Source: a virus. From it: a stretch of 58,499 nucleotides of DNA. A program made the translations under genes and the position numbers. The notes below the pieces were generated by a model, which searched no databases, was not told the DNA's origin, and saw nothing but the letters and a program-made list of their open reading frames with translations. The stretch is from the IMG/VR virus record IMGVR_UViG_3300022744_000032, positions 1-58,499 of that record; one strand, given 5' to 3'. The stretch's first letter is position 1, and the number at the start of each line of letters is the position of its first letter. Shown here piece after piece: positions 1-58,499 of this stretch.

Positions 1-271
1 CGGTAAACGCCACGGTCAGTTGTGGAACCGTCACGCCGTCCATACTGACTGTGGTAATCGTTTCGCGTTTTGCGGTATCAGTAATATCCAGGACCCCACC
101 AACCGGTTGCCGGTGGCCGTAGATAACAAACCCTTCGGTCGCAACAAAGGTTTTATCCGCGGGAACAACAGTCACCTGGTGTTGCCAGTCATCAGAATTG
201 TGCGGAATCTGGTGGACGGTGCCGTCCCCTACGACCGCTAAAACTGCTTTTGAGTGCATGGAAACGGTCAT
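1..271 (-). CDS. hypothetical protein, cut by window edge
   Basis: An open frame starts at ATG 271 on the minus strand, after a GAAGGG-like ribosome site, and runs off the left edge after 90 codons. The product begins MTVSMHSKAV and is rich in beta-prone Val/Thr residues. I do not recognise it. It is the last visible gene of the leftward virion block. It has its own palindromic operator upstream (295-311), so it may be separately controlled from the 1800-residue gene that ends at 312. A structural or lysis-linked role is only inferred from position. Confidence 0.6.
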   Translation of the reverse strand, partial: MTVSMHSKAVLAVVGDGTVHQIPHNSDDWQHQVTVVPADKTFVATEGFVIYGHRQPVGGVLDITDTAKRETITTVSMDGVTVPQLTVAFT

Positions 272-294
272 AGCGATACCCTTCTATCGTCTGG

Positions 295-311
295 TATAGG
301 TGTTACCTATA
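295..311 (-). promoter_or_regulatory. palindromic operator, site 1
   Basis: TATAGGTGTTACCTATA is a perfect match to the recurring TATAGGTNNNACCTATA palindrome. Read on the minus strand, the far arm gives a TATACC box that could be a -10 for the gene starting at 271. Confidence 0.75.
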
Positions 312-3300
312 TTACTGCCTAACGCCAGCGGTTTCCAGTCCCTTGTATACACCTTCGCGTAGTGCAGGAACTTGTGAAAACACCGGTGTGTTATGGAGGA
401 TCGCACCTGTTGTGTCCCCCGTTTTCAGATCTTGCACCGTTGTATACGCATGTGACGCAACGGGGCCCATCTCAAACGCGATATTCGACACTGTCGGATG
501 TAGTGCGCCTTTGATGAAAGGCAAACTGGTGATGCCTGCACGATCGAGGAGCGTAGAGGCGATACGCTCCGGGTCCCCGTAATTGGCCGCAACCACGCCC
601 TTGTCGCCGAGTGAACGGATACGTTGTCGGATTTCTTCCTGAAGGGCGGCCAGCGCCATAAGTGCCATAACAGGGGCCGCCAGCCACATCGCACTGGACG
701 CTGCGGCCTGCGACATACTGCCGTTCGCTGCCTGCCGACGAATTTCCCGGTACACGCCCATGTTCACACGTTTGTGCGCAGTCATGTTGAACCCTTTCAA
801 CTGCATCAACATCGCACCGTGTGGGGTGCGTGCAAACCCAGGGGCATCTGCAGCAGTTGGATTCACCACAGTCTCTTGCACAAACCGCGAGATAGCATGG
901 CTAACAAACGCCGCGTCTTCACCTGGCGAAGTCACCCAGGTTTTTTGCCCGCCTGCATCCCAGTTCAGGATGTGGTCCGCAGTAATTTTCGGATGTAACT
1001 CATGCAGGAATTTCTGATTCTCCGCCACATTACGGCCAGCTTTTATTTCACGCGCGGTGTGCAACAGAAAATCCCGCGCAGTAGCAGTGGAAACCACGCG
1101 CCAGAATTGTGCAACCGATTCATTACCTGTCCACTCGAGCACCTTCGGCAGGTACTTCGAGATTGGGCCATTGAAAGAATCTACGCTACCAGCAAAAATA
1201 CTACCCATCGCGGCTTGCATACCAGAATGGATCGTCCCCATGGATTCCGCAAAAGACACCATTTCTTCACGCGTTTTGCCGTGCAACGCGTTGACGACAG
1301 TTTTTGCATAATCTTTTGCTGCTACTGCACCACGTGTGCGTAGAAGCACCGCTGCGCCTTCTGTCATTCCTGCAAGCCCGCCAAACATCAACGAATCCAT
1401 ACCTGCCAATGCACGGACTTCCGTTGCTACTTTGCCCCAGGTTGAGGATAAATCAGCTGGCGTAAGCCCCAGGGAATTCTGCAGAAGAGCATACGCCCTT
1501 GCGTTTTCCGCCGCAGCTTCTTCTTTTGACAGTTTACCCGCGGCCACCAGTTTGTCGAGGTGCCTTTCGTGTGCAACCAGTTCACGATCGATATCCGGTT
1601 TCAGCTTCTCGTATTCAACGCGCGTAGTGACCTTCCGCGTGTATGCAAGTAGATCCTGGATCGGGTTCTTGTTCAGGTACCCTTCTTTTGTCATCGCTGC
1701 CAACAACACAGGATCCGTGATTTTCCGCGCTTTAAGAAAACCGTGCGGCATCATCATACTGCCATCATTGGTGCTCTCGGCGAGAAACTCTTCCGTCAAT
1801 CGCTGCGCATCTGCTGCCTTCCATCCATGCCGGCGGAGGATACGCGTAAAGGCTTCTGGATTTTCCCCCATTTTGGTGGTGTTCCATACACGGGGGAAAT
1901 AATTCTTCTCATAGTGAACATCAGGGAATAAAGGCTTCATGTATTGGTACACATGATCCAGGTATTCACCAAGATTTGCCGCAAGTTTTACCTGCTGCGG
2001 GGTATATCCTTCTACTGCATCGCCTCGGTGGCCAGCAGCCAGCAATTCGAACGCTTTTGCTGTATCCATAGGGATTTCATCTTTCGTGCGTCCCTTTAGC
2101 GCATCTTTCAGTGCGTAATCCAGGTGCGCATTCCACTTCATGGTTTGCGCAGTTGCCGCAGAATGATAAGGAATTTTCCCCGTGTGTTTGCCGAGCGAGT
2201 CGGTGTAAGTTTGCTGCTCGACCAGTTCACCAAGGGGCTCCCACATCGCACGGAGTTTGCTGCCGTCGCTGAACGCCCAGCGGGTTGCTTTCCAGCTCGC
2301 AGGGTCCATGCTGTGTTCAAGAATTTTGGCAAAGAAACCAGGGCCAGAAGAGGGTTCCGGCGCAGCTGGTATTTCTTTGGCGACTGCAGCGCGTTCGCGC
2401 GGTTTTGCAACAGCGACGTTAGGCTCCAGTTTCGGGTCGATTTTCGATTTGTCCCACCAAACTGAGCTGCTATCTTTCGCAACTACCCGCTCCAGAAACC
2501 GGCTGACAGTCTCGTTAACCTGTTGGTTATTTTTTGTCGCGTCGTCTTTCTCACTCCAGATGCGATGAATCTCCGTTGCAATATCACGGAACTTCGACGC
2601 AAGGGCCGAGAAGAGACGATCAGCAATTCCTTTTCGTAAAGGCATAGGGCCTTCAGCCGACAAAACAGGATCTTTTGTATGGATCAGTGCTCGCACATGT
2701 GCGGCGGTTTTTGCACCGAACCATTTGCGAAACGTCACTGGATCAATGGATGATTTTTTTGTTTCTTCCTTGTATGCCCTTTCAAGGTGGCGACGGTACA
2801 GCTGCGCCCTCCCCGGCCCGAACGCGGTCTCATCTGTATGCAAATACTGGTCAAAGATCTGCCGACCAATAGCCTCCGCGATACGGACCTGACGGGATGC
2901 CCTGCCCATAACCCCTTCTTGTAGAGGTGGGACAGTAATTGTCATTCGCCCATCGACTACTTGTACAACGGGGTCCATGTGGGCAAACCGCAGCTGGTTT
3001 GCTTCTTTTTCATGTAGGTGGCTAAGGTCGCCCAGCGCGGGCTTTTCTTCCAGCGCGATTCCTTCCAGCCCAAGGTGATCAAAATGTTTCGCGAGCCCCG
3101 CTGTAAATGCGACATCCAGATCGTTCACTCCGGGGGCGCGCGTAGTGACCTCCATCTGGTGGTGGCTATTAGCTACAGGCGCAGAAAGAGGGTGTACACG
3201 CTCTGCTAACGGCACACCGTTGCGCACAACATGATGTACGACTGTTCCCCCCGCCGCGGCACGATTACGGTCTGCTAGAGCATCTTCCCGGTCACGGGTT

Positions 3301-5714
3301 GAAATATGATGTCCCTGCGCATCCTGGATGGCATCATCCTGCATGGTATTCGTCTGGTGCTGCGCCATCTGGTCAGCAGCTTCGACCGGATCAATTTCCG
3401 TCTCGACGCGGTAAGGATCGAAATCATGCTCTGTGTGCTCATATCCATCCTCACTAGGGGCGTGGCGTCGCGCGCCTGCACGTTCTTTTAGCGCTGCACC
3501 AACGGATTGGCGCTCACTGTTTTTGGAGGAAAGGCGGCCGAAATAGTGGATAAGTTCCGGGCGTAGCCCCACCGGTTTGCCTGTTTTTGGATGAGTACGG
3601 TACGCGGAAGATACGTCATAACCGGCCTGGGCCGCACTAGAAAGCCCTTGTTCCAGCCCGCGGAGGCGAAACTCGGTGGTACTGGTTTCATCTGCAAGCC
3701 CCTCGGCACCAAGAATGTCCATACCCATGGTGGTCAGATCCATGAGCGACATCGGTGCAGGGTTCCCGGCTTTATCTTTCGCCCACAGGATTGTGTTGTG
3801 CTGCTCGCTGTTCTTTTTGTGATGCGCGTCCAGCTCTGCGGGCAGCTTGCCCCGCGTACCACCACGCGGTTCGTGCCGCCCCGTTTCTGGATTGATCTGG
3901 GAATACCGCGCCAGGTTGTCCGCACGCTTTTGTCCATTTTCCCGCGCTTTCTGCAGCCCAACCTGAACACGTTCGACCGTAGACATCCGGACGTTTTTAT
4001 CCGCCGGAGAGGGTTTATCTGTGTAAGGGACAGGCGACAGTTCATCCGGTAAACGATCCTGTATCGCCATCGCATATTTTGGCTCACCAGTAAGGGGGTC
4101 TTTCACCACTTCAGTGCTGTACTGGTTCACCGGATCGCGGTTAAACGCCGCGTGTGCATCCGCAATGCGCTCGACCCGTGCGGGGTCCGTGTCCCCTGCT
4201 ACAACAGTCGAATGTACGCCTTGGTCTTCGAACAAAACTACATTTTCCCGTGCCAGTGCAGTGCCTTTGTACTGCCCGCCAAGGCGGCGCGCGGCTTCCA
4301 CATCACGGGTTTCGCGGGCAGCTTTCTCGGCCAGCGCACCGAGGTGTTGCAAAATTGGGGCTTTCTCTTCAGGCGTACCGTGTTCAATGGTGTGTAATAC
4401 CTGCGCACGGATGTGTTCCGGCAGCCCGTTGATGGCCAGGCGCATATCCGCTGCTGTTACTTTTACCGGCGACTGTGGAGCTGTCTCGAGCGTTTTTGCT
4501 CCTTCGCCCATTACTGCAGCACGAACAGGGGGCGTCACTACCGCCGTGGCGGGGACCCGCTGTATTTGAACTGCATTTGTTCCATCGTCAACAAGGCGAC
4601 CTTCTGGTTCCTGCGCCGGCACAAGGGGGTGCTCCTCTTCCACGACACTGGTGTGCGCCGATTCAGGCGGAGTATAGGCATTACCTGTTTTTGCGGGCAC
4701 AAGATTATCGATCGTTTTGCCTGCCTGTTGCGCCGCGCGGGCGTAGGCCGGGAACTGGTGCCGGATCGCTTCGCCCGACGCCATGACACCGCTGAGGAGC
4801 CCGCCACGAACCATACTGTCCAGGATCTGGGACTTGTTCTCGTCAGAGAACAAGTCACTGCCCGGTTTGTTCGCGTGGGTAAACGCCTGGTCCACGAAAG
4901 TCTGCGCAGTACCGGTCAGTGCTCCAAGTGCGGCCGTGGATACGCCCTCTTTCAGGACGGCCTTGCCGAACTGGGTGCCAAGGCCAAGGAGCCCCATATC
5001 TGCACCGTGTGCAGCCAAAACGTGCGGAAGTTCATGAGGAGGCACCCCCAGTCGACGGGACAATCCAAGTACGCGCAGCGGCGCAGCAGTGTCCAGTACA
5101 CCTTTGATCGCGCCAGCGAACAACGCCTGATTCCCGTTTGGATCTTCAATGCCCTGCTGATCAAAATTCTCGGTGGTCTCGCCAATATGCGGGATAACAC
5201 TGGCCCCGATCGCGCCGGCAACCGCCGCGCGCTGTGCTGCCTGTTCTTCCAGCGCATGCGCCTTGATCAGGGCTTCATCCGCCTGCATATCAGTACCGAT
5301 CGCCTTGCGGTAATTCTGGTAATTGGCGTACCCCTTCTCCCCTAGACTGCGGCGGAGTGCTTTCCCCGCCCGTGCCCGCGCGAGACGGGACGCGCCACCC
5401 ATGCCGAGAATCTGCGCCGCTAATGCAGGAGCTGCTTCACCGAGAGTTTCCAGTGCGTAGGTACCAAAGTCTGCGAGGCTGTCTACATCATCCCAGTCCC
5501 GTATCTCCGGGGGATGTTCCACCATCTGCTGGATATGGTGTGCGACGCCACGTTTTCCCCATTTCTCGAGCGCATCGACCCCGGTTACTTTACCGATAGT
5601 CTGGGCGAAACCGTCCAGGGACGCTGCCAAGGCATGGCCGCCGCGCGCGAGCGCGTTACCGAAAGTAGAACCGTCATCAGCCGGGGCTTGCGCAGGCACT
5701 TGTGGGTTCAGCAC
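312..5714 (-). CDS. giant internal virion / DNA-ejection protein (1800 aa)
   Basis: This is a very long late gene, 4 bases downstream of the 449-residue gene at 5718-7067. The N-terminal third is Ala/Gly-rich and alpha-helical. The middle is charged and low in complexity. The C-terminal third contains a YFPRVW-type motif near residue 1310 and an Ala/Met-rich hydrophobic stretch near residues 1690-1715. Very large helical proteins encoded last in the head/ejection block are typical of podoviral internal virion proteins, which leave the capsid with the DNA and form a channel across the cell envelope. No lytic transglycosylase signature was recognised by eye. The start follows from the tight gene spacing. 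The role is inferred from size, composition and position rather than a diagnostic motif. Confidence 0.7.
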   Translation of the reverse strand: MLNPQVPAQAPADDGSTFGNALARGGHALAASLDGFAQTIGKVTGVDALEKWGKRGVAHHIQQMVEHPPEIRDWDDVDSLADFGTYALETLGEAAPALAAQILGMGGASRLARARAGKALRRSLGEKGYANYQNYRKAIGTDMQADEALIKAHALEEQAAQRAAVAGAIGASVIPHIGETTENFDQQGIEDPNGNQALFAGAIKGVLDTAAPLRVLGLSRRLGVPPHELPHVLAAHGADMGLLGLGTQFGKAVLKEGVSTAALGALTGTAQTFVDQAFTHANKPGSDLFSDENKSQILDSMVRGGLLSGVMASGEAIRHQFPAYARAAQQAGKTIDNLVPAKTGNAYTPPESAHTSVVEEEHPLVPAQEPEGRLVDDGTNAVQIQRVPATAVVTPPVRAAVMGEGAKTLETAPQSPVKVTAADMRLAINGLPEHIRAQVLHTIEHGTPEEKAPILQHLGALAEKAARETRDVEAARRLGGQYKGTALARENVVLFEDQGVHSTVVAGDTDPARVERIADAHAAFNRDPVNQYSTEVVKDPLTGEPKYAMAIQDRLPDELSPVPYTDKPSPADKNVRMSTVERVQVGLQKARENGQKRADNLARYSQINPETGRHEPRGGTRGKLPAELDAHHKKNSEQHNTILWAKDKAGNPAPMSLMDLTTMGMDILGAEGLADETSTTEFRLRGLEQGLSSAAQAGYDVSSAYRTHPKTGKPVGLRPELIHYFGRLSSKNSERQSVGAALKERAGARRHAPSEDGYEHTEHDFDPYRVETEIDPVEAADQMAQHQTNTMQDDAIQDAQGHHISTRDREDALADRNRAAAGGTVVHHVVRNGVPLAERVHPLSAPVANSHHQMEVTTRAPGVNDLDVAFTAGLAKHFDHLGLEGIALEEKPALGDLSHLHEKEANQLRFAHMDPVVQVVDGRMTITVPPLQEGVMGRASRQVRIAEAIGRQIFDQYLHTDETAFGPGRAQLYRRHLERAYKEETKKSSIDPVTFRKWFGAKTAAHVRALIHTKDPVLSAEGPMPLRKGIADRLFSALASKFRDIATEIHRIWSEKDDATKNNQQVNETVSRFLERVVAKDSSSVWWDKSKIDPKLEPNVAVAKPRERAAVAKEIPAAPEPSSGPGFFAKILEHSMDPASWKATRWAFSDGSKLRAMWEPLGELVEQQTYTDSLGKHTGKIPYHSAATAQTMKWNAHLDYALKDALKGRTKDEIPMDTAKAFELLAAGHRGDAVEGYTPQQVKLAANLGEYLDHVYQYMKPLFPDVHYEKNYFPRVWNTTKMGENPEAFTRILRRHGWKAADAQRLTEEFLAESTNDGSMMMPHGFLKARKITDPVLLAAMTKEGYLNKNPIQDLLAYTRKVTTRVEYEKLKPDIDRELVAHERHLDKLVAAGKLSKEEAAAENARAYALLQNSLGLTPADLSSTWGKVATEVRALAGMDSLMFGGLAGMTEGAAVLLRTRGAVAAKDYAKTVVNALHGKTREEMVSFAESMGTIHSGMQAAMGSIFAGSVDSFNGPISKYLPKVLEWTGNESVAQFWRVVSTATARDFLLHTAREIKAGRNVAENQKFLHELHPKITADHILNWDAGGQKTWVTSPGEDAAFVSHAISRFVQETVVNPTAADAPGFARTPHGAMLMQLKGFNMTAHKRVNMGVYREIRRQAANGSMSQAAASSAMWLAAPVMALMALAALQEEIRQRIRSLGDKGVVAANYGDPERIASTLLDRAGITSLPFIKGALHPTVSNIAFEMGPVASHAYTTVQDLKTGDTTGAILHNTPVFSQVPALREGVYKGLETAGVRQ

Positions 5715-5717
5715 AGC

Positions 5718-7067
5718 TTACTTACTCCATGGAGTCGGGTTCGTCAAAGGCGCGCTGACCCAATCCAATGTCTTGCCCAAGCCAGTATCCCCATACTTAC
5801 GGAGGTTCGGCTTATAAATATCATTGGGGTCAGCCGTGCCTTCCATTGCCTGCGCCAGCGCAGTGAGGCGATCATGGTTCACCGTGCCAGTATAAACCCC
5901 TTTATCATCGGCAGCACCGACCATGTGCACCAAATGCCCCACCAGCGTTTTTGCATATTCTGCTTTCTGCTGGTCGTTCAGATCTGCGATGGAATTCGCT
6001 GTTGCCGGAACCAGCCCATGCGCCTTGTATGTATTAAAAACGTCCTGGTTCCTGGCGTAGTTTGCAAAAGTTTCTTTCAACCTGTCGCTGGTCGCGGTAC
6101 GTACATCAGGTGCCGCCGCACCTTGCGCTTTGGCCGCAGCTTCCTTAGCCTGCATCTCCGTGCGAGGGACAACGACATTGGCATATTGCAGTGATGGTTG
6201 GAGAAAACTCCGTTCAGGAGCGTCAGTCAATTCGGGGTGGGAATTCAGGAACGCATCCACAGAACTACCGACAAGGCCGCTGACCTTATCCGCGTGTTCC
6301 GCTTGTAATTTCTTTTGTGCGTCCTGGAACGACTGTTCTTCTGATACATCTTGACGAGCGATACTATTCGTCGCATGCGCGGTTTGCGTCCTCGCTGCGG
6401 TGAGCCGCGCATCAAATACAGGATCTGTTTTACCATCAGGTGTCTTTGGGACATCCCCCATCATCGCCGCCACTTCAGGGTCGCGCAAAGTTTCGCGTTT
6501 ATCCCCGCGCTCCTGGAGGTTTACCCCGCGGGCCTGTAACCCATAGGATTTATCAAACTGTGCTGCTTGCTGCGCGCGTGTTTCCCGCCCCTCAGACTGT
6601 GTCAGCGCCATTTGCGCCCGCGCAAGCTCTGCGGCCTGCGACCTGTCGAGCCCGTGTTCGCTTAAATCTTCCGTGTGGAACTTCCCAGCCTGTTCCAACT
6701 GCGCGCCCTGCAGACCCAGTGATTTATTCTGGTAGTCGACTGTATTCTGCATTTCTTTTTCACGGAGAGCACGGTCTTGTGCGCGATTCATCTGATCGAT
6801 GAGAAGATTGGTCCGCGCCTGCATCAACCCGACGGCGGGGCTAAGATCAATCTGCGCAACTGGCATTTTCGTACTCCCGGCAGCAACGCCGCCTGATTGG
6901 TATAGTGTTCCCCCGACCAACGTGTTGGTCGAGCCGTCAGAACCGTATGCGGTACTTCCAGTCCGGACGTAGGATTTTCCATCCGAACAATACATGGCCC
7001 CTTTTACAAGGGTACAGTCGTCTGCAATAGCGACGCTGCAAAACAATAAAACTAGCCACTTCCACAT
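5718..7067 (-). CDS. putative ejection protein with N-terminal signal-like segment
   Basis: 449 residues. Residues 1-16 (MWKWLVLLFCSVAIAD) look like a cleavable signal peptide. A Gly/Ser/Thr-rich segment follows, then a long Gln/Ala/Arg-rich helical region (about residues 75-330) with coiled-coil character. It lies between two other helical Gln/Ala-rich genes and the 1800-residue internal protein, which suggests one of a set of internal virion proteins. A signal sequence on a capsid-internal protein is odd. It may instead be a membrane-inserting helix used during ejection. There is no recognised family. Confidence 0.6.
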   Translation of the reverse strand: MWKWLVLLFCSVAIADDCTLVKGAMYCSDGKSYVRTGSTAYGSDGSTNTLVGGTLYQSGGVAAGSTKMPVAQIDLSPAVGLMQARTNLLIDQMNRAQDRALREKEMQNTVDYQNKSLGLQGAQLEQAGKFHTEDLSEHGLDRSQAAELARAQMALTQSEGRETRAQQAAQFDKSYGLQARGVNLQERGDKRETLRDPEVAAMMGDVPKTPDGKTDPVFDARLTAARTQTAHATNSIARQDVSEEQSFQDAQKKLQAEHADKVSGLVGSSVDAFLNSHPELTDAPERSFLQPSLQYANVVVPRTEMQAKEAAAKAQGAAAPDVRTATSDRLKETFANYARNQDVFNTYKAHGLVPATANSIADLNDQQKAEYAKTLVGHLVHMVGAADDKGVYTGTVNHDRLTALAQAMEGTADPNDIYKPNLRKYGDTGLGKTLDWVSAPLTNPTPWSK

Positions 7068-7097
7068 ACCTGATCTCCTGTCGGGCGTGGAACAATA

Positions 7098-7709
7098 TTA
7101 CATCGCGATGGCTATTGTCGCTATCGTTGTTCCAATCGCTAGTCCAGTTTGTTGCTTCGACGCAGTATCGGCAGCAGCAGCTTGCTTATTCGACATATTC
7201 CGCTGCGTTTCTGCGTTCGCGGACGCTACGAGATTATCCTGCGCACCAGTGGCCAACCCATTCGTGGTATTGATCAACTGCGACCGCAAAGATTGGTTGC
7301 GCTGGTACTGCTGCGCATACGCATTGTTCATGGTGTTGGTGTCGTAAGTAGCCTGGTTCAACCCCGCCGCGCGCTGCATTTCTTGAGTCGCAACTTTATC
7401 CTGCCCAGGCACACCGCCGTACCGCGCGAGGTCGCGGTTTGTTCGTGCTACTGCGTTTTGTTGTTCAGTCGGATCCCCAATTTGGGCAGCGGCCGTATTC
7501 ACCACATCATTGCTGTGCAGTGACTTTACTGCATCAGAAAGTACCGGCACGTAGTTCTGATTAAAATCCTGCCGTTGCTCCTGCTGGAGCGCGGCCAACT
7601 GCACAGAGGCCGGGTTCGCAGATGAACTACCTCCGCCACCGCCTGATATCTTGTCCATCACCATATGGTGGTGGTCGAAGGGGTTTGTAAATGCACCGAC
7701 CAAACTCAT
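7098..7709 (-). CDS. putative internal virion protein
   Basis: 203 residues. There is a short Gly/Ser linker near residues 24-32, a Gln/Asn/Ala-rich helical core, and a hydrophobic C-terminal 20 residues (TGLAIGTTIATIAIAM) that could insert in a membrane. Its start overlaps the upstream gene's stop by 4 bases, so the two are translationally coupled. Small helical proteins with a membrane-active tail next to giant internal proteins are common among podoviral ejection proteins. No family is recognised and the function is inferred from context. Confidence 0.6.
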   Translation of the reverse strand: MSLVGAFTNPFDHHHMVMDKISGGGGGSSSANPASVQLAALQQEQRQDFNQNYVPVLSDAVKSLHSNDVVNTAAAQIGDPTEQQNAVARTNRDLARYGGVPGQDKVATQEMQRAAGLNQATYDTNTMNNAYAQQYQRNQSLRSQLINTTNGLATGAQDNLVASANAETQRNMSNKQAAAADTASKQQTGLAIGTTIATIAIAM

Positions 7710-8530
7710 AACTGCCGCCCCCCATAAGGGTTGTATCTATTATTAGGGGACATCGCGATGCCATCTGCAAAACCAGTGCGCGTATTATCCGCCGCTGCCG
7801 CAAGCCCCAGCTTCGGCGCGTCATACGCTGGGGTGCTCGGCGTGGTAGTGTTGCCAGGCACTCCGGGGAGTCCTTTTAACATGTAGTGGTAGGCCGCCGC
7901 CCCGCCGAGTGCTTGCGCGGCGGAACCAATGTTGTTGCGGAAATTCAACAAGCTCTGTAATCGCATCCCCTGTTTTTGCTGCGCAAGTTGCGCCTGGTTT
8001 GACATCAGGGCTTTGTTCGCTACATCCGCGGTGGCTGTTTTTTTCATGCCCTCGTCGATGACTTTCGCGCGGTCCGCATCCATAGACTGCTGCCCTGCTT
8101 CGGCAGCGGATACAGCCGCGGCTGCCCGTGCAGCAGAAGTGGTGTCCGCATTCTGGGAAAGTTGCATCTGTGATCGGGTTGAGCCGATATCGACGCCACT
8201 TTCTGACATCGCCTGGCGCAGCCCTTCATTGGCACTGGTTTCGCCCTGGGCTATGTCAGCGTCAGTGCGCGACCGGTTGAAGTTGGTTCGGTCATCCTGG
8301 CTGGTCTTTGTGAGATCCGCACGGTCTTCCGCCTCAAGGGGTTTGCCGATTGTCTTCCAGAGTTTCAGCTGGTCTGCAGCGGCCTCGTCGTTAGCAATCT
8401 CTGCTGCGGTTGCTTGCTGCTTCGGCGCACTGCCTTTGAAAAAGCGAACGCCGCCCTTCCGGTACCCGGAGTGCTCGAAAGTATCTATCAGGGTGCCGTA
8501 GTCTAGGCAGCCAGGTTCTTGCCCATACAT
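7706..8530 (-). CDS. putative internal virion protein
   Basis: 274 residues from ATG 8530, preceded by GAGAGGTGG. An upstream in-frame GTG at 8539 is possible but poorly spaced. The body is Ala/Gln/Asp-rich and strongly helical, followed by a Gly/Pro-rich tail (about residues 215-274). It overlaps the GNAT-like gene upstream by 28 bases and the 203-residue gene downstream by 4. Composition matches the neighbouring ejection-type proteins. No enzymatic motif is visible. Confidence 0.6.
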   Translation of the reverse strand: MYGQEPGCLDYGTLIDTFEHSGYRKGGVRFFKGSAPKQQATAAEIANDEAAADQLKLWKTIGKPLEAEDRADLTKTSQDDRTNFNRSRTDADIAQGETSANEGLRQAMSESGVDIGSTRSQMQLSQNADTTSAARAAAAVSAAEAGQQSMDADRAKVIDEGMKKTATADVANKALMSNQAQLAQQKQGMRLQSLLNFRNNIGSAAQALGGAAAYHYMLKGLPGVPGNTTTPSTPAYDAPKLGLAAAADNTRTGFADGIAMSPNNRYNPYGGRQL

Positions 8531-8934
8531 ACATACCACCTCTCGTAACCGTGTTGTTTACAGGCGCGCTCTGCCCCGTTCCGCCCGTGGAGCATGATGT
8601 GTGTGCACCCACGTTTTTTGGCCCAGGTTTCCAATGTCCCCTCGTTACTCATCGCAGCGAGCCATTCCTCCCGTGGTAGTGTCGCCCCGAAATAAATCAG
8701 CTCCAGCATTGTTTTGCGCGGGTACTTAACAACCTGCGTGACTGCAGCACCGACAACAGTCTGTTCCCCCGCCAGCGCCCACAACTGCCATGCCCCTTCG
8801 CGGCAGAACTGCTCGACATCAACGATGTCATTCTCCCCCTGCGTAGTCTCCAGTGCGTCCTGGATGAATGGCGCACAGTATTTCCATGCGTCAGGAACGT
8901 CGGCGACTGGTACAAATAACAAGGTCGCGGCCAT
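8503..8934 (-). CDS. GNAT-like acetyltransferase
   Basis: 143 residues. The region around residues 48-85, with the order 'WQLWALAGEQTVVGAAVTQV' then 'KTMLELIYFGA', matches the central strands of phage GNAT-fold proteins. A later 'HGRNGAERACKQHGYER' segment near residues 118-134 resembles the acetyl-CoA-side helix and the final GNAT strand. Such proteins are common in podovirus head-tail modules, where their substrate is unknown. It is embedded in an overlapping gene series with virion genes on either side, so it is made late. It could be a degenerate fold without activity. Confidence 0.65.
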   Translation of the reverse strand: MAATLLFVPVADVPDAWKYCAPFIQDALETTQGENDIVDVEQFCREGAWQLWALAGEQTVVGAAVTQVVKYPRKTMLELIYFGATLPREEWLAAMSNEGTLETWAKKRGCTHIMLHGRNGAERACKQHGYERWYVCMGKNLAA

Positions 8935-9545
8935 CAGTTGTGGTACCGCGCAACAGAGGATTTGAATACATTGTCCCGCGCCGCTTCGGCTTTCGCTGCC
9001 TGTACACCCATGGCGTACATCTGCCCCATCGCACCAGCGAGTTGCGGGTTGAACCAGGCAGTTCCATTCGCAGCGTACAGATCAGCCATCACCCCATACT
9101 GGAGTGTCTCGTAATACCGGCTGAATATGGCCGTTGGCATACTGACCGCGTTGTACACAGGCTTCAGTGCCACGAACCCAGTCAGGGTATTCATTACAGG
9201 GGTCTGGAACACCAGCATGTTAGGTGGCGTCAGATATACTCCTTGGCGGCCGCGCATATTCAATGCTGCGTCCCGATAGGAGGTAAACGGGATGTCTTCC
9301 CCGTTAATCTTGACGAGCTGCAACTGACTGATCTCGGTATCCGCCGGCAGTGTGACCGTCCCAACCAAAAGGGCCGCATCAAACGTAACCTGTCCTGTCA
9401 GATCGTACTCGAACGCCTTGGTTTCCTTGCAGAAATCCCGCGCCACACGGCGTGCTGAACGCGAGAACGACATCATCGTAACCGCCGGTATTTGCGCGCG
9501 TACATCAGGGAGCATAGCAGTGAATGCAGTAACAGCAAGTGTCAT
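8934..9545 (-). CDS. conserved head-tail module protein
   Basis: 203 residues, starting at ATG 9545 inside the stop of the adaptor gene (4-base overlap). The N-terminus (MTLAVTAFTAMLPDVRAQIP) followed by a basic helix and mixed alpha/beta sequence is typical of a conserved protein found directly after the adaptor in podoviruses with P22-like portals. It probably contributes to the neck or tail. No catalytic motif is visible. Confidence 0.6.
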   Translation of the reverse strand: MTLAVTAFTAMLPDVRAQIPAVTMMSFSRSARRVARDFCKETKAFEYDLTGQVTFDAALLVGTVTLPADTEISQLQLVKINGEDIPFTSYRDAALNMRGRQGVYLTPPNMLVFQTPVMNTLTGFVALKPVYNAVSMPTAIFSRYYETLQYGVMADLYAANGTAWFNPQLAGAMGQMYAMGVQAAKAEAARDNVFKSSVARYHN

Positions 9546-10171
9546 GGTAAGCCCCCCTGCACCTGCATGAATTCGGCCAGTTTTTGCTGGAAGCTCGCCA
9601 GATACGTGCCCGCCAGTTCTGCATTCGCGCTATTGTCTGCATCCACCGCGAACGCGCGGGACACGACGAAATCGACGAAAAGCGGGAGGTGGACTTCTGT
9701 AAACATTGCCAGGCTGCCGTTCAACGTAGTAGGGAGTACAGGAAGCGTGACGTAGTCCATCAGAACATATCCCGTCGCAGAAGGCGCGGGATACAGGTAA
9801 TACTTCAGCCGGTCCGCGCCCATCCGCGCCCAGTGGTACTGGGTCGCTGCAGGGGTGGACATCCATGTCGGATCTTCCAGAAACAGGGCGTTTTCATCCA
9901 CTTCGGTGACGACGGCGGACAAAATTCCCGAGTTATTACACACCCCGAGAATATGCAGCAGGGTGACAATCGTTCCAGGTAATGACTGAACAGCCGTTGC
10001 TGTGGTCGCCACAGGGCCGCGCTCGGACGCAATACCGGGGGCAGCATTCACGAGCTGGATATGTGCCTCGTGAATCCACCCGAATAGCATGTCATCCGTC
10101 CAGCGGTCGCCGCCGGCGTCATTGATCAAGCGCCGGACGTTGGTAACAATGGTTTGTACCCCCAGCGCCAC
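9542..10171 (-). CDS. head-tail adaptor protein (DUF6682-like)
   Basis: 209 residues, starting at GTG 10171. The opening 'VRRLINDAGGDRWTDDMLFGWIHEAHIQLV' is the characteristic helical beginning of phage adaptor proteins that dock under the portal ring (gp4/gp6-like). A beta-rich middle and a C-terminal helix follow. It sits two genes downstream of the major capsid gene, as expected. The ribosome site for the GTG is weak, so translation may be coupled to the gene ending at 10178. The family assignment is from memory of the motif. Confidence 0.65.
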   Translation of the reverse strand: MALGVQTIVTNVRRLINDAGGDRWTDDMLFGWIHEAHIQLVNAAPGIASERGPVATTATAVQSLPGTIVTLLHILGVCNNSGILSAVVTEVDENALFLEDPTWMSTPAATQYHWARMGADRLKYYLYPAPSATGYVLMDYVTLPVLPTTLNGSLAMFTEVHLPLFVDFVVSRAFAVDADNSANAELAGTYLASFQQKLAEFMQVQGGLP

Positions 10172-10177
10172 AGATGA

Positions 10178-10405
10178 TTACTCGGCAACAGCGGTGTTTT
10201 TGCCTTTCTTGTCAGCCACTGCGGGTTCAACTGTTTCGGCGATTTCCTCGACGATACCCTGCCCCTGCAACAGCCCCTGGAGGGCAATGTGCTCGGGAAG
10301 TGTCTGTGGGATATCCGCATCCAACCACTGGCGCATGCCGCCATCTGGGATCAGGATAGAAAAACCTTGGCCACGGGCCACGATAGTACGCATTTTATCG
10401 GACAT
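10178..10405 (-). CDS. small hypothetical late protein
   Basis: 75 residues, acidic C-terminal half, no recognised domain. It is the first gene after the terminator that follows the major capsid gene, and 6 bases before the adaptor gene. The start at ATG 10405 is preceded by a purine-rich stretch. It could be a capsid accessory protein. The function is unknown. Confidence 0.6.
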   Translation of the reverse strand: MSDKMRTIVARGQGFSILIPDGGMRQWLDADIPQTLPEHIALQGLLQGQGIVEEIAETVEPAVADKKGKNTAVAE

Positions 10406-10426
10406 AAAAGAATTCCTACGGGTTAG

Positions 10427-10450
10427 AAGAAACGGGGGCCGAAGCCCCCG
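10427..10450 (-). terminator. rho-independent terminator after major capsid gene
   Basis: On the minus strand a CGGGGGC-TTCG-GCCCCCG hairpin with a UUCG tetraloop, followed by TTTCTT, lies just after the capsid stop codon. It probably attenuates transcription so that capsid mRNA is in excess over downstream genes. Confidence 0.8.
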
Positions 10451-10456
10451 CCGCTA

Positions 10457-11656
10457 TCAGACTGCAACGTCGCAGGTGATCAAACCGAAGTCTTCGTTCG
10501 GAGTGCCGGACTCGTAGATGGTACGGAACACCGGTTTTTTGAAACCGATGATCTTGCCCACTGCGATACCAACCTGGTTGTCGTAGTCCCATACTTGCTC
10601 GTCCCAGTTCGGCATGCCGAGGTCAGCGTAGGCCAGCGCTTGTGCACCGCACAGCAGGAGACGTTCGCCGTCGACATTCGAGCCGTGGGCACCCCATTTA
10701 CGGCCGGGGTAGCCTTGCTCACCAGAACCAGCAGTGTTTGCAGCACCAAGAGTGTTGAACACATAACGTGACTCAACAACACGGACACCATTCACCAACA
10801 CGCCGCCTCGGCCAGAAGCCAACTGGCCTTTGTCGCCCATACCGGTTTGCAGCGCACGGCTGTTAGCCAGGAAGTCCGCATCCATACGCAGGCGAGCCAT
10901 TGAGCGCGGACCAACGAACAGGACATACTCTTCGTCCAGACCACCCTGTGGTTTTACGCCACGGATGTACTTCTCTTTCGCCAACATTTTCAGCGCCACG
11001 ATAGTCGCGTAGCTGATAGTGTCGCCAGAAACCATAGAGGCTACGGCAGTAGGAGCCAGCGATTTCGTGCTGTTTACCCAGCGGAAGCCACGGTTGGCGG
11101 AAGGCGCGGTTACGTCGCTGGCGAAAGACAGGTCGTACAAGGACATGCCCGTAGCAGCTGTACGTGCCCATGCACCGGCGGAGTAGCTGAAACCTGTACG
11201 GATCGCGCCGTTCAGTTTCAAGCGATAGTCCATACCAGACATAGTCAGGAACGCAGCCTGGTCAGTACGGTCTGCCAACCAGTAGGCCAGCACGTCGCGT
11301 GATTGCTCACGGAAGTTGATAACCATTTTCTGGTCGTTCATGCGGCCGGACAGGCGGTTTGCGTTACGCAACTGGTCGATCTGGATTGTCTGGAACGAGC
11401 CAATCAACGCTTCTTCAGAGTCCCACAACTGGGTATCGCCAGCTGCACCGTCATTCACCAGATCAGAAACCAGGTGGATCTGGGCTTTAGCGCCTTTTTC
11501 AGTTTTGGAGAACTCGGTTACACGCTGAACGATAGAGTTGGCGTCTTTGCCAACATATTGTTCAACGAAGCTCGCATTACGAGCCATTTTGATGGTTTGG
11601 CGTGCCCAGGTAAGTTTCTCTGGCTGGGTCAACGCGGCAAAAGTAGTTAATGCCAT
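10457..11656 (-). CDS. major capsid protein, N4-gp56 type
   Basis: 399 residues from ATG 11656, chosen over the ORF's outer start at 11671 because TGAGGT lies nine bases upstream. Sequence features such as 'LTQPEKLTWARQTIKMARNASF', 'VTEFSKTEKGAKAQIHLVSD' and 'RTDQAAFLTMSGMD' match the N4-gp56 family of HK97-fold capsid proteins. The gene has its own leader, with two palindromic operator sites (11737-11753, 11815-11831), and a strong terminator after it, consistent with separate high expression. It follows the scaffold gene, as is usual. Confidence 0.85.
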   Translation of the reverse strand: MALTTFAALTQPEKLTWARQTIKMARNASFVEQYVGKDANSIVQRVTEFSKTEKGAKAQIHLVSDLVNDGAAGDTQLWDSEEALIGSFQTIQIDQLRNANRLSGRMNDQKMVINFREQSRDVLAYWLADRTDQAAFLTMSGMDYRLKLNGAIRTGFSYSAGAWARTAATGMSLYDLSFASDVTAPSANRGFRWVNSTKSLAPTAVASMVSGDTISYATIVALKMLAKEKYIRGVKPQGGLDEEYVLFVGPRSMARLRMDADFLANSRALQTGMGDKGQLASGRGGVLVNGVRVVESRYVFNTLGAANTAGSGEQGYPGRKWGAHGSNVDGERLLLCGAQALAYADLGMPNWDEQVWDYDNQVGIAVGKIIGFKKPVFRTIYESGTPNEDFGLITCDVAV

Positions 11657-11736
11657 GGTGTGATACCTCACAAATAAGTCACTGTTCGCGACGGATGTCG
11701 CTGCCTAGTTCCCAGGGTGTCGTGAGGGGCACGAAA

Positions 11737-11753
11737 TATAGGTGTTACCTGTA
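11737..11753 (-). promoter_or_regulatory. palindromic operator, site 2
   Basis: TATAGGTGTTACCTGTA has one mismatch to the recurring palindrome and lies 81 bases upstream of the capsid start. On the minus strand it reads TACAGGTAACACCTATATT, so the right arm supplies a TATATT box. Confidence 0.7.
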
Positions 11754-11814
11754 AATCTTGTGCCGGAATTCGTCCGGACGGCGGATATGTACACATTCTA
11801 TCCAGTCCCGTGAG

Positions 11815-11831
11815 TATAGGCAATACCTATA
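11815..11831 (-). promoter_or_regulatory. palindromic operator/promoter, site 3
   Basis: The core TATAGGCAATACCTATA lies inside a longer perfect inverted repeat (11809-11837, arms of 12 bases). On the minus strand the right arm creates a TATACT -10 box. Between the scaffold stop (11855) and the capsid start, it probably drives the capsid transcript. It lacks a U-tract, so a terminator role is less likely. Confidence 0.75.
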
Positions 11832-11854
11832 CTCACGAGCAGGATTATTTTCTA

Positions 11855-12895
11855 TCAACCCAGTGCAAAGTCCCCACGGAGACGCTGGATTGTGCTGTCT
11901 GGCAGCGCGTAGAACTCCTCGTCACTCATGGTGGTTACGTCCAGCACTTGCGACGGTGCAATTTCTGCGCGAGCAGGAACGGCCGCCGGTTGCTGCAACA
12001 CCTTGTTGACGCGGGCCTGTTGCTCGCGTTGGCGTGCTTCGACTACAGGAGAGCGAAGGTCGACCGGAGCAGGTTTCGCCGCGGGCGCTGGTGTCGCTGT
12101 CGCCTGTAATACATCCGGGCGATACAACTGCAGCGTGACCGTAGCCGCTTTCCGGAGCGCCTCAGAGGGATTGAACCCTTTCGCGATCAGAATCCGGTGC
12201 ATTTCCAGCACTTCAGCGGTCAGGTTGGCGTCATACGTTTCCGCCTGGGCGTCCAGAATAGGAAACTCTGCCTCCAGTTCCGTCACAGTGTCTTGAAGCG
12301 CGGCCGCTTGCTGCTCCTGTGCCATTTCAGCCTTGATCTGCTGCATGACCCGCTTCGCCGTAAATTCCTGCGTCGCACGCATGTCTGCCTGGCGGATCGC
12401 AGCCAGGATTTCGGCCGCTTTTTCGTGCTGTCCATCCAGGATAGCATCGTGGTACAGCTGGATCTGCTCAACCGGTACCGCTTCGGCACGCAAGGTTTCT
12501 TCCATCCCTTGCTGGGTAGCCGCCATAAGCCGGCGTTCCAGTTCTGCCGCGCGTTCGTCCGCTTGGCGGCGGCGCTGGATTTCCTGATCCAGACGACTTT
12601 TCGGGATCATGTACTCCTTCTTCGCCGGTTTTGCGGCTTCAGCTTCTGCAGCGGCTTTTGCCACAGCTTCAGCCTCGGCAGCAGCGGCAGCCTCTGCGGC
12701 AGCGGCAGCTTCAACCTCGGCAGCTGCCTGGGCAGCAAGGGCTTCTTCGTCTTCGTCGTAATTCGGGGAAATCGACATTTCATCGATCATGCGACCTTGG
12801 CCACTCATCACGGCGTCGGCGTCCAGCCCGCCCAGTTCGTCCAGATCAAGTTCCAGTTGTTCTTCGTAGCTCGGTGTTGCTGCAGTACCTGTCAT
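11855..12895 (-). CDS. capsid scaffolding protein
   Basis: 346 residues. The acidic N-terminus is followed by an extreme Ala/Glu-rich coiled coil (about residues 55-100), a charged helical middle (about residues 100-215) and a Gln/Ala/Pro-rich C-terminus. This composition, and the position between portal and major capsid genes, are typical of scaffolding proteins that guide procapsid assembly and then leave. The start is 2 bases after the portal stop, so translation is probably coupled. No protease domain is visible. Confidence 0.75.
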   Translation of the reverse strand: MTGTAATPSYEEQLELDLDELGGLDADAVMSGQGRMIDEMSISPNYDEDEEALAAQAAAEVEAAAAAEAAAAAEAEAVAKAAAEAEAAKPAKKEYMIPKSRLDQEIQRRRQADERAAELERRLMAATQQGMEETLRAEAVPVEQIQLYHDAILDGQHEKAAEILAAIRQADMRATQEFTAKRVMQQIKAEMAQEQQAAALQDTVTELEAEFPILDAQAETYDANLTAEVLEMHRILIAKGFNPSEALRKAATVTLQLYRPDVLQATATPAPAAKPAPVDLRSPVVEARQREQQARVNKVLQQPAAVPARAEIAPSQVLDVTTMSDEEFYALPDSTIQRLRGDFALG

Positions 12896-12896
12896 A

Positions 12897-15257
12897 TCAT
12901 TGCTCCTCCGCGACTGGACCTGCGGCAGGCGGCGCAGTCAGTGCGGAAAGGTTAACGTCATGTGCCTGCTGTTGTTCCTGTGCATGCTGTGCTGCGTGGG
13001 TATCAAACACCTGCGCGCTTATTTCGTGGGCGTGTTGCTGCCGCAGGGCTTCTGCATCATGGGCCGCCTCTGTGACCAGGGCATGCAACTCCGCCGTCTG
13101 CTTGGAGTGCTCCATGTGGAGCTTGTCCTGCGCGGTCAGGTGCAGTTTCCTGATGTCATGGTCCTGTTTGTTTTCCTGGAGCGCAGCGCGTGTTTGTGCC
13201 TGGATCGTAGCCTGGTCAAGACGCGTGGCGGAGTTCAACTGCGCCAGGTTATGCCGCAAGTCGTTCGTATCGCGGTTCATCTGCACATCAGCTTCGATCT
13301 GCGACTGCGCTGCTTCCGCCATGACTTCTGCGGCGTTCGCTTTCGCCACATTGAGCTGTGCTTCGGTCTGCAGCTTCTGCACCAGCGCGTTGAGTTGCTC
13401 CAGCTGCAACTGCATCTGCTGCATCTGCATTTGCGCCTGGATTTGCTGCGCTTGCTGTTGTTCCGGCGTCAACTCTCCACGGCCGGCGTCCTGCGCGACT
13501 TCTTTCGCAATCTGGGCGCGGTCCTCGAGGCCGGACAGGGCGACCAGGCGTTCTGGACGAATCTGGACACCGGACTGCATCATGGCGGCAGCTTCGATGA
13601 ACTGTTCCGCGCGGAACGTGGTACGCGATGGCACCATTGTGATGACCGCGTCGTACTCGCCACAACTGAGGTTGTTCACCACTTCGCCGGCGGCATTGAT
13701 TTCGTTGACGATGACTTCTTGTGGCTGGTCCTTGTCCACGGTCATGTACACGATCTGTTCCTGCGTACAAAAGTCCTGGATAACTTCTATAACCTTGCGC
13801 ATCAGGAGTTTGCGGCTGTACGCCAGGTTCTCCATGATCACCTGGTTCTGGTTTGATGTTTTGTCGTGCAGCGCCTGCAGCGGATTCCCCGTCATGGTTT
13901 TTGCTGGGTCTGGCGTCTGCTGGCTCGGGTCCACTCCGCCAATGCGGATGATATTGCCCAGCGCTTTCTGTTCTGCCCGGTCGAGCGCGGCCGGGATCTG
14001 GTTGGGCTGGATTTTCTCCGGCGCACCTTTCGTTTTGTTGTACTCGAGCACTACACCAGTTTGCGCGCCATGCGCTTTCAACTCGTCCGTGGTCATGTTC
14101 GTCAACGAGCCTGCAGGTACCATCCAGCCACTGTTCGCGGTGGTGTTAATCACGTGCAGTTCCTGCGACGCAATTTTATTCAACTGCTCCTGCGGGCTGA
14201 CCAGGTTATCGACCAGGCCGAAGGGCTTTCCGCGACGGAAATAGGGGAAATAAGGACGTTTCGTGAACGTACGATACGGCGACCAGGCATCGTGCAACAC
14301 GATGATCCCTGTGGTCACTGTCCACCGAATGCGGTTCTCGACCGAGCGGTGCAAGATACACTGGTTCTGCGTCGCAAATGCTTGCGCGCGAGCCGCGTCC
14401 CACCCTTCAGGTACACGGCGTTTGTCCCCGGTCAGCGGGTCGACGAAGGTCAGTACCTCACAGCGGACTTTGTACTCCCGCTCCAGTACACGGTAGCGTT
14501 TGCGGAGCGCTTTCGACGACTCTTCTTCACTGCCGGCGTAACTGGTGTACATCGTGGTGCCGCCGAACGTGTTGTAGGCGTACGTCAACGCGTCCTGCCC
14601 GAACTCCCCTGTTTCACAGAGGGACATCAGGGTGCTGACCTGCTCCGCGGACAGGTTGAAGTCTGTCCGGAGGTCATTCAACGATGCCCACCAGGTGCGG
14701 CCGACATATCCCCAGGTTGTCGGGTCATATTTCTTCCCGTCCGTGTCGATGATCACTTCCAACGGATCGATTGCCTGAACGCGCACGGTACCGCGGAGGC
14801 TTGTGTCGTACTCCATACGAACGTCCCACCAGCCACGGCGCTGGATCAGGCCATCTGATACGACCTGGCTTTCCTCGTGGTCGAAGTCATTGATACGGGC
14901 AATGTCCAGCCACATTTTCGAGAGCACAGCAGACAAGGACTCCGTGCCCCCGCGAGCGGCTTCGAAGGCAACACTGGCGCGTTTTGCAGCATGGTCGCCA
15001 AGCACTGCATCGACAATCGACAAAATCATATTGATTGTCAGCGCTGGACGCCCTTCTGCCGCCAGTTTCGCTGCATCTGTCGATTCCCACTGGTCGCCGA
15101 TGTAGAATTTTTCCAACCGGATCGCGTCATTCACATAGGTCGTGTGTGAGTTCCGGACCCGTGTCCACCATGCCCACTGGTCCTGGACAATCTGGTGCTC
15201 GTCACGAGCGTCAAGATCCTCGGCAATCGGGGGGAGCATCAGGGATAGGTCGCTCAT
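12897..15257 (-). CDS. portal protein, P22 type
   Basis: 786 residues, close to the size of P22-like portals. Recognisable blocks include 'FYIGDQWE' near residue 53, 'GRPALTINMILSIVDAVLGDH' near 69, 'VSDGLIQRRGWWDVRMEYD' near 131 and 'AIDPLEVIIDTDGKKYDPTTWGYVGRTWW'-type strands near 160. The C-terminal 170 residues form a Gln/Ala-rich coiled coil resembling the barrel helix of long podoviral portals. It forms the dodecameric vertex through which DNA is packaged by the terminase encoded just upstream (8-base gap) and ejected. Confidence 0.85.
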   Translation of the reverse strand: MSDLSLMLPPIAEDLDARDEHQIVQDQWAWWTRVRNSHTTYVNDAIRLEKFYIGDQWESTDAAKLAAEGRPALTINMILSIVDAVLGDHAAKRASVAFEAARGGTESLSAVLSKMWLDIARINDFDHEESQVVSDGLIQRRGWWDVRMEYDTSLRGTVRVQAIDPLEVIIDTDGKKYDPTTWGYVGRTWWASLNDLRTDFNLSAEQVSTLMSLCETGEFGQDALTYAYNTFGGTTMYTSYAGSEEESSKALRKRYRVLEREYKVRCEVLTFVDPLTGDKRRVPEGWDAARAQAFATQNQCILHRSVENRIRWTVTTGIIVLHDAWSPYRTFTKRPYFPYFRRGKPFGLVDNLVSPQEQLNKIASQELHVINTTANSGWMVPAGSLTNMTTDELKAHGAQTGVVLEYNKTKGAPEKIQPNQIPAALDRAEQKALGNIIRIGGVDPSQQTPDPAKTMTGNPLQALHDKTSNQNQVIMENLAYSRKLLMRKVIEVIQDFCTQEQIVYMTVDKDQPQEVIVNEINAAGEVVNNLSCGEYDAVITMVPSRTTFRAEQFIEAAAMMQSGVQIRPERLVALSGLEDRAQIAKEVAQDAGRGELTPEQQQAQQIQAQMQMQQMQLQLEQLNALVQKLQTEAQLNVAKANAAEVMAEAAQSQIEADVQMNRDTNDLRHNLAQLNSATRLDQATIQAQTRAALQENKQDHDIRKLHLTAQDKLHMEHSKQTAELHALVTEAAHDAEALRQQHAHEISAQVFDTHAAQHAQEQQQAHDVNLSALTAPPAAGPVAEEQ

Positions 15258-15265
15258 TCGTTACC

Positions 15266-17851
15266 TCAAGCACTCATGGCGGTTTTGCCGCCTTCAATTA
15301 CAAACAATTTGTCCCGCCAGGAGGCTTTCGCCTTCTGTGGGCGCTCGCGGTAGCCAACCATGTCCATGATCATCTGCCCCAACCAGGCCATGGCATCCAC
15401 CTGGTCATCGTTCGTGCCACCTGCCAGGAAGCGCAGCATCTCGTCCATCAACTCGTGGACCCACGGGGCTTTATCCGGGTGGGGGAGAAGGACACGTCCT
15501 TGTCGCATCAGTCCTTGTATGGGGCGCGCACGCGCTGCCTTGTCCTGCCTGCCCGGGGGCAACTGCAGGATGTGCATGTCGTACAGGCGTTTCTTGTCGA
15601 TGGATTTCTGCATGAACGGGCCGATGGATTTCTCGATCTGGCCAGCTTCGATACCAACGATGTCCATGATCGGCCGCCATTTCATGAAGGCGTCGCAGAT
15701 GTTTTCCATGGTTTCCATGGCATCGAACTTGCCCCGGACACGGTCGAGGATGTAGATGTCATCATGCTCGTCCACGCCTGCGGTCATGCCGACGGTGTAG
15801 TTCGACAAATCGTTCGTGGTGACGGCCAAGTCCCATGCCTGGTAGCCGATCAATTTACTGGTATCAACCACATCCGGGTCGTAGAACTTGAACATTTCAC
15901 GGGTAAAGTACATCCCGGTTTCAGGGGTCGGGTTCTGCTGGAACAGGGCCGACCATTTCCGTTCACCGAGCACTTTCCGTATCCGCGCGAGGGATTTCTC
16001 GTCATACCGGTCAGGGTGAAGTGCCTCGCCTTTCTTCCGGTTCGGCTCGTCCTGGGTGGCCAGGGCAGGAAACTCGATCAGCTGCCATTTGTCCCCGCCA
16101 TTTTTCTGCTCCGCCAGTAGACGGCCACCGAGGTCATCTTCATGCCAGCGGGTCATGATCAGGATCACGCCGCCGCCGGGGGCGAGACGCGTATAAGCGT
16201 CAGAGGTGTACCAGTCCCACGCCGCTTCGCGTTGTGTCGGGCTGTCTGCATCTTCCTGACTACGGACCGGGTCATCGATCATGAGGATGTGGGCACCACG
16301 GCCGGCGATACCGGAGCCGACACCTGCGGCAAAGTACGCGCCGCCCTGCGCGGTGAACCATTCTTCTGCGGCCTGTGAATCCGGGTCCAGACGCGTGTCG
16401 AAAATCTGGTGATAGTCACTGTCCCGAAGGAGTGCCCGATTACGACGGCTGAAGCCCATCGCCAGGCCCGTGGTGTGGGACGCAGCGATCACTTCATGTT
16501 GCGGGTACTTGCCCAGGTGCCAGGCAGGAAACCGGCGTGACGCGATCTCGGAATTGTGGGTAGGGATCAGTGTCTTCCCCGCCAGGTACAGCCCGTCTTC
16601 CGAATCAACCTGGATACACTTCCCCTGAAGCCCCTGTGGTGCATAGGTTATACCTATAATCCCGCGCATGCGCTGTTTTGCAAAACGCGTAATTTGCTTC
16701 CTCGGCAGGACAGTCGGTAAAGGGAGCGTCGGTTGAAAACCGATGTAGTAACAGGTTTTTTTACCTACGACCCCGGATGTCGATGTTGTTGGTGCCGCCG
16801 CGGATACATGCGGGGCGAAGCCCAGACCGGTCAGTACCTCCACAATGTCATCGACCAGGCGTTTGTTCGCAGCGACAATCCTTACCCGGCCCGTTTTCTT
16901 ACAAACGTGCCCGTCGGTATCGACGAGCCCTGCAATCAATGCGAGCCGCTGAATAACCGAGCCCAATTTATACTCAGTAGGGATGTGTTTATTCCCCGCT
17001 ACACCAAGCGCCTTTAACTCTACCCACATCCGGCCGCTGTTATTCGGCTTCGGCCCGGCAAAACTGGTAGTAACCACACCGGTGCCTTTGTGTATCTGCT
17101 GGCTTGATATCGGATACCCCAAGGCTTCAATGGCCCGCACGACTGCCTTATCGCCCGTGCAGTGGGTGATCGCAGGTTTCTTCGACGTACCATCACCGAG
17201 CCAGGCCCCAAGGACATACGGCGGCATAGTGAACTCTTGCGCGGGAAATTTCAGACTAGAAACTTGCTGGAGCTGGTACATACAGCGGCCGCCGGGCGTA
17301 AGATCGAGCTGCTTCCTATACTTCGTGGTGCGGGTGAAATACGCAGTTTCGGCGGTTATCCACTGCTGCGCCGAACGGTGGTATACCGTCCACTCGTGGT
17401 TTTCATGACAATGGATCACACTGCCGTCTGAAAACTCAACCCGCATGTTCGCAGGTGCTTTGGCCGATGTCGCCAGCACCTTCACCGGGTGCCCGTGGGG
17501 GTGGAATACCATGTCCCCCACTTCCAGATCCCCGTGGTTTTTCCACCCGGTTGTGGTCAACACGGGTGTGTTGTCGGCCAGAAGTTTCCCGTGGCGCGGA
17601 GGCACACAGATCATGAGCCGGGGGGATTTTTTATCGGCCACGTCCTGGGAAAACTGTTCCAGGACCTCGCAGATCTGCTTATGCACCCAGCCCGCCTGAT
17701 AATTCGGGTTAAACCGCTGCACGAACGGCAGCAAGTGGCGTCGACACAGTTCCCGTGAGGCGAGTTCGGCCATCGCCCCGCGTGCGGCCGCGTTCGGCAT
17801 CGCAGTCGGCAGGTCGAGGGAAAACTCTGTCTCTTCCGGGAACAGGTCCAC
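15266..17851 (-). CDS. terL: terminase large subunit with in-frame intein
   Basis: 861 codons from a GTG at 17851. Removing an intein of 344 residues (90-433) leaves a 517-residue TerL, a normal length. The exteins join as CVPPRHGK/SEIASRRFPAW, rebuilding the Walker A motif of the packaging ATPase. Downstream, 'HILMIDDPV' near residue 535 is the Walker B strand, 'LIMTRWHEDDLGG' near 580 the coupling motif, and 'YQAWDLAVT' near 680 starts the RNase-H-like nuclease domain with its first aspartate. It acts with the small subunit (19620-20111) and the portal. Without splicing the ATPase site would be split, so packaging depends on intein excision. Confidence 0.9.
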   Translation of the reverse strand: MDLFPEETEFSLDLPTAMPNAAARGAMAELASRELCRRHLLPFVQRFNPNYQAGWVHKQICEVLEQFSQDVADKKSPRLMICVPPRHGKLLADNTPVLTTTGWKNHGDLEVGDMVFHPHGHPVKVLATSAKAPANMRVEFSDGSVIHCHENHEWTVYHRSAQQWITAETAYFTRTTKYRKQLDLTPGGRCMYQLQQVSSLKFPAQEFTMPPYVLGAWLGDGTSKKPAITHCTGDKAVVRAIEALGYPISSQQIHKGTGVVTTSFAGPKPNNSGRMWVELKALGVAGNKHIPTEYKLGSVIQRLALIAGLVDTDGHVCKKTGRVRIVAANKRLVDDIVEVLTGLGFAPHVSAAAPTTSTSGVVGKKTCYYIGFQPTLPLPTVLPRKQITRFAKQRMRGIIGITYAPQGLQGKCIQVDSEDGLYLAGKTLIPTHNSEIASRRFPAWHLGKYPQHEVIAASHTTGLAMGFSRRNRALLRDSDYHQIFDTRLDPDSQAAEEWFTAQGGAYFAAGVGSGIAGRGAHILMIDDPVRSQEDADSPTQREAAWDWYTSDAYTRLAPGGGVILIMTRWHEDDLGGRLLAEQKNGGDKWQLIEFPALATQDEPNRKKGEALHPDRYDEKSLARIRKVLGERKWSALFQQNPTPETGMYFTREMFKFYDPDVVDTSKLIGYQAWDLAVTTNDLSNYTVGMTAGVDEHDDIYILDRVRGKFDAMETMENICDAFMKWRPIMDIVGIEAGQIEKSIGPFMQKSIDKKRLYDMHILQLPPGRQDKAARARPIQGLMRQGRVLLPHPDKAPWVHELMDEMLRFLAGGTNDDQVDAMAWLGQMIMDMVGYRERPQKAKASWRDKLFVIEGGKTAMSA
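16553..17584 (-). mobile_element. class 3 intein with LAGLIDADG homing endonuclease inside TerL
   Basis: Residues 90-433 of the TerL reading frame. The intein has no Cys or Ser at position 1 (it starts Leu-Leu-Ala-Asp). It carries the class 3 'WCT' set: Trp154 after NHE in block B, Cys412 in block F (GKCIQVDS) and Thr431 in block G. It ends His432-Asn433 followed by Ser434 as +1. Two LAGLIDADG helices, 'LGAWLGDGT' near 214 and 'LIAGLVDTDGH' near 305, indicate a homing endonuclease that appears intact. In class 3 inteins the block F Cys starts splicing. Insertion between Lys89 and Ser434 of the Walker A loop is a highly conserved target site. Confidence 0.9.
16642..16658. promoter_or_regulatory. 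operator-like palindrome inside the intein coding sequence
   Basis: CATAGGTTATACCTATA matches the recurring palindrome with one end mismatch, but lies in the intein reading frame (IGITYAPQ region). On the plus strand the right arm forms TATAAT. It may be a true antisense regulatory site or a chance match. Confidence 0.45.
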
Positions 17852-17853
17852 TG

Positions 17854-18240
17854 TTACGCGTACTCGTGGTGGTCGTCGGACTCGTCTTGTTTCTTATCCA
17901 AATGTGGTTCGACGCGGGCGTACTGGCGACGGGTCAAAGTGTAATGTTTCCGCCCCATGTGCCCTTCTTCGCCCTCACCGAACTGCTTCAGGTGTTCCAT
18001 CACAGCAGGGTCGCCAGTGGAAACCCGATAGCCATTCTGGACCGGCTCGACAAGGGTGTGTTCGCGGGCTTCTTCTGCGGCGACGCCTGCAGCGCCTACG
18101 CCGGCAGTGGCAGCAGCCGCTTTGGCGACAGGTTTGGCTTTCTCGCCGAATGCCTTCGCGTGCGCTTTCGCCGCGATCAGTTTCGCTTCAGCTACCGAGA
18201 TCAGTTTTCCGGCAGCGCCGGCAGGAGAGCCCATGCCCAT
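17854..18240 (-). CDS. small virion-module protein, paralogue family
   Basis: 128 residues: an Ala/Lys-rich helical first half (residues 1-65) and a compact C-terminal part with 'GYRVSTGDPAVMEHLKQFG' then 'HYTLTRRQYARV'. This C-terminal layout recurs in the proteins at 18240-18713 and 20111-20608, suggesting tandem duplication. The ATG at 18240 overlaps the upstream stop. It lies directly before terL, so it is made late. It may be a minor head protein. The function is unknown. Confidence 0.55.
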   Translation of the reverse strand: MGMGSPAGAAGKLISVAEAKLIAAKAHAKAFGEKAKPVAKAAAATAGVGAAGVAAEEAREHTLVEPVQNGYRVSTGDPAVMEHLKQFGEGEEGHMGRKHYTLTRRQYARVEPHLDKKQDESDDHHEYA

Positions 18241-18713
18241 TACTTCATCCCCCCGACAGCTTGCTGCGCGCGGGCGAACTCGCCCGCGTTCAACGTGAAT
18301 GTGGCCGATCCGTCGTCGTTTACGTCCGGATTCGGCTGGAACTGGGCCAGGATCTGGGCCAGTTTCTGGTTTTTGGTATGGATACGGACCAGCCCACGGC
18401 CCACGGGCTCGATCTGCGTCTCCTGCTGCATCATCGCCTGCTCGTTGGAGTTGATATTGGCGTTATTCGAGTGGACCACGGCCCCGTCCATCAGCATCGC
18501 ACCGGCGGTGCCTGCGCCAGCGGCGACGCCTGCGTTCCGGTTCACGATGTCTTTTGCAGCAACGCCCAGTCCGGCCGCTTTCTGTGCCACAGGACTCGCG
18601 GCAATCCGTTCTGCCCCAGCAATACCGGCGTTTACCACCTTCCCTGCTGCCGGTTTCGCTGCCAACATCGCGATTTTTTCCGCGATTCCTGCCCCAATAC
18701 TCGCTGCGCCCAT
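18240..18713 (-). CDS. small virion-module protein, paralogue family
   Basis: 157 residues. The first 80 are Ala/Gly-rich and amphipathic. The C-terminal part ('GLVRIHTKNQKLAQILAQFQ' then 'ATFTLNAGEFARAQ') is laid out like its neighbours at 17854-18240 and 20111-20608. No family is recognised. Tight coupling to the next gene and late-strand position suggest a head component or assembly factor. Confidence 0.55.
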   Translation of the reverse strand: MGAASIGAGIAEKIAMLAAKPAAGKVVNAGIAGAERIAASPVAQKAAGLGVAAKDIVNRNAGVAAGAGTAGAMLMDGAVVHSNNANINSNEQAMMQQETQIEPVGRGLVRIHTKNQKLAQILAQFQPNPDVNDDGSATFTLNAGEFARAQQAVGGMK

Positions 18714-18747
18714 GTTCTATACCCCTGAGAAAAGTGGAAAGTGCCGC

Positions 18748-19623
18748 TTACGCGCGTGGTGTCGCCATAATTGTGGCCTGGGTGCAGACCAACCAGTCAG
18801 TAGCCGTCGCCAGCTGCGCGGTGTAGGTAATCGTCTGCGCTGCGGTCGTGTCCACGCCCATCGCCGTCGGAGCAGCAGTGCTGCCCGCGCCCCATGACGC
18901 ACCGGGGCGGGTTAACTGGGCAGTTTCCGCGCCCGCGTTCGCAAAACCCCCTTCCAGGCGCTGCGCCGCAACCGATTCCAGCGCGAGGCTGGCAAAAACG
19001 GTACTGCCCAGTTTCGCTTTTACGGTTTTCGCCCCTTCGGTATTCGCTGTCTCGAACTGCCCGATCGCTGTCACGGTGCCATTCGGCCCCAGCAGGTGAT
19101 CAGGGAGCGCGGTGATACCCAGTACCACCTCGGTTGTCACGCCTGCGCCGCCCGGTACATCGCCCTCGAACGCGACAAGGTCGTCCGCCGCCGGGCGAAC
19201 AGGTATCACGCCAGCTGCCGGCGTGTATGTGTTGTTCGACACCACCGCCGCGGTCGTGGAGGAGAAATCCGTCCAGTAAAAACCGGCCTCCTGCCCGTCC
19301 ACGATCGTGTCCGTGTCGTAGTAATAGAACCCGTCAATCGCGCGGGACAGTGCCGTACCGAACACAATCGCCCCGTCAACGGTGCCGGTGAACGACGGCG
19401 CGATCCCGATCGCGAGGGTGTACTGCCCGAGGACTACATCCCCGGCAACCGGGAGATACCGCGTCGCTGTTGCACGGAACAGGGCGTTGCCCAGGTCGGC
19501 GAACGTGAGGTGGTTCCCTTCGCACAGGGCGGCGGAGGGGCGCTCGGCCCACAAATACTCGGCGAACCGTGCGGTGTGTCCGTCAAAGTGGTGGCTAACC
19601 TGTACTGGAGAAGTCATGTTCAT
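18748..19623 (-). CDS. putative virion protein, beta-rich
   Basis: Up to 291 residues. The alternative start at 19617 (second Met) is better spaced from AAGAGG, while 19623 overlaps the TerS stop by 4 bases. The sequence is rich in Thr, Val, Gly and Ala with many short strands and almost no Lys, as in decoration or tail-surface proteins. It lies between the terminase subunits with the small paralogous genes. No known family is recognised. A head decoration or stabilising protein is a guess. Confidence 0.55.
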   Translation of the reverse strand: MNMTSPVQVSHHFDGHTARFAEYLWAERPSAALCEGNHLTFADLGNALFRATATRYLPVAGDVVLGQYTLAIGIAPSFTGTVDGAIVFGTALSRAIDGFYYYDTDTIVDGQEAGFYWTDFSSTTAAVVSNNTYTPAAGVIPVRPAADDLVAFEGDVPGGAGVTTEVVLGITALPDHLLGPNGTVTAIGQFETANTEGAKTVKAKLGSTVFASLALESVAAQRLEGGFANAGAETAQLTRPGASWGAGSTAAPTAMGVDTTAAQTITYTAQLATATDWLVCTQATIMATPRA

Positions 19624-20111
19624 GCCTCTTGCTGATGCGCTATGCGCAATAATTCATCTGTTGACATGCGTTCGAACCGTTTCTGGCCATTAACCTGCAC
19701 ATCGCCATTGATCTGGGTGTTATTCGTGATATTTGTGCCTTTCTGTGAGTCTGATTTGTACAACCCGTGTAGTTTCCCCAGCTCCCGTGCTGCGGCTATC
19801 TCTTCAGTAGCCGTCGCCGCCTTACGGTGCGCTTCCATGAGCATGACCGTAACCGTCGCCCGCGTGATATGCACCGCTTCGTCATACATGTCCCTCATCT
19901 GCTCCATCAACCGCTGTACTTTCAGCAGTCCCTGGAAATTACGGGCTGTATCCGGGTCCATCCCGGCGTATCTGGCGGCCTGCAACAGACCAAAACCATG
20001 GCACCGGAGGGTGATAAACCGCTCCTGCTGCGGGGTGAAGTCCAGTTCCGCCATCACTGCGGCGTTGTGGACGTGGTCGAAGTCCCCTTCCGGGATCTCT
20101 TCGGGGGACAT
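19620..20111 (-). CDS. terS: terminase small subunit
   Basis: 163 residues. 'FTPQQERFITLRCHGFGLLQAARYAGM' (about residues 25-51) is a helix-turn-helix of the type that recognises packaging sites. 'TRATVTVMLMEAHRKAATATEEIAAARELGKLHGLY' (about 83-118) is the oligomerisation helix pair seen in many TerS proteins. The C-terminal 40 residues are polar and probably contact TerL. It overlaps the neighbouring genes on both sides. It is separated from terL by three small genes, whereas many phages place the two side by side. Confidence 0.8.
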   Translation of the reverse strand: MSPEEIPEGDFDHVHNAAVMAELDFTPQQERFITLRCHGFGLLQAARYAGMDPDTARNFQGLLKVQRLMEQMRDMYDEAVHITRATVTVMLMEAHRKAATATEEIAAARELGKLHGLYKSDSQKGTNITNNTQINGDVQVNGQKRFERMSTDELLRIAHQQEA

Positions 20112-20608
20112 TACCCCTCCAGTCCATGCTCCTGGACCAGACGCTGGTATTCCCGCGCCCCCAGGGTGTAGGTTTTCCGCCCGTCGCTGGCAAAACCACT
20201 GCCGAACGCCGCCAGGAGTGGATCCAGGTGGCGTGCGATGGGGTCGTGCTGGTCGAATGACACCCGGACGTGGCCGGATGGCAGCTGTTCGATGTTCAAC
20301 GAGCTGGGCGGCGCACCGTCGTTGTCCACAGCACCGGCCGTGTCCACGTCACCATCGCCACCATCCCCGCCCAGAAGGCGGTCCACGCCATTCATCAGGG
20401 CCATGCCCGCGGCAGTTTCCACGCCGAACCGGGTGAGTTTGCTGTTCTTGATCTTTTTCGCGCCCCGGACCACTTTCCGGAGCATGCCGGGGGCTTCCGC
20501 TACCGTGGCCGCGTTGCCGATCGCCTCCAGGGGGATCGCAATCTCTGGCTGCCCGGCTACTGCAGCGGCTGCGCCACCGACTTTTGCGGCCTTACTCCAG
20601 AAACCCAT
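20111..20608 (-). CDS. small virion-module protein, paralogue family
   Basis: 165 residues: a helical Ala-rich N-terminal half, then a C-terminal part with 'GHVRVSFDQHDPIARHLDPLLAAFG' and 'KTYTLGAREYQRLV', parallel to the C-termini encoded at 17854-18240 and 18240-18713. One-base overlaps on both sides show coupled translation. The function is unknown. Confidence 0.55.
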   Translation of the reverse strand: MGFWSKAAKVGGAAAAVAGQPEIAIPLEAIGNAATVAEAPGMLRKVVRGAKKIKNSKLTRFGVETAAGMALMNGVDRLLGGDGGDGDVDTAGAVDNDGAPPSSLNIEQLPSGHVRVSFDQHDPIARHLDPLLAAFGSGFASDGRKTYTLGAREYQRLVQEHGLEG

Positions 20609-21042
20609 TACTTCGCTCCTGCAGCGGCAGCGTCTTCGGCCGCCTTTGCGGCGCGCGCAGCACGGGCCGCGGTCAGCGCTTCCTTGAACCGCTCGTTCAG
20701 GGCACCGCGGGCGGGCAACGCCAGGACAGGCAGATTGTTGTCAGTGGTTTCGTGCGCGCCGAACTGGCGCAGGAGAGCGGCATCTTCGTGGTCAGGGCTT
20801 GCGTAATACACGGCACCTTGCCCGTTGCTGATCGGGACTTCGCGGAAGGTGGCAGCTACCTGCGCCGCCTTGGCTGCATCGCCCTGCGCCTTGAGCGCAT
20901 CCAGGTCCAGGGTCGTGGCGGGAGCTGCAGCTGTGGCTACTGCAGCCGGGGCTGCGCCATTGACCGCTTCATCGACCTTGTCCATGAGGCTTTTCTTCGC
21001 GGCCAGTGCGGCGGCGGCATTCTCGATCGTCGGATCGGCCAT
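20608..21042 (-). CDS. first late-operon gene, hypothetical
   Basis: 144 residues, Ala-rich and helical, with a basic Ala/Arg C-terminus. 'DHEDAALLRQFG' near residue 87 resembles the paralogue family of the following genes. The start at ATG 21042 follows GGGGAA and lies 15 bases from the late operator (21058-21074), so this gene opens the morphogenesis operon. The function is unknown. Confidence 0.6.
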   Translation of the reverse strand: MADPTIENAAAALAAKKSLMDKVDEAVNGAAPAAVATAAAPATTLDLDALKAQGDAAKAAQVAATFREVPISNGQGAVYYASPDHEDAALLRQFGAHETTDNNLPVLALPARGALNERFKEALTAARAARAAKAAEDAAAAGAK

Positions 21043-21057
21043 GGAAATTCCCCACAG

Positions 21058-21074
21058 TATAGGTGATACCTATT
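21058..21074 (-). promoter_or_regulatory. late-operon promoter/operator, site 4
   Basis: TATAGGTGATACCTATT matches the recurring palindrome. On the minus strand it ends in TATACT, a strong -10 box, about 16 bases before the first late gene. It is the obvious start of the leftward morphogenesis transcript. Confidence 0.75.
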
Positions 21075-21106
21075 TTATGCAGGGTTGGCGGGGAATGCAA
21101 CTGGTG

Positions 21107-21312
21107 CATGTCCAGGAAGAGGGTCCATGTCCAAGAAGAGGGTCCATGTCCATGTCCATGTCCATGTCCATGTCCATGTCCATGTCCATGTCCAGGAAGA
21201 TGGCCCATGTCCAGGAAGATGGTCCATGTCCAGGAAGATGGTCCATGTCCAGGAAGATGGTCCATGTCCAGGAAGATGGTCCATGTCCAGGAAGATGGTC
21301 CATGTCCATGTC
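21107..21312. repeat. tandem repeat array (19-bp and 6-bp units) at the divergent junction
   Basis: Two 19-base units (CATGTCCAGGAAGAGGGTC type) are followed by seven CATGTC hexamers (21145-21186), six more 19-base units (21187-21300) and two hexamers. No unique spacers separate the units, so it is not a CRISPR array. The array lies between leftward late and rightward early transcription. It could be an iteron-type origin, a DNA-binding protein platform or a slippage-prone variable locus. Frames through it are low-complexity and I do not call them genes. Confidence 0.9.
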
Positions 21313-21330
21313 AAATGTAGGGTTATTTCC

Positions 21331-21356
21331 TTATGAAAAAAATTTCATAAATTTTT
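21331..21356 (+). terminator. AT-rich hairpin in the divergent region
   Basis: TTATGAAA-AAAA-TTTCATAA, followed by ATTTTTG, is a perfect 8-bp stem with a T-run. It may insulate the repeat array from the early transcript. The rest of 21357-21484 shows no gene and no clear promoter to my eye. Confidence 0.45.
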
Positions 21357-21484
21357 GTGTGAGTTGTGGTTGTGCACTTCGTAGCCGTAGCGGCAGTGAC
21401 AATGGACGAAGGGCAACAACCTATGTCATGGATCAGGAATTTGAACCTAGTCTTTTAGGATCCATATAGGGGGTTTTTATTTTT

Positions 21485-21508
21485 AGACAATATCGTCTAT
21501 CACAGGAG
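21485..21508 (+). promoter_or_regulatory. mini-hairpin plus Shine-Dalgarno leader, copy 1
   Basis: AGAC-AATATC-GTCT hairpin, then CACAGGAG and ATG. The same layout with compensating stem bases precedes several following early genes (22964, 23547, 24527). Confidence 0.6.
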
Positions 21509-21515
21509 AAATAAC

Positions 21516-21785
21516 ATGGCTACTCTTCACATGATCGTTATCATTTTCGTTGTCGTTACCCACATCGTTGGCACGCTGGCTGGTATCAGCCTTATGCAAC
21601 TGCAAGGCAACAAACCGCGGAAATGGATGGCCATCGCAAACCCACTGTGTCTCGCTGGCTATGTGGCCCTCAGCTACCACTGGCTGGCAGCAGGGATCGT
21701 GATCTCGATCCTGTCCATTATCGGCCTCCTCGGCACTGACGCAGTAATCAATGCGGTCAAAGCAATGAACGCCGCCAAGGCATGA
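21516..21785 (+). CDS. small membrane protein, first early gene
   Basis: 89 residues with three or four hydrophobic segments (about 5-25, 40-55, 58-78), so an integral inner-membrane protein. The start at ATG 21516 follows CACAGGAG by seven bases. It opens the rightward early region, where genes for small membrane proteins are frequent and often modify host envelope functions or block superinfection. The family is not recognised. Confidence 0.65.
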   Translation: MATLHMIVIIFVVVTHIVGTLAGISLMQLQGNKPRKWMAIANPLCLAGYVALSYHWLAAGIVISILSIIGLLGTDAVINAVKAMNAAKA

Positions 21786-21791
21786 CCAACT

Positions 21792-21812
21792 GCCCCCGCA
21801 TAGGGGGCTTTT
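21792..21812 (+). terminator. early-module terminator, copy 1
   Basis: GCCCCC-GCATA-GGGGGC, then TTTT. It is followed by the GTCCATGGAC leader sequence shared with the next copies. Confidence 0.75.
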
Positions 21813-21844
21813 GTCCATGGACCATTATCCATGAGGCAACCACC

Positions 21845-22129
21845 ATGAACCGTCAACGCAAAGTCGAATCCTATTATTTCACCACCAAATCCGTGCAAGC
21901 ATCCGACGGGAACCAGTACATGCACACGGTCCTTGTCAACAAGCACAACCCGGCGGAAGCCTGGATGCACTTGTTCGGCGGCGACGCCGAGGACATGGAC
22001 AGGCTCCAGAATGCTATCAAGGCGCGCGGGTGGTTCAACACGAAATGCGGCTGGAAACAGCTGCGCGTGCCCTTGATGGCAGTACCCACTACTACCCCAC
22101 AGGGTGAGCAACTATCGTTAAACCTGTAG
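21845..22129 (+). CDS. hypothetical early protein
   Basis: 94 residues from ATG 21845; the ORF open from 21782 would include the terminator hairpin and is not used. The sequence is polar with a central helical part and no transmembrane segment. Terminator-like hairpins lie on both sides, making it a one-gene module. No family is recognised. Confidence 0.6.
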   Translation: MNRQRKVESYYFTTKSVQASDGNQYMHTVLVNKHNPAEAWMHLFGGDAEDMDRLQNAIKARGWFNTKCGWKQLRVPLMAVPTTTPQGEQLSLNL

Positions 22130-22150
22130 CCACACAGAGCGATATCCAAG

Positions 22151-22170
22151 GCCCCTGATAGGGGGTTCTT
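22151..22170 (+). terminator. early-module terminator, copy 2
   Basis: GCCCCTGATAGGGGG, then TTCTT, before the GGTCATGGTC leader. Stem of four to five G-C pairs. Confidence 0.6.
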
Positions 22171-22201
22171 GGTCATGGTCAATTAACCACGGAGAATTGC
22201 C

Positions 22202-22492
22202 ATGATTATTATCCCTATCATTCATACGGTTTTTATTATCGTGCTCATGTTCAGTGTCAAGTCCGAGAAACACGGTCGGTGGCTCTTGCGCTGGGCCATG
22301 AACAACATGATCACGTTCGAGGTCCTTGTCGGGCTATTCCTCGCATCAACACTCGGCGCGTTTGGCGGCGTGTTAGGCGTCTCGGAAGCGTCCATTGTCA
22401 TGGGCATGCTCTTCATCGCGAACCGCATCATCGGATACGGCTATCGCAACATCGAAACACTGAAACAGGAATGGAACAATGCCCCCGACTAG
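22202..22492 (+). CDS. small membrane protein
   Basis: 96 residues with two hydrophobic helices (about 3-17 and 38-60) and a third weaker one (about 62-80). Probably an inner-membrane protein. The ATG follows CGGAGAATTGCC. It is a single-gene module between terminator hairpins. No family is recognised. Confidence 0.6.
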   Translation: MIIIPIIHTVFIIVLMFSVKSEKHGRWLLRWAMNNMITFEVLVGLFLASTLGAFGGVLGVSEASIVMGMLFIANRIIGYGYRNIETLKQEWNNAPD

Positions 22493-22500
22493 GGGGCTCT
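22481..22500 (+). terminator. early-module terminator, copy 3
   Basis: GCCCCC-GACTA-GGGGGC, then TCTT. It overlaps the last codons of the preceding gene. A 23-codon frame after it (22505-22576) begins in the leader repeat and is probably not a gene. Confidence 0.65.
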
Positions 22501-22612
22501 TGTCCATGGACATGAACATGTTCCACGACCACAACCCCGCACCCCGTAGGCGCCGAAACGACGGCGGAAATAGGTAGTTTCGAAACGATTTTACACTTTC
22601 GTATCGTAATAC

Positions 22613-22823
22613 ATCTGTTACCCTACTTTTTTCAACAAAAACAACGCGGTAACGGTAACAGATAAAACACCTCCCTACACATGAGACATGGATAAGGATA
22701 TGCACCCTTACCTCAGATAAAAAAATATATCTCTCTCCTATAAGAGTATGCATTTTTATCTGTTATCTGTTACCGCCTTTAGAATCAATCACTTACCGGT
22801 AACAGATGTTTTCATCTGTTACC
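22613..22823. repeat. AT-rich region with ATCTGTTACC iterons, candidate origin
   Basis: Five copies of ATCTGTTACC: direct at 22613, 22765 and 22814, inverted at 22654 and 22798. The pair at 22798-22823 is a perfect 10-bp inverted repeat with a six-base spacer. The 22570-22830 region lacks a gene and is much more AT-rich than its surroundings. Repeated 10-mers in an AT-rich gap are what a replication initiator or regulator would bind. No DnaA-box cluster was recognised. Confidence 0.6.
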
Positions 22824-22912
22824 CAATTTGCTTGCTCTCCAGGTAAGGAACCACTAACGCACTAAAATAGGGCATTTTCTGCGGCAAATACGTAGCCGTA
22901 CGGTGTCCCAAT

Positions 22913-22960
22913 ACCCCTACAGTGTAGTAGGACATTGCAGTGCAATAGGGGGCTTTTATT
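22913..22960 (+). terminator. early-module terminator, copy 4
   Basis: ACCCCTA pairs with TAGGGGG across a long loop, then GCTTTTATTT. It is followed by the GGTC-AATTCC-GGCC mini-hairpin (22964-22977) and CAGGAG before the next gene. Confidence 0.5.
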
Positions 22961-22992
22961 TATGGTCAATTCCGGCCATTCAGGAGATTTTT

Positions 22993-23082
22993 ATGCCAAT
23001 CGACATCAACGTGGTCATCGACCAGATCGAAGAAAACGGCCCAGAATCCGTGGAACATTACCTCGACGAGGTCGAGATCTAG
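22993..23082 (+). CDS. 29-residue peptide gene
   Basis: ATG 22993 follows ATTCAGGAGATTTTT and is framed by the leader module upstream and a terminator hairpin downstream. The acidic 29-residue product (MPIDINVVIDQIEENG...) is probably helical. The full leader and terminator make it credible despite its size. The function is unknown. Confidence 0.55.
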   Translation: MPIDINVVIDQIEENGPESVEHYLDEVEI

Positions 23083-23094
23083 CACCACACCAAG

Positions 23095-23115
23095 GCCCCC
23101 GAATAGGGGGTTTTT
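23095..23115 (+). terminator. early-module terminator, copy 5
   Basis: GCCCCC-GAATA-GGGGG, then TTTTT. Confidence 0.75.
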
Positions 23116-23139
23116 GGTCATGTCATTCACATAGGAGAT

Positions 23140-23523
23140 ATGACCGTGGGCCTTTCACTTTCACTCCGTATCGACGCTATTACCACTAACTACGAAGAGC
23201 CGCTGGCGAGCGACCCGTTCTGGCAAGAAGATCAACGCCTCGACAACGTGTATGGAACAACATCGCGTATCCGGAATCTGATAACCCACTTAACTGGTTC
23301 CGTCTTTCGCCCGAATGTCCACATCGCCAGCAGCGATGACACTGGCGAGTTCATTTTCGAGGATATCCACACAGGAATTGCCGCCCTAAAAGAGCTGCAA
23401 TACTTCCCGATGCTGGAAGCAATCATCCCGCTACTTCGTTATTACGAGCGCCTGAATCTTATTGATTCGGCGAACAGTGATTACTACACCACTAGATACC
23501 GCCTTGTTGTTTGTTACCACTAA
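23140..23523 (+). CDS. hypothetical early protein
   Basis: 127 residues from ATG 23140 after ATAGGAGAT. Mixed alpha/beta composition with acidic patches and no membrane segment. The stop lies at the edge of the next terminator. No family is recognised. Confidence 0.6.
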   Translation: MTVGLSLSLRIDAITTNYEEPLASDPFWQEDQRLDNVYGTTSRIRNLITHLTGSVFRPNVHIASSDDTGEFIFEDIHTGIAALKELQYFPMLEAIIPLLRYYERLNLIDSANSDYYTTRYRLVVCYH

Positions 23524-23540
23524 CCCCTTAGGGGGTTTTT
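23523..23540 (+). terminator. early-module terminator, copy 6
   Basis: ACCCC-TTA-GGGGGTTTTT, followed by GGTCAT and the GGGC-AATGTC-GCCT mini-hairpin (23547-23560) before CACAGGAG. Confidence 0.65.
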
Positions 23541-23577
23541 GGTCATGGGCAATGTCGCCTATCACAGGAGAACCATC

Positions 23578-24483
23578 ATGCAAACTATCCATATCAATCA
23601 CATCCTTGACGCTGCTGTCGAGAACCTCGACGGCTATCCGAAAACCAGCATGGCCTACGCCATCCTGAGCTTCGGCGTGAGCCAGGCAATGTTCCCGCTG
23701 GTCAAAGGCTGGAGCGCACGCAACACAGACGATGAACAGCGTTCGTACCAAGGTATCGCACTCGCCGCGTGGGCCGCCATGGAACTGCCGGTCGCACAAC
23801 GCCGTGAAAGCATCCTGAACGCGATCACGAACTATCTGGAGTACAGCAAACGCCCTGCCGTGGATGGAGCCAAAATCGGCGACGCGTGTGACTGGGCACT
23901 GGCCGGTACCCAGCAGAGCATCTTCGGTGACACGACACAGGACGTGATCCATGTCAATAACAACCGCGAGCAAGCCGTTGAGAAACGCATCGTGGAAAAC
24001 GCCGCCGCGTGGACACACCAGATCCTGATGGCCATCGAGGGGCAGATGACCGCCCATACCGATGCACCACTGGGACTGGAGCCACAAACGCTGAAAAACC
24101 TGTGCGAGCGTCTGTACAACAAGGCACGGATACTGACCGTGGACGCGCAGGCGTTCATTGTCCGTACTCACCAGCGGGTGAACACGGGCAAGGTCATGCC
24201 CAGCAAGGCCCACGGCATGCTGGAAAATATCGCAACCGCGAAACTCACCCTGGGTGCGCTGGAAACGATTGGCAAGACCATGGACGCGGAGTATGCCCGG
24301 CTTGAGGAAATCCTCGAGCGCCAAGGTAACGACGACAGTGCACTGGCTGAACAGGGTGCACAGGCGTTCCGCGACAGCGTGGACATGGAGCAATTCATTG
24401 AAACGCACGCGTTGAATGGTGACGCGATCGGGAAAAACTACGTGACCGGTCGCCCACGTCCTGAACAGATCGTGCAGCATTAA
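23578..24483 (+). CDS. large early protein of unknown function
   Basis: 301 residues from ATG 23578 (CACAGGAGAACCATC leader). Almost entirely helical, moderately acidic, without transmembrane segments. Helices around residues 130-210 look suited to a coiled or bundle fold. It is the largest gene of the early-left region. No catalytic motif is visible. A host-takeover protein is possible but unproven. Confidence 0.6.
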   Translation: MQTIHINHILDAAVENLDGYPKTSMAYAILSFGVSQAMFPLVKGWSARNTDDEQRSYQGIALAAWAAMELPVAQRRESILNAITNYLEYSKRPAVDGAKIGDACDWALAGTQQSIFGDTTQDVIHVNNNREQAVEKRIVENAAAWTHQILMAIEGQMTAHTDAPLGLEPQTLKNLCERLYNKARILTVDAQAFIVRTHQRVNTGKVMPSKAHGMLENIATAKLTLGALETIGKTMDAEYARLEEILERQGNDDSALAEQGAQAFRDSVDMEQFIETHALNGDAIGKNYVTGRPRPEQIVQH

Positions 24484-24498
24484 CCTCCAACCGAGCAG

Positions 24499-24520
24499 CG
24501 CCCCTGAATAGGGGGCGTTT
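24499..24520 (+). terminator. early-module terminator, copy 7
   Basis: GCGCCCC-TGAATA-GGGGGCG, then TTT. The GGTC-ACTTTC-GACC mini-hairpin (24527-24540) and ACAGGAG follow. Confidence 0.7.
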
Positions 24521-24556
24521 GCTCATGGTCACTTTCGACCATACAGGAGATATATT

Positions 24557-24778
24557 ATGAAACATTTCGTGAAATTCAGATTGGCACTGGCAGCTGCCTT
24601 GTTAGGGCGCACTGCCGCCATGGCAGTCGTGGTCCGTGTCAATGGCGAGATCATTGCCGTGACGTTTACCTCGTCCGTGTGGCACGCCGCGTCCGTCAGT
24701 GCAGCGACGGAACTGTACGGCACCAAAGACCCGGACATGAACCCGGACAAGCAACCGTCAGACACGCTAGCTGCGTGA
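24557..24778 (+). CDS. small protein with N-terminal hydrophobic segment
   Basis: 73 residues. Residues 7-26 (RLALAAALLGRTAAMAVVVR) could be a signal sequence or membrane anchor. The rest is polar with a Pro/Asp-rich tail. Preceded by the module leader at 24527-24551. No family is recognised. Confidence 0.5.
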   Translation: MKHFVKFRLALAAALLGRTAAMAVVVRVNGEIIAVTFTSSVWHAASVSAATELYGTKDPDMNPDKQPSDTLAA

Positions 24779-24791
24779 GGAGGACACAGCG

Positions 24792-24992
24792 ATGTTCGAC
24801 ACAAGCTGGAAAGGCACCCTATACCGGATCCTGCTCGGAATGGCGCTGTTTTTCATCATCCCGATCACCCTGAAACTGACCGCGTACTTGCTTGGCGGCA
24901 TGGCCGCGGTCGTGATCACGGGCGGGATACTAATCGGTGGCATCTACGCCATGATGCCGCGTACTGAAACTGACACGAGGAAACCATCATGA
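24792..24992 (+). CDS. small membrane protein (two helices)
   Basis: 66 residues with two strong transmembrane helices (about 11-29 and 33-53) and a polar tail. AGGAGGACACAGCG precedes the ATG. Its stop overlaps the next start. Unlike the earlier modules, this gene and the next two have no terminator between them. The function is unknown. Confidence 0.6.
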   Translation: MFDTSWKGTLYRILLGMALFFIIPITLKLTAYLLGGMAAVVITGGILIGGIYAMMPRTETDTRKPS

Positions 24993-25321
24993 AACATCCA
25001 ACTTATACGCCGGCAACATTGAAAGAGTCCATGGTCAGTGACACGAGCGGGCTTGTGGCCGCAAGTCTCCTGATCGGCGCGGTGCTCTTCCCCGAGGTGG
25101 CCATGGGGACGATCCTCGGACTCGGCATGGCGCAGGCCACTCGTAGTACCTACCGTCTGGCGCGCGCAGGCATCACGTTGTATAAACTGAACAAACAACC
25201 GGCTGAACGCCATGAGGTGGACCATGAAACTGACCATGACATCAACCCTGTTATTGTGCCTGCTATCCCTCGCCGCCGGGGAACAACTCGGCGAACAAAA
25301 GAAACAGCAGCAATTCACTGA
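24989..25321 (+). CDS. hypothetical membrane-associated protein
   Basis: 110 residues. A hydrophobic segment at about 19-45 may be one or two membrane helices. The C-terminal third is Arg/Pro/His-rich and is encoded where it overlaps the next gene by about 100 bases, so that tail may be only partly meaningful. AGGAAACC precedes the ATG. The family is unknown. Confidence 0.5.
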   Translation: MKHPTYTPATLKESMVSDTSGLVAASLLIGAVLFPEVAMGTILGLGMAQATRSTYRLARAGITLYKLNKQPAERHEVDHETDHDINPVIVPAIPRRRGTTRRTKETAAIH

Positions 25322-25649
25322 CCAGCTCATGGACACGGCCCATAACACGGCCGCGGAAGTATTCAACAAACAGCTGGCCGCGCAACTGGCTACGGCCAGT
25401 GGATACCGCGTGGTTGTCCAGAGGGATAGGCAGTCTGGTGACATGGTCACGTACGTGAAACCCTACACGCTATCGCACGTGGAAACCAGGGACAAAACGC
25501 CACAAGTCAGTCTGGAGCAGCATGAGATGGTGTGCTACTCCGCTGCGGTGGACAGCGACCTGACCCGTGCCGCATTGGCTGCCTACAAGGAAACGTACGG
25601 AGATAAACCCCCGACACCGAAACAGCCGGTAACACCTTCTTCACTCTGA
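25224..25649 (+). CDS. secreted or periplasmic small protein
   Basis: 141 residues from ATG 25224 (GAGG six bases upstream). An outer ATG at 25212 lacks a ribosome site. Residues 1-19 (MKLTMTSTLLLCLLSLAAG) form a signal peptide. The mature part is Gln/Thr-rich and mostly helical with a Pro-rich end. A cleavable signal implies export to the periplasm. It overlaps the preceding gene in another frame. A role in superinfection exclusion or envelope change is a guess. Confidence 0.6.
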   Translation: MKLTMTSTLLLCLLSLAAGEQLGEQKKQQQFTDQLMDTAHNTAAEVFNKQLAAQLATASGYRVVVQRDRQSGDMVTYVKPYTLSHVETRDKTPQVSLEQHEMVCYSAAVDSDLTRAALAAYKETYGDKPPTPKQPVTPSSL

Positions 25650-25654
25650 CCGAA

Positions 25655-25675
25655 ACCCCCCGCTTGGGGGGTATT
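25655..25675 (+). terminator. early-module terminator, copy 8
   Basis: ACCCCCC-GCTT-GGGGGGT stem with six G-C pairs and a weak T-run. It closes the early-left region ahead of a new promoter. Confidence 0.65.
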
Positions 25676-25687
25676 CGTCATTTTCCA

Positions 25688-25717
25688 TTGACAAGGAATA
25701 TAGGCACTGCCTATTAT
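25688..25717 (+). promoter_or_regulatory. sigma-70 promoter with palindromic operator, site 5
   Basis: TTGACA at 25688, an 18-base spacer, and TATTAT at 25712. The operator TATAGGCACTGCCTATT (25699-25715) covers the spacer and most of the -10 box. A bound dimer would exclude RNA polymerase. It drives the accessory and cassette region. Confidence 0.85.
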
Positions 25718-25745
25718 CCGCGCACATTCACAGGAGACCCATCCC

Positions 25746-25958
25746 ATGTCAGAAAATGAATTCTGGTTAAAACTCTGGCTAGCCTGCATCGCGGGCCTTG
25801 TCGCAATCGTTGTCATTATTTCAACATATCAGTATTACGACGACCATCTCGTTGTCCAGATGGTAGAACATGGCGCAGATCCACTAAAAACACGCTGCAT
25901 TATGGGTAACATAACTACTAACATGTTACCCATATGCACCCTTATCGCGACCCATTGA
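25746..25958 (+). CDS. small single-pass membrane protein
   Basis: 70 residues with one transmembrane helix (about 8-28) followed by a short soluble tail ('MVEHGADPLKTRC' type) seen in small phage membrane proteins. ACAGGAGACCCATCCC precedes ATG 25746. A perfect 12-bp inverted repeat (25901-25934) lies in its last codons. Confidence 0.6.
   Translation: MSENEFWLKLWLACIAGLVAIVVIISTYQYYDDHLVVQMVEHGADPLKTRCIMGNITTNMLPICTLIATH
25901..25934. repeat. perfect 12-bp inverted repeat at the left border of the cassette array
   Basis: TATGGGTAACAT and ATGTTACCCATA are separated by ten bases. It is immediately upstream of the first cassette-type ORF. It could be an RNA hairpin, a protein-binding site or a recombination remnant. 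Confidence 0.6.
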
Positions 25959-25959
25959 C

Positions 25960-26160
25960 ATGGACACTACCCTGAGGCTATGCAGGAACTGTAAATACTG
26001 GGGACGCGACTACAAAGGCGTCTGCGACTTTCCAGAAGAAACAAACATCAAAAATTCCGAACACGCATTTATTCGCATCACTGTACTCGATGATTCTGAT
26101 TTGAATATTTTTCTTCATACCGGACCAGACTTCGGCTGCGTTAAATTCCAGGAGAAATAG
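25960..26160 (+). CDS. small Cys-containing hypothetical protein
   Basis: 66 residues. Cysteines at 9, 12 (CRNC), 22 and 60 recall short phage proteins with a 'C.NC.YW......G.C' layout that may bind a metal. It abuts the next ORF (one base gap) and both lie before the first attC. The ATG follows the upstream stop by one base with no clear ribosome site, so translation is probably coupled. Confidence 0.6.
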   Translation: MDTTLRLCRNCKYWGRDYKGVCDFPEETNIKNSEHAFIRITVLDDSDLNIFLHTGPDFGCVKFQEK

Positions 26161-26161
26161 T

Positions 26162-26377
26162 ATGAGCATGTACGACATTGAAATTAAAACCGAAAAGCTT
26201 GAAGAAGTATTGAAAACGCTGGCAGACGAAACTGGCGGCAGGTGCTTGGAGACTTCCGTTTTCGTCGGTGCTATACACGGTAAGCCAATACGCTTGACTG
26301 TAATGACAGCGGAAGAAGCAGAGGATTCACACGAATATGACGAAACAGACACTAGATACAACTGCATTGACGCATAA
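26162..26377 (+). CDS. hypothetical protein ending in attC1
   Basis: 71 residues, acidic, small alpha/beta composition. AGGAGAAATAGT precedes the ATG. Its TAA stop lies inside the R'' box (GCATAAC) of the first attC, as expected for an integron cassette gene. No family is recognised. Confidence 0.65.
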   Translation: MSMYDIEIKTEKLEEVLKTLADETGGRCLETSVFVGAIHGKPIRLTVMTAEEAEDSHEYDETDTRYNCIDA

Positions 26378-26427
26378 CACCGGAATTCAGCGGCGGCGAA
26401 GCCGTCCGCTGGAATGACTTGTTATGC
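26372..26427 (+). repeat. integron attC site 1
   Basis: R'' box GCATAAC at 26372 and R' box GTTATGC at 26421, 56 bp overall. The inner arms TTCAGCGG and CCGCTGGAA pair except for one extra G, the extrahelical base that sets strand choice in attC recombination. A GGC-GAA-GCC hairpin tops the stem. Confidence 0.9.
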
Positions 26428-26446
26428 GTAATGTATTGGGGTTTTT

Positions 26447-26719
26447 ATGATCGTTGGCGTAGCGGTAAAGTTTGGAGATAGCATAGAAGTGCGATTGCCG
26501 AAACCAAACCGGCATTGCCACTGCTTTTGGTATTTTGCTGAAGTAACAGGACTGGAAACTCCGCCAGCAGGATTAAAGACTGGCGGAGAAAATCAAGGCT
26601 TTTATACGCACACAGGGCGATACCTTAACAGGAAGCAGGCTTTGAAGTATGTGAAGAGAATCAAGCAGCCTGTTATTGGAAAGCCAAGAGCACATTTATT
26701 CAGTGAGGATTTGTGGTGA
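26447..26719 (+). CDS. cassette 2 ORF a, conserved phage-type protein
   Basis: 90 residues. The C-terminal half ('GFYTHTGRYLNRKQALKYVKRIKQ' ... 'LFSEDLW') matches a small protein common in phage accessory regions, where it ends with a LxSEDLW motif. Its role is unknown. The TGA overlaps the ATG of the next ORF. It belongs to the cassette between attC1 and attC2. Confidence 0.65.
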   Translation: MIVGVAVKFGDSIEVRLPKPNRHCHCFWYFAEVTGLETPPAGLKTGGENQGFYTHTGRYLNRKQALKYVKRIKQPVIGKPRAHLFSEDLW

Positions 26720-26823
26720 TGTACGGCGACGACGCTTGGAAAGTTTTAGAGATTATCAGCTATATAGTTGGAGTGCTTGCGCTGATTGGAATATATGCAC
26801 TTGGCAAATGGTTATTTACATGA
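26719..26823 (+). CDS. cassette 2 ORF b, 34-residue membrane peptide
   Basis: ATG 26719 overlaps the preceding stop (TGATG). The product has one transmembrane helix (about 10-30, EIISYIVGVLALIGIYAL) and stops two bases before the R'' box of attC2. Translational coupling and the typical membrane-peptide pattern support it. The function is unknown. Confidence 0.55.
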   Translation: MYGDDAWKVLEIISYIVGVLALIGIYALGKWLFT

Positions 26824-26824
26824 C

Positions 26825-26900
26825 GCATAACACAGAGGCAAGCCGCTGGCGAAGCCAGTCGAGCGAATGAAATGAGCGGCGCTTGGCCGACTTGTTATGT
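26825..26900 (+). repeat. integron attC site 2
   Basis: R'' GCATAAC at 26825 and R' GTTATGT at 26894, 76 bp, with imperfect internal inverted repeats around GCCGCTGGCGAAGCCAG. Confidence 0.85.
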
Positions 26901-26928
26901 ACAAACACAAAAGTTGAGAGGTTTTGAA

Positions 26929-27279
26929 ATGATCACACAACACACACCGGAGCCGTGGCCAGAGTTTAAGAAAGTGCTAAACCAGCGTTTTGGCGAGCCG
27001 CCACAGATGATGCTTGACGAAATAGACTACATCCGCGCCCGTGCCTGCGTGAACGCATGCGCAGGATTGAGCACCGAGAATCTGGAGAATAACATTCTGC
27101 TAAAGGATGGGCTGCATAGCCTCAATCAGCGCATAAGAGACGCGGAACAAAAGCATGCAGAGCTGCTTAAAGCTGTCGAGCTTGCGTATTCGGCACTCGG
27201 GTTGCCCGCTGCACGTGGATATATGGAGGCGCAGCACATACTGGAAACGGCAATTTGCGCGGCGAAAGAAAGTACATAA
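26929..27279 (+). CDS. cassette 3 ORF, HTPEPW-type phage protein
   Basis: 116 residues from ATG 26929 (GAGAGGTTTTGAA leader; the frame is open further upstream through the attC, which is not used). It opens MITQHTPEPW and contains 'RACVNACAGLSTENLEN', the hallmark of a small protein common in phages. A longer paralogue is encoded outside the array at 29190-29603. The TAA lies in the next R'' box. The function is unknown. Confidence 0.7.
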   Translation: MITQHTPEPWPEFKKVLNQRFGEPPQMMLDEIDYIRARACVNACAGLSTENLENNILLKDGLHSLNQRIRDAEQKHAELLKAVELAYSALGLPAARGYMEAQHILETAICAAKEST

Positions 27280-27327
27280 CCCAGAGCTAACCGGCGCGAA
27301 GCGTCCGAGTTGAGCGCGTTGTTATAC
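27274..27327 (+). repeat. integron attC site 3
   Basis: R'' ACATAAC at 27274 and R' GTTATAC at 27321, 54 bp. Inner arms are AGCTAACCGG and CCGAGTTGAGC, with a GC-GAA-GC top. Confidence 0.85.
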
Positions 27328-27353
27328 GGCATTTTAACCAAGAGGAAAACAAG

Positions 27354-27614
27354 ATGGCAAAGTTTAGAAAGAAACCTGTAGTAATCGAAGCGGTGAAATT
27401 TACCGGAATCAATGAAAGGCTGCACGATGAGCTAAACGAGTTTGTTGGCGCAGAACTTGAGGTGCGCGAATACAATAACTTGCTGTGTCTGGTCATCCCA
27501 ACACTAGAAGGCGAGCATATTGCAACACCAGGAGACTGGATAATTAAGGGCGTGAAAGGCGAGTGCTACCCATGCAAGCCTGACATATTCGCAGCGACAT
27601 ACGATGCCGTATAA
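27354..27614 (+). CDS. cassette 4 ORF, conserved phage protein
   Basis: 86 residues. It starts 'MAKFRKKPVVIEAVKF' and ends 'GDWIIKGVKGECYPCKPDIFAATYDAV', a widespread small phage protein of unknown role with this exact layout. AAGAGGAAAACAAG precedes ATG 27354. The TAA is inside the R'' box of attC4. Its presence in a cassette shows that typical phage genes have been packaged as integron-type units. Confidence 0.8.
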   Translation: MAKFRKKPVVIEAVKFTGINERLHDELNEFVGAELEVREYNNLLCLVIPTLEGEHIATPGDWIIKGVKGECYPCKPDIFAATYDAV

Positions 27615-27666
27615 CACTGGAGTTCAAGCGACGCCGTAGGCGGTCGCGTGCAACGACTTGTTATGC
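27609..27666 (+). repeat. integron attC site 4
   Basis: R'' GTATAAC at 27609 and R' GTTATGC at 27660, 58 bp. Inner arms are TTCAAGCGAC and GTCGCGTGCAA, with an unpaired base in the second arm. Confidence 0.9.
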
Positions 27667-27694
27667 GTAAACATTTTAACGAGAGGAAACAAAT

Positions 27695-27880
27695 ATGACA
27701 CAGCAAGAGTTTGATACAACAAAATGGAAATGCGGAATGAAGGCCGTATATAAAGGAGAAGTATATCCTGTGGCATCGTGTGATTTTGAGGAGCGCCTTG
27801 TTGGACTTTACGGTGTTGCTCTTGGAACAGATGATCATACATGGGTGCGTTGCGAGAATGTGGCGATAGTTGACGCATAA
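27695..27880 (+). CDS. cassette 5 ORF, hypothetical
   Basis: 61 residues, beta-rich, ending 'ENVAIVDA' with its TAA in the R'' box of attC5. GAGAGGAAACAAAT precedes the ATG. It resembles small cytosolic phage proteins of about 60 residues. No family is named. Confidence 0.65.
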   Translation: MTQQEFDTTKWKCGMKAVYKGEVYPVASCDFEERLVGLYGVALGTDDHTWVRCENVAIVDA

Positions 27881-27958
27881 CGACTGAGCTTAGGGGCAGG
27901 CCGACCAACGGGAGGGCTGTCCAGTGGCGAAGCCACGGCCTAGAGCGACTTGTTATGC
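27875..27958 (+). repeat. integron attC site 5
   Basis: R'' GCATAAC at 27875 and R' GTTATGC at 27952, 84 bp, the longest of the set. It has a GGCCGACC/GGCT... stem and a GTGGCGAAGCCAC hairpin. Confidence 0.85.
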
Positions 27959-27989
27959 AACACAGAATTTAACTACTAAGGTGAAACAC

Positions 27990-28292
27990 ATGTCAGACCT
28001 ACAGAAAATACCAGAGCCTATTGCGCACATGTTTCCGAGTGATATTGAGAGATTCCGCGAGTCTGAAACATTCGCACAGGCGTATTCTATAGAAGTTGGA
28101 AACCCAAATGAAACCAGCGTGGAACTTTGTTTGCAGAGCGATTTAATTTCCGCTGCTCAGAATAGCCACAAGTTTTTGATGGCACTAAAAGAGGTGCGTA
28201 ATGATGTTGACATGATGATGCGCGGAAGATTTGTGAATCTTGAAGACGTAATTAAAGAGCTTGACGCTGCTATTTCACAGACTGGTGCATAA
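27990..28292 (+). CDS. cassette 6 ORF, hypothetical
   Basis: 100 residues from ATG 27990 (AAGGTGAAACAC leader). Mostly helical and acidic, no motif recognised. The TAA is inside attC6. The frame is open upstream into the attC, but those codons are not supported by a ribosome site. Confidence 0.6.
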   Translation: MSDLQKIPEPIAHMFPSDIERFRESETFAQAYSIEVGNPNETSVELCLQSDLISAAQNSHKFLMALKEVRNDVDMMMRGRFVNLEDVIKELDAAISQTGA

Positions 28293-28334
28293 CCCAGAGC
28301 TAACCGGCTTGTCCGGTTGAGCGAGTTGTTATGC
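28287..28334 (+). repeat. integron attC site 6
   Basis: R'' GCATAAC at 28287 and R' GTTATGC at 28328, 48 bp, the shortest. AGCTAACCGG-CTTG-TCCGGTTGAGC forms the inner stem. Confidence 0.85.
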
Positions 28335-28355
28335 GTTAATAACTACGGAGGATTT

Positions 28356-28499
28356 ATGGAATTTTTTAATTGGCTTAAATGGTTTTTGTACGAATGTAGA
28401 GTGTGTAGGCACGAAGCCGGAGAGTGGAAACATTGCGAGTCTGGTATGAGAAAGATTAGACACTGCAAAAAGTGCGGCAAATGTCTTGATTTAATATGA
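28356..28499 (+). CDS. cassette 7 ORF, zinc-ribbon-like mini-protein
   Basis: 47 residues from ATG 28356 after ACGGAGGATTT. Cysteines occur as CRVC (14, 17), a single Cys (27) and CKKCGKC (37, 40, 43). With His19 and His36 they make a plausible zinc-binding knuckle. Such mini-proteins occur in phages, where some bind nucleic acid. The function is unproven. The stop is one base before attC7. Confidence 0.65.
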   Translation: MEFFNWLKWFLYECRVCRHEAGEWKHCESGMRKIRHCKKCGKCLDLI

Positions 28500-28500
28500 C

Positions 28501-28575
28501 GCATAACACCGGAGGTAAGCCGTGAACGAGCGAAGCGAAGTCCAGCCGCAGGCGACCTTGATGCGGTTGTTATAC
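28501..28575 (+). repeat. integron attC site 7
   Basis: R'' GCATAAC at 28501 and R' GTTATAC at 28569, 75 bp, with a GAGCGAAGCGAAG-type top. Confidence 0.85.
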
Positions 28576-28602
28576 GGCCACTAATTACAGGGGATTTACA
28601 CA

Positions 28603-28875
28603 ATGAAAGACGCACCACTTAACGCTCGGATTGAAGATGGTGAACTGGTTATTTCCATCGGTATTGACACTCTATGCCATGCGGTAGAAGTTGGACGAAG
28701 CTACGGAATGGGTGAAATCACGATACACAACAGGGACGTTTTTATTAAAGAGATACTGACTGAGCTTAACGACGAAAGCGAAGACGGCTCGACTATGATT
28801 CACCGGATGCTTGACGATGCTGCATCACAGGCCATCGAAAACGGCGCAGAAGGCGCGGACTACGATGCCGTATAA
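28603..28875 (+). CDS. cassette 8 ORF, hypothetical
   Basis: 90 residues, acidic, with a strand-helix start and a C-terminal helix ending 'GADYDAV'. The last seven codons, including the TAA in the R'' box, are nearly identical at DNA level to the end of the cassette 4 ORF. CAGGGGATTTACACA precedes the ATG. Small phage-type protein of unknown function. Confidence 0.65.
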   Translation: MKDAPLNARIEDGELVISIGIDTLCHAVEVGRSYGMGEITIHNRDVFIKEILTELNDESEDGSTMIHRMLDDAASQAIENGAEGADYDAV

Positions 28876-28931
28876 CACCAATTGGGCACCACTTTTGGTG
28901 TATAAAACCCTGCTGACGTATAAAACACCGT
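28870..28931 (+). repeat. decayed attC site 8
   Basis: An R'' box GTATAAC at 28870 and the following ACACC are intact, but no R' GTTATNC follows. A second, similar GTATAAAACACCG at about 28919 looks like a degenerate copy. The array therefore ends in a broken site. Confidence 0.6.
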
Positions 28932-28964
28932 GCATCAGTAGGTAAATTAAACAGATAGAAATTG

Positions 28965-28984
28965 TGGTGCAAATAAATGCACCA
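28965..28984 (+). promoter_or_regulatory. hairpin before ribosome site
   Basis: TGGTGCA-AATAAA-TGCACCA stem directly upstream of AAAGGAGG for the gene at 28996. It may modulate translation. Confidence 0.45.
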
Positions 28985-28995
28985 AAGGAGGCGGT

Positions 28996-29193
28996 ATGAA
29001 AGACAATACACCAGCGTTTCCATACCAAGTTAGTACGCAATCAGGCATGGACTTGCGCGATTACTTTGCAGCAAAGGCGATGCACTCTTTACTTATCGCG
29101 CATGCTAATAGCAGCGGATGGAGCAAAGATGCTGTTGCATCACAATCATACAAAATGGCAGACGCAATGATTGCAGAGAGGAACAAGCCATGA
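28996..29193 (+). CDS. hypothetical protein, phage accessory
   Basis: 65 residues. 'PAFPYQVSTQSGMDLRDYFAAKAMHSLL' is a well-known opening of small phage proteins ('...GMTLRDYFAAKAMQ...'), function unknown. The ATG has a strong AAAGGAGGCGGT site, and the stop overlaps the next start. First gene after the cassette array. Confidence 0.7.
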   Translation: MKDNTPAFPYQVSTQSGMDLRDYFAAKAMHSLLIAHANSSGWSKDAVASQSYKMADAMIAERNKP

Positions 29194-29603
29194 CACAGCA
29201 CACACCAGAGCCGTGGCACACAGTAGACCATAGTTGGGAATACACTGGCATATATCCGTCAGTTGGTTCACGCATTGCAGTTTGCGAGATTAACCAATCA
29301 TGCACAGAAGATAATCAGGATGAATATGAGTCTATCAATGACGCAAACGCCGCCCGCATAGTCGCCTGCGTGAATGCGTGTGCTGGTGTTGGCAATGAAA
29401 CGCTAGAAAAAATCGCATCAGGTGAAATGGACGGATCAGAAATTTTCGAGCTTGCGAAAGTTAAGCAACAGCGCGACGAGCTGCAAAAAGAGTTACTGTC
29501 ACTAGTGCGTGACATTCAATGCAGCAGTGCTAGGCAGTTTATAACCGCAGAGCGACTGAAGAAGGCTGAAACCATTGCCAAGGCGCAGGAGGCACAGTCA
29601 TGA
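29190..29603 (+). CDS. HTPEPW-type phage protein (paralogue of cassette 3 ORF)
   Basis: 137 residues from ATG 29190 overlapping the previous stop. It starts MTQHTPEPWH, contains 'ANAARIVACVNACAGVGNETLEKI' near residues 55-78 and a C-terminal coiled coil. The family is common in phages with no known function. The shorter relative inside the cassette array shares the start and the VNACAG core, so one copy may have moved by cassette formation or duplication. Confidence 0.7.
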   Translation: MTQHTPEPWHTVDHSWEYTGIYPSVGSRIAVCEINQSCTEDNQDEYESINDANAARIVACVNACAGVGNETLEKIASGEMDGSEIFELAKVKQQRDELQKELLSLVRDIQCSSARQFITAERLKKAETIAKAQEAQS

Positions 29604-29821
29604 GTTATCAGCTTACGCGCGAAGGTAACGCAATTTTTCCTGCAACCGCAACAATACGCGCAGTAATACGAGGAAACAGCATGTCAATATGCGCCAAATG
29701 CAGGCATTTGTCAGATCAGTGCACTGGGGTTTCTAAAATAACTTCTGGCAGACCGCGTATTCAGTGTGTTACCAGTTGCGATGGGTTTGAATTAGTTGAA
29801 TCTAAGGAGGTGCAGCCATGA
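29600..29821 (+). CDS. small Cys-containing hypothetical protein
   Basis: 73 residues. Cysteines in 'CAKCRHLSDQC' and a later 'CVTSC' could coordinate zinc. Overlaps of 4 bases with both neighbours make it part of a coupled series. An internal start at Met28 would give a compact Cys-rich protein. The function is unknown. Confidence 0.55.
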   Translation: MSYQLTREGNAIFPATATIRAVIRGNSMSICAKCRHLSDQCTGVSKITSGRPRIQCVTSCDGFELVESKEVQP

Positions 29822-30024
29822 GCGAACTGCAAGAGGTTAGAGCCTACGTAGAAGAAAAGTATCCGAGGGCTTGTGTGACTATCTTCCTAACCGCTGATAA
29901 GGAAGATATCACTAACGAGGAAGATCTGCTTAAAAAAGACTGGCACGTCAGTTATTATAGATCAGAAGTAGTAGACAAATATCCTGACTATACTGCTGTG
30001 CTGGCATTAGTAGAATTTTGGTAA
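29818..30024 (+). CDS. hypothetical protein
   Basis: 68 residues, acidic alpha/beta mini-protein. AAGGAGGTGCAGCC gives a strong ribosome site. No family is recognised. Confidence 0.6.
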   Translation: MSELQEVRAYVEEKYPRACVTIFLTADKEDITNEEDLLKKDWHVSYYRSEVVDKYPDYTAVLALVEFW

Positions 30025-30036
30025 AGAGAAGCAGCC

Positions 30037-30114
30037 ATGAACGATATACAGTCAATATGTTTAGCAGTTATAGTTGCAGTAGCTTGGGTAGTCTTTTTGT
30101 TGAGGTGTTTATGA
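30037..30114 (+). CDS. 25-residue membrane peptide
   Basis: MNDIQSICLAVIVAVAWVVF... forms one transmembrane helix. AGAGAAGCAGCC precedes ATG 30037, and the stop overlaps the next start (ATGA). Coupling and hydrophobic pattern support it. The function is unknown. Confidence 0.5.
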   Translation: MNDIQSICLAVIVAVAWVVFLLRCL

Positions 30115-30371
30115 GTAAAAAACTACAAGTTTGGACATGTAAAATTGTTATCGAAGCAGATGAGCTACCAAATGGGTTCAATTACCCTCCTAGAATGGCC
30201 GCAGAAAAAGCAATAGCGTCTGCTGGATTTAATGTGCTGATGAATAGCTCTGGCTGGGGCGGTTCTCTGGATGAATTGGATGTTATGTATTTGCAGAGTA
30301 ATGGTTACAAGATAGGTAGCGACGTTTACATAGCAGGATTGGTCGATATTTCTGAAGATGTGAGGCATTGA
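30111..30371 (+). CDS. hypothetical protein
   Basis: 86 residues. Alternating strands and a helix ('PPRMAAEKAIASAGFNVL') suggest a small alpha/beta fold. It overlaps the membrane peptide gene by 4 bases. No family is recognised. Confidence 0.6.
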   Translation: MSKKLQVWTCKIVIEADELPNGFNYPPRMAAEKAIASAGFNVLMNSSGWGGSLDELDVMYLQSNGYKIGSDVYIAGLVDISEDVRH

Positions 30372-30373
30372 AT

Positions 30374-30682
30374 ATGAGCGAACAAGACGAACAGATCAGG
30401 AAGAAGTTTGAGCAAGCTTTTACAGTTCCAGAAGGTGTACGCTGGTGCAATCATCAAGAAATGTATACCGCCATTGATAAGTTTAGCGAAGACGATGGAA
30501 GAAATACCGTCCTTCAAAACGCAAAGCATAAAGCATACAAAGCAGGCCGCGAGAGTGTTGTCGTGGAGTTGCCTGCTGCAGAGAAGCAGACGTCACCGTA
30601 CACATGTTATGAAAACGGGTGGAACGATATGCGGCAAGAGACTATTGAAGCAATCAAAGCAGCAGGAGGCAGAATCAAGTAA
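30374..30682 (+). CDS. hypothetical phage protein
   Basis: 102 residues from ATG 30374, helical. The C-terminus 'CYENGWNDMRQETIEAIKAAGGRIK' is a recurring ending in phage accessory proteins that follows the 'AWLAG/GWNDCR' layout. The function is unknown. It closes the accessory operon before a strong terminator. Confidence 0.65.
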   Translation: MSEQDEQIRKKFEQAFTVPEGVRWCNHQEMYTAIDKFSEDDGRNTVLQNAKHKAYKAGRESVVVELPAAEKQTSPYTCYENGWNDMRQETIEAIKAAGGRIK

Positions 30683-30685
30683 ACA

Positions 30686-30753
30686 GAACACAGCCCCCTA
30701 CGTGCAGGGGCCCAAATCCTGCCCCTGGTCAGCCACATAGGGGGCTGTTTTCT
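30686..30753 (+). terminator. strong double-hairpin terminator
   Basis: The outer stem ACAGCCCCCTACGTG pairs with CACATAGGGGGCTGT, and an inner CAGGGGC/GCCCCTG hairpin is nested inside. TTTTCTGTTTATTTT follows. This ends the accessory transcript that begins at 25.7 kb. Confidence 0.85.
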
Positions 30754-30764
30754 GTTTATTTTCC

Positions 30765-30794
30765 TTGACAATGGACATAGGCATTACCTATATT
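30765..30794 (+). promoter_or_regulatory. sigma-70 promoter with palindromic operator, site 6
   Basis: TTGACA at 30765, an 18-base spacer, and TATATT at 30789. The operator CATAGGCATTACCTATA (30776-30792) overlaps the spacer and -10 box, exactly as at 25688-25717. Confidence 0.85.
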
Positions 30795-30820
30795 ACCGCC
30801 CACGTACAGGAGCGCACCAA

Positions 30821-31375
30821 ATGATCGCGAAAGAAAGCGAAGCAGCAAAAGGCAATTTCACCCAACGCTGTTTACTTGCACTGGGAAGTCTTTGCGCCAA
30901 CGCGCCCTCCTCCACCTTTTTTACCTGCTCTGACATCATCACGCGCCTGATCGGGAACGAGGACTGTGACCAGGAAACATTCTTTTGCCTGGTTAATGCT
31001 TGTAATGCGTCACTTAGCCAACGCTACACACGCAAACACGACGGTTTGTTCCGGACCACGAAAAAAATCACTCCGAAATTGTCACGTTTTCCTACAGCGA
31101 AAGCTGCACTCGGATACCGACTGGGTATACCTGTTGAATCCCCGATAATCAATCCGGATACACTGGCTTCTGCACGTGCTGCATGTGCGAATCCCACGAC
31201 AAGCGCCGATATTCATCAGTTCATCCAGAACGCATCCGTGCCCCAACTCACAGATTTGATTCTGGAAATCACTGACGCGATCGTGAACAAGCACCACAGC
31301 ATAATGAATGAGGCAGCAACAGCACGATCAAAATTGAAAGTATTACGCGACGCTGTCGCAGAGGTGGACGCATGA
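30821..31375 (+). CDS. hypothetical early protein
   Basis: 184 residues, helical, with 'LLALGSLCANAPSSTFFTCSDIITRLIG' resembling a small winged-helix-type segment and a C-terminal coiled coil (about 135-180). First gene behind promoter 30765. A DNA-binding regulator is possible but not shown. ACAGGAGCGCACCAA precedes the ATG. Confidence 0.6.
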   Translation: MIAKESEAAKGNFTQRCLLALGSLCANAPSSTFFTCSDIITRLIGNEDCDQETFFCLVNACNASLSQRYTRKHDGLFRTTKKITPKLSRFPTAKAALGYRLGIPVESPIINPDTLASARAACANPTTSADIHQFIQNASVPQLTDLILEITDAIVNKHHSIMNEAATARSKLKVLRDAVAEVDA

Positions 31376-31470
31376 TCCTGTTCCCTTCACAACTCATTTT
31401 TCTGATTGAAGTTATTAACGCTGTACAAAAATACCACGCACAACAAACTGTTGAGGAACAGCCACAATGA
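31372..31470 (+). CDS. 32-residue peptide
   Basis: ATG 31372 overlaps the previous stop, and the stop overlaps the start of the lipoprotein gene. N-terminal hydrophobic segment (ILFPSQLIFLIEVI), then a polar tail. Coupled position supports translation. The function is unknown. Confidence 0.5.
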   Translation: MILFPSQLIFLIEVINAVQKYHAQQTVEEQPQ

Positions 31471-31829
31471 AAACATTTCTTGTTATTTATGTTGCTACTT
31501 TTTTACTGCTACTCACAGCGTGCAGTAAAGCACCTGAACCACCCCCGATAGCGGAAGCGACACCGCCACAAATCATTTATGAACAGATTCCACAGCCTGT
31601 GCAACAGCAACCGCAAATAGTCTATGCACAACAACCACAACAACCTGTGGTGGTGCAACAAAGTAGTCACGATGGCCTGCTCACTGGCATGGTCATCGGG
31701 CACATGATGAGCGGCGGCTCCAGTGGCGGGAGTAGTAACCGCACCACCGTGAACAAAACCGTGGTCGTGAACAAGACTTACTCACGACCGTCTTCATCAC
31801 GATCGTATTCCAGCTCACGCAGGAAGTAA
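31467..31829 (+). CDS. putative lipoprotein
   Basis: 120 residues. Residues 1-18 are a signal peptide ending in the lipobox LLTAC, with Cys19 the likely lipidated residue. The mature part is Pro/Gln-rich and then Gly/Ser and Arg/Ser-rich, with a short hydrophobic stretch (LLTGMVIGHMM) between. Phage-encoded lipoproteins are often superinfection-exclusion factors or spanin-like proteins. As this is in the early region, exclusion or lysogenic conversion is more likely. The DNA encoding the Gln/Pro part is repetitive. Confidence 0.7.
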   Translation: MKTFLVIYVATFLLLLTACSKAPEPPPIAEATPPQIIYEQIPQPVQQQPQIVYAQQPQQPVVVQQSSHDGLLTGMVIGHMMSGGSSGGSSNRTTVNKTVVVNKTYSRPSSSRSYSSSRRK

Positions 31830-31832
31830 TGT

Positions 31833-32039
31833 ATGTACCGCGTCACTACCAGTGCCCGCCGCATAAACGGTACGACCCTGTTCATGTTCACTGTGTATTT
31901 CGAAGAGACACCTGTTGCGATTTCTGAAGCAATTTATGGATCAAAAGGACTGGCAGAACAACATGCACAACAATTCATTGACCTGAACAAGCATGCACGC
32001 GGATACCAACAAATCACACTCAGAGGCACGCCAGCATGA
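31833..32039 (+). CDS. hypothetical protein
   Basis: 68 residues with a beta-strand start and a central helix. The start lies 3 bases after the lipoprotein stop and the stop overlaps the next start. No family is recognised. Confidence 0.55.
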   Translation: MYRVTTSARRINGTTLFMFTVYFEETPVAISEAIYGSKGLAEQHAQQFIDLNKHARGYQQITLRGTPA

Positions 32040-32188
32040 ACGTCGTACCTTTTTTTATTCTTTCGATAATAGGTATGGCCTATATCGGGCATGAACCGTA
32101 CCACGACAAGATCCTGGGCACGGTCCTGTACTGGTGGAGTCTGGCCATGATCATCTGGGGTACTAACAAACACAGGAGAAAGTCATGA
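32036..32188 (+). CDS. 50-residue membrane protein
   Basis: MNVVPFFILSIIGMAYIGHE... has two hydrophobic helices (about 4-17 and 29-42) and a basic end. Start and stop both overlap neighbours by 4 bases. An operator-like palindrome lies inside its coding sequence. The function is unknown. Confidence 0.6.
   Translation: MNVVPFFILSIIGMAYIGHEPYHDKILGTVLYWWSLAMIIWGTNKHRRKS
32068..32084 (+). promoter_or_regulatory. operator-like palindrome inside a small membrane-protein gene, site 7
   Basis: AATAGGTATGGCCTATA fits the palindrome (both GG/CC cores and TATA arm). TATATC follows as a possible -10. It could support an internal promoter for the 32185-38121 genes. Confidence 0.55.
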
Positions 32189-32505
32189 GTTTACCCGACG
32201 TAATCAATGTCATTTGCACTGTCACGCACAACAACAGTGTGCTTGGAAAAATCACAGTTCCTGTTGATATCAAACAGATCACTGACGAGTACGACAGCCT
32301 GGAAGAGGTTGATTCTGCGAATGTCCTGGATGATATCGCGACCAACGTCCTGGTTGAAATGGAACCTGAACAGGAAGAAATCGTGGACAACTGGCTTGCT
32401 GCCCATGCGCAAGTACAAGAACTCCAGCGTGAAAACAAACCCTACACACCGCTTAATGATGTCGAAGAGGGCCAGTTTATTTCCAGCGCAGAGATGTTCC
32501 TGTAA
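32185..32505 (+). CDS. acidic hypothetical protein
   Basis: 106 residues, strongly acidic (many Glu/Asp), strand-rich start and helical end. ACAGGAGAAAGTC precedes the ATG. Acidic small phage proteins can mimic DNA or inhibit host factors. No motif supports a specific role here. Confidence 0.6.
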   Translation: MSLPDVINVICTVTHNNSVLGKITVPVDIKQITDEYDSLEEVDSANVLDDIATNVLVEMEPEQEEIVDNWLAAHAQVQELQRENKPYTPLNDVEEGQFISSAEMFL

Positions 32506-32774
32506 TGGTTTACGTACCAGACAAAGAAAAGAAACGTGAACAAGCGCGGGAATGGTGGCGCAAATACGGTCGCAGCCGGAATGAAAACGGAGAACGTTCC
32601 ATTTTTGATCCAGGCGAAGACCAGGAATTATTTTTCAAACGCGACATTTTACTACGCGTGAAATCATTAAAGGACACCGCCCATGCCGCAATCTTTTGCC
32701 GAGATGTTGAAACAGAGCCCCGAGATGCAAACGCAACTACGGGAAGCGTACGAAAAAGCGCTCGCAAAAAATGA
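32505..32774 (+). CDS. basic hypothetical protein
   Basis: 89 residues. 'KKREQAREWWRKYGRSRNENGERS' near the start is a basic helix that recalls the start of some phage DNA-binding or HNH-associated proteins, but no HNH motif follows. The TAATG junction couples it to the previous gene. The last 30 codons overlap the next ORF. Confidence 0.5.
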   Translation: MVYVPDKEKKREQAREWWRKYGRSRNENGERSIFDPGEDQELFFKRDILLRVKSLKDTAHAAIFCRDVETEPRDANATTGSVRKSARKK

Positions 32775-32862
32775 AGACATATTTACTTGGCAATCACTGC
32801 CCTTTTTCACAGGGTATGTGCGATATCTTCTGGAGTATTGTGAAACGGAAAAAACTCCATGA
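32683..32862 (+). CDS. 59-residue helical protein
   Basis: MPQSFAEMLKQSPEMQTQLR... is amphipathic and helical throughout. It starts inside the end of the previous ORF in another frame. Gene-like amino-acid pattern, but the ribosome site is weak. The 32771-32998 frame that also crosses here looks less protein-like. Confidence 0.4.
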   Translation: MPQSFAEMLKQSPEMQTQLREAYEKALAKNEDIFTWQSLPFFTGYVRYLLEYCETEKTP

Positions 32863-32994
32863 CCCCCGATACCCATTCTCAGCGCTGGTATTACAGATAC
32901 TTTTTTATTCAAATTCGTCAATTCTGACGACACTGATTCGTCTCCGCAGCACAACGAATCAGGCCCACCCGCTGCACAACCCGGAGCGTCTCAA

Positions 32995-33330
32995 ATGAAC
33001 GAGAACGATATCCAGGCGCTTGACGCATTATTGGCTCATGCTGACCGACACAATTCTTTCGTCGGCATGGTTATTATTGCGGATGGTGCTTGCCCTCAAC
33101 CCACTCCACAGGAGTTCGACATGTCACAACCTCTCGTAGAAAGCAAAACACTGGTCCAAGGCGTTGATGTTGCCAAAGCCAGCAAAGACCAACTGATCGA
33201 TATGCTGAAACGTCTTGAAAAAGAAGAGACCGATCTGGCTGCGATCCGCACCGAAAGCACAAGCATCCAGGCACGTATCGCTGAAATCGGCGCTGCACGT
33301 ACCGCGGTAGCTCGCGCGCTCGACGCGTAA
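32995..33330 (+). CDS. coiled-coil protein upstream of the ubiquitin-like module
   Basis: 111 codons. An internal ATG at 33121 has a much better ribosome site (CACAGGAGTTCGAC) and would give a 69-residue protein 'MSQPLVESKTLVQG...' that is nearly all coiled coil (about residues 20-65). Both forms may be made. It ends before a terminator, one gene ahead of the ubiquitin-like modifier. The function is unknown. Confidence 0.6.
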   Translation: MNENDIQALDALLAHADRHNSFVGMVIIADGACPQPTPQEFDMSQPLVESKTLVQGVDVAKASKDQLIDMLKRLEKEETDLAAIRTESTSIQARIAEIGAARTAVARALDA

Positions 33331-33349
33331 TCCCTGAAGTAAACGAAAG

Positions 33350-33378
33350 CAGGCGCACTAACAACGCACCTGCTTTTT
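33350..33378 (+). terminator. rho-independent terminator
   Basis: GCAGGCGC and GCACCTGC arms around ACTAACAAC, then TTTTTTC. One G-T pair in the stem. Confidence 0.85.
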
Positions 33379-33413
33379 TCTCACAACCTTGTTCACAAAT
33401 AGGAAAATGAACC

Positions 33414-33695
33414 ATGATCAATGTAAAAGTAGTGAAAGTTCCAGGCAATGCTACTGACCAGACCCTGAACGATGGCGCAACCGCTGCCGACGCCTTGCGT
33501 GTTGCCGGCCTGTCCCGCGCCAGCAACGAAGAGTTGCGTATCAACGGCCAGGTCCAGGCTGACACAACTGTGTTGCGCGACGGCGATCGCGTCATGCTGG
33601 TGCAGGGCGCAAAAGGCAATGCAGCCAAAAAACCGGCGGCAAAACCGGTAAAGAAACCTGCTTCAAAGCCAGCGAAAAAACCGGCCAAGAAGTAA
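33414..33695 (+). CDS. ubiquitin-like (ThiS/MoaD-type beta-grasp) protein with Lys-rich tail
   Basis: 93 residues. Residues 1-64 have the beta-grasp order: strand (INVKVVKVPG), strand, helix (TAADALRVAG), 'NEELRINGQV' and the signature 'TVLRDGDRVMLV' seen in ThiS/MoaD/TGS-type folds. Residues 65-68 (GAKG) are followed by a 25-residue Lys/Pro/Ala tail. Ubiquitin-like modifiers act through a C-terminal Gly, so removal of the tail after Gly68 by the JAMM peptidase encoded downstream would make a conjugatable form. That processing is inferred. The ATG follows AGGAAAATGAACC. Next come a structured intergenic region and an E1-like gene. Confidence 0.75.
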   Translation: MINVKVVKVPGNATDQTLNDGATAADALRVAGLSRASNEELRINGQVQADTTVLRDGDRVMLVQGAKGNAAKKPAAKPVKKPASKPAKKPAKK

Positions 33696-33701
33696 TCTGA
33701 A

Positions 33702-34137
33702 TTATCCTTCTCCAGGATGTGTATACATCAGTACGGGTGCCAACACATACCGTAATTCATGTCTATCGAGTGCTACACATATATTTTCCTGCTCGACAGG
33801 AATCTCGTGAACATAGATTGGACAGTAAGTCGGGTCTCGCGGCGCAGGAACATGCAATAACATCCTGGAGGGGGATAACTTTTTTGTTGGCTCAAGTCAG
33901 CGCCCGACGGCCGGCTGCTATGAGGTTCCCTGCTTTGACAGGCAACCGTCAAACGTCGCGAATCTGGGTTCCAGGTATCCATCGGGCGCTGACTTGAGCC
34001 AACAGAGATAATAAAAAGAAACACTATTTGGGTACTGCTACGCATACGCGTCTTGAGCGCCTATCGACGAACATACCAAAAAACCCAGTAGGGGCACTGC
34101 GCCCCGTTGATCGGGGGAGTAATAGTGTTTCCTTTTA
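33702..34137 (+). ncRNA. candidate structured RNA with three long stems
   Basis: A gene-free gap of 473 bases holds three successive long-range helices. Stem 1: 33702-33720 with 33860-33878, 19 pairs including two G-U, then six T. Stem 2: 33886-33907 with 33982-34003, 22 perfect pairs, enclosing a TTTGAC/GTCAAA hairpin. Stem 3: 34012-34028 with 34121-34137, 16 of 17 paired, enclosing GGGGC-ACTGC-GCCCC. Smaller hairpins lie inside stem 1 (33732-33754, 33787-33801). The 93-codon frame at 33719-33997 follows the repeats and is not gene-like. It could be a noncoding RNA, a long regulatory leader of the E1/JAB/E2 genes, or a DNA-level inverted-repeat element. No known RNA family is recognised. Confidence 0.65.
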
Positions 34138-34168
34138 CTATTTCCCTCAACATTTACAGGAAAAATGT

Positions 34169-34867
34169 ATGTCAGACATTTCGTTAATCCGGCACCAGGC
34201 TATTTTTGATCCGAGCCTTCATCGTATACCCGTAACCATCATCGGTTGTGGTGCGACGGGTTCACGGATTTTTGCAGCACTTGTCGAACTGGGCGTGACC
34301 AATATCACGTGCTATGACTTCGATATTGTCGAGGCGCACAACCTGGCAAACCAGATTTTTGTTCACGCCGATATCGGAAAACCAAAAGTCGCAGGATTAG
34401 TTTCCTGGTACGCTGCGAAAACTGGAACAGCTCCGCCAAAAACAATGACATTTGTCCAGGAGAAAGTCGTTCATACCACAGAGATAGACATCGAAGGACA
34501 CATTGTATTTCTGCTCACAGATTCCATGGCATCCCGACGTGAATTATTCGAATGTTTCCTGTACCACGGACACGAAAAACCCCCATTGGCTGTGATCGAA
34601 ACACGCATGGCATCAACCCACGGCAATGTCATGTGGTATCGCCCGGAAGATGAAAAACAAACCAACGCGTGGGAAGCCACATTGTCTGACGATGAATCTA
34701 CCGAATTGAGCCCTTGCGGACAACCCATGTCCGTAGGTACGACCGCGTCCATTATCGCCAACCTCGCGGTGTGGCAATTCATCCTGCTTCATGTAAACCC
34801 GGAAGCAGCGAATAGCAAAGTCGATATTTACCTTAAACCCCTCATGGTAATCACAGGAGATTTATGA
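34169..34867 (+). CDS. E1-like (ThiF/MoeB-fold) adenylating enzyme
   Basis: 232 residues from ATG 34169 (CAGGAAAAATGT leader). 'VTIIGCGATGSRIFAALVELGV' (22-43) is the nucleotide-binding GxGxxG strand-helix. Asp50/Asp52 lie in 'YDFDIVEAHNLANQ', Lys71 and Lys73 in 'GKPK', and Asp118 in 'LLTDS'. Cys183 in 'LSPCGQP' precedes a helix, as the catalytic Cys does in ThiF-type enzymes. The usual Arg of the NLxRQ motif is Asn here. E1-like enzymes adenylate the C-terminal Gly of a ubiquitin-like protein and may pass it to an E2. The neighbouring beta-grasp, JAMM and E2-like genes support this. It overlaps the JAMM gene by 4 bases. Confidence 0.85.
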   Translation: MSDISLIRHQAIFDPSLHRIPVTIIGCGATGSRIFAALVELGVTNITCYDFDIVEAHNLANQIFVHADIGKPKVAGLVSWYAAKTGTAPPKTMTFVQEKVVHTTEIDIEGHIVFLLTDSMASRRELFECFLYHGHEKPPLAVIETRMASTHGNVMWYRPEDEKQTNAWEATLSDDESTELSPCGQPMSVGTTASIIANLAVWQFILLHVNPEAANSKVDIYLKPLMVITGDL

Positions 34868-35787
34868 GCAAGAAAAAGAACCGTGTCATTACCTTGCCCT
34901 CACTCAAACGCCAGGAGAAACCGGCAATGCAACAACAAAGTGTACTCGCCCCCCCACCAAAAAAATGGGATTTTTCCGCAACTGATACAACAACGGCGAA
35001 TCTCGTAACGCCACTACGGACAAAAGCATCACTGGTCGCGCCCCGCGTATTTTACGCACCAACCGTGTTATCGGCGATTTACTATCTGGTGGATAAGTGC
35101 CCTCAGGAAATCGGCTGGCTAGGAACTGTGCAAGTAATGGGCAATGATTACTACATTGACCAGATCTATGTCCCGCAACAAATTGTATCGGGCACAGAAA
35201 CTGACATCTCCCCCGAAGCTATGGCGGCATTAGCGATCGAGATCATGGACGCGGGCAAAGACCCCGGTGCGCTGTACTACTGGGGCCACTCCCACGTAAA
35301 CATGGGGGTAACACCATCCGGACAGGATGAAACCCAGATCAATATGTACCTGGATAACTGCCCGGTATTTATCAGGGGGATTTATAACAAATCCCGAAAA
35401 CAAAAAGTGGATGTATTTGACACACGTGCCGGGATGGTATTCCAGAATGTAAACGCCGGCGTACACTACCCGATGAACAATGAAACAAAAGCACGCCTTG
35501 ACGCATTGATCACGAACAACGTCAAAACCCGGACGTACCAGACAACAACTTCCTGGAGTAAACCGGACCGCGATGCACAAGGAAACATCATTATTCCTCC
35601 CGTCGAAAGTTGTTATTCCTACAACACGATTGATGATGAATATGTATTCCCGCGCGGTATCCGGATTCGTTCGATCGATATTCCAGCTGATAAATTGCTG
35701 GAACTGGATGCGTTACTTGCTACCAAATTCAACGGGTACGGCGGCTATCGTCGTAATACAGGCAATTATCCTTCTGTAGGAGATTAA
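34864..35787 (+). CDS. JAMM/MPN metallopeptidase (JAB domain)
   Basis: 307 residues. The JAMM motif is complete: Glu82 ('CPQEIGWLG'), His142-Ser-His144, then Ser152 and Asp155 with the correct spacing (HSH-x7-S-x2-D). Zn-dependent JAMM peptidases remove ubiquitin-like proteins from targets or trim their precursors. Residues 1-55 are a polar extension and residues 200-307 a strand-rich C-terminal part with no assigned domain. It is coupled to the E1 gene by a 4-base overlap and followed after one base by the E2-like gene. Confidence 0.9.
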   Translation: MSKKKNRVITLPSLKRQEKPAMQQQSVLAPPPKKWDFSATDTTTANLVTPLRTKASLVAPRVFYAPTVLSAIYYLVDKCPQEIGWLGTVQVMGNDYYIDQIYVPQQIVSGTETDISPEAMAALAIEIMDAGKDPGALYYWGHSHVNMGVTPSGQDETQINMYLDNCPVFIRGIYNKSRKQKVDVFDTRAGMVFQNVNAGVHYPMNNETKARLDALITNNVKTRTYQTTTSWSKPDRDAQGNIIIPPVESCYSYNTIDDEYVFPRGIRIRSIDIPADKLLELDALLATKFNGYGGYRRNTGNYPSVGD

Positions 35788-35788
35788 T

Positions 35789-37939
35789 ATGCGTCGCAAA
35801 AAATTCCGTAATAGTCGACCACTACACATGATGGACACATTCCCAGTACCTTCTGCTATATTGCGTAGCGGGCCATTGTCTTTACCTGCTCCTTTATATA
35901 AAGGAAAATACTCTGTAGATATGCAAAATGCAGTAATTGCACAACAAAATTCAGAACGCGCCCTTATTACCATAGAGGAGGGTATTAATACATATTCTGA
36001 AGAGATCGACCAACAGCAAGAATTGGCGAATACCCCTATCCCACAAAATCTTCCTGAAGTTTTTGTTGACATACTAGCGAGCAACCAACGTAGAGCGCAC
36101 ACTAGCATAATGCATCTTGAAGCTCGCCGCCTAGATGGTAAAAACTCACGTATAAATGCCATCGCCGAGATAGATCTGGCGATAAAAAACCAGAGTTACT
36201 TCAGTCCAAAATGTAAAGTTATTACCTCGAGAGATATTGTGCGAACCATCCGCCAACACCCGATGGTAAGCAAAACAGCAAAGATCCGGTTTTATGATAA
36301 CTATGTTATTTTCCGCACGATACCTATTTTATTGCAACCAAACAGCAACCCATATAAATGGATAAATAACGGAGGACCAGTTGTTGTTAAACTAGCCCCG
36401 ATGATTATCAGGGTCCATACAAAAACCATGGAAATCCGCATCCAGGCAGCGGAACACGGTGGATGGCGATCTAATTCACACTGGGACTACGCACCACACC
36501 CCCATGTTTTGAACAACGGAAAACCTTGTTTTGGTGATTTCGGACCGCCGATCGCAGAAACAATCGCTGAAGGAGATTTCGCCCTTATGCTGGATGTGCT
36601 TTACGCTTTTCTGCGTACTGCAGACAGCGGTGATTCCGCAGGAAAACACTGGCCTATGTTTCTTTTACCTGCTAACTGGCAACGAGATTCCAGGATGTTC
36701 AGCAGCACGGAACGACTTACACATGAATCCGTTTTGATAAATGGCACCGAATATACCCTCCAAGTGGATGATAATGGTGCGGTTACATATACCCCCTGGG
36801 AATGGAGGATTCCGCAGAATATACTCCCTGGCGTATTTCCTGAACGTCCTTTTCTTAAATTCTGGGATGGCACCAGTCTAATAGAAACCGGGGATATCGT
36901 TATACTCAATGGCACATACCCTCGGTGTGTTGCAGTTGATAACAAGGGAACAATTTTTTATGCAGAACAAAACGATCACCCTGCGATAACTCCGCGCAGT
37001 CAATGGAAGGCCATCGACGGCAATATCAGGGTGTCATCACTTATTAATATGGCAAACAAAAAAGAGATTTGTGCACGATATATTAATGATGTTTGGCGTC
37101 GACTACACGAAACAGAAAAACTGCGTGCTACAGCCCAGCAGCGCTGGAACCAATGGTTCCATACAACTCCACAACGGCCCAGCTGGAACCCCGGGCTTGT
37201 AGAGGTACATAGCGTAGGAAATTCCCTCCTGGTGATGAAGGTATTGAAAAGCATTTCTGTGCGTACCCAAGGACCGGGTTCGCGCCTTTTGCATAAATTG
37301 CCGGGCGAAACACTTCGTTTGGCGCACGACTATGATTGGTCAAAATTTCATGTTGAACAAACAGTAGAACCGGTACTTTTGCCTCCGACCACTGAACCTC
37401 CTGCAACTGAACTCCATGTAATAGTAGGACAGGAACCCTATAGCCTACGCGCATGGAATGGAACATCCCCCCTGCAAGCAAATGATGTTGTCTGTTGGCG
37501 AACCAATCCTACAATAGAGGGGTTCTGTGTAATAGCACCCCCGGGAGAGGAGGACCGTACTAATAGTGTACGAATTCTGCGTGACGGCACACTCCCGTGG
37601 GGGATTGCCCTAACAGCAGCGGCCCCCCGCGATGGCTTCATCACTCCACCACAAGAACTCCTGGAAGAATATTGGCACCAAGTAACCTTGCAGGCTCTGA
37701 TGGCAAATAACGCGGCCCAACGCCGCGAGGCTACCGACGCCACTCAAGAACCAGCACCGCAACCTGAAGAAAACCTTATCAGCCGAGCGCAGGCACGCAT
37801 GGATGCCGCACAAGCGCATTTAGTGTACTTAACTGCTTTGCGAGATAATGGCGGGGAACCGGTTATTATTACCCCTATGGATGTGGACATTTTAGGCCGG
37901 GGCGGCATTCCAGCACCCGAATGGTGTGAGGTGTGGTAA
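35789..37939 (+). CDS. E2-like ubiquitin-conjugating protein with long C-terminal extension
   Basis: 716 residues, much longer than a bare E2. An N-terminal helical region (about 40-140) is followed by a UBC-like core: 'VVVKLAPMIIRVHTKTMEIRIQAAEHGG' (198-225), then 'HPHVLNNGKPCFGDFGPPIAE' (237-257). His237/His239 and Cys247 match the HPH...C layout of prokaryotic E2-like proteins, with Cys247 the likely thioester residue. Two copies of a 'W-D/N-GTS....D-V' unit (about 350-385 and 554-590) form a repeated extension, and a coiled coil lies near 650-690. The extension may bind targets or act as a ligase part, but that is inferred. AGGAGATTA precedes the ATG. Confidence 0.75.
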   Translation: MRRKKFRNSRPLHMMDTFPVPSAILRSGPLSLPAPLYKGKYSVDMQNAVIAQQNSERALITIEEGINTYSEEIDQQQELANTPIPQNLPEVFVDILASNQRRAHTSIMHLEARRLDGKNSRINAIAEIDLAIKNQSYFSPKCKVITSRDIVRTIRQHPMVSKTAKIRFYDNYVIFRTIPILLQPNSNPYKWINNGGPVVVKLAPMIIRVHTKTMEIRIQAAEHGGWRSNSHWDYAPHPHVLNNGKPCFGDFGPPIAETIAEGDFALMLDVLYAFLRTADSGDSAGKHWPMFLLPANWQRDSRMFSSTERLTHESVLINGTEYTLQVDDNGAVTYTPWEWRIPQNILPGVFPERPFLKFWDGTSLIETGDIVILNGTYPRCVAVDNKGTIFYAEQNDHPAITPRSQWKAIDGNIRVSSLINMANKKEICARYINDVWRRLHETEKLRATAQQRWNQWFHTTPQRPSWNPGLVEVHSVGNSLLVMKVLKSISVRTQGPGSRLLHKLPGETLRLAHDYDWSKFHVEQTVEPVLLPPTTEPPATELHVIVGQEPYSLRAWNGTSPLQANDVVCWRTNPTIEGFCVIAPPGEEDRTNSVRILRDGTLPWGIALTAAAPRDGFITPPQELLEEYWHQVTLQALMANNAAQRREATDATQEPAPQPEENLISRAQARMDAAQAHLVYLTALRDNGGEPVIITPMDVDILGRGGIPAPEWCEVW

Positions 37940-38121
37940 TGACAATCCAGGAACAGATTGCAATATTTTTCCGGAACGGCGGAGTGGGGGTTTGGTACCC
38001 CCCACACTGCTCCGCTATCCTACCTAAGCCGCCCTCTCCTACCGACAAAGAACAAAAAATCGTCCGCCCCGCTTACGTTACTGCGACCAAAGTGGAAGAC
38101 ATACTTACTTTGATCCTTTGA
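37939..38121 (+). CDS. small protein at the end of the ubiquitin-like operon
   Basis: 60 residues from ATG 37939, which overlaps the E2-like stop. Strand-helix start, Pro-rich middle (PKPPSPTDKE), hydrophobic end. No family is recognised. The coupled start suggests it belongs with the E2-like gene. Confidence 0.55.
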   Translation: MTIQEQIAIFFRNGGVGVWYPPHCSAILPKPPSPTDKEQKIVRPAYVTATKVEDILTLIL

Positions 38122-38123
38122 AA

Positions 38124-38140
38124 TATAGGTACTACCTGTT
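38124..38140 (+). promoter_or_regulatory. palindromic operator, site 8
   Basis: TATAGGTACTACCTGTT, two mismatches in the right arm. It lies 51 bases before the DNA polymerase gene and probably controls the replication operon. TTGAAA at 38118 is too close for a standard -35, so the promoter itself is unclear. Confidence 0.7.
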
Positions 38141-38190
38141 TTTCACTGAATCCGGTACACTTCTTTCTCATTGGACACAGGAGCCCGCGC

Positions 38191-40119
38191 ATGGCGGTCA
38201 TCACGCTTGATTTCGAGACCTTCTTCCGAACTGGGTACTCCCTCAGTTCTCTATCTTACGAAGAATATATTTTCCACCCTGAATTTTACGTACACAGCGT
38301 CGGGGTCAAGATCAACGACGAAACTACCCGCTATTACGCTGACAATGAAGTCCGTCCTGCCCTGCGCGAACTGTTTTTCCCCGGAAATCCGCACACATTG
38401 ATCTGCCACAACCTGATGTTCGATGGCGCAATCCTGTCCTGGTATTACGGCCTGGCAGCAAAAACGTACTGGTGCACACAGTGCATGAGTCGCGGACTCT
38501 GGCCCCAGGAGCGTACCAGTCTCGAACAACTTGCCATACGTTTATGGCCCGATAATTTATCCATGCGTAAAGGCAAGGAACTGGAAAATTTCCGTGGTGT
38601 AAAACAGCTGACCCCTGAACAGCACATAACTATGGGAGATTACTGTATCCAGGACGTGGACCTGACCTTCGCTGCAGCACGTGTCCTGGTTCCACGTATT
38701 CCGGACACAGAACTGGAAGCAATCCACTTCACGCTGTCCCGATTTTTACATCCTGTTGTTCGCGTTGACCATGCACGCCTTGTGAAATTTCTCGATGAAC
38801 ACCGGACCGAGCAAGAACGCATCATTCTGGCGGCCGGAATCTCCCCGGACTACGAGACCTCTCGCGCTATTCTGGCGAGTAATCTGAAATTCGCCGCCTG
38901 GCTCGAAAAAACCCACGGATTGGTGATTCCGAAAGTATTATCCCCGACCGCCAAAAACCCGGATAACGAGAAATTACCGCTATCAAAAGCGGACAAAGAA
39001 TTCATTGAACTGCAACTCGACCATCCTGAACTGAAACATGTCTGGATCGCCCGCATGATGGCGACCAGTAACATCGCCGAAACCCGCGCGATGCGATTGA
39101 TCGGGCACTCGTCTGTGTTTCCGAATCACCAGCTGGCCATCCCGAAACAATACTACGGGGCACACACAGGTCGCTGGTCTGGCTGCAACAAGATCAACAT
39201 GGAAAACCTCCAAGCAGGGTCACAACACCGCCTGGCGCTTATAGCACCGCCTGGCTACCGGATCGGCGTCGTGGATCTGGCCAATATCGAAGGCCGCGTT
39301 ATGGCGTGGTTCGCACAGCAACTGGACGTGTGTCAGGCATTCGCCGATAACGTCGACCTTTACGACCGGATGGCCACCGCGGTGTATGGATATGAAGTTC
39401 GCCGTAATCACGAAGTTATCGATCATGAAACCGGTAAAAAAATCAAGCCACATGCAAAAGAAGGGTTTGTTGGCAAGACGATGATCCTCGGCCTCGGCTA
39501 CGGCATGGGCGCGAAAAAGCTCCGCCACACCTTTCTTGTTGGCGGCCGCGGAGGAGAACACATGTTCTTTTCCCTCGCGGAGTGTGAACACTTTGTCCGT
39601 GTATATCGCAACGCAAATGATCGATTCGCGGCTTGCTGGGCATACGCCCAGAAAATGCTGTACCACATGACCTCCAAAGGCGAAGACCCAATCGTATGGC
39701 GCTGCCTTAAAGTCGGGTATCGATGGATAAAACTCCCCAACAATATGTACCTGAGTTATCCGAAACTGGAACGCGTGGAAGATGATCGTGGCAACATCCA
39801 GTACCAATACTGGAACGGTAAACACATGACCAGTATTCACGGCGCGAAATTGATCGAAAACATTATCCAGGCACTCAGCCGGATTATTCTGAATGACGCA
39901 CGTCGTGCTGTCACAGAACACCTTGCGCAGTACAACGATCCAAACCAGTGCGTACTGATGACCGTACACGATGAAATCGTTGCAATTCTTTCTGAAGAAA
40001 CAGTAGAAACAGACATGGACTTCATCCATGCCGCCATGAAACAAACACCAACATGGGCGGCGGATGGGCTGCTCGTATTAAACACAGCCGGGGGGCACGA
40101 TGTCTGCTACAGCAAATGA
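38191..40119 (+). CDS. DNA polymerase, family A (T7/Pol I type)
   Basis: 642 residues. The 3'-5' exonuclease domain is shown by Asp7/Glu9 (LDFET), 'CHNLMFDG' near 72 and 'YCIQDVDLTF' near 151 (Exo III). The polymerase has motif A 'VDLANIEGR' (Asp362), motif B 'KTMILGLGYGMG' (Lys429-Gly440) and motif C 'TVHDEIV' near 597. No 5'-3' exonuclease domain, as in T7 polymerase. ACAGGAGCCCGCGC precedes ATG 38191. The CsrA-like gene starts inside its last codons. This is the replicative polymerase of the phage. Confidence 0.95.
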   Translation: MAVITLDFETFFRTGYSLSSLSYEEYIFHPEFYVHSVGVKINDETTRYYADNEVRPALRELFFPGNPHTLICHNLMFDGAILSWYYGLAAKTYWCTQCMSRGLWPQERTSLEQLAIRLWPDNLSMRKGKELENFRGVKQLTPEQHITMGDYCIQDVDLTFAAARVLVPRIPDTELEAIHFTLSRFLHPVVRVDHARLVKFLDEHRTEQERIILAAGISPDYETSRAILASNLKFAAWLEKTHGLVIPKVLSPTAKNPDNEKLPLSKADKEFIELQLDHPELKHVWIARMMATSNIAETRAMRLIGHSSVFPNHQLAIPKQYYGAHTGRWSGCNKINMENLQAGSQHRLALIAPPGYRIGVVDLANIEGRVMAWFAQQLDVCQAFADNVDLYDRMATAVYGYEVRRNHEVIDHETGKKIKPHAKEGFVGKTMILGLGYGMGAKKLRHTFLVGGRGGEHMFFSLAECEHFVRVYRNANDRFAACWAYAQKMLYHMTSKGEDPIVWRCLKVGYRWIKLPNNMYLSYPKLERVEDDRGNIQYQYWNGKHMTSIHGAKLIENIIQALSRIILNDARRAVTEHLAQYNDPNQCVLMTVHDEIVAILSEETVETDMDFIHAAMKQTPTWAADGLLVLNTAGGHDVCYSK

Positions 40120-40324
40120 TGTAAAACACCTTTTTATCCACCGCGGGGAAAACCAGTCGATGTTGATCAAAGTCGCCGACGTAGAATTCACAATCGGTGT
40201 ATCCAGCTTCAATATCAACCGGCGTAATGTTACGTTAAGCATCCGTGCGCCGAAATCTGTCAGTGTAACCCGCACTGAAACGCTCCTTTCTAACCAGGCA
40301 AACGGTGGAGCCCATGGCGAATGA
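40100..40324 (+). CDS. CsrA/RsmA-like RNA-binding protein
   Basis: 74 residues. The alignment to CsrA is convincing by eye: 'LFIHRGENQSMLI' replaces the first CsrA strand (LILTRRVGETLMI), and 'NVTLSIRAPKSVSVTRTE' matches 'QVRIGVNAPKEVSVHREE', with Arg58 at the position of the RNA-contacting Arg44. CsrA dimers bind GGA in leader hairpins and block or stabilise mRNAs. A phage copy could rewire host carbon, biofilm and virulence mRNAs or control phage leaders, many of which carry AGGA next to a hairpin. It sits between polymerase and primase genes, overlapping both. Confidence 0.75.
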   Translation: MSATANDVKHLFIHRGENQSMLIKVADVEFTIGVSSFNINRRNVTLSIRAPKSVSVTRTETLLSNQANGGAHGE

Positions 40325-42776
40325 AATCCTCACGACATTTTTATCCGCAGCAAAACCCATTCGTAAAGCATTCACCCCAGACGGTGTTACCCCCTACCCT
40401 CTGGTAAAAAGTTTTACATCGCACCGCATAACATACCCGGCCACCCTTGCCGGCATGAAAGCACGCTTGAAAGACCAGCAACGCCATGCGGTACACGGAA
40501 ATTGTTTACTTCGGGGTAATACAACACGCGATTTGAAAAACGAATCCCGTAGCGGACAAGTAGACCCTCTGGCGTTGAACAATACCCTGGTCCTGGATAT
40601 TGATGCAATCCGGATTCCTCGCGGGGATGTATTATCCATCCGGGAAATGCACCGTCTGGCGCGAAAAATAATCCGGATGCTTCCTGCTTTTTTCCATGAC
40701 ACATCCTGTATCTGTAGCGCGTCATCCAGCATGGGCATGAAGCCGGGGCAAGTCAGTATGCACCTGGAATTCTGGTTGAGTACCGCGAAAGATCCTCGCT
40801 GGCATAAAGACTTACTACGCTGGTTGAACCTGGAAATTCCGCTATTCGATGAACAACTCGAATTGTCTGCTACAGGAACAACTTTCCGCTGGAAACTGGA
40901 CGCAGCCATGTCCAGCAACGCACAAATCCGATACATCGCCGTGCCTGAATTCCTTGGCGGAGTAGAAAATCCGCTCCCTGATATTCATGCACGCCATTTT
41001 TTGGTGATCGGAAAAAATTGCCTGATCGATCCATCCAAAATCGACCTACCAAAAAATGTAGACCAGCTGGTCACTCGCCGGGTAAATGCTGCCCGTGCGA
41101 CCGCAGGACTGCCAAGCAAAAAAGAGAACCTGGCGATGATCGGTCGCGAAGGCTCCCGTATTGCCGTTGTCACAAACCCTGATCACCTGGAAATGACCTA
41201 CGTACGTGACACAGATACATTCGTGTATTACAACGTCAACGGCGGTGATTCAAACGCGTACTACGTAAAAAAATATGAGCCGTATATTGTCCACAACTTC
41301 AAGGGCGAGCCTCCGTTTATTTTTGAAGCGGCAAGTCCGGAAACATACCGCCAGCATCTCGAACGCTGGGTTTTTTCGGAGGACCCCGAAGGAAAAAAGC
41401 CCGTACTTCCACCCGTGCCCATCGTGTTCAGGGAACCAGCAACGGACACCTATTTCAATGGCTTCATCGAACCTGGTACGGGGAAAGCCGTTGATTTGTA
41501 TTCTGTCCGCTCGACAAAGGCAATGGAAGATTTCATGGCGCAAAATGGTGGCACGATTCCAGACCCGATTCCTGAAATAAAACTGATTTTTGCACCACAA
41601 GAAAATTTCCGGTATGACGTAACCCAACGCCGGTTAAATACTTATTACCCACCAGATCTGGACCTTCAAATCCTTGAACGATTTTCCTGGCGTAATAGTC
41701 CGCAACATATGATGTATCACTGTCCTGCGACAACACTCCTGATCACACACGTGCTCGGGGGGGATACAGCAGCAGCCATGCACTTTTTTAACTGGCTCGC
41801 TATTGCATACCAGTTAAAAATAAAACACTCGACATGCTGGGTATGGCAAGGATGTCAAGGTACTGGCAAAGGTATCTTGTTTTCGCATGTACTGGCCCCT
41901 CTGTTCGGCCAGCAATTTTGCAAAAGTTCCACCATTGAAGTGCTAGAGGAACAATACAACGGATTCCTGGAAGATGCCCTACTGGTTATGTTTGATGAAT
42001 TCCGGCTGGATACATCGAAGCAAGCGGATAAATTGTACAACCGTGTCAAGAACCTGATCAGTGAAAAAGTGTTAGCCATACGACACATGTACCGCGGGGT
42101 TGCTCACCGGAATGTGTATTTCAACTGCATTTTCGCCTCGAATGACCGCGACGTGATCCGTGTACCACGCGATGATCGGCGCATGAATGTTGGGTCCCGC
42201 CAGGAAGTTCCACTTCGGAATGTCGTGGATGTCCCAACGCTGTTGATCGATTTAGGGCATGAAGTATCCAAGTTTGCTAGTGCGTTAATGGCCATGGACA
42301 CTGACCAGAGTATTGCTGCAGTTCCCTTCATAAATAACGCCCGCGCAGAATTACAAGAACTGTCCGAATCAACAATCGATGGATTTTGTATCGCAATAGA
42401 AAATGGTGATCTGGATTATTTCCTCCAGGTCCTGCTTCGTGACCAGGGCAGTATCCAGGATAATATCCTGGGAGCGGCCCGTACTGTCATGCGCGACTGG
42501 CTCCGACGTATCAGTTTTACTGCAACCGACGAACAAGAACAATTTTTCTGCACTATCGAAGAGTTACGTATCCTGTATAGTGCTATCTTAAAACCAGAAA
42601 ATAGTACGGTAAAATTTGGCCGGATTATGTCACTCCATGGAATAAAAAGCTTCCTCCGTAAACACAAAGGTGTGACAGAACGGGGACAATATATTACTTG
42701 GCAAGACCTCGACGCTACTCGGCTACAAGAACTACGTAACCGGTTCATGCCGGAAACTCTTCGCTCCGTATCATAG
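40314..42776 (+). CDS. primase-helicase
   Basis: 820 residues from ATG 40314 (GGTGGAGCCC leader; an outer GTG at 40305 is less likely). The N-terminal half contains 'NTLVLDIDAIRIP' near 85, a primase-polymerase type acidic strand. The C-terminal half is an SF3-like helicase: Walker A 'GCQGTGKG' (513-520), Walker B 'VMFDEFR' near 560, a sensor segment 'IFASNDRDVIRVPRDDRR' near 600-620. A hypervariable DNA-binding tail follows. This pairing is typical of phage replication proteins that make primers and unwind DNA for the polymerase encoded just upstream. Confidence 0.8.
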   Translation: MANEILTTFLSAAKPIRKAFTPDGVTPYPLVKSFTSHRITYPATLAGMKARLKDQQRHAVHGNCLLRGNTTRDLKNESRSGQVDPLALNNTLVLDIDAIRIPRGDVLSIREMHRLARKIIRMLPAFFHDTSCICSASSSMGMKPGQVSMHLEFWLSTAKDPRWHKDLLRWLNLEIPLFDEQLELSATGTTFRWKLDAAMSSNAQIRYIAVPEFLGGVENPLPDIHARHFLVIGKNCLIDPSKIDLPKNVDQLVTRRVNAARATAGLPSKKENLAMIGREGSRIAVVTNPDHLEMTYVRDTDTFVYYNVNGGDSNAYYVKKYEPYIVHNFKGEPPFIFEAASPETYRQHLERWVFSEDPEGKKPVLPPVPIVFREPATDTYFNGFIEPGTGKAVDLYSVRSTKAMEDFMAQNGGTIPDPIPEIKLIFAPQENFRYDVTQRRLNTYYPPDLDLQILERFSWRNSPQHMMYHCPATTLLITHVLGGDTAAAMHFFNWLAIAYQLKIKHSTCWVWQGCQGTGKGILFSHVLAPLFGQQFCKSSTIEVLEEQYNGFLEDALLVMFDEFRLDTSKQADKLYNRVKNLISEKVLAIRHMYRGVAHRNVYFNCIFASNDRDVIRVPRDDRRMNVGSRQEVPLRNVVDVPTLLIDLGHEVSKFASALMAMDTDQSIAAVPFINNARAELQELSESTIDGFCIAIENGDLDYFLQVLLRDQGSIQDNILGAARTVMRDWLRRISFTATDEQEQFFCTIEELRILYSAILKPENSTVKFGRIMSLHGIKSFLRKHKGVTERGQYITWQDLDATRLQELRNRFMPETLRSVS

Positions 42777-42788
42777 GTACTACCTATA
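42772..42788 (+). promoter_or_regulatory. palindromic operator overlapping a start codon, site 9
   Basis: CATAGGTACTACCTATA, with its last base the A of the ATG at 42788. Bound protein could block translation-independent initiation of a leaderless transcript or an internal promoter. No clear -35 is seen. Confidence 0.65.
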
Positions 42789-43552
42789 TGACGTACACTC
42801 CTCCAGGGCCGGTATTCCAACCCGGCGTAAAATTGTCGATCCAGGATATCGCCCCGGATGCACAAAGTGGACTCGTAAAATCGTGGAGTTATTCCACGTT
42901 GAAAAAATTCGAGCAATGCCCCTATGCCGTATTTTTGTCCAAAGTTAAAAAGATACCTACGGAACAAGGCGAAGCCGCCGCTCGCGGGGAACGGATTCAC
43001 TTGCTGGGTGAACAATTCATCAAAGGTGAGTTAGAGGAATTCCCGGAAGAATTCAAACGCTACCGCGCGGGGCTCGAAAACCTGCGCGACCAATTCAATA
43101 TAGGCATGGCACGTGCCGAAGACGAATGGGCATTTACGTCAACCCTCACTCCCACGCTATGGACTGCCCCAGATGCCTGGTGCCGCATGAAACTGGACGC
43201 GCTGGAATTCAACGACGACACCTGCGTCACGGTTACAGATTTCAAGACCGGCCGTAAATTCGGCAACGAAATGGCACACGGACAGCAGTTACAGCTGTAT
43301 GCGATCGCAACATGTTGGACCTACCCCCAAGTCGAATACATCAAAACGCAGTGCTGGTATCTGGACCGGGACGAAGGCCCACTTAAACAAGAATACACCC
43401 GGACAGAAGCTCTCAGTTTTCAACCCCGGTGGACACAACGCGCGTTGAATTTAACCACGACCGTGAAATTTCCCCCGCAGCCTTCAAAAAATAATTGCCG
43501 GTGGTGTGATTTCGCTAAAAACGAAACATGCGAATGGAGATATCGACAATGA
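42788..43552 (+). CDS. RecB/Cas4-type PD-(D/E)XK exonuclease with Fe-S cysteines
   Basis: 254 residues. 'SWSYSTLKKFEQCPYAVFL' (32-50) is the usual start of the RecB/Cas4 nuclease fold. Active-site residues are Asp137 (KLDALE), Asp151 and Lys153 (TDFKTGR), and Gln167 (QLQLYA). Cys44 with the C-terminal 'CRWCDFAKNETC' set makes the four-Cys iron-sulphur cluster known from AddB and Cas4. It probably acts in phage recombination or end processing. No ribosome site is evident because the operator abuts the start, so the transcript may be leaderless or coupled. Confidence 0.85.
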   Translation: MTYTPPGPVFQPGVKLSIQDIAPDAQSGLVKSWSYSTLKKFEQCPYAVFLSKVKKIPTEQGEAAARGERIHLLGEQFIKGELEEFPEEFKRYRAGLENLRDQFNIGMARAEDEWAFTSTLTPTLWTAPDAWCRMKLDALEFNDDTCVTVTDFKTGRKFGNEMAHGQQLQLYAIATCWTYPQVEYIKTQCWYLDRDEGPLKQEYTRTEALSFQPRWTQRALNLTTTVKFPPQPSKNNCRWCDFAKNETCEWRYRQ

Positions 43553-43604
43553 TCTGGCTGGTTGAGTTACGCCTACACCTTGTTGAATTCCAACAGGAGT
43601 AAAT

Positions 43605-43751
43605 ATGGAAACTATCTACATCACTTGTGAAAACGGCGTCGTCACCGGAGTGTACACAACTACTCCACGGCACGATGTTGATGTCCAGGTTATTAACCTC
43701 GACACCACGCCCTCTGCAGTAGTTCCTGAAAGCGCATACCAACTTTATTGA
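43605..43751 (+). CDS. 48-residue hypothetical protein
   Basis: METIYITCENGVVTGVYTTT... is beta-rich and resembles a short conserved protein found near recombination genes of podoviruses. AACAGGAGTAAAT gives a good ribosome site. A 17-codon frame at 43549-43602 between this gene and the nuclease may simply couple them. The function is unknown. Confidence 0.6.
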   Translation: METIYITCENGVVTGVYTTTPRHDVDVQVINLDTTPSAVVPESAYQLY

Positions 43752-43758
43752 GGATTTT

Positions 43759-44169
43759 ATGAGCAGTTTCATGTGCAGTGACAAACATATCGCAACCATT
43801 GTTAATTGGAGCGATGAACGCGAATTTTGTGGGTATAACAAACAACCCCGTGATTTCAGCCAGAAAGCAGTTACATGTCAGGAAATGGAACGCCTGAATC
43901 TCGAAGCACTGCATGTACGGTATCGAGATGAAATGGCACTTCCGAAACCCCTTGATGAATGGATCAAAATTCTACGGGGCCTACCCAATACCGCCCGTCC
44001 TGGCAGCGCTGCAGCGATGGCAAAACTTATCGGCTGCTTTCTCTACCAATGTGATGAAAGCCAGGCAATTCGCGAAAGCATTACGTTTACCACAATGCAA
44101 GGCGTAGAAAAAACCGCACTTATTCAAGCTGCGGGTATGAAATACGACGACGCTCCCTGGAGTATTTAA
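43759..44169 (+). CDS. conserved phage protein, unknown function
   Basis: 136 residues starting 'MSSFMCSDKHIATIVNW', a form seen in small phage proteins of replication regions. Mainly helical, with no metal or nucleotide motif. TGAGGATTTT precedes the ATG. It lies between nuclease and helicase genes. Confidence 0.6.
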   Translation: MSSFMCSDKHIATIVNWSDEREFCGYNKQPRDFSQKAVTCQEMERLNLEALHVRYRDEMALPKPLDEWIKILRGLPNTARPGSAAAMAKLIGCFLYQCDESQAIRESITFTTMQGVEKTALIQAAGMKYDDAPWSI

Positions 44170-44170
44170 T

Positions 44171-44353
44171 ATGGACTATGGCTGGGTACGACAAGCAGAG
44201 ACACTGGCACTACTGAACGAATGCAAACTCGCTTTGTATGAAATCAAAAACACACGGTTACGTGCAACAGCCAGTAAAGATACCTACGAACTGGTAAAGA
44301 AAATCGAAAATTTCCTGGAGAAAAAAGATGTCAACGTACCGCCAGAATCTTGA
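44171..44353 (+). CDS. small helical protein
   Basis: 60 residues, one long amphipathic helical region and a Lys-rich end. It starts 1 base after the preceding stop and overlaps the next gene by 26 bases. No family is recognised. Confidence 0.55.
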   Translation: MDYGWVRQAETLALLNECKLALYEIKNTRLRATASKDTYELVKKIENFLEKKDVNVPPES

Positions 44354-44513
44354 AAAACTGTTTTGCGCGCGCATGCCACTGGATCGCCTGGTCAGTGCAA
44401 AAGAGAACAATATTGATGCGCTCGAAATGCTCACGCAACTGGTTAATGCCTCTGTTGAAAACCAGGCATTGAAAACTGAAGTCGAAAAACTAAAGGCGGC
44501 GTCCAATGGATAG
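44328..44513 (+). CDS. small helical protein
   Basis: 61 residues, with a basic start and a C-terminal coiled coil (ENQALKTEVEKLKAA). CTGGAGAAAAAAG precedes the ATG. It overlaps the SNF2-type helicase gene by 8 bases. It may be an accessory subunit, but nothing in the sequence proves this. Confidence 0.55.
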   Translation: MSTYRQNLEKLFCARMPLDRLVSAKENNIDALEMLTQLVNASVENQALKTEVEKLKAASNG

Positions 44514-45909
44514 TATCAACACTAAACCTTTGTTCGAATCGCAGCAACGATTCATCAATTTCGCGTTGAGCCATACCAGCGGGTATCGAATTTTCAACAC
44601 CAGTGACCCCGGTACTGGAAAAACACGGGCGTCGCTCGAAGCCTGGCACCAATCCCCCAATCGAAAACGACTGCTGGTAGTTGCCCCGCTTTCAATCTTG
44701 CGCCCCGCCTGGGGGCAGGATATCGAGACCTACTTCCCTGGAGTAGGTTTCCGGATCGCGCACGGTTCGTCCGAAGAACGATTAGCGGCGTTTACTTCCT
44801 GCGCTGATGTTGTTCTGATCAACCACGACGGCGTGAAATGGATCCAGGCCGCAGTAAATGACAAGAAACTGGACCTGAAAGATTTCAGTCACCTGATCAT
44901 CGATGAATTCACGGCGTTCAAGCACCGGGAAACGCAACGCGGACACAGTGCATTACATCTATCCTCGCGAATTGAGAACATGATCCTATTGGGTGGTACC
45001 CCAAACAGTAATGAAGTCACTGACATCTGGTTCCCTGCGTATCTATTAGATCGCGGCATGCGACTAGGAGATAGTTTTTTCCGATTCCGCATGCAGGTCG
45101 CAAACAGCAAACAAGTCGGCCCGAAACCCAACATGGTGAAATGGGTTGAACGCGTTGGCGCGCGGGAATGGATTGCTGACAAACTTCGCGACATCACTTT
45201 TCGCGTAACACTCGAAGAATGCCTGGATATGCCTGAGCACATCGTTAATACGATGTACATCGATATGCCGATGCCCGTCATGAAGCATTACCAGGCGATG
45301 GAGAAATTCTCTATCACGGAATTTGATGGGTACATGGTCGATGCTGTGCACGCCGGTGCGCGAGCGAAAAAATTACTCCAGATTTTATCCGGCGCAGTGT
45401 ACCGCCCTGATGGAGAAATCCAGAAGGTATTCAACGACCGGTATGAACTGGTCCTGGATCTGGTTGAACAACGCGAACATTGTGTTGTTGCGTTTAACTG
45501 GAAGCACGAACGCGATGGGCTCCTCGCAGAGGCAAAACGCCGCGGGTTACGGTACGGCGTCATTGACGGTGACACGCCCCCGGATATGCGAAATACAATT
45601 ACCACCCAATTCCAGGCGGGCGAATTGGATGTAATTTTCGCACACCCACAAAGCGCGGCGCATGGTTTTACCTGGACCCGTGGCACGACAACGATCTGGT
45701 GCAGTCCTACGTACAACGCTGAACATTATCAACAATTCAACCGCCGCATTTACCGTGCAGGCCAGACACAACGAACAGAAACCATCCGTATTGCAGCGCG
45801 GGATACCTGTGAAGAAGCTGTATACAACACGCTCGACGGAAAAATGACCAGCATGCAAGATTTACTTGCATTGATGTGCGACATGACACGCTTACGGGAG
45901 GCAGGATAA
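44506..45909 (+). CDS. SNF2-family (SF2) DNA helicase
   Basis: 467 residues. Motif I 'SDPGTGKT' (33-40), Ia 'LLVVAPLSIL', motif II 'LIIDEFTAFKH' near 127 (DEFT in place of DEAH), motif III 'LLGGTPNSN' near 162, motif V/VI 'QFNRRIYRAGQTQR' near 412. These are the SNF2/RapA-like helicase motifs common in phage replication regions. It probably remodels forks or recombination intermediates with the adjacent nuclease. It is shorter than cellular SNF2 proteins and lacks extra domains. Confidence 0.85.
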   Translation: MDSINTKPLFESQQRFINFALSHTSGYRIFNTSDPGTGKTRASLEAWHQSPNRKRLLVVAPLSILRPAWGQDIETYFPGVGFRIAHGSSEERLAAFTSCADVVLINHDGVKWIQAAVNDKKLDLKDFSHLIIDEFTAFKHRETQRGHSALHLSSRIENMILLGGTPNSNEVTDIWFPAYLLDRGMRLGDSFFRFRMQVANSKQVGPKPNMVKWVERVGAREWIADKLRDITFRVTLEECLDMPEHIVNTMYIDMPMPVMKHYQAMEKFSITEFDGYMVDAVHAGARAKKLLQILSGAVYRPDGEIQKVFNDRYELVLDLVEQREHCVVAFNWKHERDGLLAEAKRRGLRYGVIDGDTPPDMRNTITTQFQAGELDVIFAHPQSAAHGFTWTRGTTTIWCSPTYNAEHYQQFNRRIYRAGQTQRTETIRIAARDTCEEAVYNTLDGKMTSMQDLLALMCDMTRLREAG

Positions 45910-46106
45910 TGCCACTTTTTGGAGGATTTTTGCCCGCACTTTATTTCAAACGCTGCTATTTTGATCGGCACGGCAGATTATTTTTACCTGTCAATCGTCA
46001 TGCCCCTGCTCCTTCCACTGCAGTTGAATCAGGGTCCGCCCTGTGCTTCGAATGGCTGGGGCATGGGGTTATCGTTTTAATCACAGATATCCGGGAGCTA
46101 GTATGA
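45909..46106 (+). CDS. hypothetical protein
   Basis: 65 residues from ATG 45909 overlapping the helicase stop. Aromatic-rich start, hydrophobic end (GVIVLITDI). The stop overlaps the next start (ATGA). No family is recognised. Confidence 0.5.
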   Translation: MPLFGGFLPALYFKRCYFDRHGRLFLPVNRHAPAPSTAVESGSALCFEWLGHGVIVLITDIRELV

Positions 46107-46477
46107 ATTTAACTGCATTATCACTGGAGCTGGATAATATCCGGCAACAAAAGAAGGAGGTAAATGCTACGCTAAAAACGCTCACAGACCGTGAAGATGT
46201 TTTACTCCGCGACATTCACCGGCAAATGGAAGATATCGGGGCAGATAACCTGACTATTTCCGGGCTGAAATTCGCTCGTGTAGAAGAAACTACAGCAACA
46301 CCAGATCCTGATTTTTGGCAGGATATATTTAACTGGATTGCTTCGACCGAAAACTGGCAGTTGATACGTAAGCAACTCAACGTAACTTCTGTCCGTGAGC
46401 TGGCTGATATTGGCCAGCAAATCCCGCATGTCACCATCGGCAAAACTGAAAAACTGAAAGTAACGAATATCGCGTAG
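46103..46477 (+). CDS. hypothetical protein with coiled coil
   Basis: 124 residues from ATG 46103 (GGGAGCTAGT leader). Residues 5-45 are a coiled coil ('LSLELDNIRQQKKEVNATLK'), followed by a compact alpha/beta part ('PDFWQDIFNWIASTENWQLI'). The layout resembles small phage recombination accessory proteins such as host-nuclease inhibitors, but no diagnostic motif is present. Confidence 0.6.
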   Translation: MNLTALSLELDNIRQQKKEVNATLKTLTDREDVLLRDIHRQMEDIGADNLTISGLKFARVEETTATPDPDFWQDIFNWIASTENWQLIRKQLNVTSVRELADIGQQIPHVTIGKTEKLKVTNIA

Positions 46478-46516
46478 TTGCATTTTTGCAAAACCCGCGG
46501 TAATCTCGCTGCACAG

Positions 46517-46533
46517 TATAGGTATTGCCTATT
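46517..46533 (+). promoter_or_regulatory. palindromic operator, site 10
   Basis: TATAGGTATTGCCTATT, 41 bases before the gene at 46574. One imperfect base in each arm. Confidence 0.7.
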
Positions 46534-46573
46534 GGATCGACAGACACTAACCAGCAAAAAAGGTACATTAACC

Positions 46574-47284
46574 ATGGCTAAAGAACCCGCTTCACCGACC
46601 AATGAAATGGTCGTATTCAGTTTTGGTGACAAAGCTGATGTTGCCCCTCCTTCTCACTTGATCGCCGACGCCCCGCAAGGCAATGATTCTGTTTCCGCAG
46701 ATGACATGGCGATGCCGCGCATCAAATTGATGCAACCACTATCCCCTGAAGTGGACGGCGAAAAAGTAAAGGCCGGCATGTTCCTGAACACGATCTCCGG
46801 GCGTGCGTACAACGAACTGATCGTGGTCAATCTGCACTTCCATCGCTCGTTTGCAGTGTACAAAAAACGCGATCTCGGCGGCGGTTTCGTCGGTTCTGCT
46901 GAAACAGAAGCAGCTGCCCAGGAACTGGTTGCAGGCAATCCAGGCAACGCATCGGATTACGAGATCCAGGAAACTGCGCGCCACACACTGGTCGTGCTGG
47001 ATCCTGTTACAGGCGAACCGACAGAAACAGTAGCCCTGTTCTTGTCGAGCAAATCTGCCCTGTACAGTTCTCGTGCATGGAATACGGAAATCCAGACTGT
47101 CGGCGCGAAAACTGATCGTTTCGCAATGGCATGGAAACTGTCTTCCGAGAAGGTTTCCAACTCAAAAGGTTCCTGGTACAACATCAATACCGAGTTCCTT
47201 GGCTGGGCCCCGCAAGCGCTGCATGCGGAAATGAAAAAGTTGTTCGCCGCGATCAATGGCGCACAAATTGCCGAAGCTGCGTAA
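46574..47284 (+). CDS. conserved replication-region protein, possible ssDNA-binding protein
   Basis: 236 residues from ATG 46574; the outer frame from 46478 crosses the operator and is not used. The order 'MPRIKLMQPLSPEVDGEKVKAGMF', then a beta-rich core and a C-terminal 'FAMAWKLSSEKVSNSKGSWYNI' is shared by a family encoded near podoviral polymerases and helicases. Some members are guessed to bind ssDNA. No OB-fold motif can be proven by eye. It has its own operator and a terminator, so it forms a single-gene unit and may be highly expressed. Confidence 0.65.
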   Translation: MAKEPASPTNEMVVFSFGDKADVAPPSHLIADAPQGNDSVSADDMAMPRIKLMQPLSPEVDGEKVKAGMFLNTISGRAYNELIVVNLHFHRSFAVYKKRDLGGGFVGSAETEAAAQELVAGNPGNASDYEIQETARHTLVVLDPVTGEPTETVALFLSSKSALYSSRAWNTEIQTVGAKTDRFAMAWKLSSEKVSNSKGSWYNINTEFLGWAPQALHAEMKKLFAAINGAQIAEAA

Positions 47285-47290
47285 AAGAAT

Positions 47291-47315
47291 CGCCGCCCCA
47301 CAAGGGCGGCTATTT
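47291..47315 (+). terminator. rho-independent terminator
   Basis: GCCGCCC-CACAA-GGGCGGC, then TATTTTT. Its 3' arm contains the only purine-rich stretch before ATG 47318, so it may also hide that start. Confidence 0.85.
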
Positions 47316-47317
47316 TT

Positions 47318-47914
47318 ATGAACGAACACACTTTTATCAACAGTATTCATTCGAAACTCCCCCCGGCAGTGTATCGGTGGAAGATTAACGACACGAACCA
47401 ATTAGGGGTGAGTGACGCATTTTATTCTGGCCCACATGGCCACATTTTTTGTGAGTATAAGTGGCTTCCTGCGCTACCGAAACGCCCGGATACCCCTGTG
47501 AAAATTGACCTATCACAAATACAACTGCACTGGTTACGGGGAAGACACATTGACAATATAGGTGTCGCCGTTATTCTGGCAACCCCTGCTGGAGTTTTTA
47601 TTCTCCAGAACTGTGAATGGGAACGCATCTGGCGGACCCACGAAGTACAATCACGGTTACGCCCGCGTGCTGACCTTATTGATTGGATCAGCGCCTACTG
47701 CTTAGGAGCAGAGTATGGCCAAGAGAGAACTGAACCCCGCCGAAATTCGCGCCGCCACAAGATTGCGGAATTTATATTTACGCCACAACAAGGCCACGGG
47801 CGTGACACAAGTCGAATTGGCCGAAAAAGTGCTGGGCATCAAACAAGCAACACTGAACCAGTACCTGAACGGAGTAATTCCGATCGGATTAGAGATCCTG
47901 TTGCAGTTTGCTGA
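47318..47914 (+). CDS. PD-(D/E)XK endonuclease (VRR-NUC / Holliday-junction type)
   Basis: 198 codons. Active-site pattern: Asp33 ('LGVSDAFYSG'), Glu46-x-Lys48 ('CEYK'), and a following 'LSQIQLHWL' with the conserved Gln. These are the residues of phage VRR-NUC or Holliday-junction nucleases. The domain is complete by about residue 130. The remaining 66 codons are Arg/Ser/Pro-rich and lie in the repressor coding sequence in another frame, which may be read-through sequence of little function. No proper ribosome site precedes the ATG, so translation may be limited. Confidence 0.7.
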   Translation: MNEHTFINSIHSKLPPAVYRWKINDTNQLGVSDAFYSGPHGHIFCEYKWLPALPKRPDTPVKIDLSQIQLHWLRGRHIDNIGVAVILATPAGVFILQNCEWERIWRTHEVQSRLRPRADLIDWISAYCLGAEYGQERTEPRRNSRRHKIAEFIFTPQQGHGRDTSRIGRKSAGHQTSNTEPVPERSNSDRIRDPVAVC

Positions 47915-48353
47915 CATTTTTAATGTTCTGCCTGAAGATATTTACCCGGAAAAAATTACAAACATCCGACCGATACTGCAACGACTACAGGAAAAAATTA
48001 TACCGGTTATGGGCACATTATCTGGAAACCAATCTGATGTACCGCAAATCGCGGTGATGAACCTGAATCTCCCGCAACACTGTTACGCAGTCAGTGTTGA
48101 TACCGAGGAGTACAGTGAAGTAGCGCCACGTGGGACATTTTTACTGGTCAATCCTATGGGACTCTTACGCCCTGGTGCACGCGTAGTATTTTGTTTCGTA
48201 AAAGAAGCGATCACACACTACGTGCGACTGGTAGAAATTACAGCTGACCATTTGCACTACACCGATATGTGTACAGGAAAAAAACACAAGCAGCCGCTCA
48301 CCAACATCTGCAAACTCCATGCAGTGTGCGGGGAGCAATACCCGCCTATCTAG
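47715..48353 (+). CDS. phage repressor, XRE HTH plus inactive S24-like domain
   Basis: 212 residues from ATG 47715 (TTAGGAGCAGAGT leader). Residues 28-55 ('TGVTQVELAEKVLGIKQATLNQYLNG') are an XRE-type helix-turn-helix. Residues 100-200 follow the LexA/CI C-terminal fold ('CYAVSVDTEEYSEVAPRGTFLLVNPMGLLRPGARVVF'). The GDSM serine is absent (DTEEY), and the catalytic Lys position looks like His/Tyr. It should therefore not self-cleave on RecA activation. It is the best candidate to bind the 17-bp palindromes. It lies in the early-strand series, not in a classical divergent cI/cro pair. Confidence 0.8.
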   Translation: MAKRELNPAEIRAATRLRNLYLRHNKATGVTQVELAEKVLGIKQATLNQYLNGVIPIGLEILLQFADIFNVLPEDIYPEKITNIRPILQRLQEKIIPVMGTLSGNQSDVPQIAVMNLNLPQHCYAVSVDTEEYSEVAPRGTFLLVNPMGLLRPGARVVFCFVKEAITHYVRLVEITADHLHYTDMCTGKKHKQPLTNICKLHAVCGEQYPPI

Positions 48354-48372
48354 GCGTTTTTATCCACTCGAT

Positions 48373-48389
48373 TATAGGTATGCCCTATG
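48373..48389 (+). promoter_or_regulatory. palindromic operator, site 11
   Basis: TATAGGTATGCCCTATG, ending in the ATG of the gene at 48387. Close to the repressor gene, so it may be an autoregulatory or downstream control site. Confidence 0.65.
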
Positions 48390-48782
48390 CTTAAAACGAT
48401 AACTCGACCGCAGTTACTTACCCTGGCAAAGATCACATTCGGTGCGTGCATCGTCATCATGGAAGCAAAAAACCGCGATTACGCCGGCGGTGGTAGTGAT
48501 CCGCTCGCCAATTTCCGTGCAAGTGAAACACTCGGCGTTCCTCCTGAAATTGGCCTACTCATGCGCTGCATGGATAAATTCAAACGTATCCAGGCATTCG
48601 TCAATACAGGCACACTGTCTGTGAAAAACGAACCAGTTGAAGATGCAATCCGGGACGTGATCAATTACATGATCCTGCTCCTGGCTATGGTCGAAGAACG
48701 TAAATTTGCCGCAGCAAAACCTGTGAAGGAAGCGCGAAATGGCAAGAAAGTTCCGCCCGGTTCTACCAAGTCAAAACGCTAA
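48387..48782 (+). CDS. nucleotide-modification-associated protein (DUF1599-like)
   Basis: 131 residues. 'MEAKNRDYAGGGSDPLANFRASETLGV' (25-52) and 'EDAIRDVINYMILLLAMVEE' (85-104) match the helical MazG-like family renamed nucleotide-modification-associated domain 1. Such proteins are found in phages with modified DNA and may act on nucleotides. The C-terminus is Lys/Pro-rich and disordered. The start overlaps the operator, with no clear ribosome site. The family name is from memory of the motif. Confidence 0.65.
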   Translation: MLKTITRPQLLTLAKITFGACIVIMEAKNRDYAGGGSDPLANFRASETLGVPPEIGLLMRCMDKFKRIQAFVNTGTLSVKNEPVEDAIRDVINYMILLLAMVEERKFAAAKPVKEARNGKKVPPGSTKSKR

Positions 48783-49110
48783 AGTACAAAAGCTGGAGGA
48801 ACTCGCCAGGGCACTTGCTTCTGACGAGTACGCCCCGGAAAGTGATCCTCAATGGAATCACTGGCTTTCGTACTATACAGCGAGCTATGGGGACAGCATT
48901 CCGATCGCTGTGGTGATCAGGCTGTCCCCCGAGCTACGAATCCCCCGAATTCGACAACACTCGAAAATAGGAAACCTTGCCCATGTCCCAGTCGCCCAAT
49001 ATCTCGCCTACCGTCTTCGACAATCCCATGATCCCACTCGAGATCGCCCTATGGGACGCAAAGACGATAGCCACTTATTTAAGGCGCGACTCCGTGAAAT
49101 CGGTCCTTGA
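48739..49110 (+). CDS. hypothetical protein overlapping two neighbours
   Basis: 123 codons from ATG 48739 (GAAGGAAGCGCGAA leader). Residues 1-80 look protein-like (basic start, acidic helix, 'NHWLSYYTASYGDSIPI'). The last 43 codons overlap the AlpA-like gene in another frame and are basic and low in structure. No family is recognised. Overlap at both ends is unusual. Confidence 0.5.
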   Translation: MARKFRPVLPSQNAKVQKLEELARALASDEYAPESDPQWNHWLSYYTASYGDSIPIAVVIRLSPELRIPRIRQHSKIGNLAHVPVAQYLAYRLRQSHDPTRDRPMGRKDDSHLFKARLREIGP

Positions 49111-49234
49111 AACTGTCGTTGTCGTACCGGGGTTCCCACGCCCTGTCAGAATCCCCACAACCCGTGGGCCAGGGCAGCCTCGGTGGAAAGCGGTAGAAGT
49201 CATCGCTTACGTTGAGAGTTTCCAAGTACAGTGA
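48983..49234 (+). CDS. AlpA/excisionase-like DNA-binding protein
   Basis: 83 residues from ATG 48983. 'IALWDAKTIATYLRRDSVKSVLETVVVVPGFPRPVRIP', then 'GQPRWKAVEVIAYVESF' is the winged helix-turn-helix layout of AlpA/Xis proteins (start 'L...eva..l', 'pgFP.Pv', 'rW...EV..W'). The usual final Trp is Tyr. AlpA-type proteins act as excisionases or integrase activators. The integrase gene lies 450 bases away on the other strand. Confidence 0.75.
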   Translation: MSQSPNISPTVFDNPMIPLEIALWDAKTIATYLRRDSVKSVLETVVVVPGFPRPVRIPTTRGPGQPRWKAVEVIAYVESFQVQ

Positions 49235-49243
49235 GGATACACA

Positions 49244-49606
49244 ATGCGTGAATTAACTGAACACAAAGTAAATCCGGCCAATGACATTCTCCAGGTAATG
49301 GTTGTGGACGAACCCGGCGCAGGCAATGCTTGTCATGCGTACGACATCTCCGGCGGAGAAGCCATACCTACGCATATCCGGTTCCAGAACGGCCCTATCA
49401 ATGTCGGCGGGAATGGCGTAAACGGTATTACCAATGAGGCGCTACTTGCTATTGTGGCGGACCGTCTACGTGGCTTCCAAAGTGGGCCATTTGCGTGTAA
49501 GGCCAACGCCTGCGCGCTTACCCACATTGAAGAAGCGCTGCACTGGTTGCAACAACGTACGCTAGAACGTATGCGCCGCGGTGTTGAAGGAACACATACT
49601 GTTTAA
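49244..49606 (+). CDS. Tad1/Acb2-hairpin-type protein, candidate anti-defence sponge
   Basis: 120 residues. A strand-rich first half ('DILQVMVVDEPGAGNACHAYDISG', 'HIRFQNGPINVGGNGVNGITNEALLAIVADRL') and a helical hairpin ('FACKANACALTHIEEALHWLQQRTLERMRRGVEGTH') match a widespread phage family that I recall as carrying the Acb2/Tad1 hairpin domain. Tad1 and Acb2 bind cyclic nucleotide signals of Thoeris or CBASS defence and so block them. That function is inferred here from the family match only. GAGGATACACA precedes the ATG. It ends the early strand, a usual place for moron or anti-defence genes. Confidence 0.65.
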   Translation: MRELTEHKVNPANDILQVMVVDEPGAGNACHAYDISGGEAIPTHIRFQNGPINVGGNGVNGITNEALLAIVADRLRGFQSGPFACKANACALTHIEEALHWLQQRTLERMRRGVEGTHTV

Positions 49607-49689
49607 CAGCAGGCGACCCAGCTGCATGGGCCGGGGGTTAATCGCCACGCTGCACGCCTGAGCCTTACAGGGGTAAAGAAAGGCACCCA

Positions 49690-50664
49690 TTAAAGTTTTT
49701 TCGCCAACTCTGATGCCGGCTCCTGGTAATAGACCATGAGCATTTTCAGATCCGTGTGGCCTGTCATGCGGGCCAATTCCATCACCCCCAGTTTTTTTGA
49801 TAACCGACTTGTTGCCTCCCGCCGTGTGTCATGAAAATGAATATCTGCGATCCCGCACCGAGCTTTTGCCTTTCGAAACGTCACATCCAGTATTGTCGGT
49901 TTGAGCTGGAATACCGTCTCCCCCCAAGGTTGGAGTAATTCCAGCAAACCTACCGCCCGCATGGACAGCGGCACATCCCTTGAAAATCCATTCTTGGTCA
50001 TGGACAAGTGCACCGTCCGCGCCCCTAGATCCACATCTTTGGGTGAAATTCCACAAATTTCCCCCGCCCGCATCGCCGTTTCGATAGCAAATAACATAGC
50101 CACTGCCACGCGTTGTTTTACTTTTTCCGGTGGGGTTTCATCAAACCCCAACGCGAGGCACAGCTGCTCAATTTCGCTATCCGCAATCCGCCGTGTCCGT
50201 GCCCGTGGTGCTGGCGGCCGGCGAACATCCCGTGCAACATTTACATCAATCCATCTCCACTCCCGGCGGGCAATTTCCAGTGCATGCCCAACCAGCCCCA
50301 TTTCCCGTCTCACCGAAGCAGCCCCCACTTCTTGCGCCCGTACATCTTTCCACGCCGCGAGCACGTCCACTGTCAGGGCAGGGAGTTTTATCGCAGCAAT
50401 CGGGTATGTACATAGCCGCTGGAGCCGGATTGTCTCTGTCCGTGCCCCACGTTTTGCTGGCACAACCTCCGCCATGTATCGCCGTAGGACATCACCGAGT
50501 GTACAATCCGCCACGCGTTGCGCGCGGGTTTGCTGTAGCACGGCTTCTTGCTGTTGCGCCCAGGCACGGGCTTCGGTCTTTGACGGGAATGTAGCGGAAG
50601 CACGTTGTCCATTGACATGAACCTCGGCCCGCCACGATGCACCACGTTTCCTGTACGTAGCCAT
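49690..50664 (-). CDS. int: tyrosine integrase
   Basis: 324 residues. The N-terminal arm-binding part (1-50) and SAM-like core-binding domain (55-150) are followed by the catalytic domain. Catalytic set: Arg199 ('TAMRAGEICG'), Lys224, His278 and Arg281 ('HDTRREA'), His303 ('TGHTDL') and Tyr312 (or Tyr313). All are present, so it should be active. It defines the phage as temperate. The att site should be next to its gene. No tRNA-like sequence was seen at 49607-49689 or 50665-50770. Confidence 0.9.
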   Translation of the reverse strand: MATYRKRGASWRAEVHVNGQRASATFPSKTEARAWAQQQEAVLQQTRAQRVADCTLGDVLRRYMAEVVPAKRGARTETIRLQRLCTYPIAAIKLPALTVDVLAAWKDVRAQEVGAASVRREMGLVGHALEIARREWRWIDVNVARDVRRPPAPRARTRRIADSEIEQLCLALGFDETPPEKVKQRVAVAMLFAIETAMRAGEICGISPKDVDLGARTVHLSMTKNGFSRDVPLSMRAVGLLELLQPWGETVFQLKPTILDVTFRKAKARCGIADIHFHDTRREATSRLSKKLGVMELARMTGHTDLKMLMVYYQEPASELAKKL

Positions 50665-50770
50665 TGGCGTAATCCTGGCGTAGAGAGCAAGCGGCAGTAT
50701 ACGCCAACTGACGACAGAGAGTAGGAAATAAAAGGAGTAACGTCCTTGTTTTTACAGCAAAAAACGGTAC

Positions 50771-51127
50771 TTAGTGGAACATAGTGATTATTGGTGGTAG
50801 CGCGAGTAGAGTCTCTCCTTTCGCACCAATACAACCTGAGATATCAACAAGATGGAAAGATTTGGCGTAAATATAGCGTAAATCCATTGCTCCAGCCGCC
50901 ACCGTCATCGCGCCGGTTATTGTCGCCACTGCATCCTGCAGCGATACATCCCCGCCAGTGATATAGTCATACCCTTCTTTCACGGCTCCTGTTATCAGCG
51001 CTGCTAATAGCGCCACAACAGAACTCCCTGTAAGACCATGGACCAGGACAAACACCAGGACACCAGCAATGAAATGCAAACACTTATCGTGTGGCAGTAA
51101 TTGCGAGATGCGTTTTTCCAGTCTCAT
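50771..51127 (-). CDS. putative membrane protein (lysis region)
   Basis: 118 residues. 'HFIAGVLVFVLVHGLTGSSVVALLAALITGAVKEGYDYI' has two transmembrane helices with conserved His and Glu. This 'H..aG....EGYD....' pattern is common in small phage and prophage membrane proteins. It is the last of three overlapping small membrane-protein genes downstream of the tail fibre. A holin or spanin partner role is possible. No signal peptide. Confidence 0.6.
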   Translation of the reverse strand: MRLEKRISQLLPHDKCLHFIAGVLVFVLVHGLTGSSVVALLAALITGAVKEGYDYITGGDVSLQDAVATITGAMTVAAGAMDLRYIYAKSFHLVDISGCIGAKGETLLALPPIITMFH

Positions 51128-51375
51128 AGATGCGCCCTCGCGTACATGAAGCCCAAAAATATCAATCCACCGATTGTCGAGAATACTGGATCCAATTTCG
51201 ATGGATCATTCTTATAGTAAACGTCATTTGCATAGGTCACGCCACCCGCGAACAGCGAAAACACAACACCGAACGCGCCGATCCAGTGGTAAAAAAACAG
51301 CGCCGCGAGTAGGCCAAGAAGCGTGATGCCGTAGCCAGCGAGTGCGTGTGTGATTTTGTCCGGCCTGATTACCAT
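51124..51375 (-). CDS. small membrane protein
   Basis: 83 residues with three hydrophobic segments (about 12-30, 31-50, 65-80). The start 'DKITHALAGYGITLLG' resembles the H..aG start of its neighbour, suggesting a related pair. It overlaps both neighbours by 4-7 bases. Possible holin/antiholin component, not proven. Confidence 0.6.
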   Translation of the reverse strand: MVIRPDKITHALAGYGITLLGLLAALFFYHWIGAFGVVFSLFAGGVTYANDVYYKNDPSKLDPVFSTIGGLIFLGFMYARAHL

Positions 51376-51611
51376 TGGTGCTTACTCACAAGGATGATGA
51401 TTGTCCCGAGCACCGAGCCAGCTACCGCATACATCGCGTCACTGTAGACAGGCGCGCAAAACCGGATTTTGTCGCTCGCTATTTTCAATAACGCACAAAG
51501 AACTGGCGGAAGCACTGAATAAGCGCCGATCAGGTGCCAACTGAAAAAAACCATAAGCGCCGCAATGGCGAGCATTCCAATTTGATAGTTGTCTTTGCTG
51601 TGCTGCTTCAT
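51369..51611 (-). CDS. small membrane protein
   Basis: 80 residues with three hydrophobic helices (about 11-28, 29-46, 57-75), a holin-like size and topology. It overlaps the upstream gene by 4 bases. Cysteines at 39 and 52. The function is inferred only from position after the tail fibre. Confidence 0.6.
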   Translation of the reverse strand: MKQHSKDNYQIGMLAIAALMVFFSWHLIGAYSVLPPVLCALLKIASDKIRFCAPVYSDAMYAVAGSVLGTIIILVSKHQW

Positions 51612-51766
51612 GGCGATTCAACCTGTGCGTTCATTGCGTCCAGCTCTTCTTGCGTGCAAACAATGCACCCACCGTTGCCATCAAAATTTCGGACGGCAAC
51701 AACATGGTCAGGATTTTCCGCCATGAATACACGAAATTCATCATTTTCACTGGCAAATGTTTTCAT
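51608..51766 (-). CDS. 52-residue hypothetical protein
   Basis: The second of two adjacent ATGs (51766) is better spaced from GGAGAAG. 'FRVFMAENPDHVVAVRNFDGNGGCIVCTQEELDAM' is a compact acidic protein with 'CIVC'. It may bind metal. It overlaps the tail fibre stop by 1 base and the next gene by 4. No family is recognised. Confidence 0.55.
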   Translation of the reverse strand: MKTFASENDEFRVFMAENPDHVVAVRNFDGNGGCIVCTQEELDAMNAQVESP

Positions 51767-53868
51767 CATCTTCTCCAAGTGACCTGCGTAAAGTTGGCTT
51801 TCACTGCAGCCCATCCAGCACTAGCAGCCAGCGTGACCGCCGCCTTAAACAAGTTCGATGAAATCGTGTTGATAACACCGTTTCCTGTCAGCGAAGTGTT
51901 TGTGCCGACATAGTACGTTGTTGACGAAAGCATCTGGATGGATGCGTTCACGCCGTTGAACCCACCGTTGTTTGTTGGCGCCACGTTGGCTACCGCCGCC
52001 AGTCCGTTGTATTCAAACGTTATTGTTTTCGCGTTTGAGTTTGCGCCATTCACGCGATATTGATAACCGCGTACAACCGTGTTTCCCTGTTGCAGCGCCC
52101 ACGCTGGAATTGCTGTCGAATCCCCGATGTATGTTTTCGAGTTATTTGTCGCGCAGTTCCCACTGGTCGTTCCACTCGATGTATCGGTGCAGGTAAACGT
52201 ATTCGCATCGACGTATGTGAAATTAGTGAACCATCCTGTTACGCAACTTCCTGTGCTGATCGAAATGTAGATTCGACTGCCATTCATGTCAGCCGGTATG
52301 CCGTGCGATGTTTTTGTCACGGTTACCGTTGTGCCAGACCGTGCGTAAGTTGCAGACGCACCTTCAAAAATAATGTCCCAAACATCTGAGGCAACGTCCT
52401 GAATAATGAAAACCTGTGTGGGGTTCCACGCGCTGCCGCTGTAAATAACAGGGGTGCCGTGTGGCCCCATATCTGTACACAGCGCGATGGCGTTGGTCGG
52501 CACAGACGATAGTGCAGTCAGGTTCGTCCATGTGTCTGTCGCGTAATAGACAAGCCCCGCAGCGGATAGCTTTCCCTTGATGTAGCTGTAAAGATTAAGC
52601 ATCGACAGAAACTTGCCGACGCTCGATGCCGCACTGTCTGCAATGATTACGCCGTCAGCATCAACTGGCGTTGTCTTGGCTGTTGCGCCTGCAATCAGCG
52701 AACCCAGCCAAGTGAGTGTAATGGCTGCTTGTGCGCGTGCATTGGTGAACCACTGGTTTGTCGGGGTTCCACTTTCTGCAATATCGTCGGTATTCAGTAC
52801 GACAGTGCCGGTCTTGCTATTTACGCTGCTTACCGCATCGGTGTTGTCGATCTTTGTCCACGATGTTCCATAGCTGAGAAGCCAGTCGCCAATCTTCCAG
52901 TCTGTAATGCCACCCTCGCTGGTTGATCCAGCAACCTGCACCATGAAGTAATAACCTTCATTTGCACTAGACGCAGCGGGGACAGGATTGCCGTTCAGTG
53001 ATGAGTCGGCGCTGGTTATGATATTCGTGGTTGCGTTCCATGTTCCCTTGAACTTCAGCGCGCCGAGAATTGAATCTGGAAGCTGACTGGTGGGAATTTT
53101 TGCATCAGACCCGAGCGAGGCATAACCATTTGCCTGGGCTTTGTTCGCCGAATTCTCGGGTGTATATCCAAGTGCTGCCTGTTTTGCATCCCACGCAGTT
53201 GCTTGTGCATCAGTGTGCATCCGATGTGTCGAGTCTTGCGGAATGTCGCTTGTGGTCAAGCTCAACAGGGACAGAAGGCCAGCACGATCTGCCAACGCAA
53301 TAATCGAGCGGCCATAGCTTGTCAGCGTCGCCAATGCTTTCGCGCCAGCACCTGTAAAGTAGGACACCTTGTCAGCTGCACCGGTGAGCCCAGCTTCAGC
53401 ACTAAGGTTCGCGTTATAGTCTTGTTTCGCATCCAGTGCACTTTGGAGGTCTGTTTGATCTTCAAGCACGCCACTGAGACCGCCCCATACCATCCGGTCA
53501 CTATCGATGGGAGTCCCATTGGCTGTATACGGCACCCACCCACGGTCGGAGTATTCGACTGATTCACCCGGGCCAAGGCGACGACGATATAGCCGCGCGG
53601 CTGTTGTTCCGTCGTCGTGCAACGCAGTGATAACACACGCAACGGACGCGTGCGTGTTCATGACAATGATGCTTTTCACTTGGCGTAAATCGCCAGTAGC
53701 GGGCGAATCAACGATGGTCGTGGTCGTTGCCGTTGTAATGGACGTGTTCTTACTGCCAGGGCTCGCCCCAGAGGTGTTGTAATCGATCCAGTTTGATTGC
53801 GTTGTAATCGTTGACGCAGAATCGGTGGTCAACAACAAGCTGGATAAAACATCAGAGAGCAGCAACAT
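51766..53868 (-). CDS. tail fibre / receptor-binding protein
   Basis: 700 residues. Typical fibre blocks: 'AALGYTPENSANKAQANGYASLGSDAKIP' near residues 235-262, 'VSSVNSKTGTVVLNTDDI' near 350, and a beta-rich, Cys-containing C-terminal part (about 540-700). The N-terminal 100 residues probably attach to the virion. Repeated Ala/Thr/Ser stretches are expected in trimeric fibres. It determines host range. A short tail-associated gene lies just upstream (2-base gap). Confidence 0.85.
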   Translation of the reverse strand: MLLLSDVLSSLLLTTDSASTITTQSNWIDYNTSGASPGSKNTSITTATTTTIVDSPATGDLRQVKSIIVMNTHASVACVITALHDDGTTAARLYRRRLGPGESVEYSDRGWVPYTANGTPIDSDRMVWGGLSGVLEDQTDLQSALDAKQDYNANLSAEAGLTGAADKVSYFTGAGAKALATLTSYGRSIIALADRAGLLSLLSLTTSDIPQDSTHRMHTDAQATAWDAKQAALGYTPENSANKAQANGYASLGSDAKIPTSQLPDSILGALKFKGTWNATTNIITSADSSLNGNPVPAASSANEGYYFMVQVAGSTSEGGITDWKIGDWLLSYGTSWTKIDNTDAVSSVNSKTGTVVLNTDDIAESGTPTNQWFTNARAQAAITLTWLGSLIAGATAKTTPVDADGVIIADSAASSVGKFLSMLNLYSYIKGKLSAAGLVYYATDTWTNLTALSSVPTNAIALCTDMGPHGTPVIYSGSAWNPTQVFIIQDVASDVWDIIFEGASATYARSGTTVTVTKTSHGIPADMNGSRIYISISTGSCVTGWFTNFTYVDANTFTCTDTSSGTTSGNCATNNSKTYIGDSTAIPAWALQQGNTVVRGYQYRVNGANSNAKTITFEYNGLAAVANVAPTNNGGFNGVNASIQMLSSTTYYVGTNTSLTGNGVINTISSNLFKAAVTLAASAGWAAVKANFTQVTWRR

Positions 53869-53869
53869 A

Positions 53870-54202
53870 TCAAATTTCCAGTAGGATTAACGCCATTGAC
53901 TGCGCACGGGTGAAGGCATCCAGCGGGGGTGTAGGCGTACTCGTCGACCCCCCCGATTGCGTTTGGGTTGCAACAACAGGCGCGTACCCCCCAGCCCCTG
54001 CACTCCCCGAATGAAACCCAGGACGTGCGGTAACAAGTCCTGCAGTAACAAGGTCATCAAACGTGACAGCTTTCTGTCCTTGTTTCCCCGATTGCCCGGA
54101 AAGTGCCCGAATCTGGATAACCAGGCTTTGCAGCATATTCCGGAGCGCTGGGTCCGCGACCGATGCGGGTACATCTGCAAGGGGGGGAAGCACATTTGCC
54201 AT
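53870..54202 (-). CDS. small tail-associated protein
   Basis: 110 residues. Helical start ('PALRNMLQSLVIQIRALSG') followed by Gly/Ser/Thr/Pro-rich sequence. Between the large tail protein and the fibre gene, so probably a fibre attachment or tail component. No motif is recognised. Confidence 0.6.
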   Translation of the reverse strand: MANVLPPLADVPASVADPALRNMLQSLVIQIRALSGQSGKQGQKAVTFDDLVTAGLVTARPGFHSGSAGAGGYAPVVATQTQSGGSTSTPTPPLDAFTRAQSMALILLEI

Positions 54203-57200
54203 CAGCCACCTCCTTTTTTCGCGCCAAGTTCAGAGACCGAATCCCCGAACATGACAAGGTCAAATGGGGAGGTGCCAGACACTTCCACCTCAAAGTCCAC
54301 CGCACGGTAGCCAGCAGGCAGTCTTACCAGTTGTGGGGTTCCCGCCGGGATACTTTTCGTCGCGCGTAATTGCCCGTCCCCATACAGTTTTACTGTAGGC
54401 GTTCCTTCTGCTTCGATATACACCGCGGAAGGGCACATCGCGCGGGGCGAGACATCAATCCCTGATTTCCAGCGGTATGTCAGGTCGCTTCCTTTTTCCC
54501 AGGCAGATATAGGAACCGAAGAGGTTTCCAGCACACTGTAAGGCGCAGGTGGGGCAACAGAGAGCATGTAATCATCGTTATTGCGCGCAACCCCCCGTGT
54601 GATCCGGAGTTTCCGTAAATACCCTTCGTCACTATAAACGTAGGTAGGATTATCCGCGGCACAACCGATGTTAAGCCCCCCTGCACCAGTAGGCGGGTAC
54701 TGAGTCCCAGCCATATCATTTGCAGTCAAATCCCAGTTTTCGACGTGCCCATTCCACCCATACTGATAGGTGCCTGGAACATTTTCGATAGATGCCGCCG
54801 CCACCACCCAATCGGGGTGATAAAGAGGTTCCGGGTGGTAGATAGTAAACCGTACATGGATCCAATCACCGTAATTCCATGTTCCCGCTCCAGGGAGGGG
54901 GCACGCAAAGGACTTCGACCATCCTTGTGTGAAAAGTTTTAGGTCGCCTTGCTCAAAGAACAGCAAAAACGCGTGAAAACGGTGCCCATCATCGAGAAGG
55001 GGCAAGGAATCAAAAACAAAAAAATTGTGTGGGCTAGACGGTAAAAGTACCTCTACATCGATCGTAAAGTCGTCCATGCCCAGTGAGAAGGATTCATCTG
55101 TCGCCGCCGCGAGATATCCAGTCCCCGCCGCAGGGATTCGCAACGCGTTATACCCGCCGTTTTGATGCGCAGAAGAAATAGCGGCATCGCCGTGGCAAGT
55201 AAAGAGCCGCCCCGACACCGCACAGTGCATGGTCGTGGTACCTGCGGGCAAATTCATATCCAGATCTAAAACTACCTGGTTACGATAGGGGTCAGTAGGC
55301 GGTGTTGTATCCGCACCATCCTGCTTTATATAGACCGTTCCATCCCCCTCGTGATCTACAAAAACGTTGGTAAAAAATTCAGTGCAGGTTGTCAGTGCAT
55401 TCACGCCGTTGCGTGGGTCAAAGATAAATGTTTTTCGCTCTGTCCCATTGTCGTAGCAGCCGATATAGCGCCCTTCAATCTGGAATGCAACGATTGTGTC
55501 TGGGAAGAAAAGAGACTTCCACTGCGCCCACGACATCAACTTCTCGGTGAGGTTAATAACCCCGCTTGGATCAATGGACATGAGTCCTTCATTCGAAGCG
55601 TAGAACGTCGTGCCTCCCATATCCACCGCGCTGCGGGCAGATACACATCCGTACCGTTCACTCAACGCAACCTGCGCCATCGCACTAGGGTGCGCGCCCA
55701 TGACGAGCACCGGCGCTGCAGTCGTTAGTACAATAATCCCGTCCTTCATCGGTTGGATATCGACAATCGGGTGCTTCACGTTGATACGGTAATCCGCCGG
55801 CCACGCATGGGGGAGGAATGGCTCACTGAAGCAAATCGTACGATCCGCGTAGCCAACAAAAGTGTTCCGCCCCATGTGGATAATCTTTTGCATATCCACT
55901 GTGTACAGATCGGGCTCGAGGACTGTATTTGGGGGGCCTATCCAGGTAAACGATGGACAAACTTCTTGCAGGTCGCTATCGATAACCCCATCCGTGCACG
56001 TGGTTGTTGTGATGGGCTGATCCATACAAAACTGGAATGCAGTTTCTTGTGTGCCCGTATTACTCCGGTAAATCCGGATTTTTCCGCCTTCCAGCTGCGG
56101 GTATTCAGGCGGGTATTCCCCCGAAAATGTCAGGGTTGCTTCTCCTACTGCCGTGACAGTATTAACCGAGATCACATCCCCGACGTCCGACTGGAGATTC
56201 CCTTCCTTGATAGTAAAAGTGACCCCACTCGCCGTGAATGGCTTGAATGAGTAAGCGTAATGATCGACAGTACCTGACGCACTGCCCACGACTTGCCACA
56301 CAGAGGGGCCAATCTGAGCTACATGGATGCTGTTCCCTATAACAGAGAACGTGTACACCCCAGTGTAATGCGCGTCACCGAAGTAGATCTCTACGCCAGA
56401 TACCTCTCCGGGAGAGTGACAAATACCTTTCACCCCAAGCCACGTGAATACAGTCTCGCCGGGGGCTTTATATTCAGGAAAATATTTCTGCTTGTGTGTG
56501 TCAGTCTCAAACTCGATCTTCCAGTCACCGACCAGTGCGGCTCCGGTTGCCCGGATATACTGTGGTCCGCGAGAGTCAATCGGACCATCGTCCAGTAAAA
56601 GATCAACTACTTTCGGCCCTGCCGCGGCGATACGGAAAATATCCCCTTTTGCAGGACGTACCCACCCCGCGCCGGACGGTACATCCAGTTTGAATGTGAT
56701 GATGTTGTTCGAGTACACTGCTCCAACAGTCGCGTTTGGCTGCGCCCCTGAAACCCCACCAACAACAGAATAAACCCCGCGCCCCGACGTCAGTGTATGT
56801 GTTGCGGAGGTCCCCGCCCCAGTGAACACCAGTGTGAACGCATCCCCGAGGGCGTAATCACCTGGAGTGATCCGGAAACCCAGATAGTCTCCGGGGTAGG
56901 AAACATTTACTGTCGCATCATCAACTGCACCATGTACGTCACCAGTGACGGAAAAAACCGCAGAGGTACCGGCCGTCGTACACACCAGTGTCCAGATTTC
57001 TGCCACGGTATCTTCTGTGGGTACGATGGATGTTACCGTCCCGGTCCCGTGGTTGCCTCCTTCCGTTTCGATACAAGTGATATCCCACATCTCTGTGATC
57101 TGGGTCGCTGTAGGGTAAACAAATGCGACCTCTGAAATACGGATATTCCCGATGTTATTACCGCTTGTTTCTATATCAGTTGACGCAGCGGTTACTGCTG

Positions 57201-57873
57201 TCGCTGTCCAGATCTCTTCCGGCGCGCCCTTCACAATAATCGGATGCCAGAATGTAGCGTCCCCGACATTGTCAAAACCTTTGACGATCTTCGCGGCGTC
57301 GATCAGGTCAGACGCCGTATTCGAAGCCCGCAGATGCGCCACGGGGCGGGTGGGAGAAGAAGGGGGGCCTTCGTACCCGAACCGGTCAACATACGAGTAG
57401 ATGTAACTGACGTATTCAATATTGAGGTCTGACGTGCCCTCTGGAATTGCCGGGACATCAACCACAGGCTGTGTAGTCGGCGCAGGAATCCCCAGGGGAT
57501 ACACCTCCATGCCGGACTCCACCACCGCCCGGAGCGTGGGGTAAGAAACACCATCGACTACTGCGCGCCGGGCTTCTGCAACACGTTTATATGGGTCATT
57601 CAACGCAGGGATTTTAACGCGGGAACAGTCTTGCCCTACATCCCATAGCCACCCATTCCCTGCGCCTTCGTATCGATAGAAGGAGTCCATCCCTGTCGTG
57701 CCAAGAAGACGGGTACCTTGTTCATCAGTAACTGCAGCCAGCCCTTTTAGTGGAACAAGGCTGCCACTTTCAAGACGGACATTTTCCGCGACCTGCGCGA
57801 AGGAATCGCCAAGTTTTCGCGGAGAAATGAGCGGGGCAATGCCGCCGAAAGTAGAGTGAACGATGGCTGTCAT
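54202..57873 (-). CDS. large tail protein (1223 aa)
   Basis: The N-terminal 'GGIAPLISPRKLGDSFAQVAENVRLESGSLVPLKG' is the usual start of tail or stabilisation proteins of podoviruses with P22-like portals. The rest is beta-rich with repeated Gly/Thr/Val units, and residues about 920-1110 resemble a lectin-like jelly roll ('FSLGMDDFTIDVEVLLPSSP'). It is probably a major tail-tube or hub protein carrying the fibre encoded downstream. It is long for its family, and the lectin-like segment may bind cell-surface sugars. Overlap of 1 base with the next gene. Confidence 0.75.
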   Translation of the reverse strand: MTAIVHSTFGGIAPLISPRKLGDSFAQVAENVRLESGSLVPLKGLAAVTDEQGTRLLGTTGMDSFYRYEGAGNGWLWDVGQDCSRVKIPALNDPYKRVAEARRAVVDGVSYPTLRAVVESGMEVYPLGIPAPTTQPVVDVPAIPEGTSDLNIEYVSYIYSYVDRFGYEGPPSSPTRPVAHLRASNTASDLIDAAKIVKGFDNVGDATFWHPIIVKGAPEEIWTATAVTAASTDIETSGNNIGNIRISEVAFVYPTATQITEMWDITCIETEGGNHGTGTVTSIVPTEDTVAEIWTLVCTTAGTSAVFSVTGDVHGAVDDATVNVSYPGDYLGFRITPGDYALGDAFTLVFTGAGTSATHTLTSGRGVYSVVGGVSGAQPNATVGAVYSNNIITFKLDVPSGAGWVRPAKGDIFRIAAAGPKVVDLLLDDGPIDSRGPQYIRATGAALVGDWKIEFETDTHKQKYFPEYKAPGETVFTWLGVKGICHSPGEVSGVEIYFGDAHYTGVYTFSVIGNSIHVAQIGPSVWQVVGSASGTVDHYAYSFKPFTASGVTFTIKEGNLQSDVGDVISVNTVTAVGEATLTFSGEYPPEYPQLEGGKIRIYRSNTGTQETAFQFCMDQPITTTTCTDGVIDSDLQEVCPSFTWIGPPNTVLEPDLYTVDMQKIIHMGRNTFVGYADRTICFSEPFLPHAWPADYRINVKHPIVDIQPMKDGIIVLTTAAPVLVMGAHPSAMAQVALSERYGCVSARSAVDMGGTTFYASNEGLMSIDPSGVINLTEKLMSWAQWKSLFFPDTIVAFQIEGRYIGCYDNGTERKTFIFDPRNGVNALTTCTEFFTNVFVDHEGDGTVYIKQDGADTTPPTDPYRNQVVLDLDMNLPAGTTTMHCAVSGRLFTCHGDAAISSAHQNGGYNALRIPAAGTGYLAAATDESFSLGMDDFTIDVEVLLPSSPHNFFVFDSLPLLDDGHRFHAFLLFFEQGDLKLFTQGWSKSFACPLPGAGTWNYGDWIHVRFTIYHPEPLYHPDWVVAAASIENVPGTYQYGWNGHVENWDLTANDMAGTQYPPTGAGGLNIGCAADNPTYVYSDEGYLRKLRITRGVARNNDDYMLSVAPPAPYSVLETSSVPISAWEKGSDLTYRWKSGIDVSPRAMCPSAVYIEAEGTPTVKLYGDGQLRATKSIPAGTPQLVRLPAGYRAVDFEVEVSGTSPFDLVMFGDSVSELGAKKGGG

Positions 57874-58170
57874 TTAGCCGCTAACCCCGAAAATTTTTTC
57901 GCCCAGGTGTTTAAGCGACGCACCGAGCCCCGCGCCCAGTCCGGTACCGCCGAGAAGAAGCAGTGCGATACGGCCGGCGATCTTTGCATCACGTTCTGCA
58001 CGAGCAACTTGTGCAGTCTGAAGCGCCAATGTCAGTGAATCGAATTTCGTATTCAGGTTATCCAACTTGCTGTTGGTCTCTTCCTTGTGGGACAGCAATT
58101 CCCGCGTAAGATTTTCATACCGCGCGTTCAGTGTTCCCAGTTTTTCACTTACCTCATCAATTCCCGGCAT
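57874..58170 (-). CDS. XhlA-like holin or virion-membrane protein
   Basis: 98 residues: a coiled coil (about 1-60) then one transmembrane helix (about 66-86, IALLLLGGTGLGAGLGASL). XhlA-type haemolysin/holin accessory proteins have this layout. The start overlaps the end of the endolysin gene, which supports a lysis role. It could also be a Rz-like protein, but it lacks a signal sequence. Confidence 0.6.
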   Translation of the reverse strand: MPGIDEVSEKLGTLNARYENLTRELLSHKEETNSKLDNLNTKFDSLTLALQTAQVARAERDAKIAGRIALLLLGGTGLGAGLGASLKHLGEKIFGVSG

Positions 58171-58499
58171 TGAGTACCACCCTGTTTTTTAACCAACCGA
58201 ATACGAAGTCTTCATCTGCTTCCTGGTTTTCCGCCAACTCAATGTACCGGGCCCCTTGTAGCGCGTTCAACGCGGTGAGCAATACTGCTTCCCCGCCTTT
58301 GTTGCTGTAGTAAGTAAGATAGAGTTTCAGCGCCCCGAGCGTGCCAGGCCCTACCCCGCCATCGACAGCGAGATTTGCGAATAATTTTTTCCGTTGGTTC
58401 AGGACATTCAGCGCACGCTGGAGAAATTTCCCCGCAACACCCGGCCCCATATTGACGCCGGTATCGACCAGCTCAAGCGCGATTGCGGGAGACAACTCC
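58157..58499 (-). CDS. endolysin, GH108 type, C-terminal part (cut by window edge)
   Basis: 112 codons are visible. 'SPAIALELVDTGVNMGPGVAGKFLQRALNVLNQ', then 'VDGGVGPGTLGALKLYL' are the second half of a GH108 muramidase and its peptidoglycan-binding segment. The catalytic Glu lies upstream, beyond the right edge. Frame and composition continue to the window edge, so the true start is outside. It degrades host peptidoglycan at lysis, with the adjacent membrane protein as possible holin. Confidence 0.8.
   Translation of the reverse strand, partial: ELSPAIALELVDTGVNMGPGVAGKFLQRALNVLNQRKKLFANLAVDGGVGPGTLGALKLYLTYYSNKGGEAVLLTALNALQGARYIELAENQEADEDFVFGWLKNRVVLNAGN

Follow-up and report, generated by a model that had tools for sequence, protein, structure and literature searches.

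The window (the whole stretch of DNA that we analysed) is a viral sequence record, 58,499 bases long. Its minus strand carries a terL reading frame of 861 codons that includes an in-frame insert of 344 residues with no stop codons. On either side of the insert, the exteins keep both terminase domains (Pfam Terminase_6N, E 4.6e-13, and Terminase_6C, E 9.9e-08), so the protein has the Walker A ATPase and the RNase H-like nuclease domain of a terminase large subunit, and the reading frame matches phrog_38 (E 2.8e-108). The gene adjoining terL encodes a P22-like portal that is nearest to the portal of the Pseudomonas KPP25 group. The features of the gene are:

15266-17851, minus strand: terL, terminase large subunit precursor (861 codons, listed GTG start, Terminase_6N and Terminase_6C)
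17585-17851, minus strand: N-extein, with the Walker A residues PPRHGK at its end (17585-17602)
16553-17584, minus strand: predicted class 3 intein of 344 amino acids, from its residues, its alignment with relatives and its PDB matches
17582-17584, minus strand: intein position 1, Leu, not a nucleophile (Cys or Ser in class 1)
17390-17398, minus strand: block B, His63-Glu64-Trp65, in which Trp65 is the W of the WCT triad (B:12)
17183-17221, minus strand: first LAGLIDADG motif (block C), PYVLGAWLGDGTS, with D131
16754-17242, minus strand: homing endonuclease domain, with approximate limits taken from the match to PI-SceI
16907-16939, minus strand: second LAGLIDADG motif (block E), LIAGLVDTDGH, with D222 and D224
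16616-16618, minus strand: block F, Cys323 (F:4), the predicted class 3 nucleophile
16553-16561, minus strand: block G, Thr342-His343-Asn344, in which Thr342 is the T of WCT (G:5) and Asn344 the cyclising residue
15266-16552, minus strand: C-extein, which starts with Ser at +1 (16550-16552)

Elsewhere in the window, a 19-base unit (TGGTCCATGTCCAGGAAGA) that has a 6-base sub-repeat is repeated about 10.7 times at 21102-21308, close to the upstream edge of the block of structural genes on the minus strand. On the plus strand, a family A DNA polymerase with a match to a 3'-5' exonuclease (38191-40119) is followed by a DUF5906/VapE-like reading frame (40305-42776).

The insert occupies codons 90-433 of the reading frame and is flanked by RLMICVPPRHGK on the N side and SEIASRRF on the C side, so that the Walker A loop is split as PPRHGK//SE. 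It starts with Leu and so lacks a Cys, Ser or Thr nucleophile at position 1, and it has a complete WCT triad: W154, C412 and T431 of the reading frame are Trp65, Cys323 and Thr342 of the intein. It ends in THN/S, with Asn344 (N433 of the reading frame) followed by Ser at +1. This serine is the serine of the Walker A loop and is also predicted to be the nucleophile of the second branch point. The initial annotation had placed the intein at 16553-17584, with a missing nucleophile at position 1 and a Trp154-Cys412-Thr431 triad, and the translated reading frame agrees with it exactly.

Class 3 inteins are defined by the absence of an N-terminal nucleophile together with Trp at B:12, Cys at F:4 and Thr at G:5, and the first branch point forms at Cys F:4 (PMC3196547, PMC7664689). 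The window intein has each of these features, and the sequences of known structure point the same way. In a phmmer search of the PDB, the top three sequences were class 3 DnaB1 inteins (6bs8/6own, 6rix and 6riy), which align over blocks A-B and F-G, through W65 and C323 to THN. With a profile built from 57 relatives, the class 3 DnaB1 inteins of solved structure were matched at both ends of the intein (E 3e-25 to 3e-24) and PI-SceI was matched in the middle, endonuclease part (E about 2e-21), so chance cannot account for the resemblance. We also aligned 14 inteins, some taken from viral contigs and the others from phages that infect Gordonia, Porphyromonas, Bacteroides, Escherichia, Brevibacterium, Rhodobacter, Mycobacterium and Clavibacter, so that the alignment spans phages of Actinobacteria, Bacteroidota and Pseudomonadota. 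W65, C323, T342, H343, N344, D131, D222 and D224 are invariant in all 14, whereas position 1 varies (L, Q, E, A, R or D).

The endonuclease domain scores above the cut-offs for Pfam LAGLIDADG_3 and Hom_end. Motif C is PYVLGAWLGDGTS, with D131, and motif E is LIAGLVDTDGHV, with D222 and D224. Because these three residues are kept as in the aligned relatives, we consider both motifs to be intact. Both also align with PI-SceI, which bears out the earlier claim of two complete LAGLIDADG motifs. From these sequence features, we are confident that a class 3 cis-splicing intein interrupts the Walker A codons of terL and that its LAGLIDADG homing endonuclease is intact.

Several described inteins resemble it. 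The mycobacterial DnaB1 class 3 inteins (6bs8, 6own, 6rix) have splicing blocks and a WCT triad that align directly with those of the window, but those with a solved structure are 139-146 residues long, mini-inteins that have no endonuclease and interrupt a helicase. Conversely, PI-SceI (the VMA intein) has a LAGLIDADG endonuclease domain as in the window, but its splicing domain is class 1. Among terminases, the TerL inteins of the Gordonia phages Verity and APunk and their relatives share the GK/S site, the WCT triad and two LAGLIDADG motifs, and are 41% identical to the window intein over its full length, although their TerLs belong to another branch of terminases (exteins about 27-28% identical). 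The TerL inteins of Bacteroides phage B124-14 and Porphyromonas phage005b also have WCT (38-40% identity) and lie in PPQxGK/SEG, but these phages infect another phylum and position 1 is Glu or Gln. In mycobacteriophages, both TerL1-a and TerL1-b are inserted in Walker A (PMC5050341). In TerL1-a the insertion comes directly after the invariant Lys, as in the window, but the +1 residue is Thr (PMC5050341); TerL1-b lies one residue downstream of the window site and is 33% identical. In our 14-intein alignment, Baka TerL1-b shows the class 3 signature, like the window intein, and it has been proven both to splice and to cut (PMC5050341).

To describe the family more broadly, we compared 268 inteins after dropping identical copies; 106 of them have an identity of at least 36% with the window intein. 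All 106 relatives are inserted between GK and S or T, so the split of PPRHGK/SE that had been noted in the Walker A loop of TerL is seen at the same point in relatives. The Trp, the Thr and the C-terminal Asn are present in 106 of 106, HN in 105, and both LAGLIDADG Asp in 104. In two trees, the Walker A TerL inteins form a clade apart from DnaB and other class 3 inteins (SH-aLRT 97 and 100); both trees contain only WCT-type inteins, and the order inside the TerL clade is poorly resolved.

The distribution of the intein is sporadic. By extein, the closest described TerLs are from Aeromonas phage phiA008 (48.5% identity) and Pseudomonas phage KPP25 (42%); both are intein-free, with an uninterrupted site. 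The DNA at the empty site is nearly the same, reading ...CGGCACGGGAAA/TCCGAG... in KPP25 and ...CGCCACGGGAAA/TCCGAG... in the window. The TerLs of the Gordonia, Bacteroides and Porphyromonas phages have the GK/S junction in common with the window. The nearest exteins are intein-free while these phages have the intein, a pattern that a homing element would be expected to leave. The relatives L025, L022 and L185 have inteins that are 41-43% identical to the window's, yet their exteins have no BLAST match to the window extein. In five pairs of relatives, dN is well below that of the extein in the intein, and for L020 and L181 it is 0.12 in the intein versus 0.61 in the C-extein. The sporadic distribution and the mismatch between intein and extein divergence fit homing or lateral transfer, as predicted, but the exteins may simply evolve faster than the inteins, and such a slower intein clock would weaken the argument for transfer.

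We infer that the window intein splices, cuts and homes, as follows, with splicing by the class 3 route described in the literature. Once the precursor has folded, Cys323 would attack the Lys-Leu bond at the N junction and form the first branched thioester. The acyl group would pass to Ser at +1, giving the second branched ester; cyclisation of Asn344 would release the intein; and an acyl shift would restore PPRHGKSE, the ATP-binding loop. Once released, the intein would cleave terL genes that lack it, at the conserved codons of the P-loop, and would be copied into them during repair. Because the insert separates the Lys and the Ser of Walker A, the unspliced precursor should not bind ATP. The initial annotation had argued that packaging needs splicing, which is sound reasoning: intein-free TerLs read an uninterrupted PPRxGKS, and a study of TerL inteins likewise concluded that packaging needs splicing (PMC5050341).

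On its residues, we rejected a class 1 or class 2 intein. An intein of either class that merely resembles class 3 would be very improbable: position 1 is very variable in the family, and direct attack by the Ser at +1 is conceivable in principle, but position 1 has neither Cys nor Ser, the WCT triad is complete, and the nearest relatives of solved structure are class 3. We give equally little credence to a pseudogene that blocks TerL while another gene supplies packaging. Arth_1007 is an example of a class 3 intein that is dead (PMC3196547), but it lacks Cys F:4, whereas the window intein keeps every catalytic residue and its whole frame, and the extein retains both terminase domains.

An unlikely reading, although less so than these two, is that the window intein splices but that its endonuclease is dead or finds no empty sites, so that the intein is fixed and inherited only vertically. 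The nearest intein-free phages are only distantly related, so we see no recent homing of the window intein. On the other side, both LAGLIDADG motifs and the NKHIP region are intact, nearly all of the 106 relatives keep both Asp, and the divergence of inteins disagrees with that of exteins. We therefore favor an intein that would splice and whose endonuclease would be active.

Such inteins are not rare, contrary to what had been claimed: a 2020 survey catalogued 1701 class 3 inteins, 82.5% of them with LAGLIDADG motifs (PMC7891396), and we found hundreds in phages, contigs and genomes. The protein sequence of the window intein was matched in 716 of 50,697 phage records, and 501 of these matches cover at least 80% of its length. 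In the genomes of 84,980 bacterial and archaeal species, 549 of 552 pattern matches encode a relative, and in viral contigs at least 583 pattern matches do (583 of 600 among the matches listed). In mycobacteriophages, no other protein hosts inteins as often as TerL, which has the Walker A sites TerL1-a and TerL1-b; five phage TerL-type inteins, including Baka TerL1-b, have been proven to splice, and two, again including Baka TerL1-b, to cut (PMC5050341). Since inteins in the TerL P-loop and class 3 TerL inteins have been published, and given the size of the 2020 catalogue, the class, the host protein and the insertion site are all known already.

In six relatives, all of them class 3-like, Cys F:4 is replaced by Ser:

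L019, 3995-5029: TerL intein with Ser at F:4
L020, 1157-2164: TerL intein with Ser at F:4
L024, 3998-5002: TerL intein with Ser at F:4
L181, 224-1231: TerL intein with Ser at F:4
L182, 3998-4987: TerL intein with Ser at F:4
L266, 1363-2367: TerL intein with Ser at F:4, the position being one residue nearer the end

A scan of viral sequences with an alignment of these Ser-F:4 inteins found no further cases. Their frames are open across both exteins, and terminase domains were found in L019, L024 and L182. The L024 intein occurs unaltered in three contigs from differently numbered metagenome data sets, so a sequencing error is unlikely there. Between L020 and L181, dN in the intein is far below dS (0.12 versus 0.85), which implies purifying selection. 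All six have Thr at +1; among the members of this clade that have Cys, 7 of 100 do (Fisher 1e-6, which ignores kinship and so is not a probability of independent association).

Parsimony gives three changes at F:4, and a single clade of all six was rejected (p-AU 1e-62). Firm support extends only to L266 standing apart from the other five, as a grouping of L019 with the group of four was not rejected (p-AU 0.078). Judging from these trees, the Ser-F:4 inteins are of more than one origin. We propose tentatively, and with slightly more doubt than belief, that the Walker A TerL intein clade swapped Cys F:4 for Ser more than once, always with Thr at +1, which would give splicing through oxygen esters throughout: a form of class 3 based on serine, which searches that require Cys rule out by definition. 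Position 1 is Ser in L020 and in L266, so a switch to the class 1 pathway is a possible alternative for these two.

The TerL of L020 has a second intein-like insert after VIVM, downstream of 2165 in the C-extein reading frame. It starts with Cys (CLTGDTPILMSDGS...), its LAGLIDADG_3 match is slightly under the cut-off, and L181 reads VIVMTRWH at the same place. This second insert is apparently a class 1 intein, so that one TerL would hold two inteins of different kinds.

In the laboratory, a catalytic cysteine could generally not be replaced by serine (PMC5222942). The 2020 catalogue demanded Cys at F:4, so the Ser-F:4 forms could not be in it (PMC7891396). According to the survey of mycobacteriophages, Cys is the initiating nucleophile in all of the inteins that it covers. 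Class 3 and its phage origin were first defined in papers that reportedly include Tori and Perler 2011, and such founding papers may already mention serine forms.

The window intein itself is one more member of class 3, at a Walker A site in TerL that is common to inteins across the phages of several phyla. Since it keeps Cys, it is a natural comparison for the Ser-F:4 inteins. If those inteins splice, then the cysteine-based definition of class 3 is too narrow, and a thiol-free class 3 chemistry would be on offer. It would then also become testable how an intein swaps its catalytic nucleophile without dying.

Follow-up and report, generated by a model that had tools for sequence, protein, structure and literature searches.

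Seven attC sites in a phage genome, all opposed in polarity to their cassette genes

Seven attC sites were found between positions 26372 and 28575 of the window, the whole 58,499-nt phage contig analysed here, and all seven cassettes (7/7) are inverted, each attC lying ahead of its own gene. From its sequence features the array is probably an integrase-less phage cassette array of the CALIN type whose genes are oriented against the polarity of the attC sites, and which would be served in trans by a host integron integrase (IntI) and supplied by trade between phages. Phage CALINs have already been published (Qi et al., 2023; PMC9892861), and no report of inverted polarity in phage arrays was found in the literature searched.

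attC sites and cassettes of the array

Two covariance models, R1 built from 10 attC sites and R2 from 83 attC sites of plasmid class 1 and chromosomal intI-linked arrays, neither containing any window sequence, both corroborated the seven sites. Strand calls by R2 were checked on integron arrays, where 83/83 matches at E≤0.001 fell on the strand predicted from the position of attI1 or intI. In the window, six sites scored 33.1–61.2 bits with R2 on the minus strand (E 5e-13 to 6e-6), and the best attC score on the plus strand was 16.5 bits. The initial annotation had listed seven complete sites; their places were right and six of them are strong, whereas the match at 28501–28575 is weak. The eighth, decayed site that it had described is indeed there, as the remnant of a palindrome whose R′ box is intact (Table 1). 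A regular expression demanding complementary outer boxes found six sites in the window versus 0.13 expected per 3 kb strand, the site that it missed being 27274–27327, whose boxes are complementary at 5/7 positions. Rfam gave zero matches. A site-like match at 317–396 (18 bits, E 0.04) lies inside a structural gene and was regarded as chance.

The canonical attC reading (R″, L″ with two extrahelical bases, L′, R′) is that of the minus strand, and the small plus-strand ORFs are thus antisense to their attC sites; the polarity initially assigned was backwards. Stringent attC patterns composed for the plus-strand reading matched only unrelated repeats (L009, L010), and zero matches were obtained in 257 Gb of genomes. 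As the difference in fold energy between plus and minus strands is small at most sites, energy alone does not determine the polarity, which is set by the extrahelical bases.

Table 1. Features of the phage cassette array and its surroundings (window coordinates; R2 scores refer to the minus strand unless stated otherwise)
Feature	Position	Strand	Remarks
Sigma-70-like promoter TTGACA-18-TATTAT	25688..25717	+	11/12 consensus match only; total found not above shuffles
Phage gene past last attC	26162..26377	+	TAA stop within R′ box of attC 26372–26427
attC 1	26372..26427	-	56 bp; R2 61.2 bits, E 5e-13; plus strand 16.5 bits
Cassette 7 from attI-equivalent end	26378..26830		Cut to cut; attC 1 and two genes
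Cassette gene, 90 aa	26447..26719	+	PHROG 839, E 3.8e-10
Second small ORF of cassette 7, 36 aa	26713..26823	+	Hydrophobic, GTG start; no homology support
attC 2	26825..26900	-	76 bp; R2 33.1 bits
Cassette gene, 116 aa (MITQHTPEPW...)	26929..27279	+	Start common to non-cassette gene at 29190 (repeat D8)
attC 3	27274..27327	-	54 bp; R2 43.2 bits
Cassette gene, 86 aa	27354..27614	+	PHROG 419/1810/4502, E 2.6e-33; widespread phage family
attC 4	27609..27666	-	58 bp; R2 46.0 bits
Cassette gene, 61 aa	27695..27880	+	Zero matches
attC 5	27875..27958	-	84 bp; R2 40.2 bits
Cassette gene, 100 aa	27990..28292	+	Zero matches
attC 6	28287..28334	-	48 bp; R2 43.0 bits; near-identical to site in phage contig L269, 87% over 69 bp
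Cassette gene, 47 aa	28356..28499	+	CxxC zinc-ribbon-like; weak, E 0.008
attC 7	28501..28575	-	75 bp; R2 15.8 bits, E 0.14; R″ and R′ boxes intact; 87% over 52 bp to attC of phage G240
Cassette gene, 90 aa	28603..28875	+	PHROG 31817/21508, E 1.5e-12
Remnant palindrome	28870..28908	-	R′ box intact, forming stop codon of last gene; attI-equivalent array end; outside R1/R2 scoring
Tyrosine integrase	49690..50664	-	12.4 bits against TIGR02249 (cut-off 265)

With cassette limits derived from the R′ cut points (GCATAA/C, the slash marking the cut), the array resolves into seven units of 214–453 bp, each with one gene and one attC, one unit having an extra tiny ORF. Read on the plus strand, the order is attC, ribosome-binding site, gene. 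For five cassettes out of seven, the TAA stop is complementary to the opening bases of the R′ box that follows, so that the gene end coincides with the recombination cut; the remaining two have a TGA stop just upstream. PHROG matches were obtained for 3/7 cassettes, in keeping with the phage-type cargo initially proposed, and PADLOC detected zero defence genes among the cassettes. At the right border, read on the minus strand, the remnant palindrome is followed by direct repeats (GTTTTATAC), and this border also holds an R′-type GTTATAC.

Genomic setting and relatives of the phage

The array sits among co-directional plus-strand accessory genes, in an operon with the sigma-70-like promoter upstream, on a contig that also encodes portal, TerL, major head protein, DNA polymerase and a phage integrase, in agreement with the initial reading of an attC cluster inside a phage genome. 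That integrase is the only tyrosine recombinase of the contig and falls far below the TIGR02249 cut-off; no integron integrase was found in the 58,499 nt of this possibly incomplete contig, as had been claimed at the outset. A CALIN is defined by at least two attC sites within a few kb and the lack of intI on the element, and the contig shows both; a complete integron, which includes an intI gene, is not present. The usual, though not obligatory, orientation of cassettes, with the gene sense to its attC and expressed from Pc, is likewise not seen.

A fusion of a bacterial integron fragment to a phage contig during assembly would produce such a cluster, and the contig is uncultivated and has no close relatives; this is extremely improbable, since the cargo is phage-type, the polarity is opposite to that of bacterial arrays, the flanks are co-directional phage genes, and the same design occurs in contigs with terminal repeats (G240 and G242) and in the GenBank phage H101.

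No close relatives came up when a large replication-region protein, TerL or, in megablast, the right half of the contig served as query. Among 20 TerL-related phages (18 IMG/VR contigs, phiA008 and KPP25; ~42–52% identity) no attC match was better than E 0.3, and the array is therefore not ancestral to that lineage. Between close relatives, neither recombination nor polymorphic junctions nor gained or lost cassettes were observed; the window phage lacks such a relative in the collections, and the single close pair in the sample, G258/L267, carries the same cassette.

Array polarity in phages and bacteria

Clear polarity calls, given as sense/inverted, were 0/23 in phages and 63/7 in bacterial arrays (Fisher 5e-16, cassettes of the same array not being independent); the phage arrays were retrieved with patterns taken partly from the window's own sites, which biases the sample to similar attC, and polarity in uncultivated phages was mostly judged from the longest ORFs. 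ORFs of 50 codons or more, antisense and with the R′ TAA as their stop, were present at 30/46 phage sites versus 5/58 bacterial sites, and in bacteria with the same attC type the adjoining genes are mostly sense. Inverted arrays without an integrase were found in Pseudoalteromonas phage H101, in MW202573, in two IMG/VR phages whose contigs are circularly complete, and in further phages. Both arrays of G240 are inverted although they lie on opposite genome strands; H101 has its attC sites on the plus and its annotated genes on the minus strand, MW202573 the reverse, and G242, G239, L266/L267, L277, L278, L281 and L284 are inverted too. L278 has a methyltransferase gene with a DPPY motif. Polarity was ambiguous in L269, L276 and L279. 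An exception is the array of Tetrasphaera phage TJE1, which lacks IntI and is sense. IntI-bearing phages also have sense arrays (11/13 in G266; Vibrio p16 and Shewanella M16-3). A search for IntI in the phages with integrase-less arrays found none.

Across phages that are largely unrelated, with few common genes at ~30% identity, almost identical attC sites and individual cassettes turn up in differing contexts; the inter-phage similarity of attC is 80–96% over 50–75 bp. Boxes, extrahelical bases and the stop-codon register are kept across phage sites, and the inner stems vary. The occurrence of inverted arrays in several unrelated phages suggests a separate phage gene pool.

The CALINs of H101 (PH101) and MW202573 described in PMC9892861 resemble that of the window in being IntI-less attC clusters detected by R2 with genes opposite to attC, and that paper, whose threshold for a CALIN is at least two sites, makes no mention of gene inversion; R2 finds three sites in H101 and five in MW202573, compared with seven and a remnant here. 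P12002L, another published phage CALIN, gave zero R2 matches. The TJE1 CALIN is an integrase-less array like the present one but carries its genes in the bacterial orientation. Sedentary chromosomal integrons and the IntI-bearing prophages share the attC architecture, with similar sequences, and differ in having IntI and mostly sense genes; the sampled bacterial arrays also differ in that their cargo is not phage-typical.

Cassette exchange and competing explanations

The initial annotation had supposed that the phage may swap accessory genes through a host chromosomal integron. Such exchange was not supported: the genes face the wrong way for an integron promoter, no window cassette gene was found within a bacterial integron, and the idea that antisense cassettes of bacteria are captured phage cassettes was unsupported, with a PHROG match in 0/10. 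Cassette homologues occurred in 1/274 host genomes, at 40% identity. IntI itself was present in 84 of 229 genomes in a sample of the class to which a Pseudomonas genome belongs; the phage host may or may not be of this class. Cassette traffic is better supported as phage to phage than as exchange with host integrons.

In the mechanism that we propose, a host integron integrase would, in trans, use the folded bottom strand of attC as its substrate, in the window array the coding strand, and cassettes would be exchanged mainly among phages of equal handedness. Because insertion at attC preserves attC polarity, an inverted phage array would express and retain only inverted genes. Bacterial cassettes would be antisense in a phage, as would those of phages relative to Pc once inside an integron, which would keep the pools apart. 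Moving the attC bottom strand to the lagging template strongly raised excision (PMC11023631); as the coding strand is freed by transcription, and serves as lagging-strand template where the gene and the replication fork run the same way, inversion may raise recombination. We put forward, tentatively and at somewhat less than even chances, that phages hold a cassette pool of opposite handedness, recombined by host IntI and expressed in phage operons only, with polarity acting as a one-bit barrier and operon transcription freeing the strand on which IntI acts, coupling infection to exchange. Phage CALINs have so far been read as a path by which cassettes pass between phages and the integrons of bacteria. 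Should inversion prove systematic among phage cassettes, one that is captured by an integron would stay silent there, as would a bacterial cassette in a phage; despite a common enzyme, there would be little exchange between the pools, changing the view of integron–phage traffic, and polarity would give a simple sequence test for the phage origin of cassettes. Where cassettes come from, and what the choice of attC strand means, would then be directly testable.

An alternative that we regard as unlikely, though deserving of weight, is passive spread, in which a block of phage genes with once-working attC sites moves between phages by homologous recombination at the repeats, and the common polarity is inherited from a single inverted array or a small number of them and owes nothing to selection or to present IntI activity. 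The similarity of attC between phages, the cassette retained by the close pair G258/L267 and the lack of IntI in these phages fit such a course. Against it speak the largely unrelated carriers and the conservation of boxes, extrahelical bases and stop register in spite of variable inner stems; moreover, both assayed attC sites of H101, from one such array, recombined with IntI1, with the bottom strand preferred (PMC9892861).

The hairpins might instead be kept for a role in RNA, whether to insulate adjacent genes, to process the mRNA or to attenuate the operon, recombination being incidental. Each gene does have its hairpin within the 5′ leader, and attC sites are thought to hold weak terminators (PMC9892861). 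However, a terminator-like T run follows none of the sites on the plus strand, and an RNA hairpin needs neither R″/R′ boxes nor one-sided extrahelical bases, yet these are conserved and resemble bacterial attC on one strand only, making an RNA role improbable.

Xer enzymes act on folded single strands, as in CTX phage, and recombination of the sites by host XerCD, or by the phage tyrosine integrase encoded in cis, was also considered. The latter enzyme is not an IntI and belongs to a common prophage family (45–51% identity to many proteobacterial integrases) without any link to attC arrays, and we hold this reading to be very improbable.

Strand and layout of the attC array

For the strand assignment, a seed covariance model (R1) was built from 10 attC sites and used to gather the 83 sites of a second model (R2), all on the array strand predicted from the position of attI1 or intI. 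The training sources were class 1 integron plasmids and 20 chromosomal regions adjoining intI genes, and the window sequence was excluded from both models. R2 recognized the window sites on the minus strand with scores of 61.2, 46.0, 43.2, 43.0, 40.2, 33.1 and 15.8 bits, whereas the plus strand at these places reached a maximum of 16.5 bits (E-values of these searches being rough). The L'' side of an attC is marked by two extrahelical bases, which here are 3' on the plus strand and 5' on the minus strand, as in the minus-strand site GCATAACAAGTCATTCCAGCGGACGGCTTCGCCGCCGCTGAATTCCGGTGTTATGC compared with the bacterial attC GCCTAACAAGTCAATGCAGCGGACGGCGTACCGCCGCCGCTGATTTCCAGCGTTAGGC. Scores and base position thus place the recombinogenic bottom strand on plus, the strand that codes for the cassette genes. 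The initial annotation had placed the attC boxes correctly but had their polarity reversed.

The array is a series of small plus-strand genes separated by imperfect palindromes, which have boxes of the GCATAAC and GTTATGC types at their ends. Followed in the attC direction it runs from right to left, and beside the R'-type box at its start are direct repeats and a decayed palindrome, a possible attI equivalent. Sized from their cut points, the seven cassettes measure 369, 214, 412, 266, 335, 449 and 453 bp, and in each the attC lies within the 5' leader of the gene, followed by the ribosome-binding site and the gene itself. Five cassette genes have their TAA stop inside the R' box, the final base of the stop being the final base of the cassette; in the other two, a TGA stop precedes the box by a few bases. 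PHROG matches were obtained for three of the seven; the rest are orphans, one of them a possible zinc ribbon. The array operon has the same direction as its flanks, with a TTGACA-18-TATTAT site upstream. One cassette gene (MITQHTPEPW...) shares 5' DNA (89%, 28 nt) with a nearby non-cassette gene (MTQHTPEPW...), as if, judging from the sequence, a cassette version existed of a resident phage gene.

Coordinates of the array and of other features in the window and in further contigs
Feature	Contig	Position	Remarks
attC array	window	26372-28908	ends at 26372
R'-type box	window	28870-28876	array start
attC example	window	26427-26372	minus strand
Segment recurring in L269	window	28287-28351	87%
Segment recurring in G240	window	28529-28576	87%
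Cassette gene, MITQHTPEPW...	window	26929
Non-cassette gene, MTQHTPEPW...	window	29190
GC skew +0.12 to +0.14	window	26000-30000	array and right flank; nearly everywhere else not positive
Inverted repeat	window	30677-30761	immediately right of accessory region; 28-nt arms, 89% complementary, 29-nt spacer
TerL gene	window	15266-17851	minus strand
ThiF-family (E1-like adenylating) protein	window	34028-34867	adjoins replication genes
Integron	G266 (IMGVR_UViG_2834908352_000001)	37564-48222
Intergenic repeat	L265	5400-9750
Tandem duplication	L263 (G239)	3641-4295

The phage and its relatives

The 58,499-base record, of the linear class in IMG/VR, carries portal, TerL, major head protein, tail, DNA polymerase, helicase and phage-type integrase genes and is therefore a temperate tailed phage. 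Among named phages, those closest to it in TerL are Aeromonas phage phiA008 and the KPP25 group (∼42-50% identity), and all 20 TerL relatives examined lacked the attC array. The TerL gene contains an intein-like insertion of ∼345 residues within the Walker A motif, not present in relatives, with a LAGLIDADG_3 match, a C-terminal THN|S and an N-terminal residue that is apparently Leu, not Cys/Ser.

Inverted polarity across phages

Further arrays were found with R2 and by attC-motif pattern scans of IMG/VR. Among clear polarity calls, none of 23 phage cassettes was sense relative to its attC and all 23 were inverted, against 63 sense and seven inverted bacterial cassettes; the phage count takes in the window, the first two scans, H101 (a Pseudoalteromonas phage) and phage MW202573 and leaves out Tetrasphaera phage TJE1, the phage sample is biased by scans partly seeded from window sites, many calls are based on longest ORFs, and cassettes of one array are non-independent. 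In later contigs lacking an integron integrase (IntI), eight further clear calls were inverted and two were sense, of which L276 and L279 had one each. At 30 of 46 phage sites, versus 5 of 58 bacterial sites, the TAA of the R' box terminated an antisense ORF 50 or more codons long.

The two arrays of the phage contig G240 (127-bp terminal repeats) lie on different genome strands, and each is inverted relative to its own genes. Inverted arrays were also found in G242 (terminal repeats of 99 bp), G239, L266/L267, L277, L278, L281 and L284. Two published phages agree: in H101 the attC sites are on the plus strand and the annotated genes on the minus strand; in MW202573 the reverse holds. No IntI was detected in any of the inverted-array phages. 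Arrays that share their phage or contig with an IntI (G266, Vibrio p16 and Shewanella M16-3) are sense, and in bacteria with the same attC type the adjoining genes are mostly sense. TJE1 has a sense array without IntI, and array-level polarity is ambiguous in L269, L276 and L279. G266 has a complete integron, with IntI, 18 attC matches and sense cassettes, at one end of a viral contig derived from an isolate; this is probably host chromosome adjoining a prophage. A search of open-licence papers found no report of the inversion, which is weak evidence of novelty.

Possible cassette mobility and a likely mechanism

Although the array carriers are otherwise largely unrelated phages, certain attC sites and individual cassettes are found repeatedly among them, indirect evidence from sequence comparison that suggests mobility. 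Besides the two window segments, the two arrays of G240 have one attC in common (94%). A cassette of G240 also occurs in L265 (81% over 47 aa), G242 shares a cassette gene with G240 (50%), and MW202573 shares one with L278 (81% DNA). No cassette change was seen between the close pair G258 and L267. IntI1 recombined both of the H101 sites that were assayed, preferring the bottom strand (Qi et al., PMC9892861), so the sites of one inverted phage array, at the least, work in the polarity assigned here.

Most likely, folded attC bottom strands would be recombined by a host IntI. Being the coding strand, the bottom strand here would be displaced in transcription and, if genes and forks are co-directional, would also serve as lagging-strand template; in V. 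cholerae, excision goes up strongly when attC bottom strands occupy that template (PMC11023631). As attC polarity would be preserved on insertion at an attC, an inverted phage array would profit from inverted cassettes only, and the phage pool would thus remain inverted and separate from the bacterial pool.

Two other repeat arrangements were observed in array-bearing contigs. L265 has, besides its attC sites, a different intergenic repeat of ∼36-46 nt in many copies between small genes, and L263 contains a 309-bp tandem duplication (98%) within a block between two attC sites.

Follow-up and report, generated by a model that had tools for sequence, protein, structure and literature searches.

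A structured stretch after a phage ubiquitin-like modifier gene, probably an RNA boundary within its conjugation cassette

Phage T7 carries RNase III processing sites between its early genes. In the Rhodobacter puf operon, intercistronic hairpins set the ratios of the encoded proteins (PMC11354728), and genes sharing an operon are uncoupled when their polycistronic mRNA is processed (PMC3997798). The locus described here lies in a single virus record of 58,499 bases (the whole stretch analyzed, hereafter “the window”), in which the genes of a ubiquitin-like conjugation cassette, all on the + strand and in the order UBL-E1-JAB-E2, are separated after UBL by a 473-nt gap (E1 start taken as position 34169) that three long stems tile almost end to end (Table 1). 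As in the puf operon, a stable structure stands between operon cistrons of presumably unequal need, at the 3' end of what would be the more abundant one; the differences are that here there are three long stems with loops of 68 to 139 nt, in a phage and beside a ubiquitin-like cassette. Like the T7 sites, these long duplexes lie between genes of a phage and might give rise to separate messages, whereas here three candidate sites would stand in tandem in one gap. The stem followed by six T also recalls intrinsic terminators, and terminator-like hairpins follow UBL in some relatives, but the loops are very long and there are three stems. The gap has a stable structure and a gene order that would suit an intercistronic stabilizing or processing element if UBL and E1 share a transcript, and most relatives keep a hairpin in the same place, L035 and L082 being exceptions; the stem duplexes (19 to 26 pairs) are of a length compatible with an RNase III site, and nothing more. 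On balance, we favor with modest confidence that the gap is a structured 3' UTR of the UBL cistron, forming an RNA boundary between UBL and E1-JAB-E2 that uncouples the two.

Table 1. Positions of the cassette genes, stems and leader elements in the window and of the leader pseudoknots in relatives
Feature	Position	Strand	Basis or remark
Hairpin 5' of UBL, then T run; candidate UBL leader hairpin	33346..33376	+	sequence
AACAA in hairpin loop, candidate pseudoknot arm, weak alone	33360..33364	+	pseudoknot search
TTGTT, candidate loop partner, 20 nt before UBL start, weak alone	33389..33393	+	pseudoknot search
UBL, 93 aa, ThiS/MoaD-like beta-grasp modifier, Lys/Ala/Pro-rich tail after ...GAKG	33414..33695	+	relatives; weak ThiS match
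Stem 1, 5' arm (19 nt)	33702..33720	+	inverted-repeat reading, folding, pair probability
Stem 1, 3' arm	33860..33878	+	139 nt enclosed
Six-T run between stems 1 and 2	33880..33885	+	sequence; one base after stem 1
Stem 2, 5' arm (26 nt, 23 perfect)	33885..33910	+	inverted repeat, folding, pair probability
Stem 2, 3' arm	33979..34004	+	68 nt enclosed; 74 within perfect 23-nt core
Stem 3, 5' arm (24 nt)	34005..34028	+	first base directly after stem 2
Stem 3, 3' arm	34121..34144	+	92 nt enclosed
E1-like ThiF-family gene, 232 aa	34169..34867	+	ThiF PF00899, E 8e-20, 71.4 bits (cut-off 28.1)
JAB/JAMM-like protease candidate, 307 aa	34864..35787	+	HSH-x10-D motif read in sequence
E2-like candidate, 716 aa	35789..37939	+	HPHVLNNGKPCFGDFGPPI Cys motif common to relatives' large proteins; gene order
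Conserved pseudoknot leader	L024:3503-3551		
Conserved pseudoknot leader	L025:3584-3634		
Conserved pseudoknot leader	L053:3934-3981		
Conserved pseudoknot leader	L056:3936-3982		
Conserved pseudoknot leader	L061:3934-3980		

Within the cassette, E1 is a clear ThiF-family protein. UBL shares 34 to 47% identity with the UBLs of relatives; its match to ThiS is weak and below the cut-off (E = 0.0077), and the L061 homologue passes that cut-off. The tail of UBL (window 33600-33695) runs past the ...GAKGN end seen in relatives and is Lys/Ala/Pro-rich (KPAAKPVKKPASKPAKKPAKK); the JAB protease may have to trim this tail before the glycine is exposed. The JAB candidate itself has no Pfam match (its L024 homologue has a weak Prok-JAB match, E = 0.061), nor did a Pfam search return one for the E2-like candidate, so both names are putative. 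Two further features were observed elsewhere in the window: a terminase large-subunit-like protein of 861 aa (15266-17851) with an apparent intein, the insert running from LLADNTPVLTTTGW... to ...HN, and short tandem repeats at about 21100-21350, with MSMSMSMS and repeated VQEDGPCPGRWSMS in the translated frame.

The original prediction of three tandem stems filling a gap between the modifier and E1 genes, free of any known gene, is upheld by the positions of the arms, the folding z-score and the inverted-repeat scans. Stem 1 begins 6 nt past the UBL stop codon; its 19 pairs, including two G-U on the + strand, and the ensuing six T are as had been described. Stem 2, proposed as a perfect 22-bp repeat enclosing 74 bases, is indeed perfect around 74 bases, but the repeat is 23 nt long (33885-33907/33982-34004) and reaches 26 nt with one mismatch when extended. 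The 16 of 17 pairs enclosing about 90 bases that were read for stem 3 were recovered (34012-34028/34121-34137), and this core can be lengthened to 24 nt, of which 21 form Watson-Crick pairs. Six bases lie between stems 1 and 2 and stem 3 abuts stem 2, giving tandem domains of 177, 120 and 140 nt; 24 nt separate the end of stem 3 from the E1 start, and the E1 ribosome-binding site lies just past the stem.

Folding of a 455-nt region gave −178.7 kcal/mol on the + strand, against −130.2 ± 5.3 for dinucleotide shuffles (z = −9.1), and −189.8 on the opposite strand (z = −10.7). In scans of the whole window, stems 1, 2 and 3 scored 17.1, 26.1 and 20.1, respectively, and are three of its four strongest inverted repeats; only one other stem, at 30677-30761, exceeded 14 (about 22). 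In four windows shuffled by mononucleotide, a cruder control than the dinucleotide shuffle, the maxima were 12.4, 13.7, 12.4 and 17.5. The stems are real, and chance is excluded for the set. The repeat at 30677-30761, the second strongest in the window, is a hairpin with 28-nt arms and a nested GC stem directly 3' of the gene at 30368-30682. On the + strand, the interiors enclosed by stems 1, 2 and 3 did not exceed shuffles in structure (z = −0.65, −0.65 and +0.52), which places the excess structure in the closing stems.

Stems 1 and 2 had pair probabilities of at least 0.95 on the + strand in all flanks tried, and the mean for stem 3 on that strand was 0.86 alone and 0.02 to 0.24 with the longest flanks, where other foldings win. 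On the − strand, all three stems stayed at 0.83 to 0.99 in every flank tried, so that thermodynamics alone slightly favors the − strand. A hand count of the arms on the + strand gave three G.U and three A.C (four and four in slightly extended arms), a balance that favors neither strand, nor RNA over DNA; the earlier argument that G-U positions point to RNA pairing therefore fails. The lack of strand preference in the arms, the more stable − strand fold and the weakness of stem 3 on the + strand with long flanks all count against a 3' UTR of UBL. The balanced G.U and A.C, the near-perfect arms around ordinary interiors and the absence of the gap sequence from relatives would instead suit an element acting as DNA, such as remnant repeats of small mobile elements, template switching, or a replication or recombination site. 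We consider this very unlikely: there are no dispersed copies of the gap element within the window and no second copy in the phage genome, the stems abut and leave no space for target-site duplications, and relatives have hairpins in the same place with a + strand G.U bias.

No homologues of the gap sequence were found by blastn in phages and plasmids, and no closer relatives of the phage were found via UBL, polymerase or JAB. An exact 16-mer of stem 2 had 13 matches in viral contigs, which we take as chance because the partner arm was absent from all of them (0/13). At the gathering score, neither the window nor any of 12 related loci matched an Rfam family; relaxing E to 10 yielded sub-threshold matches only, the best being to a microRNA-precursor model, and a 1-in-5000 microRNA-model match on the − strand was rejected as an effect of the long hairpins. 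An integron attC-like reading was also set aside, as the ends of stem 2 misfit the core consensus. A discrete noncoding RNA from either strand, released by processing or made from its own promoter and acting in trans, could account for the three tandem domains, the very low folding energies of the two strands and the stability of the − strand stems in any flank. It appears distinctly unlikely, given the shuffle-like interiors, the lack of an Rfam family or homologue, and the finding of no sigma-70-like promoter on either strand. The proposed new class of structured RNA is likewise not established, the interiors being shuffle-like and the searches having found no homologue of the gap.

Relatives were collected as E1 relatives (about 44 to 56% identity) plus UBL relatives of one of them. 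The UBLs are jointly too divergent to serve as an aligned search profile, and an E1 genome scan returned only two distant matches besides a contig of Allochromatium humboldtianum, which matches the L006 phage. In most relatives, there is a hairpin past the UBL stop codon whichever gene comes next: 14 to 16 pairs in L003, a perfect 14 to 15 bp in L004/L005, 15 bp in L025, 14 bp in L031, 11 bp and then a T run in L028 and L065, 10 bp with a weaker T run in L021/L023, 9 bp in L056/L057, 9 bp after the first of two UBL genes in L006 (with a similar GC-rich hairpin by eye after the second), and two hairpins each in L024 and L053. Hairpins after UBL were seen by eye in the more distant L029, L032, L033 and L038; in L035 and the Xanthomonas phage L082 there is no such stretch after UBL and the next gene starts close by. 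The L006 phage, on an Allochromatium contig, has its two UBL genes in tandem with a GC-rich hairpin after each (L006:1470-1986), and in L064/L065 two UBL domains are fused in one open reading frame. The strongest stem score within 180 nt past the gene had a median of 10.6 after UBL and 8.0 after other genes on the same contigs, and scores of at least 9 were found for 76% of UBL genes compared with 30% of other genes (Mann-Whitney P = 1.3 × 10−6, n = 17 versus 254, a P value that is too small since the rows are related and not independent). Stem scores of L056, L057 and the second L006 UBL were near the control median, and that of L061 was also unremarkable. Leaving the window aside, stems past UBL held 18 G.U versus 7 A.C on the + strand (rows include near-identical relatives), which favors RNA of the + strand. 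A structured RNA at the position of the gap, as originally suggested, fits the pattern of the relatives.

Gene order in relatives points to the gene with which the structure goes. Cassettes of relatives are ordered UBL-E2-E1-JAB or UBL-E1-JAB-E2, so that the gene next after UBL is E2-like in L003 and L004 and E1 in L024, L025 and L057; in L056, L058, L059 and L061, E1 is separated from the structured stretch by other open reading frames. That the structure stays beside UBL despite intervening genes is the main argument for a 3' element of UBL and against a leader of E1. The termination-controlled leader of the original prediction, or more generally an attenuator or riboswitch for E1-JAB-E2, would agree with the short distance from stem 3 to the E1 start and its ribosome-binding site, but the adjacency to UBL in relatives, together with the lack of a conserved sequence element or Rfam match, makes it extremely unlikely.

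Hairpins after genes are common, and in several relatives the structure could be a plain terminator, the main rival to a processing or stabilizing 3' UTR. UBL would then be the last gene transcribed before termination at the stems (or at stem 1 and its T run), E1 would have its own promoter, and the structure would do nothing more than terminate. The T run past stem 1 is consistent with this, as are the T-run hairpins after UBL in L028, L032 and L065, the weaker T run in L021/L023, and the hairpins at which other genes of the phage end (e.g., 30677-30761). Against it, the loops of 139, 68 and 92 nt depart from the short-loop, GC-rich form of intrinsic terminators, a scan of the gap found no + strand terminator and no sigma-70-like promoter, and the hairpins of L003, L004, L024 and L025 are without T runs. 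We therefore regard an ordinary terminator as rather unlikely; the six T that had been pointed out do come after stem 1, but its 139-nt loop is unlike that of an intrinsic terminator and the scan makes no call there.

Covariation was examined in L024 and L053, the only alignable tails that differ, which are not homologous to the window element. Across two helices (30 pairs), pairing is complete in the 58 scored cells; two changes are compensatory and another turns U-G into U-A. Sliding the partner by 1 to 3 columns lowered pairing to 41 to 65%, a contrast that is inflated because the structures were chosen from the same sequences, and a column-shuffle control (124 of 500 reached the observed value) is uninformative with two sequences. 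The pattern of indels argues against coding.

A candidate second structured element precedes UBL. The hairpin at this place in the window is a candidate leader that could equally be the terminator of the upstream gene; the terminator scan finds it terminator-like on the − strand only. The score of its AACAA/TTGTT pseudoknot was equaled by 6 of 100 shuffles, with spacing as in relatives (18 to 20 nt). H-type pseudoknots stand before UBL in L024, L025, L053, L056/L057 and L061, where (T)GCCAC, ending 18 to 20 nt before the UBL start, is the partner of the loop GTGGC(A), and where stem 1 of the pseudoknot varies in sequence among phages with pairing kept. Their scores were reached by 0 to 3 of 100 shuffles (the search takes the best of many candidates per sequence, and shuffles were handled likewise); other relatives have weaker candidates. 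Past the leader in L024, L025, L053 and L061, the ribosome-binding site lies inside a small hairpin, GAYAC-AGGAG-GTRTC, that shows a compensatory C-G/U-A change. As T4 gene 32 shows, a pseudoknot in a phage leader can act in autoregulation (PMC3014915). The likeness is an H-type pseudoknot upstream of a phage start codon; the gene is a different one here, and 18 to 20 nt lie between the end of the second stem and the start codon in the L024 clade. Tentatively, and with considerable doubt, phage UBL cassettes might carry a dedicated RNA control module in which a pseudoknot leader and a structured tail bracket the UBL message, so that it is regulated apart from the enzymes by, for example, free UBL or a nuclease; the window tail would then be the most elaborate in the set.

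If the gap is a structured 3' UTR of UBL, it would be transcribed with the cassette operon, the + strand being the relevant one, and would fold into long double-stranded stems that may block 3' exonucleases, be cut by RNase III, or both; transcription might also terminate in part at the T run past stem 1. The outcome would be a separate UBL message, more stable or more abundant, with E1, JAB and E2, presumably needed in smaller amounts than the modifier, made from a scarcer distal message and protein ratios set accordingly. The element is elaborate for its kind: a real, well-placed structure that is probably an RNA boundary after UBL. To our knowledge, phage ubiquitin-like conjugation cassettes have been little studied. 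Were the gap structure only a terminator, it would be ordinary. Should the ratio of modifier to enzymes be set by the hairpin after UBL, that hairpin would offer a simple handle on how much modifier these phages need and at what time, with the pseudoknot leader in the L024 clade as a second testable control point.
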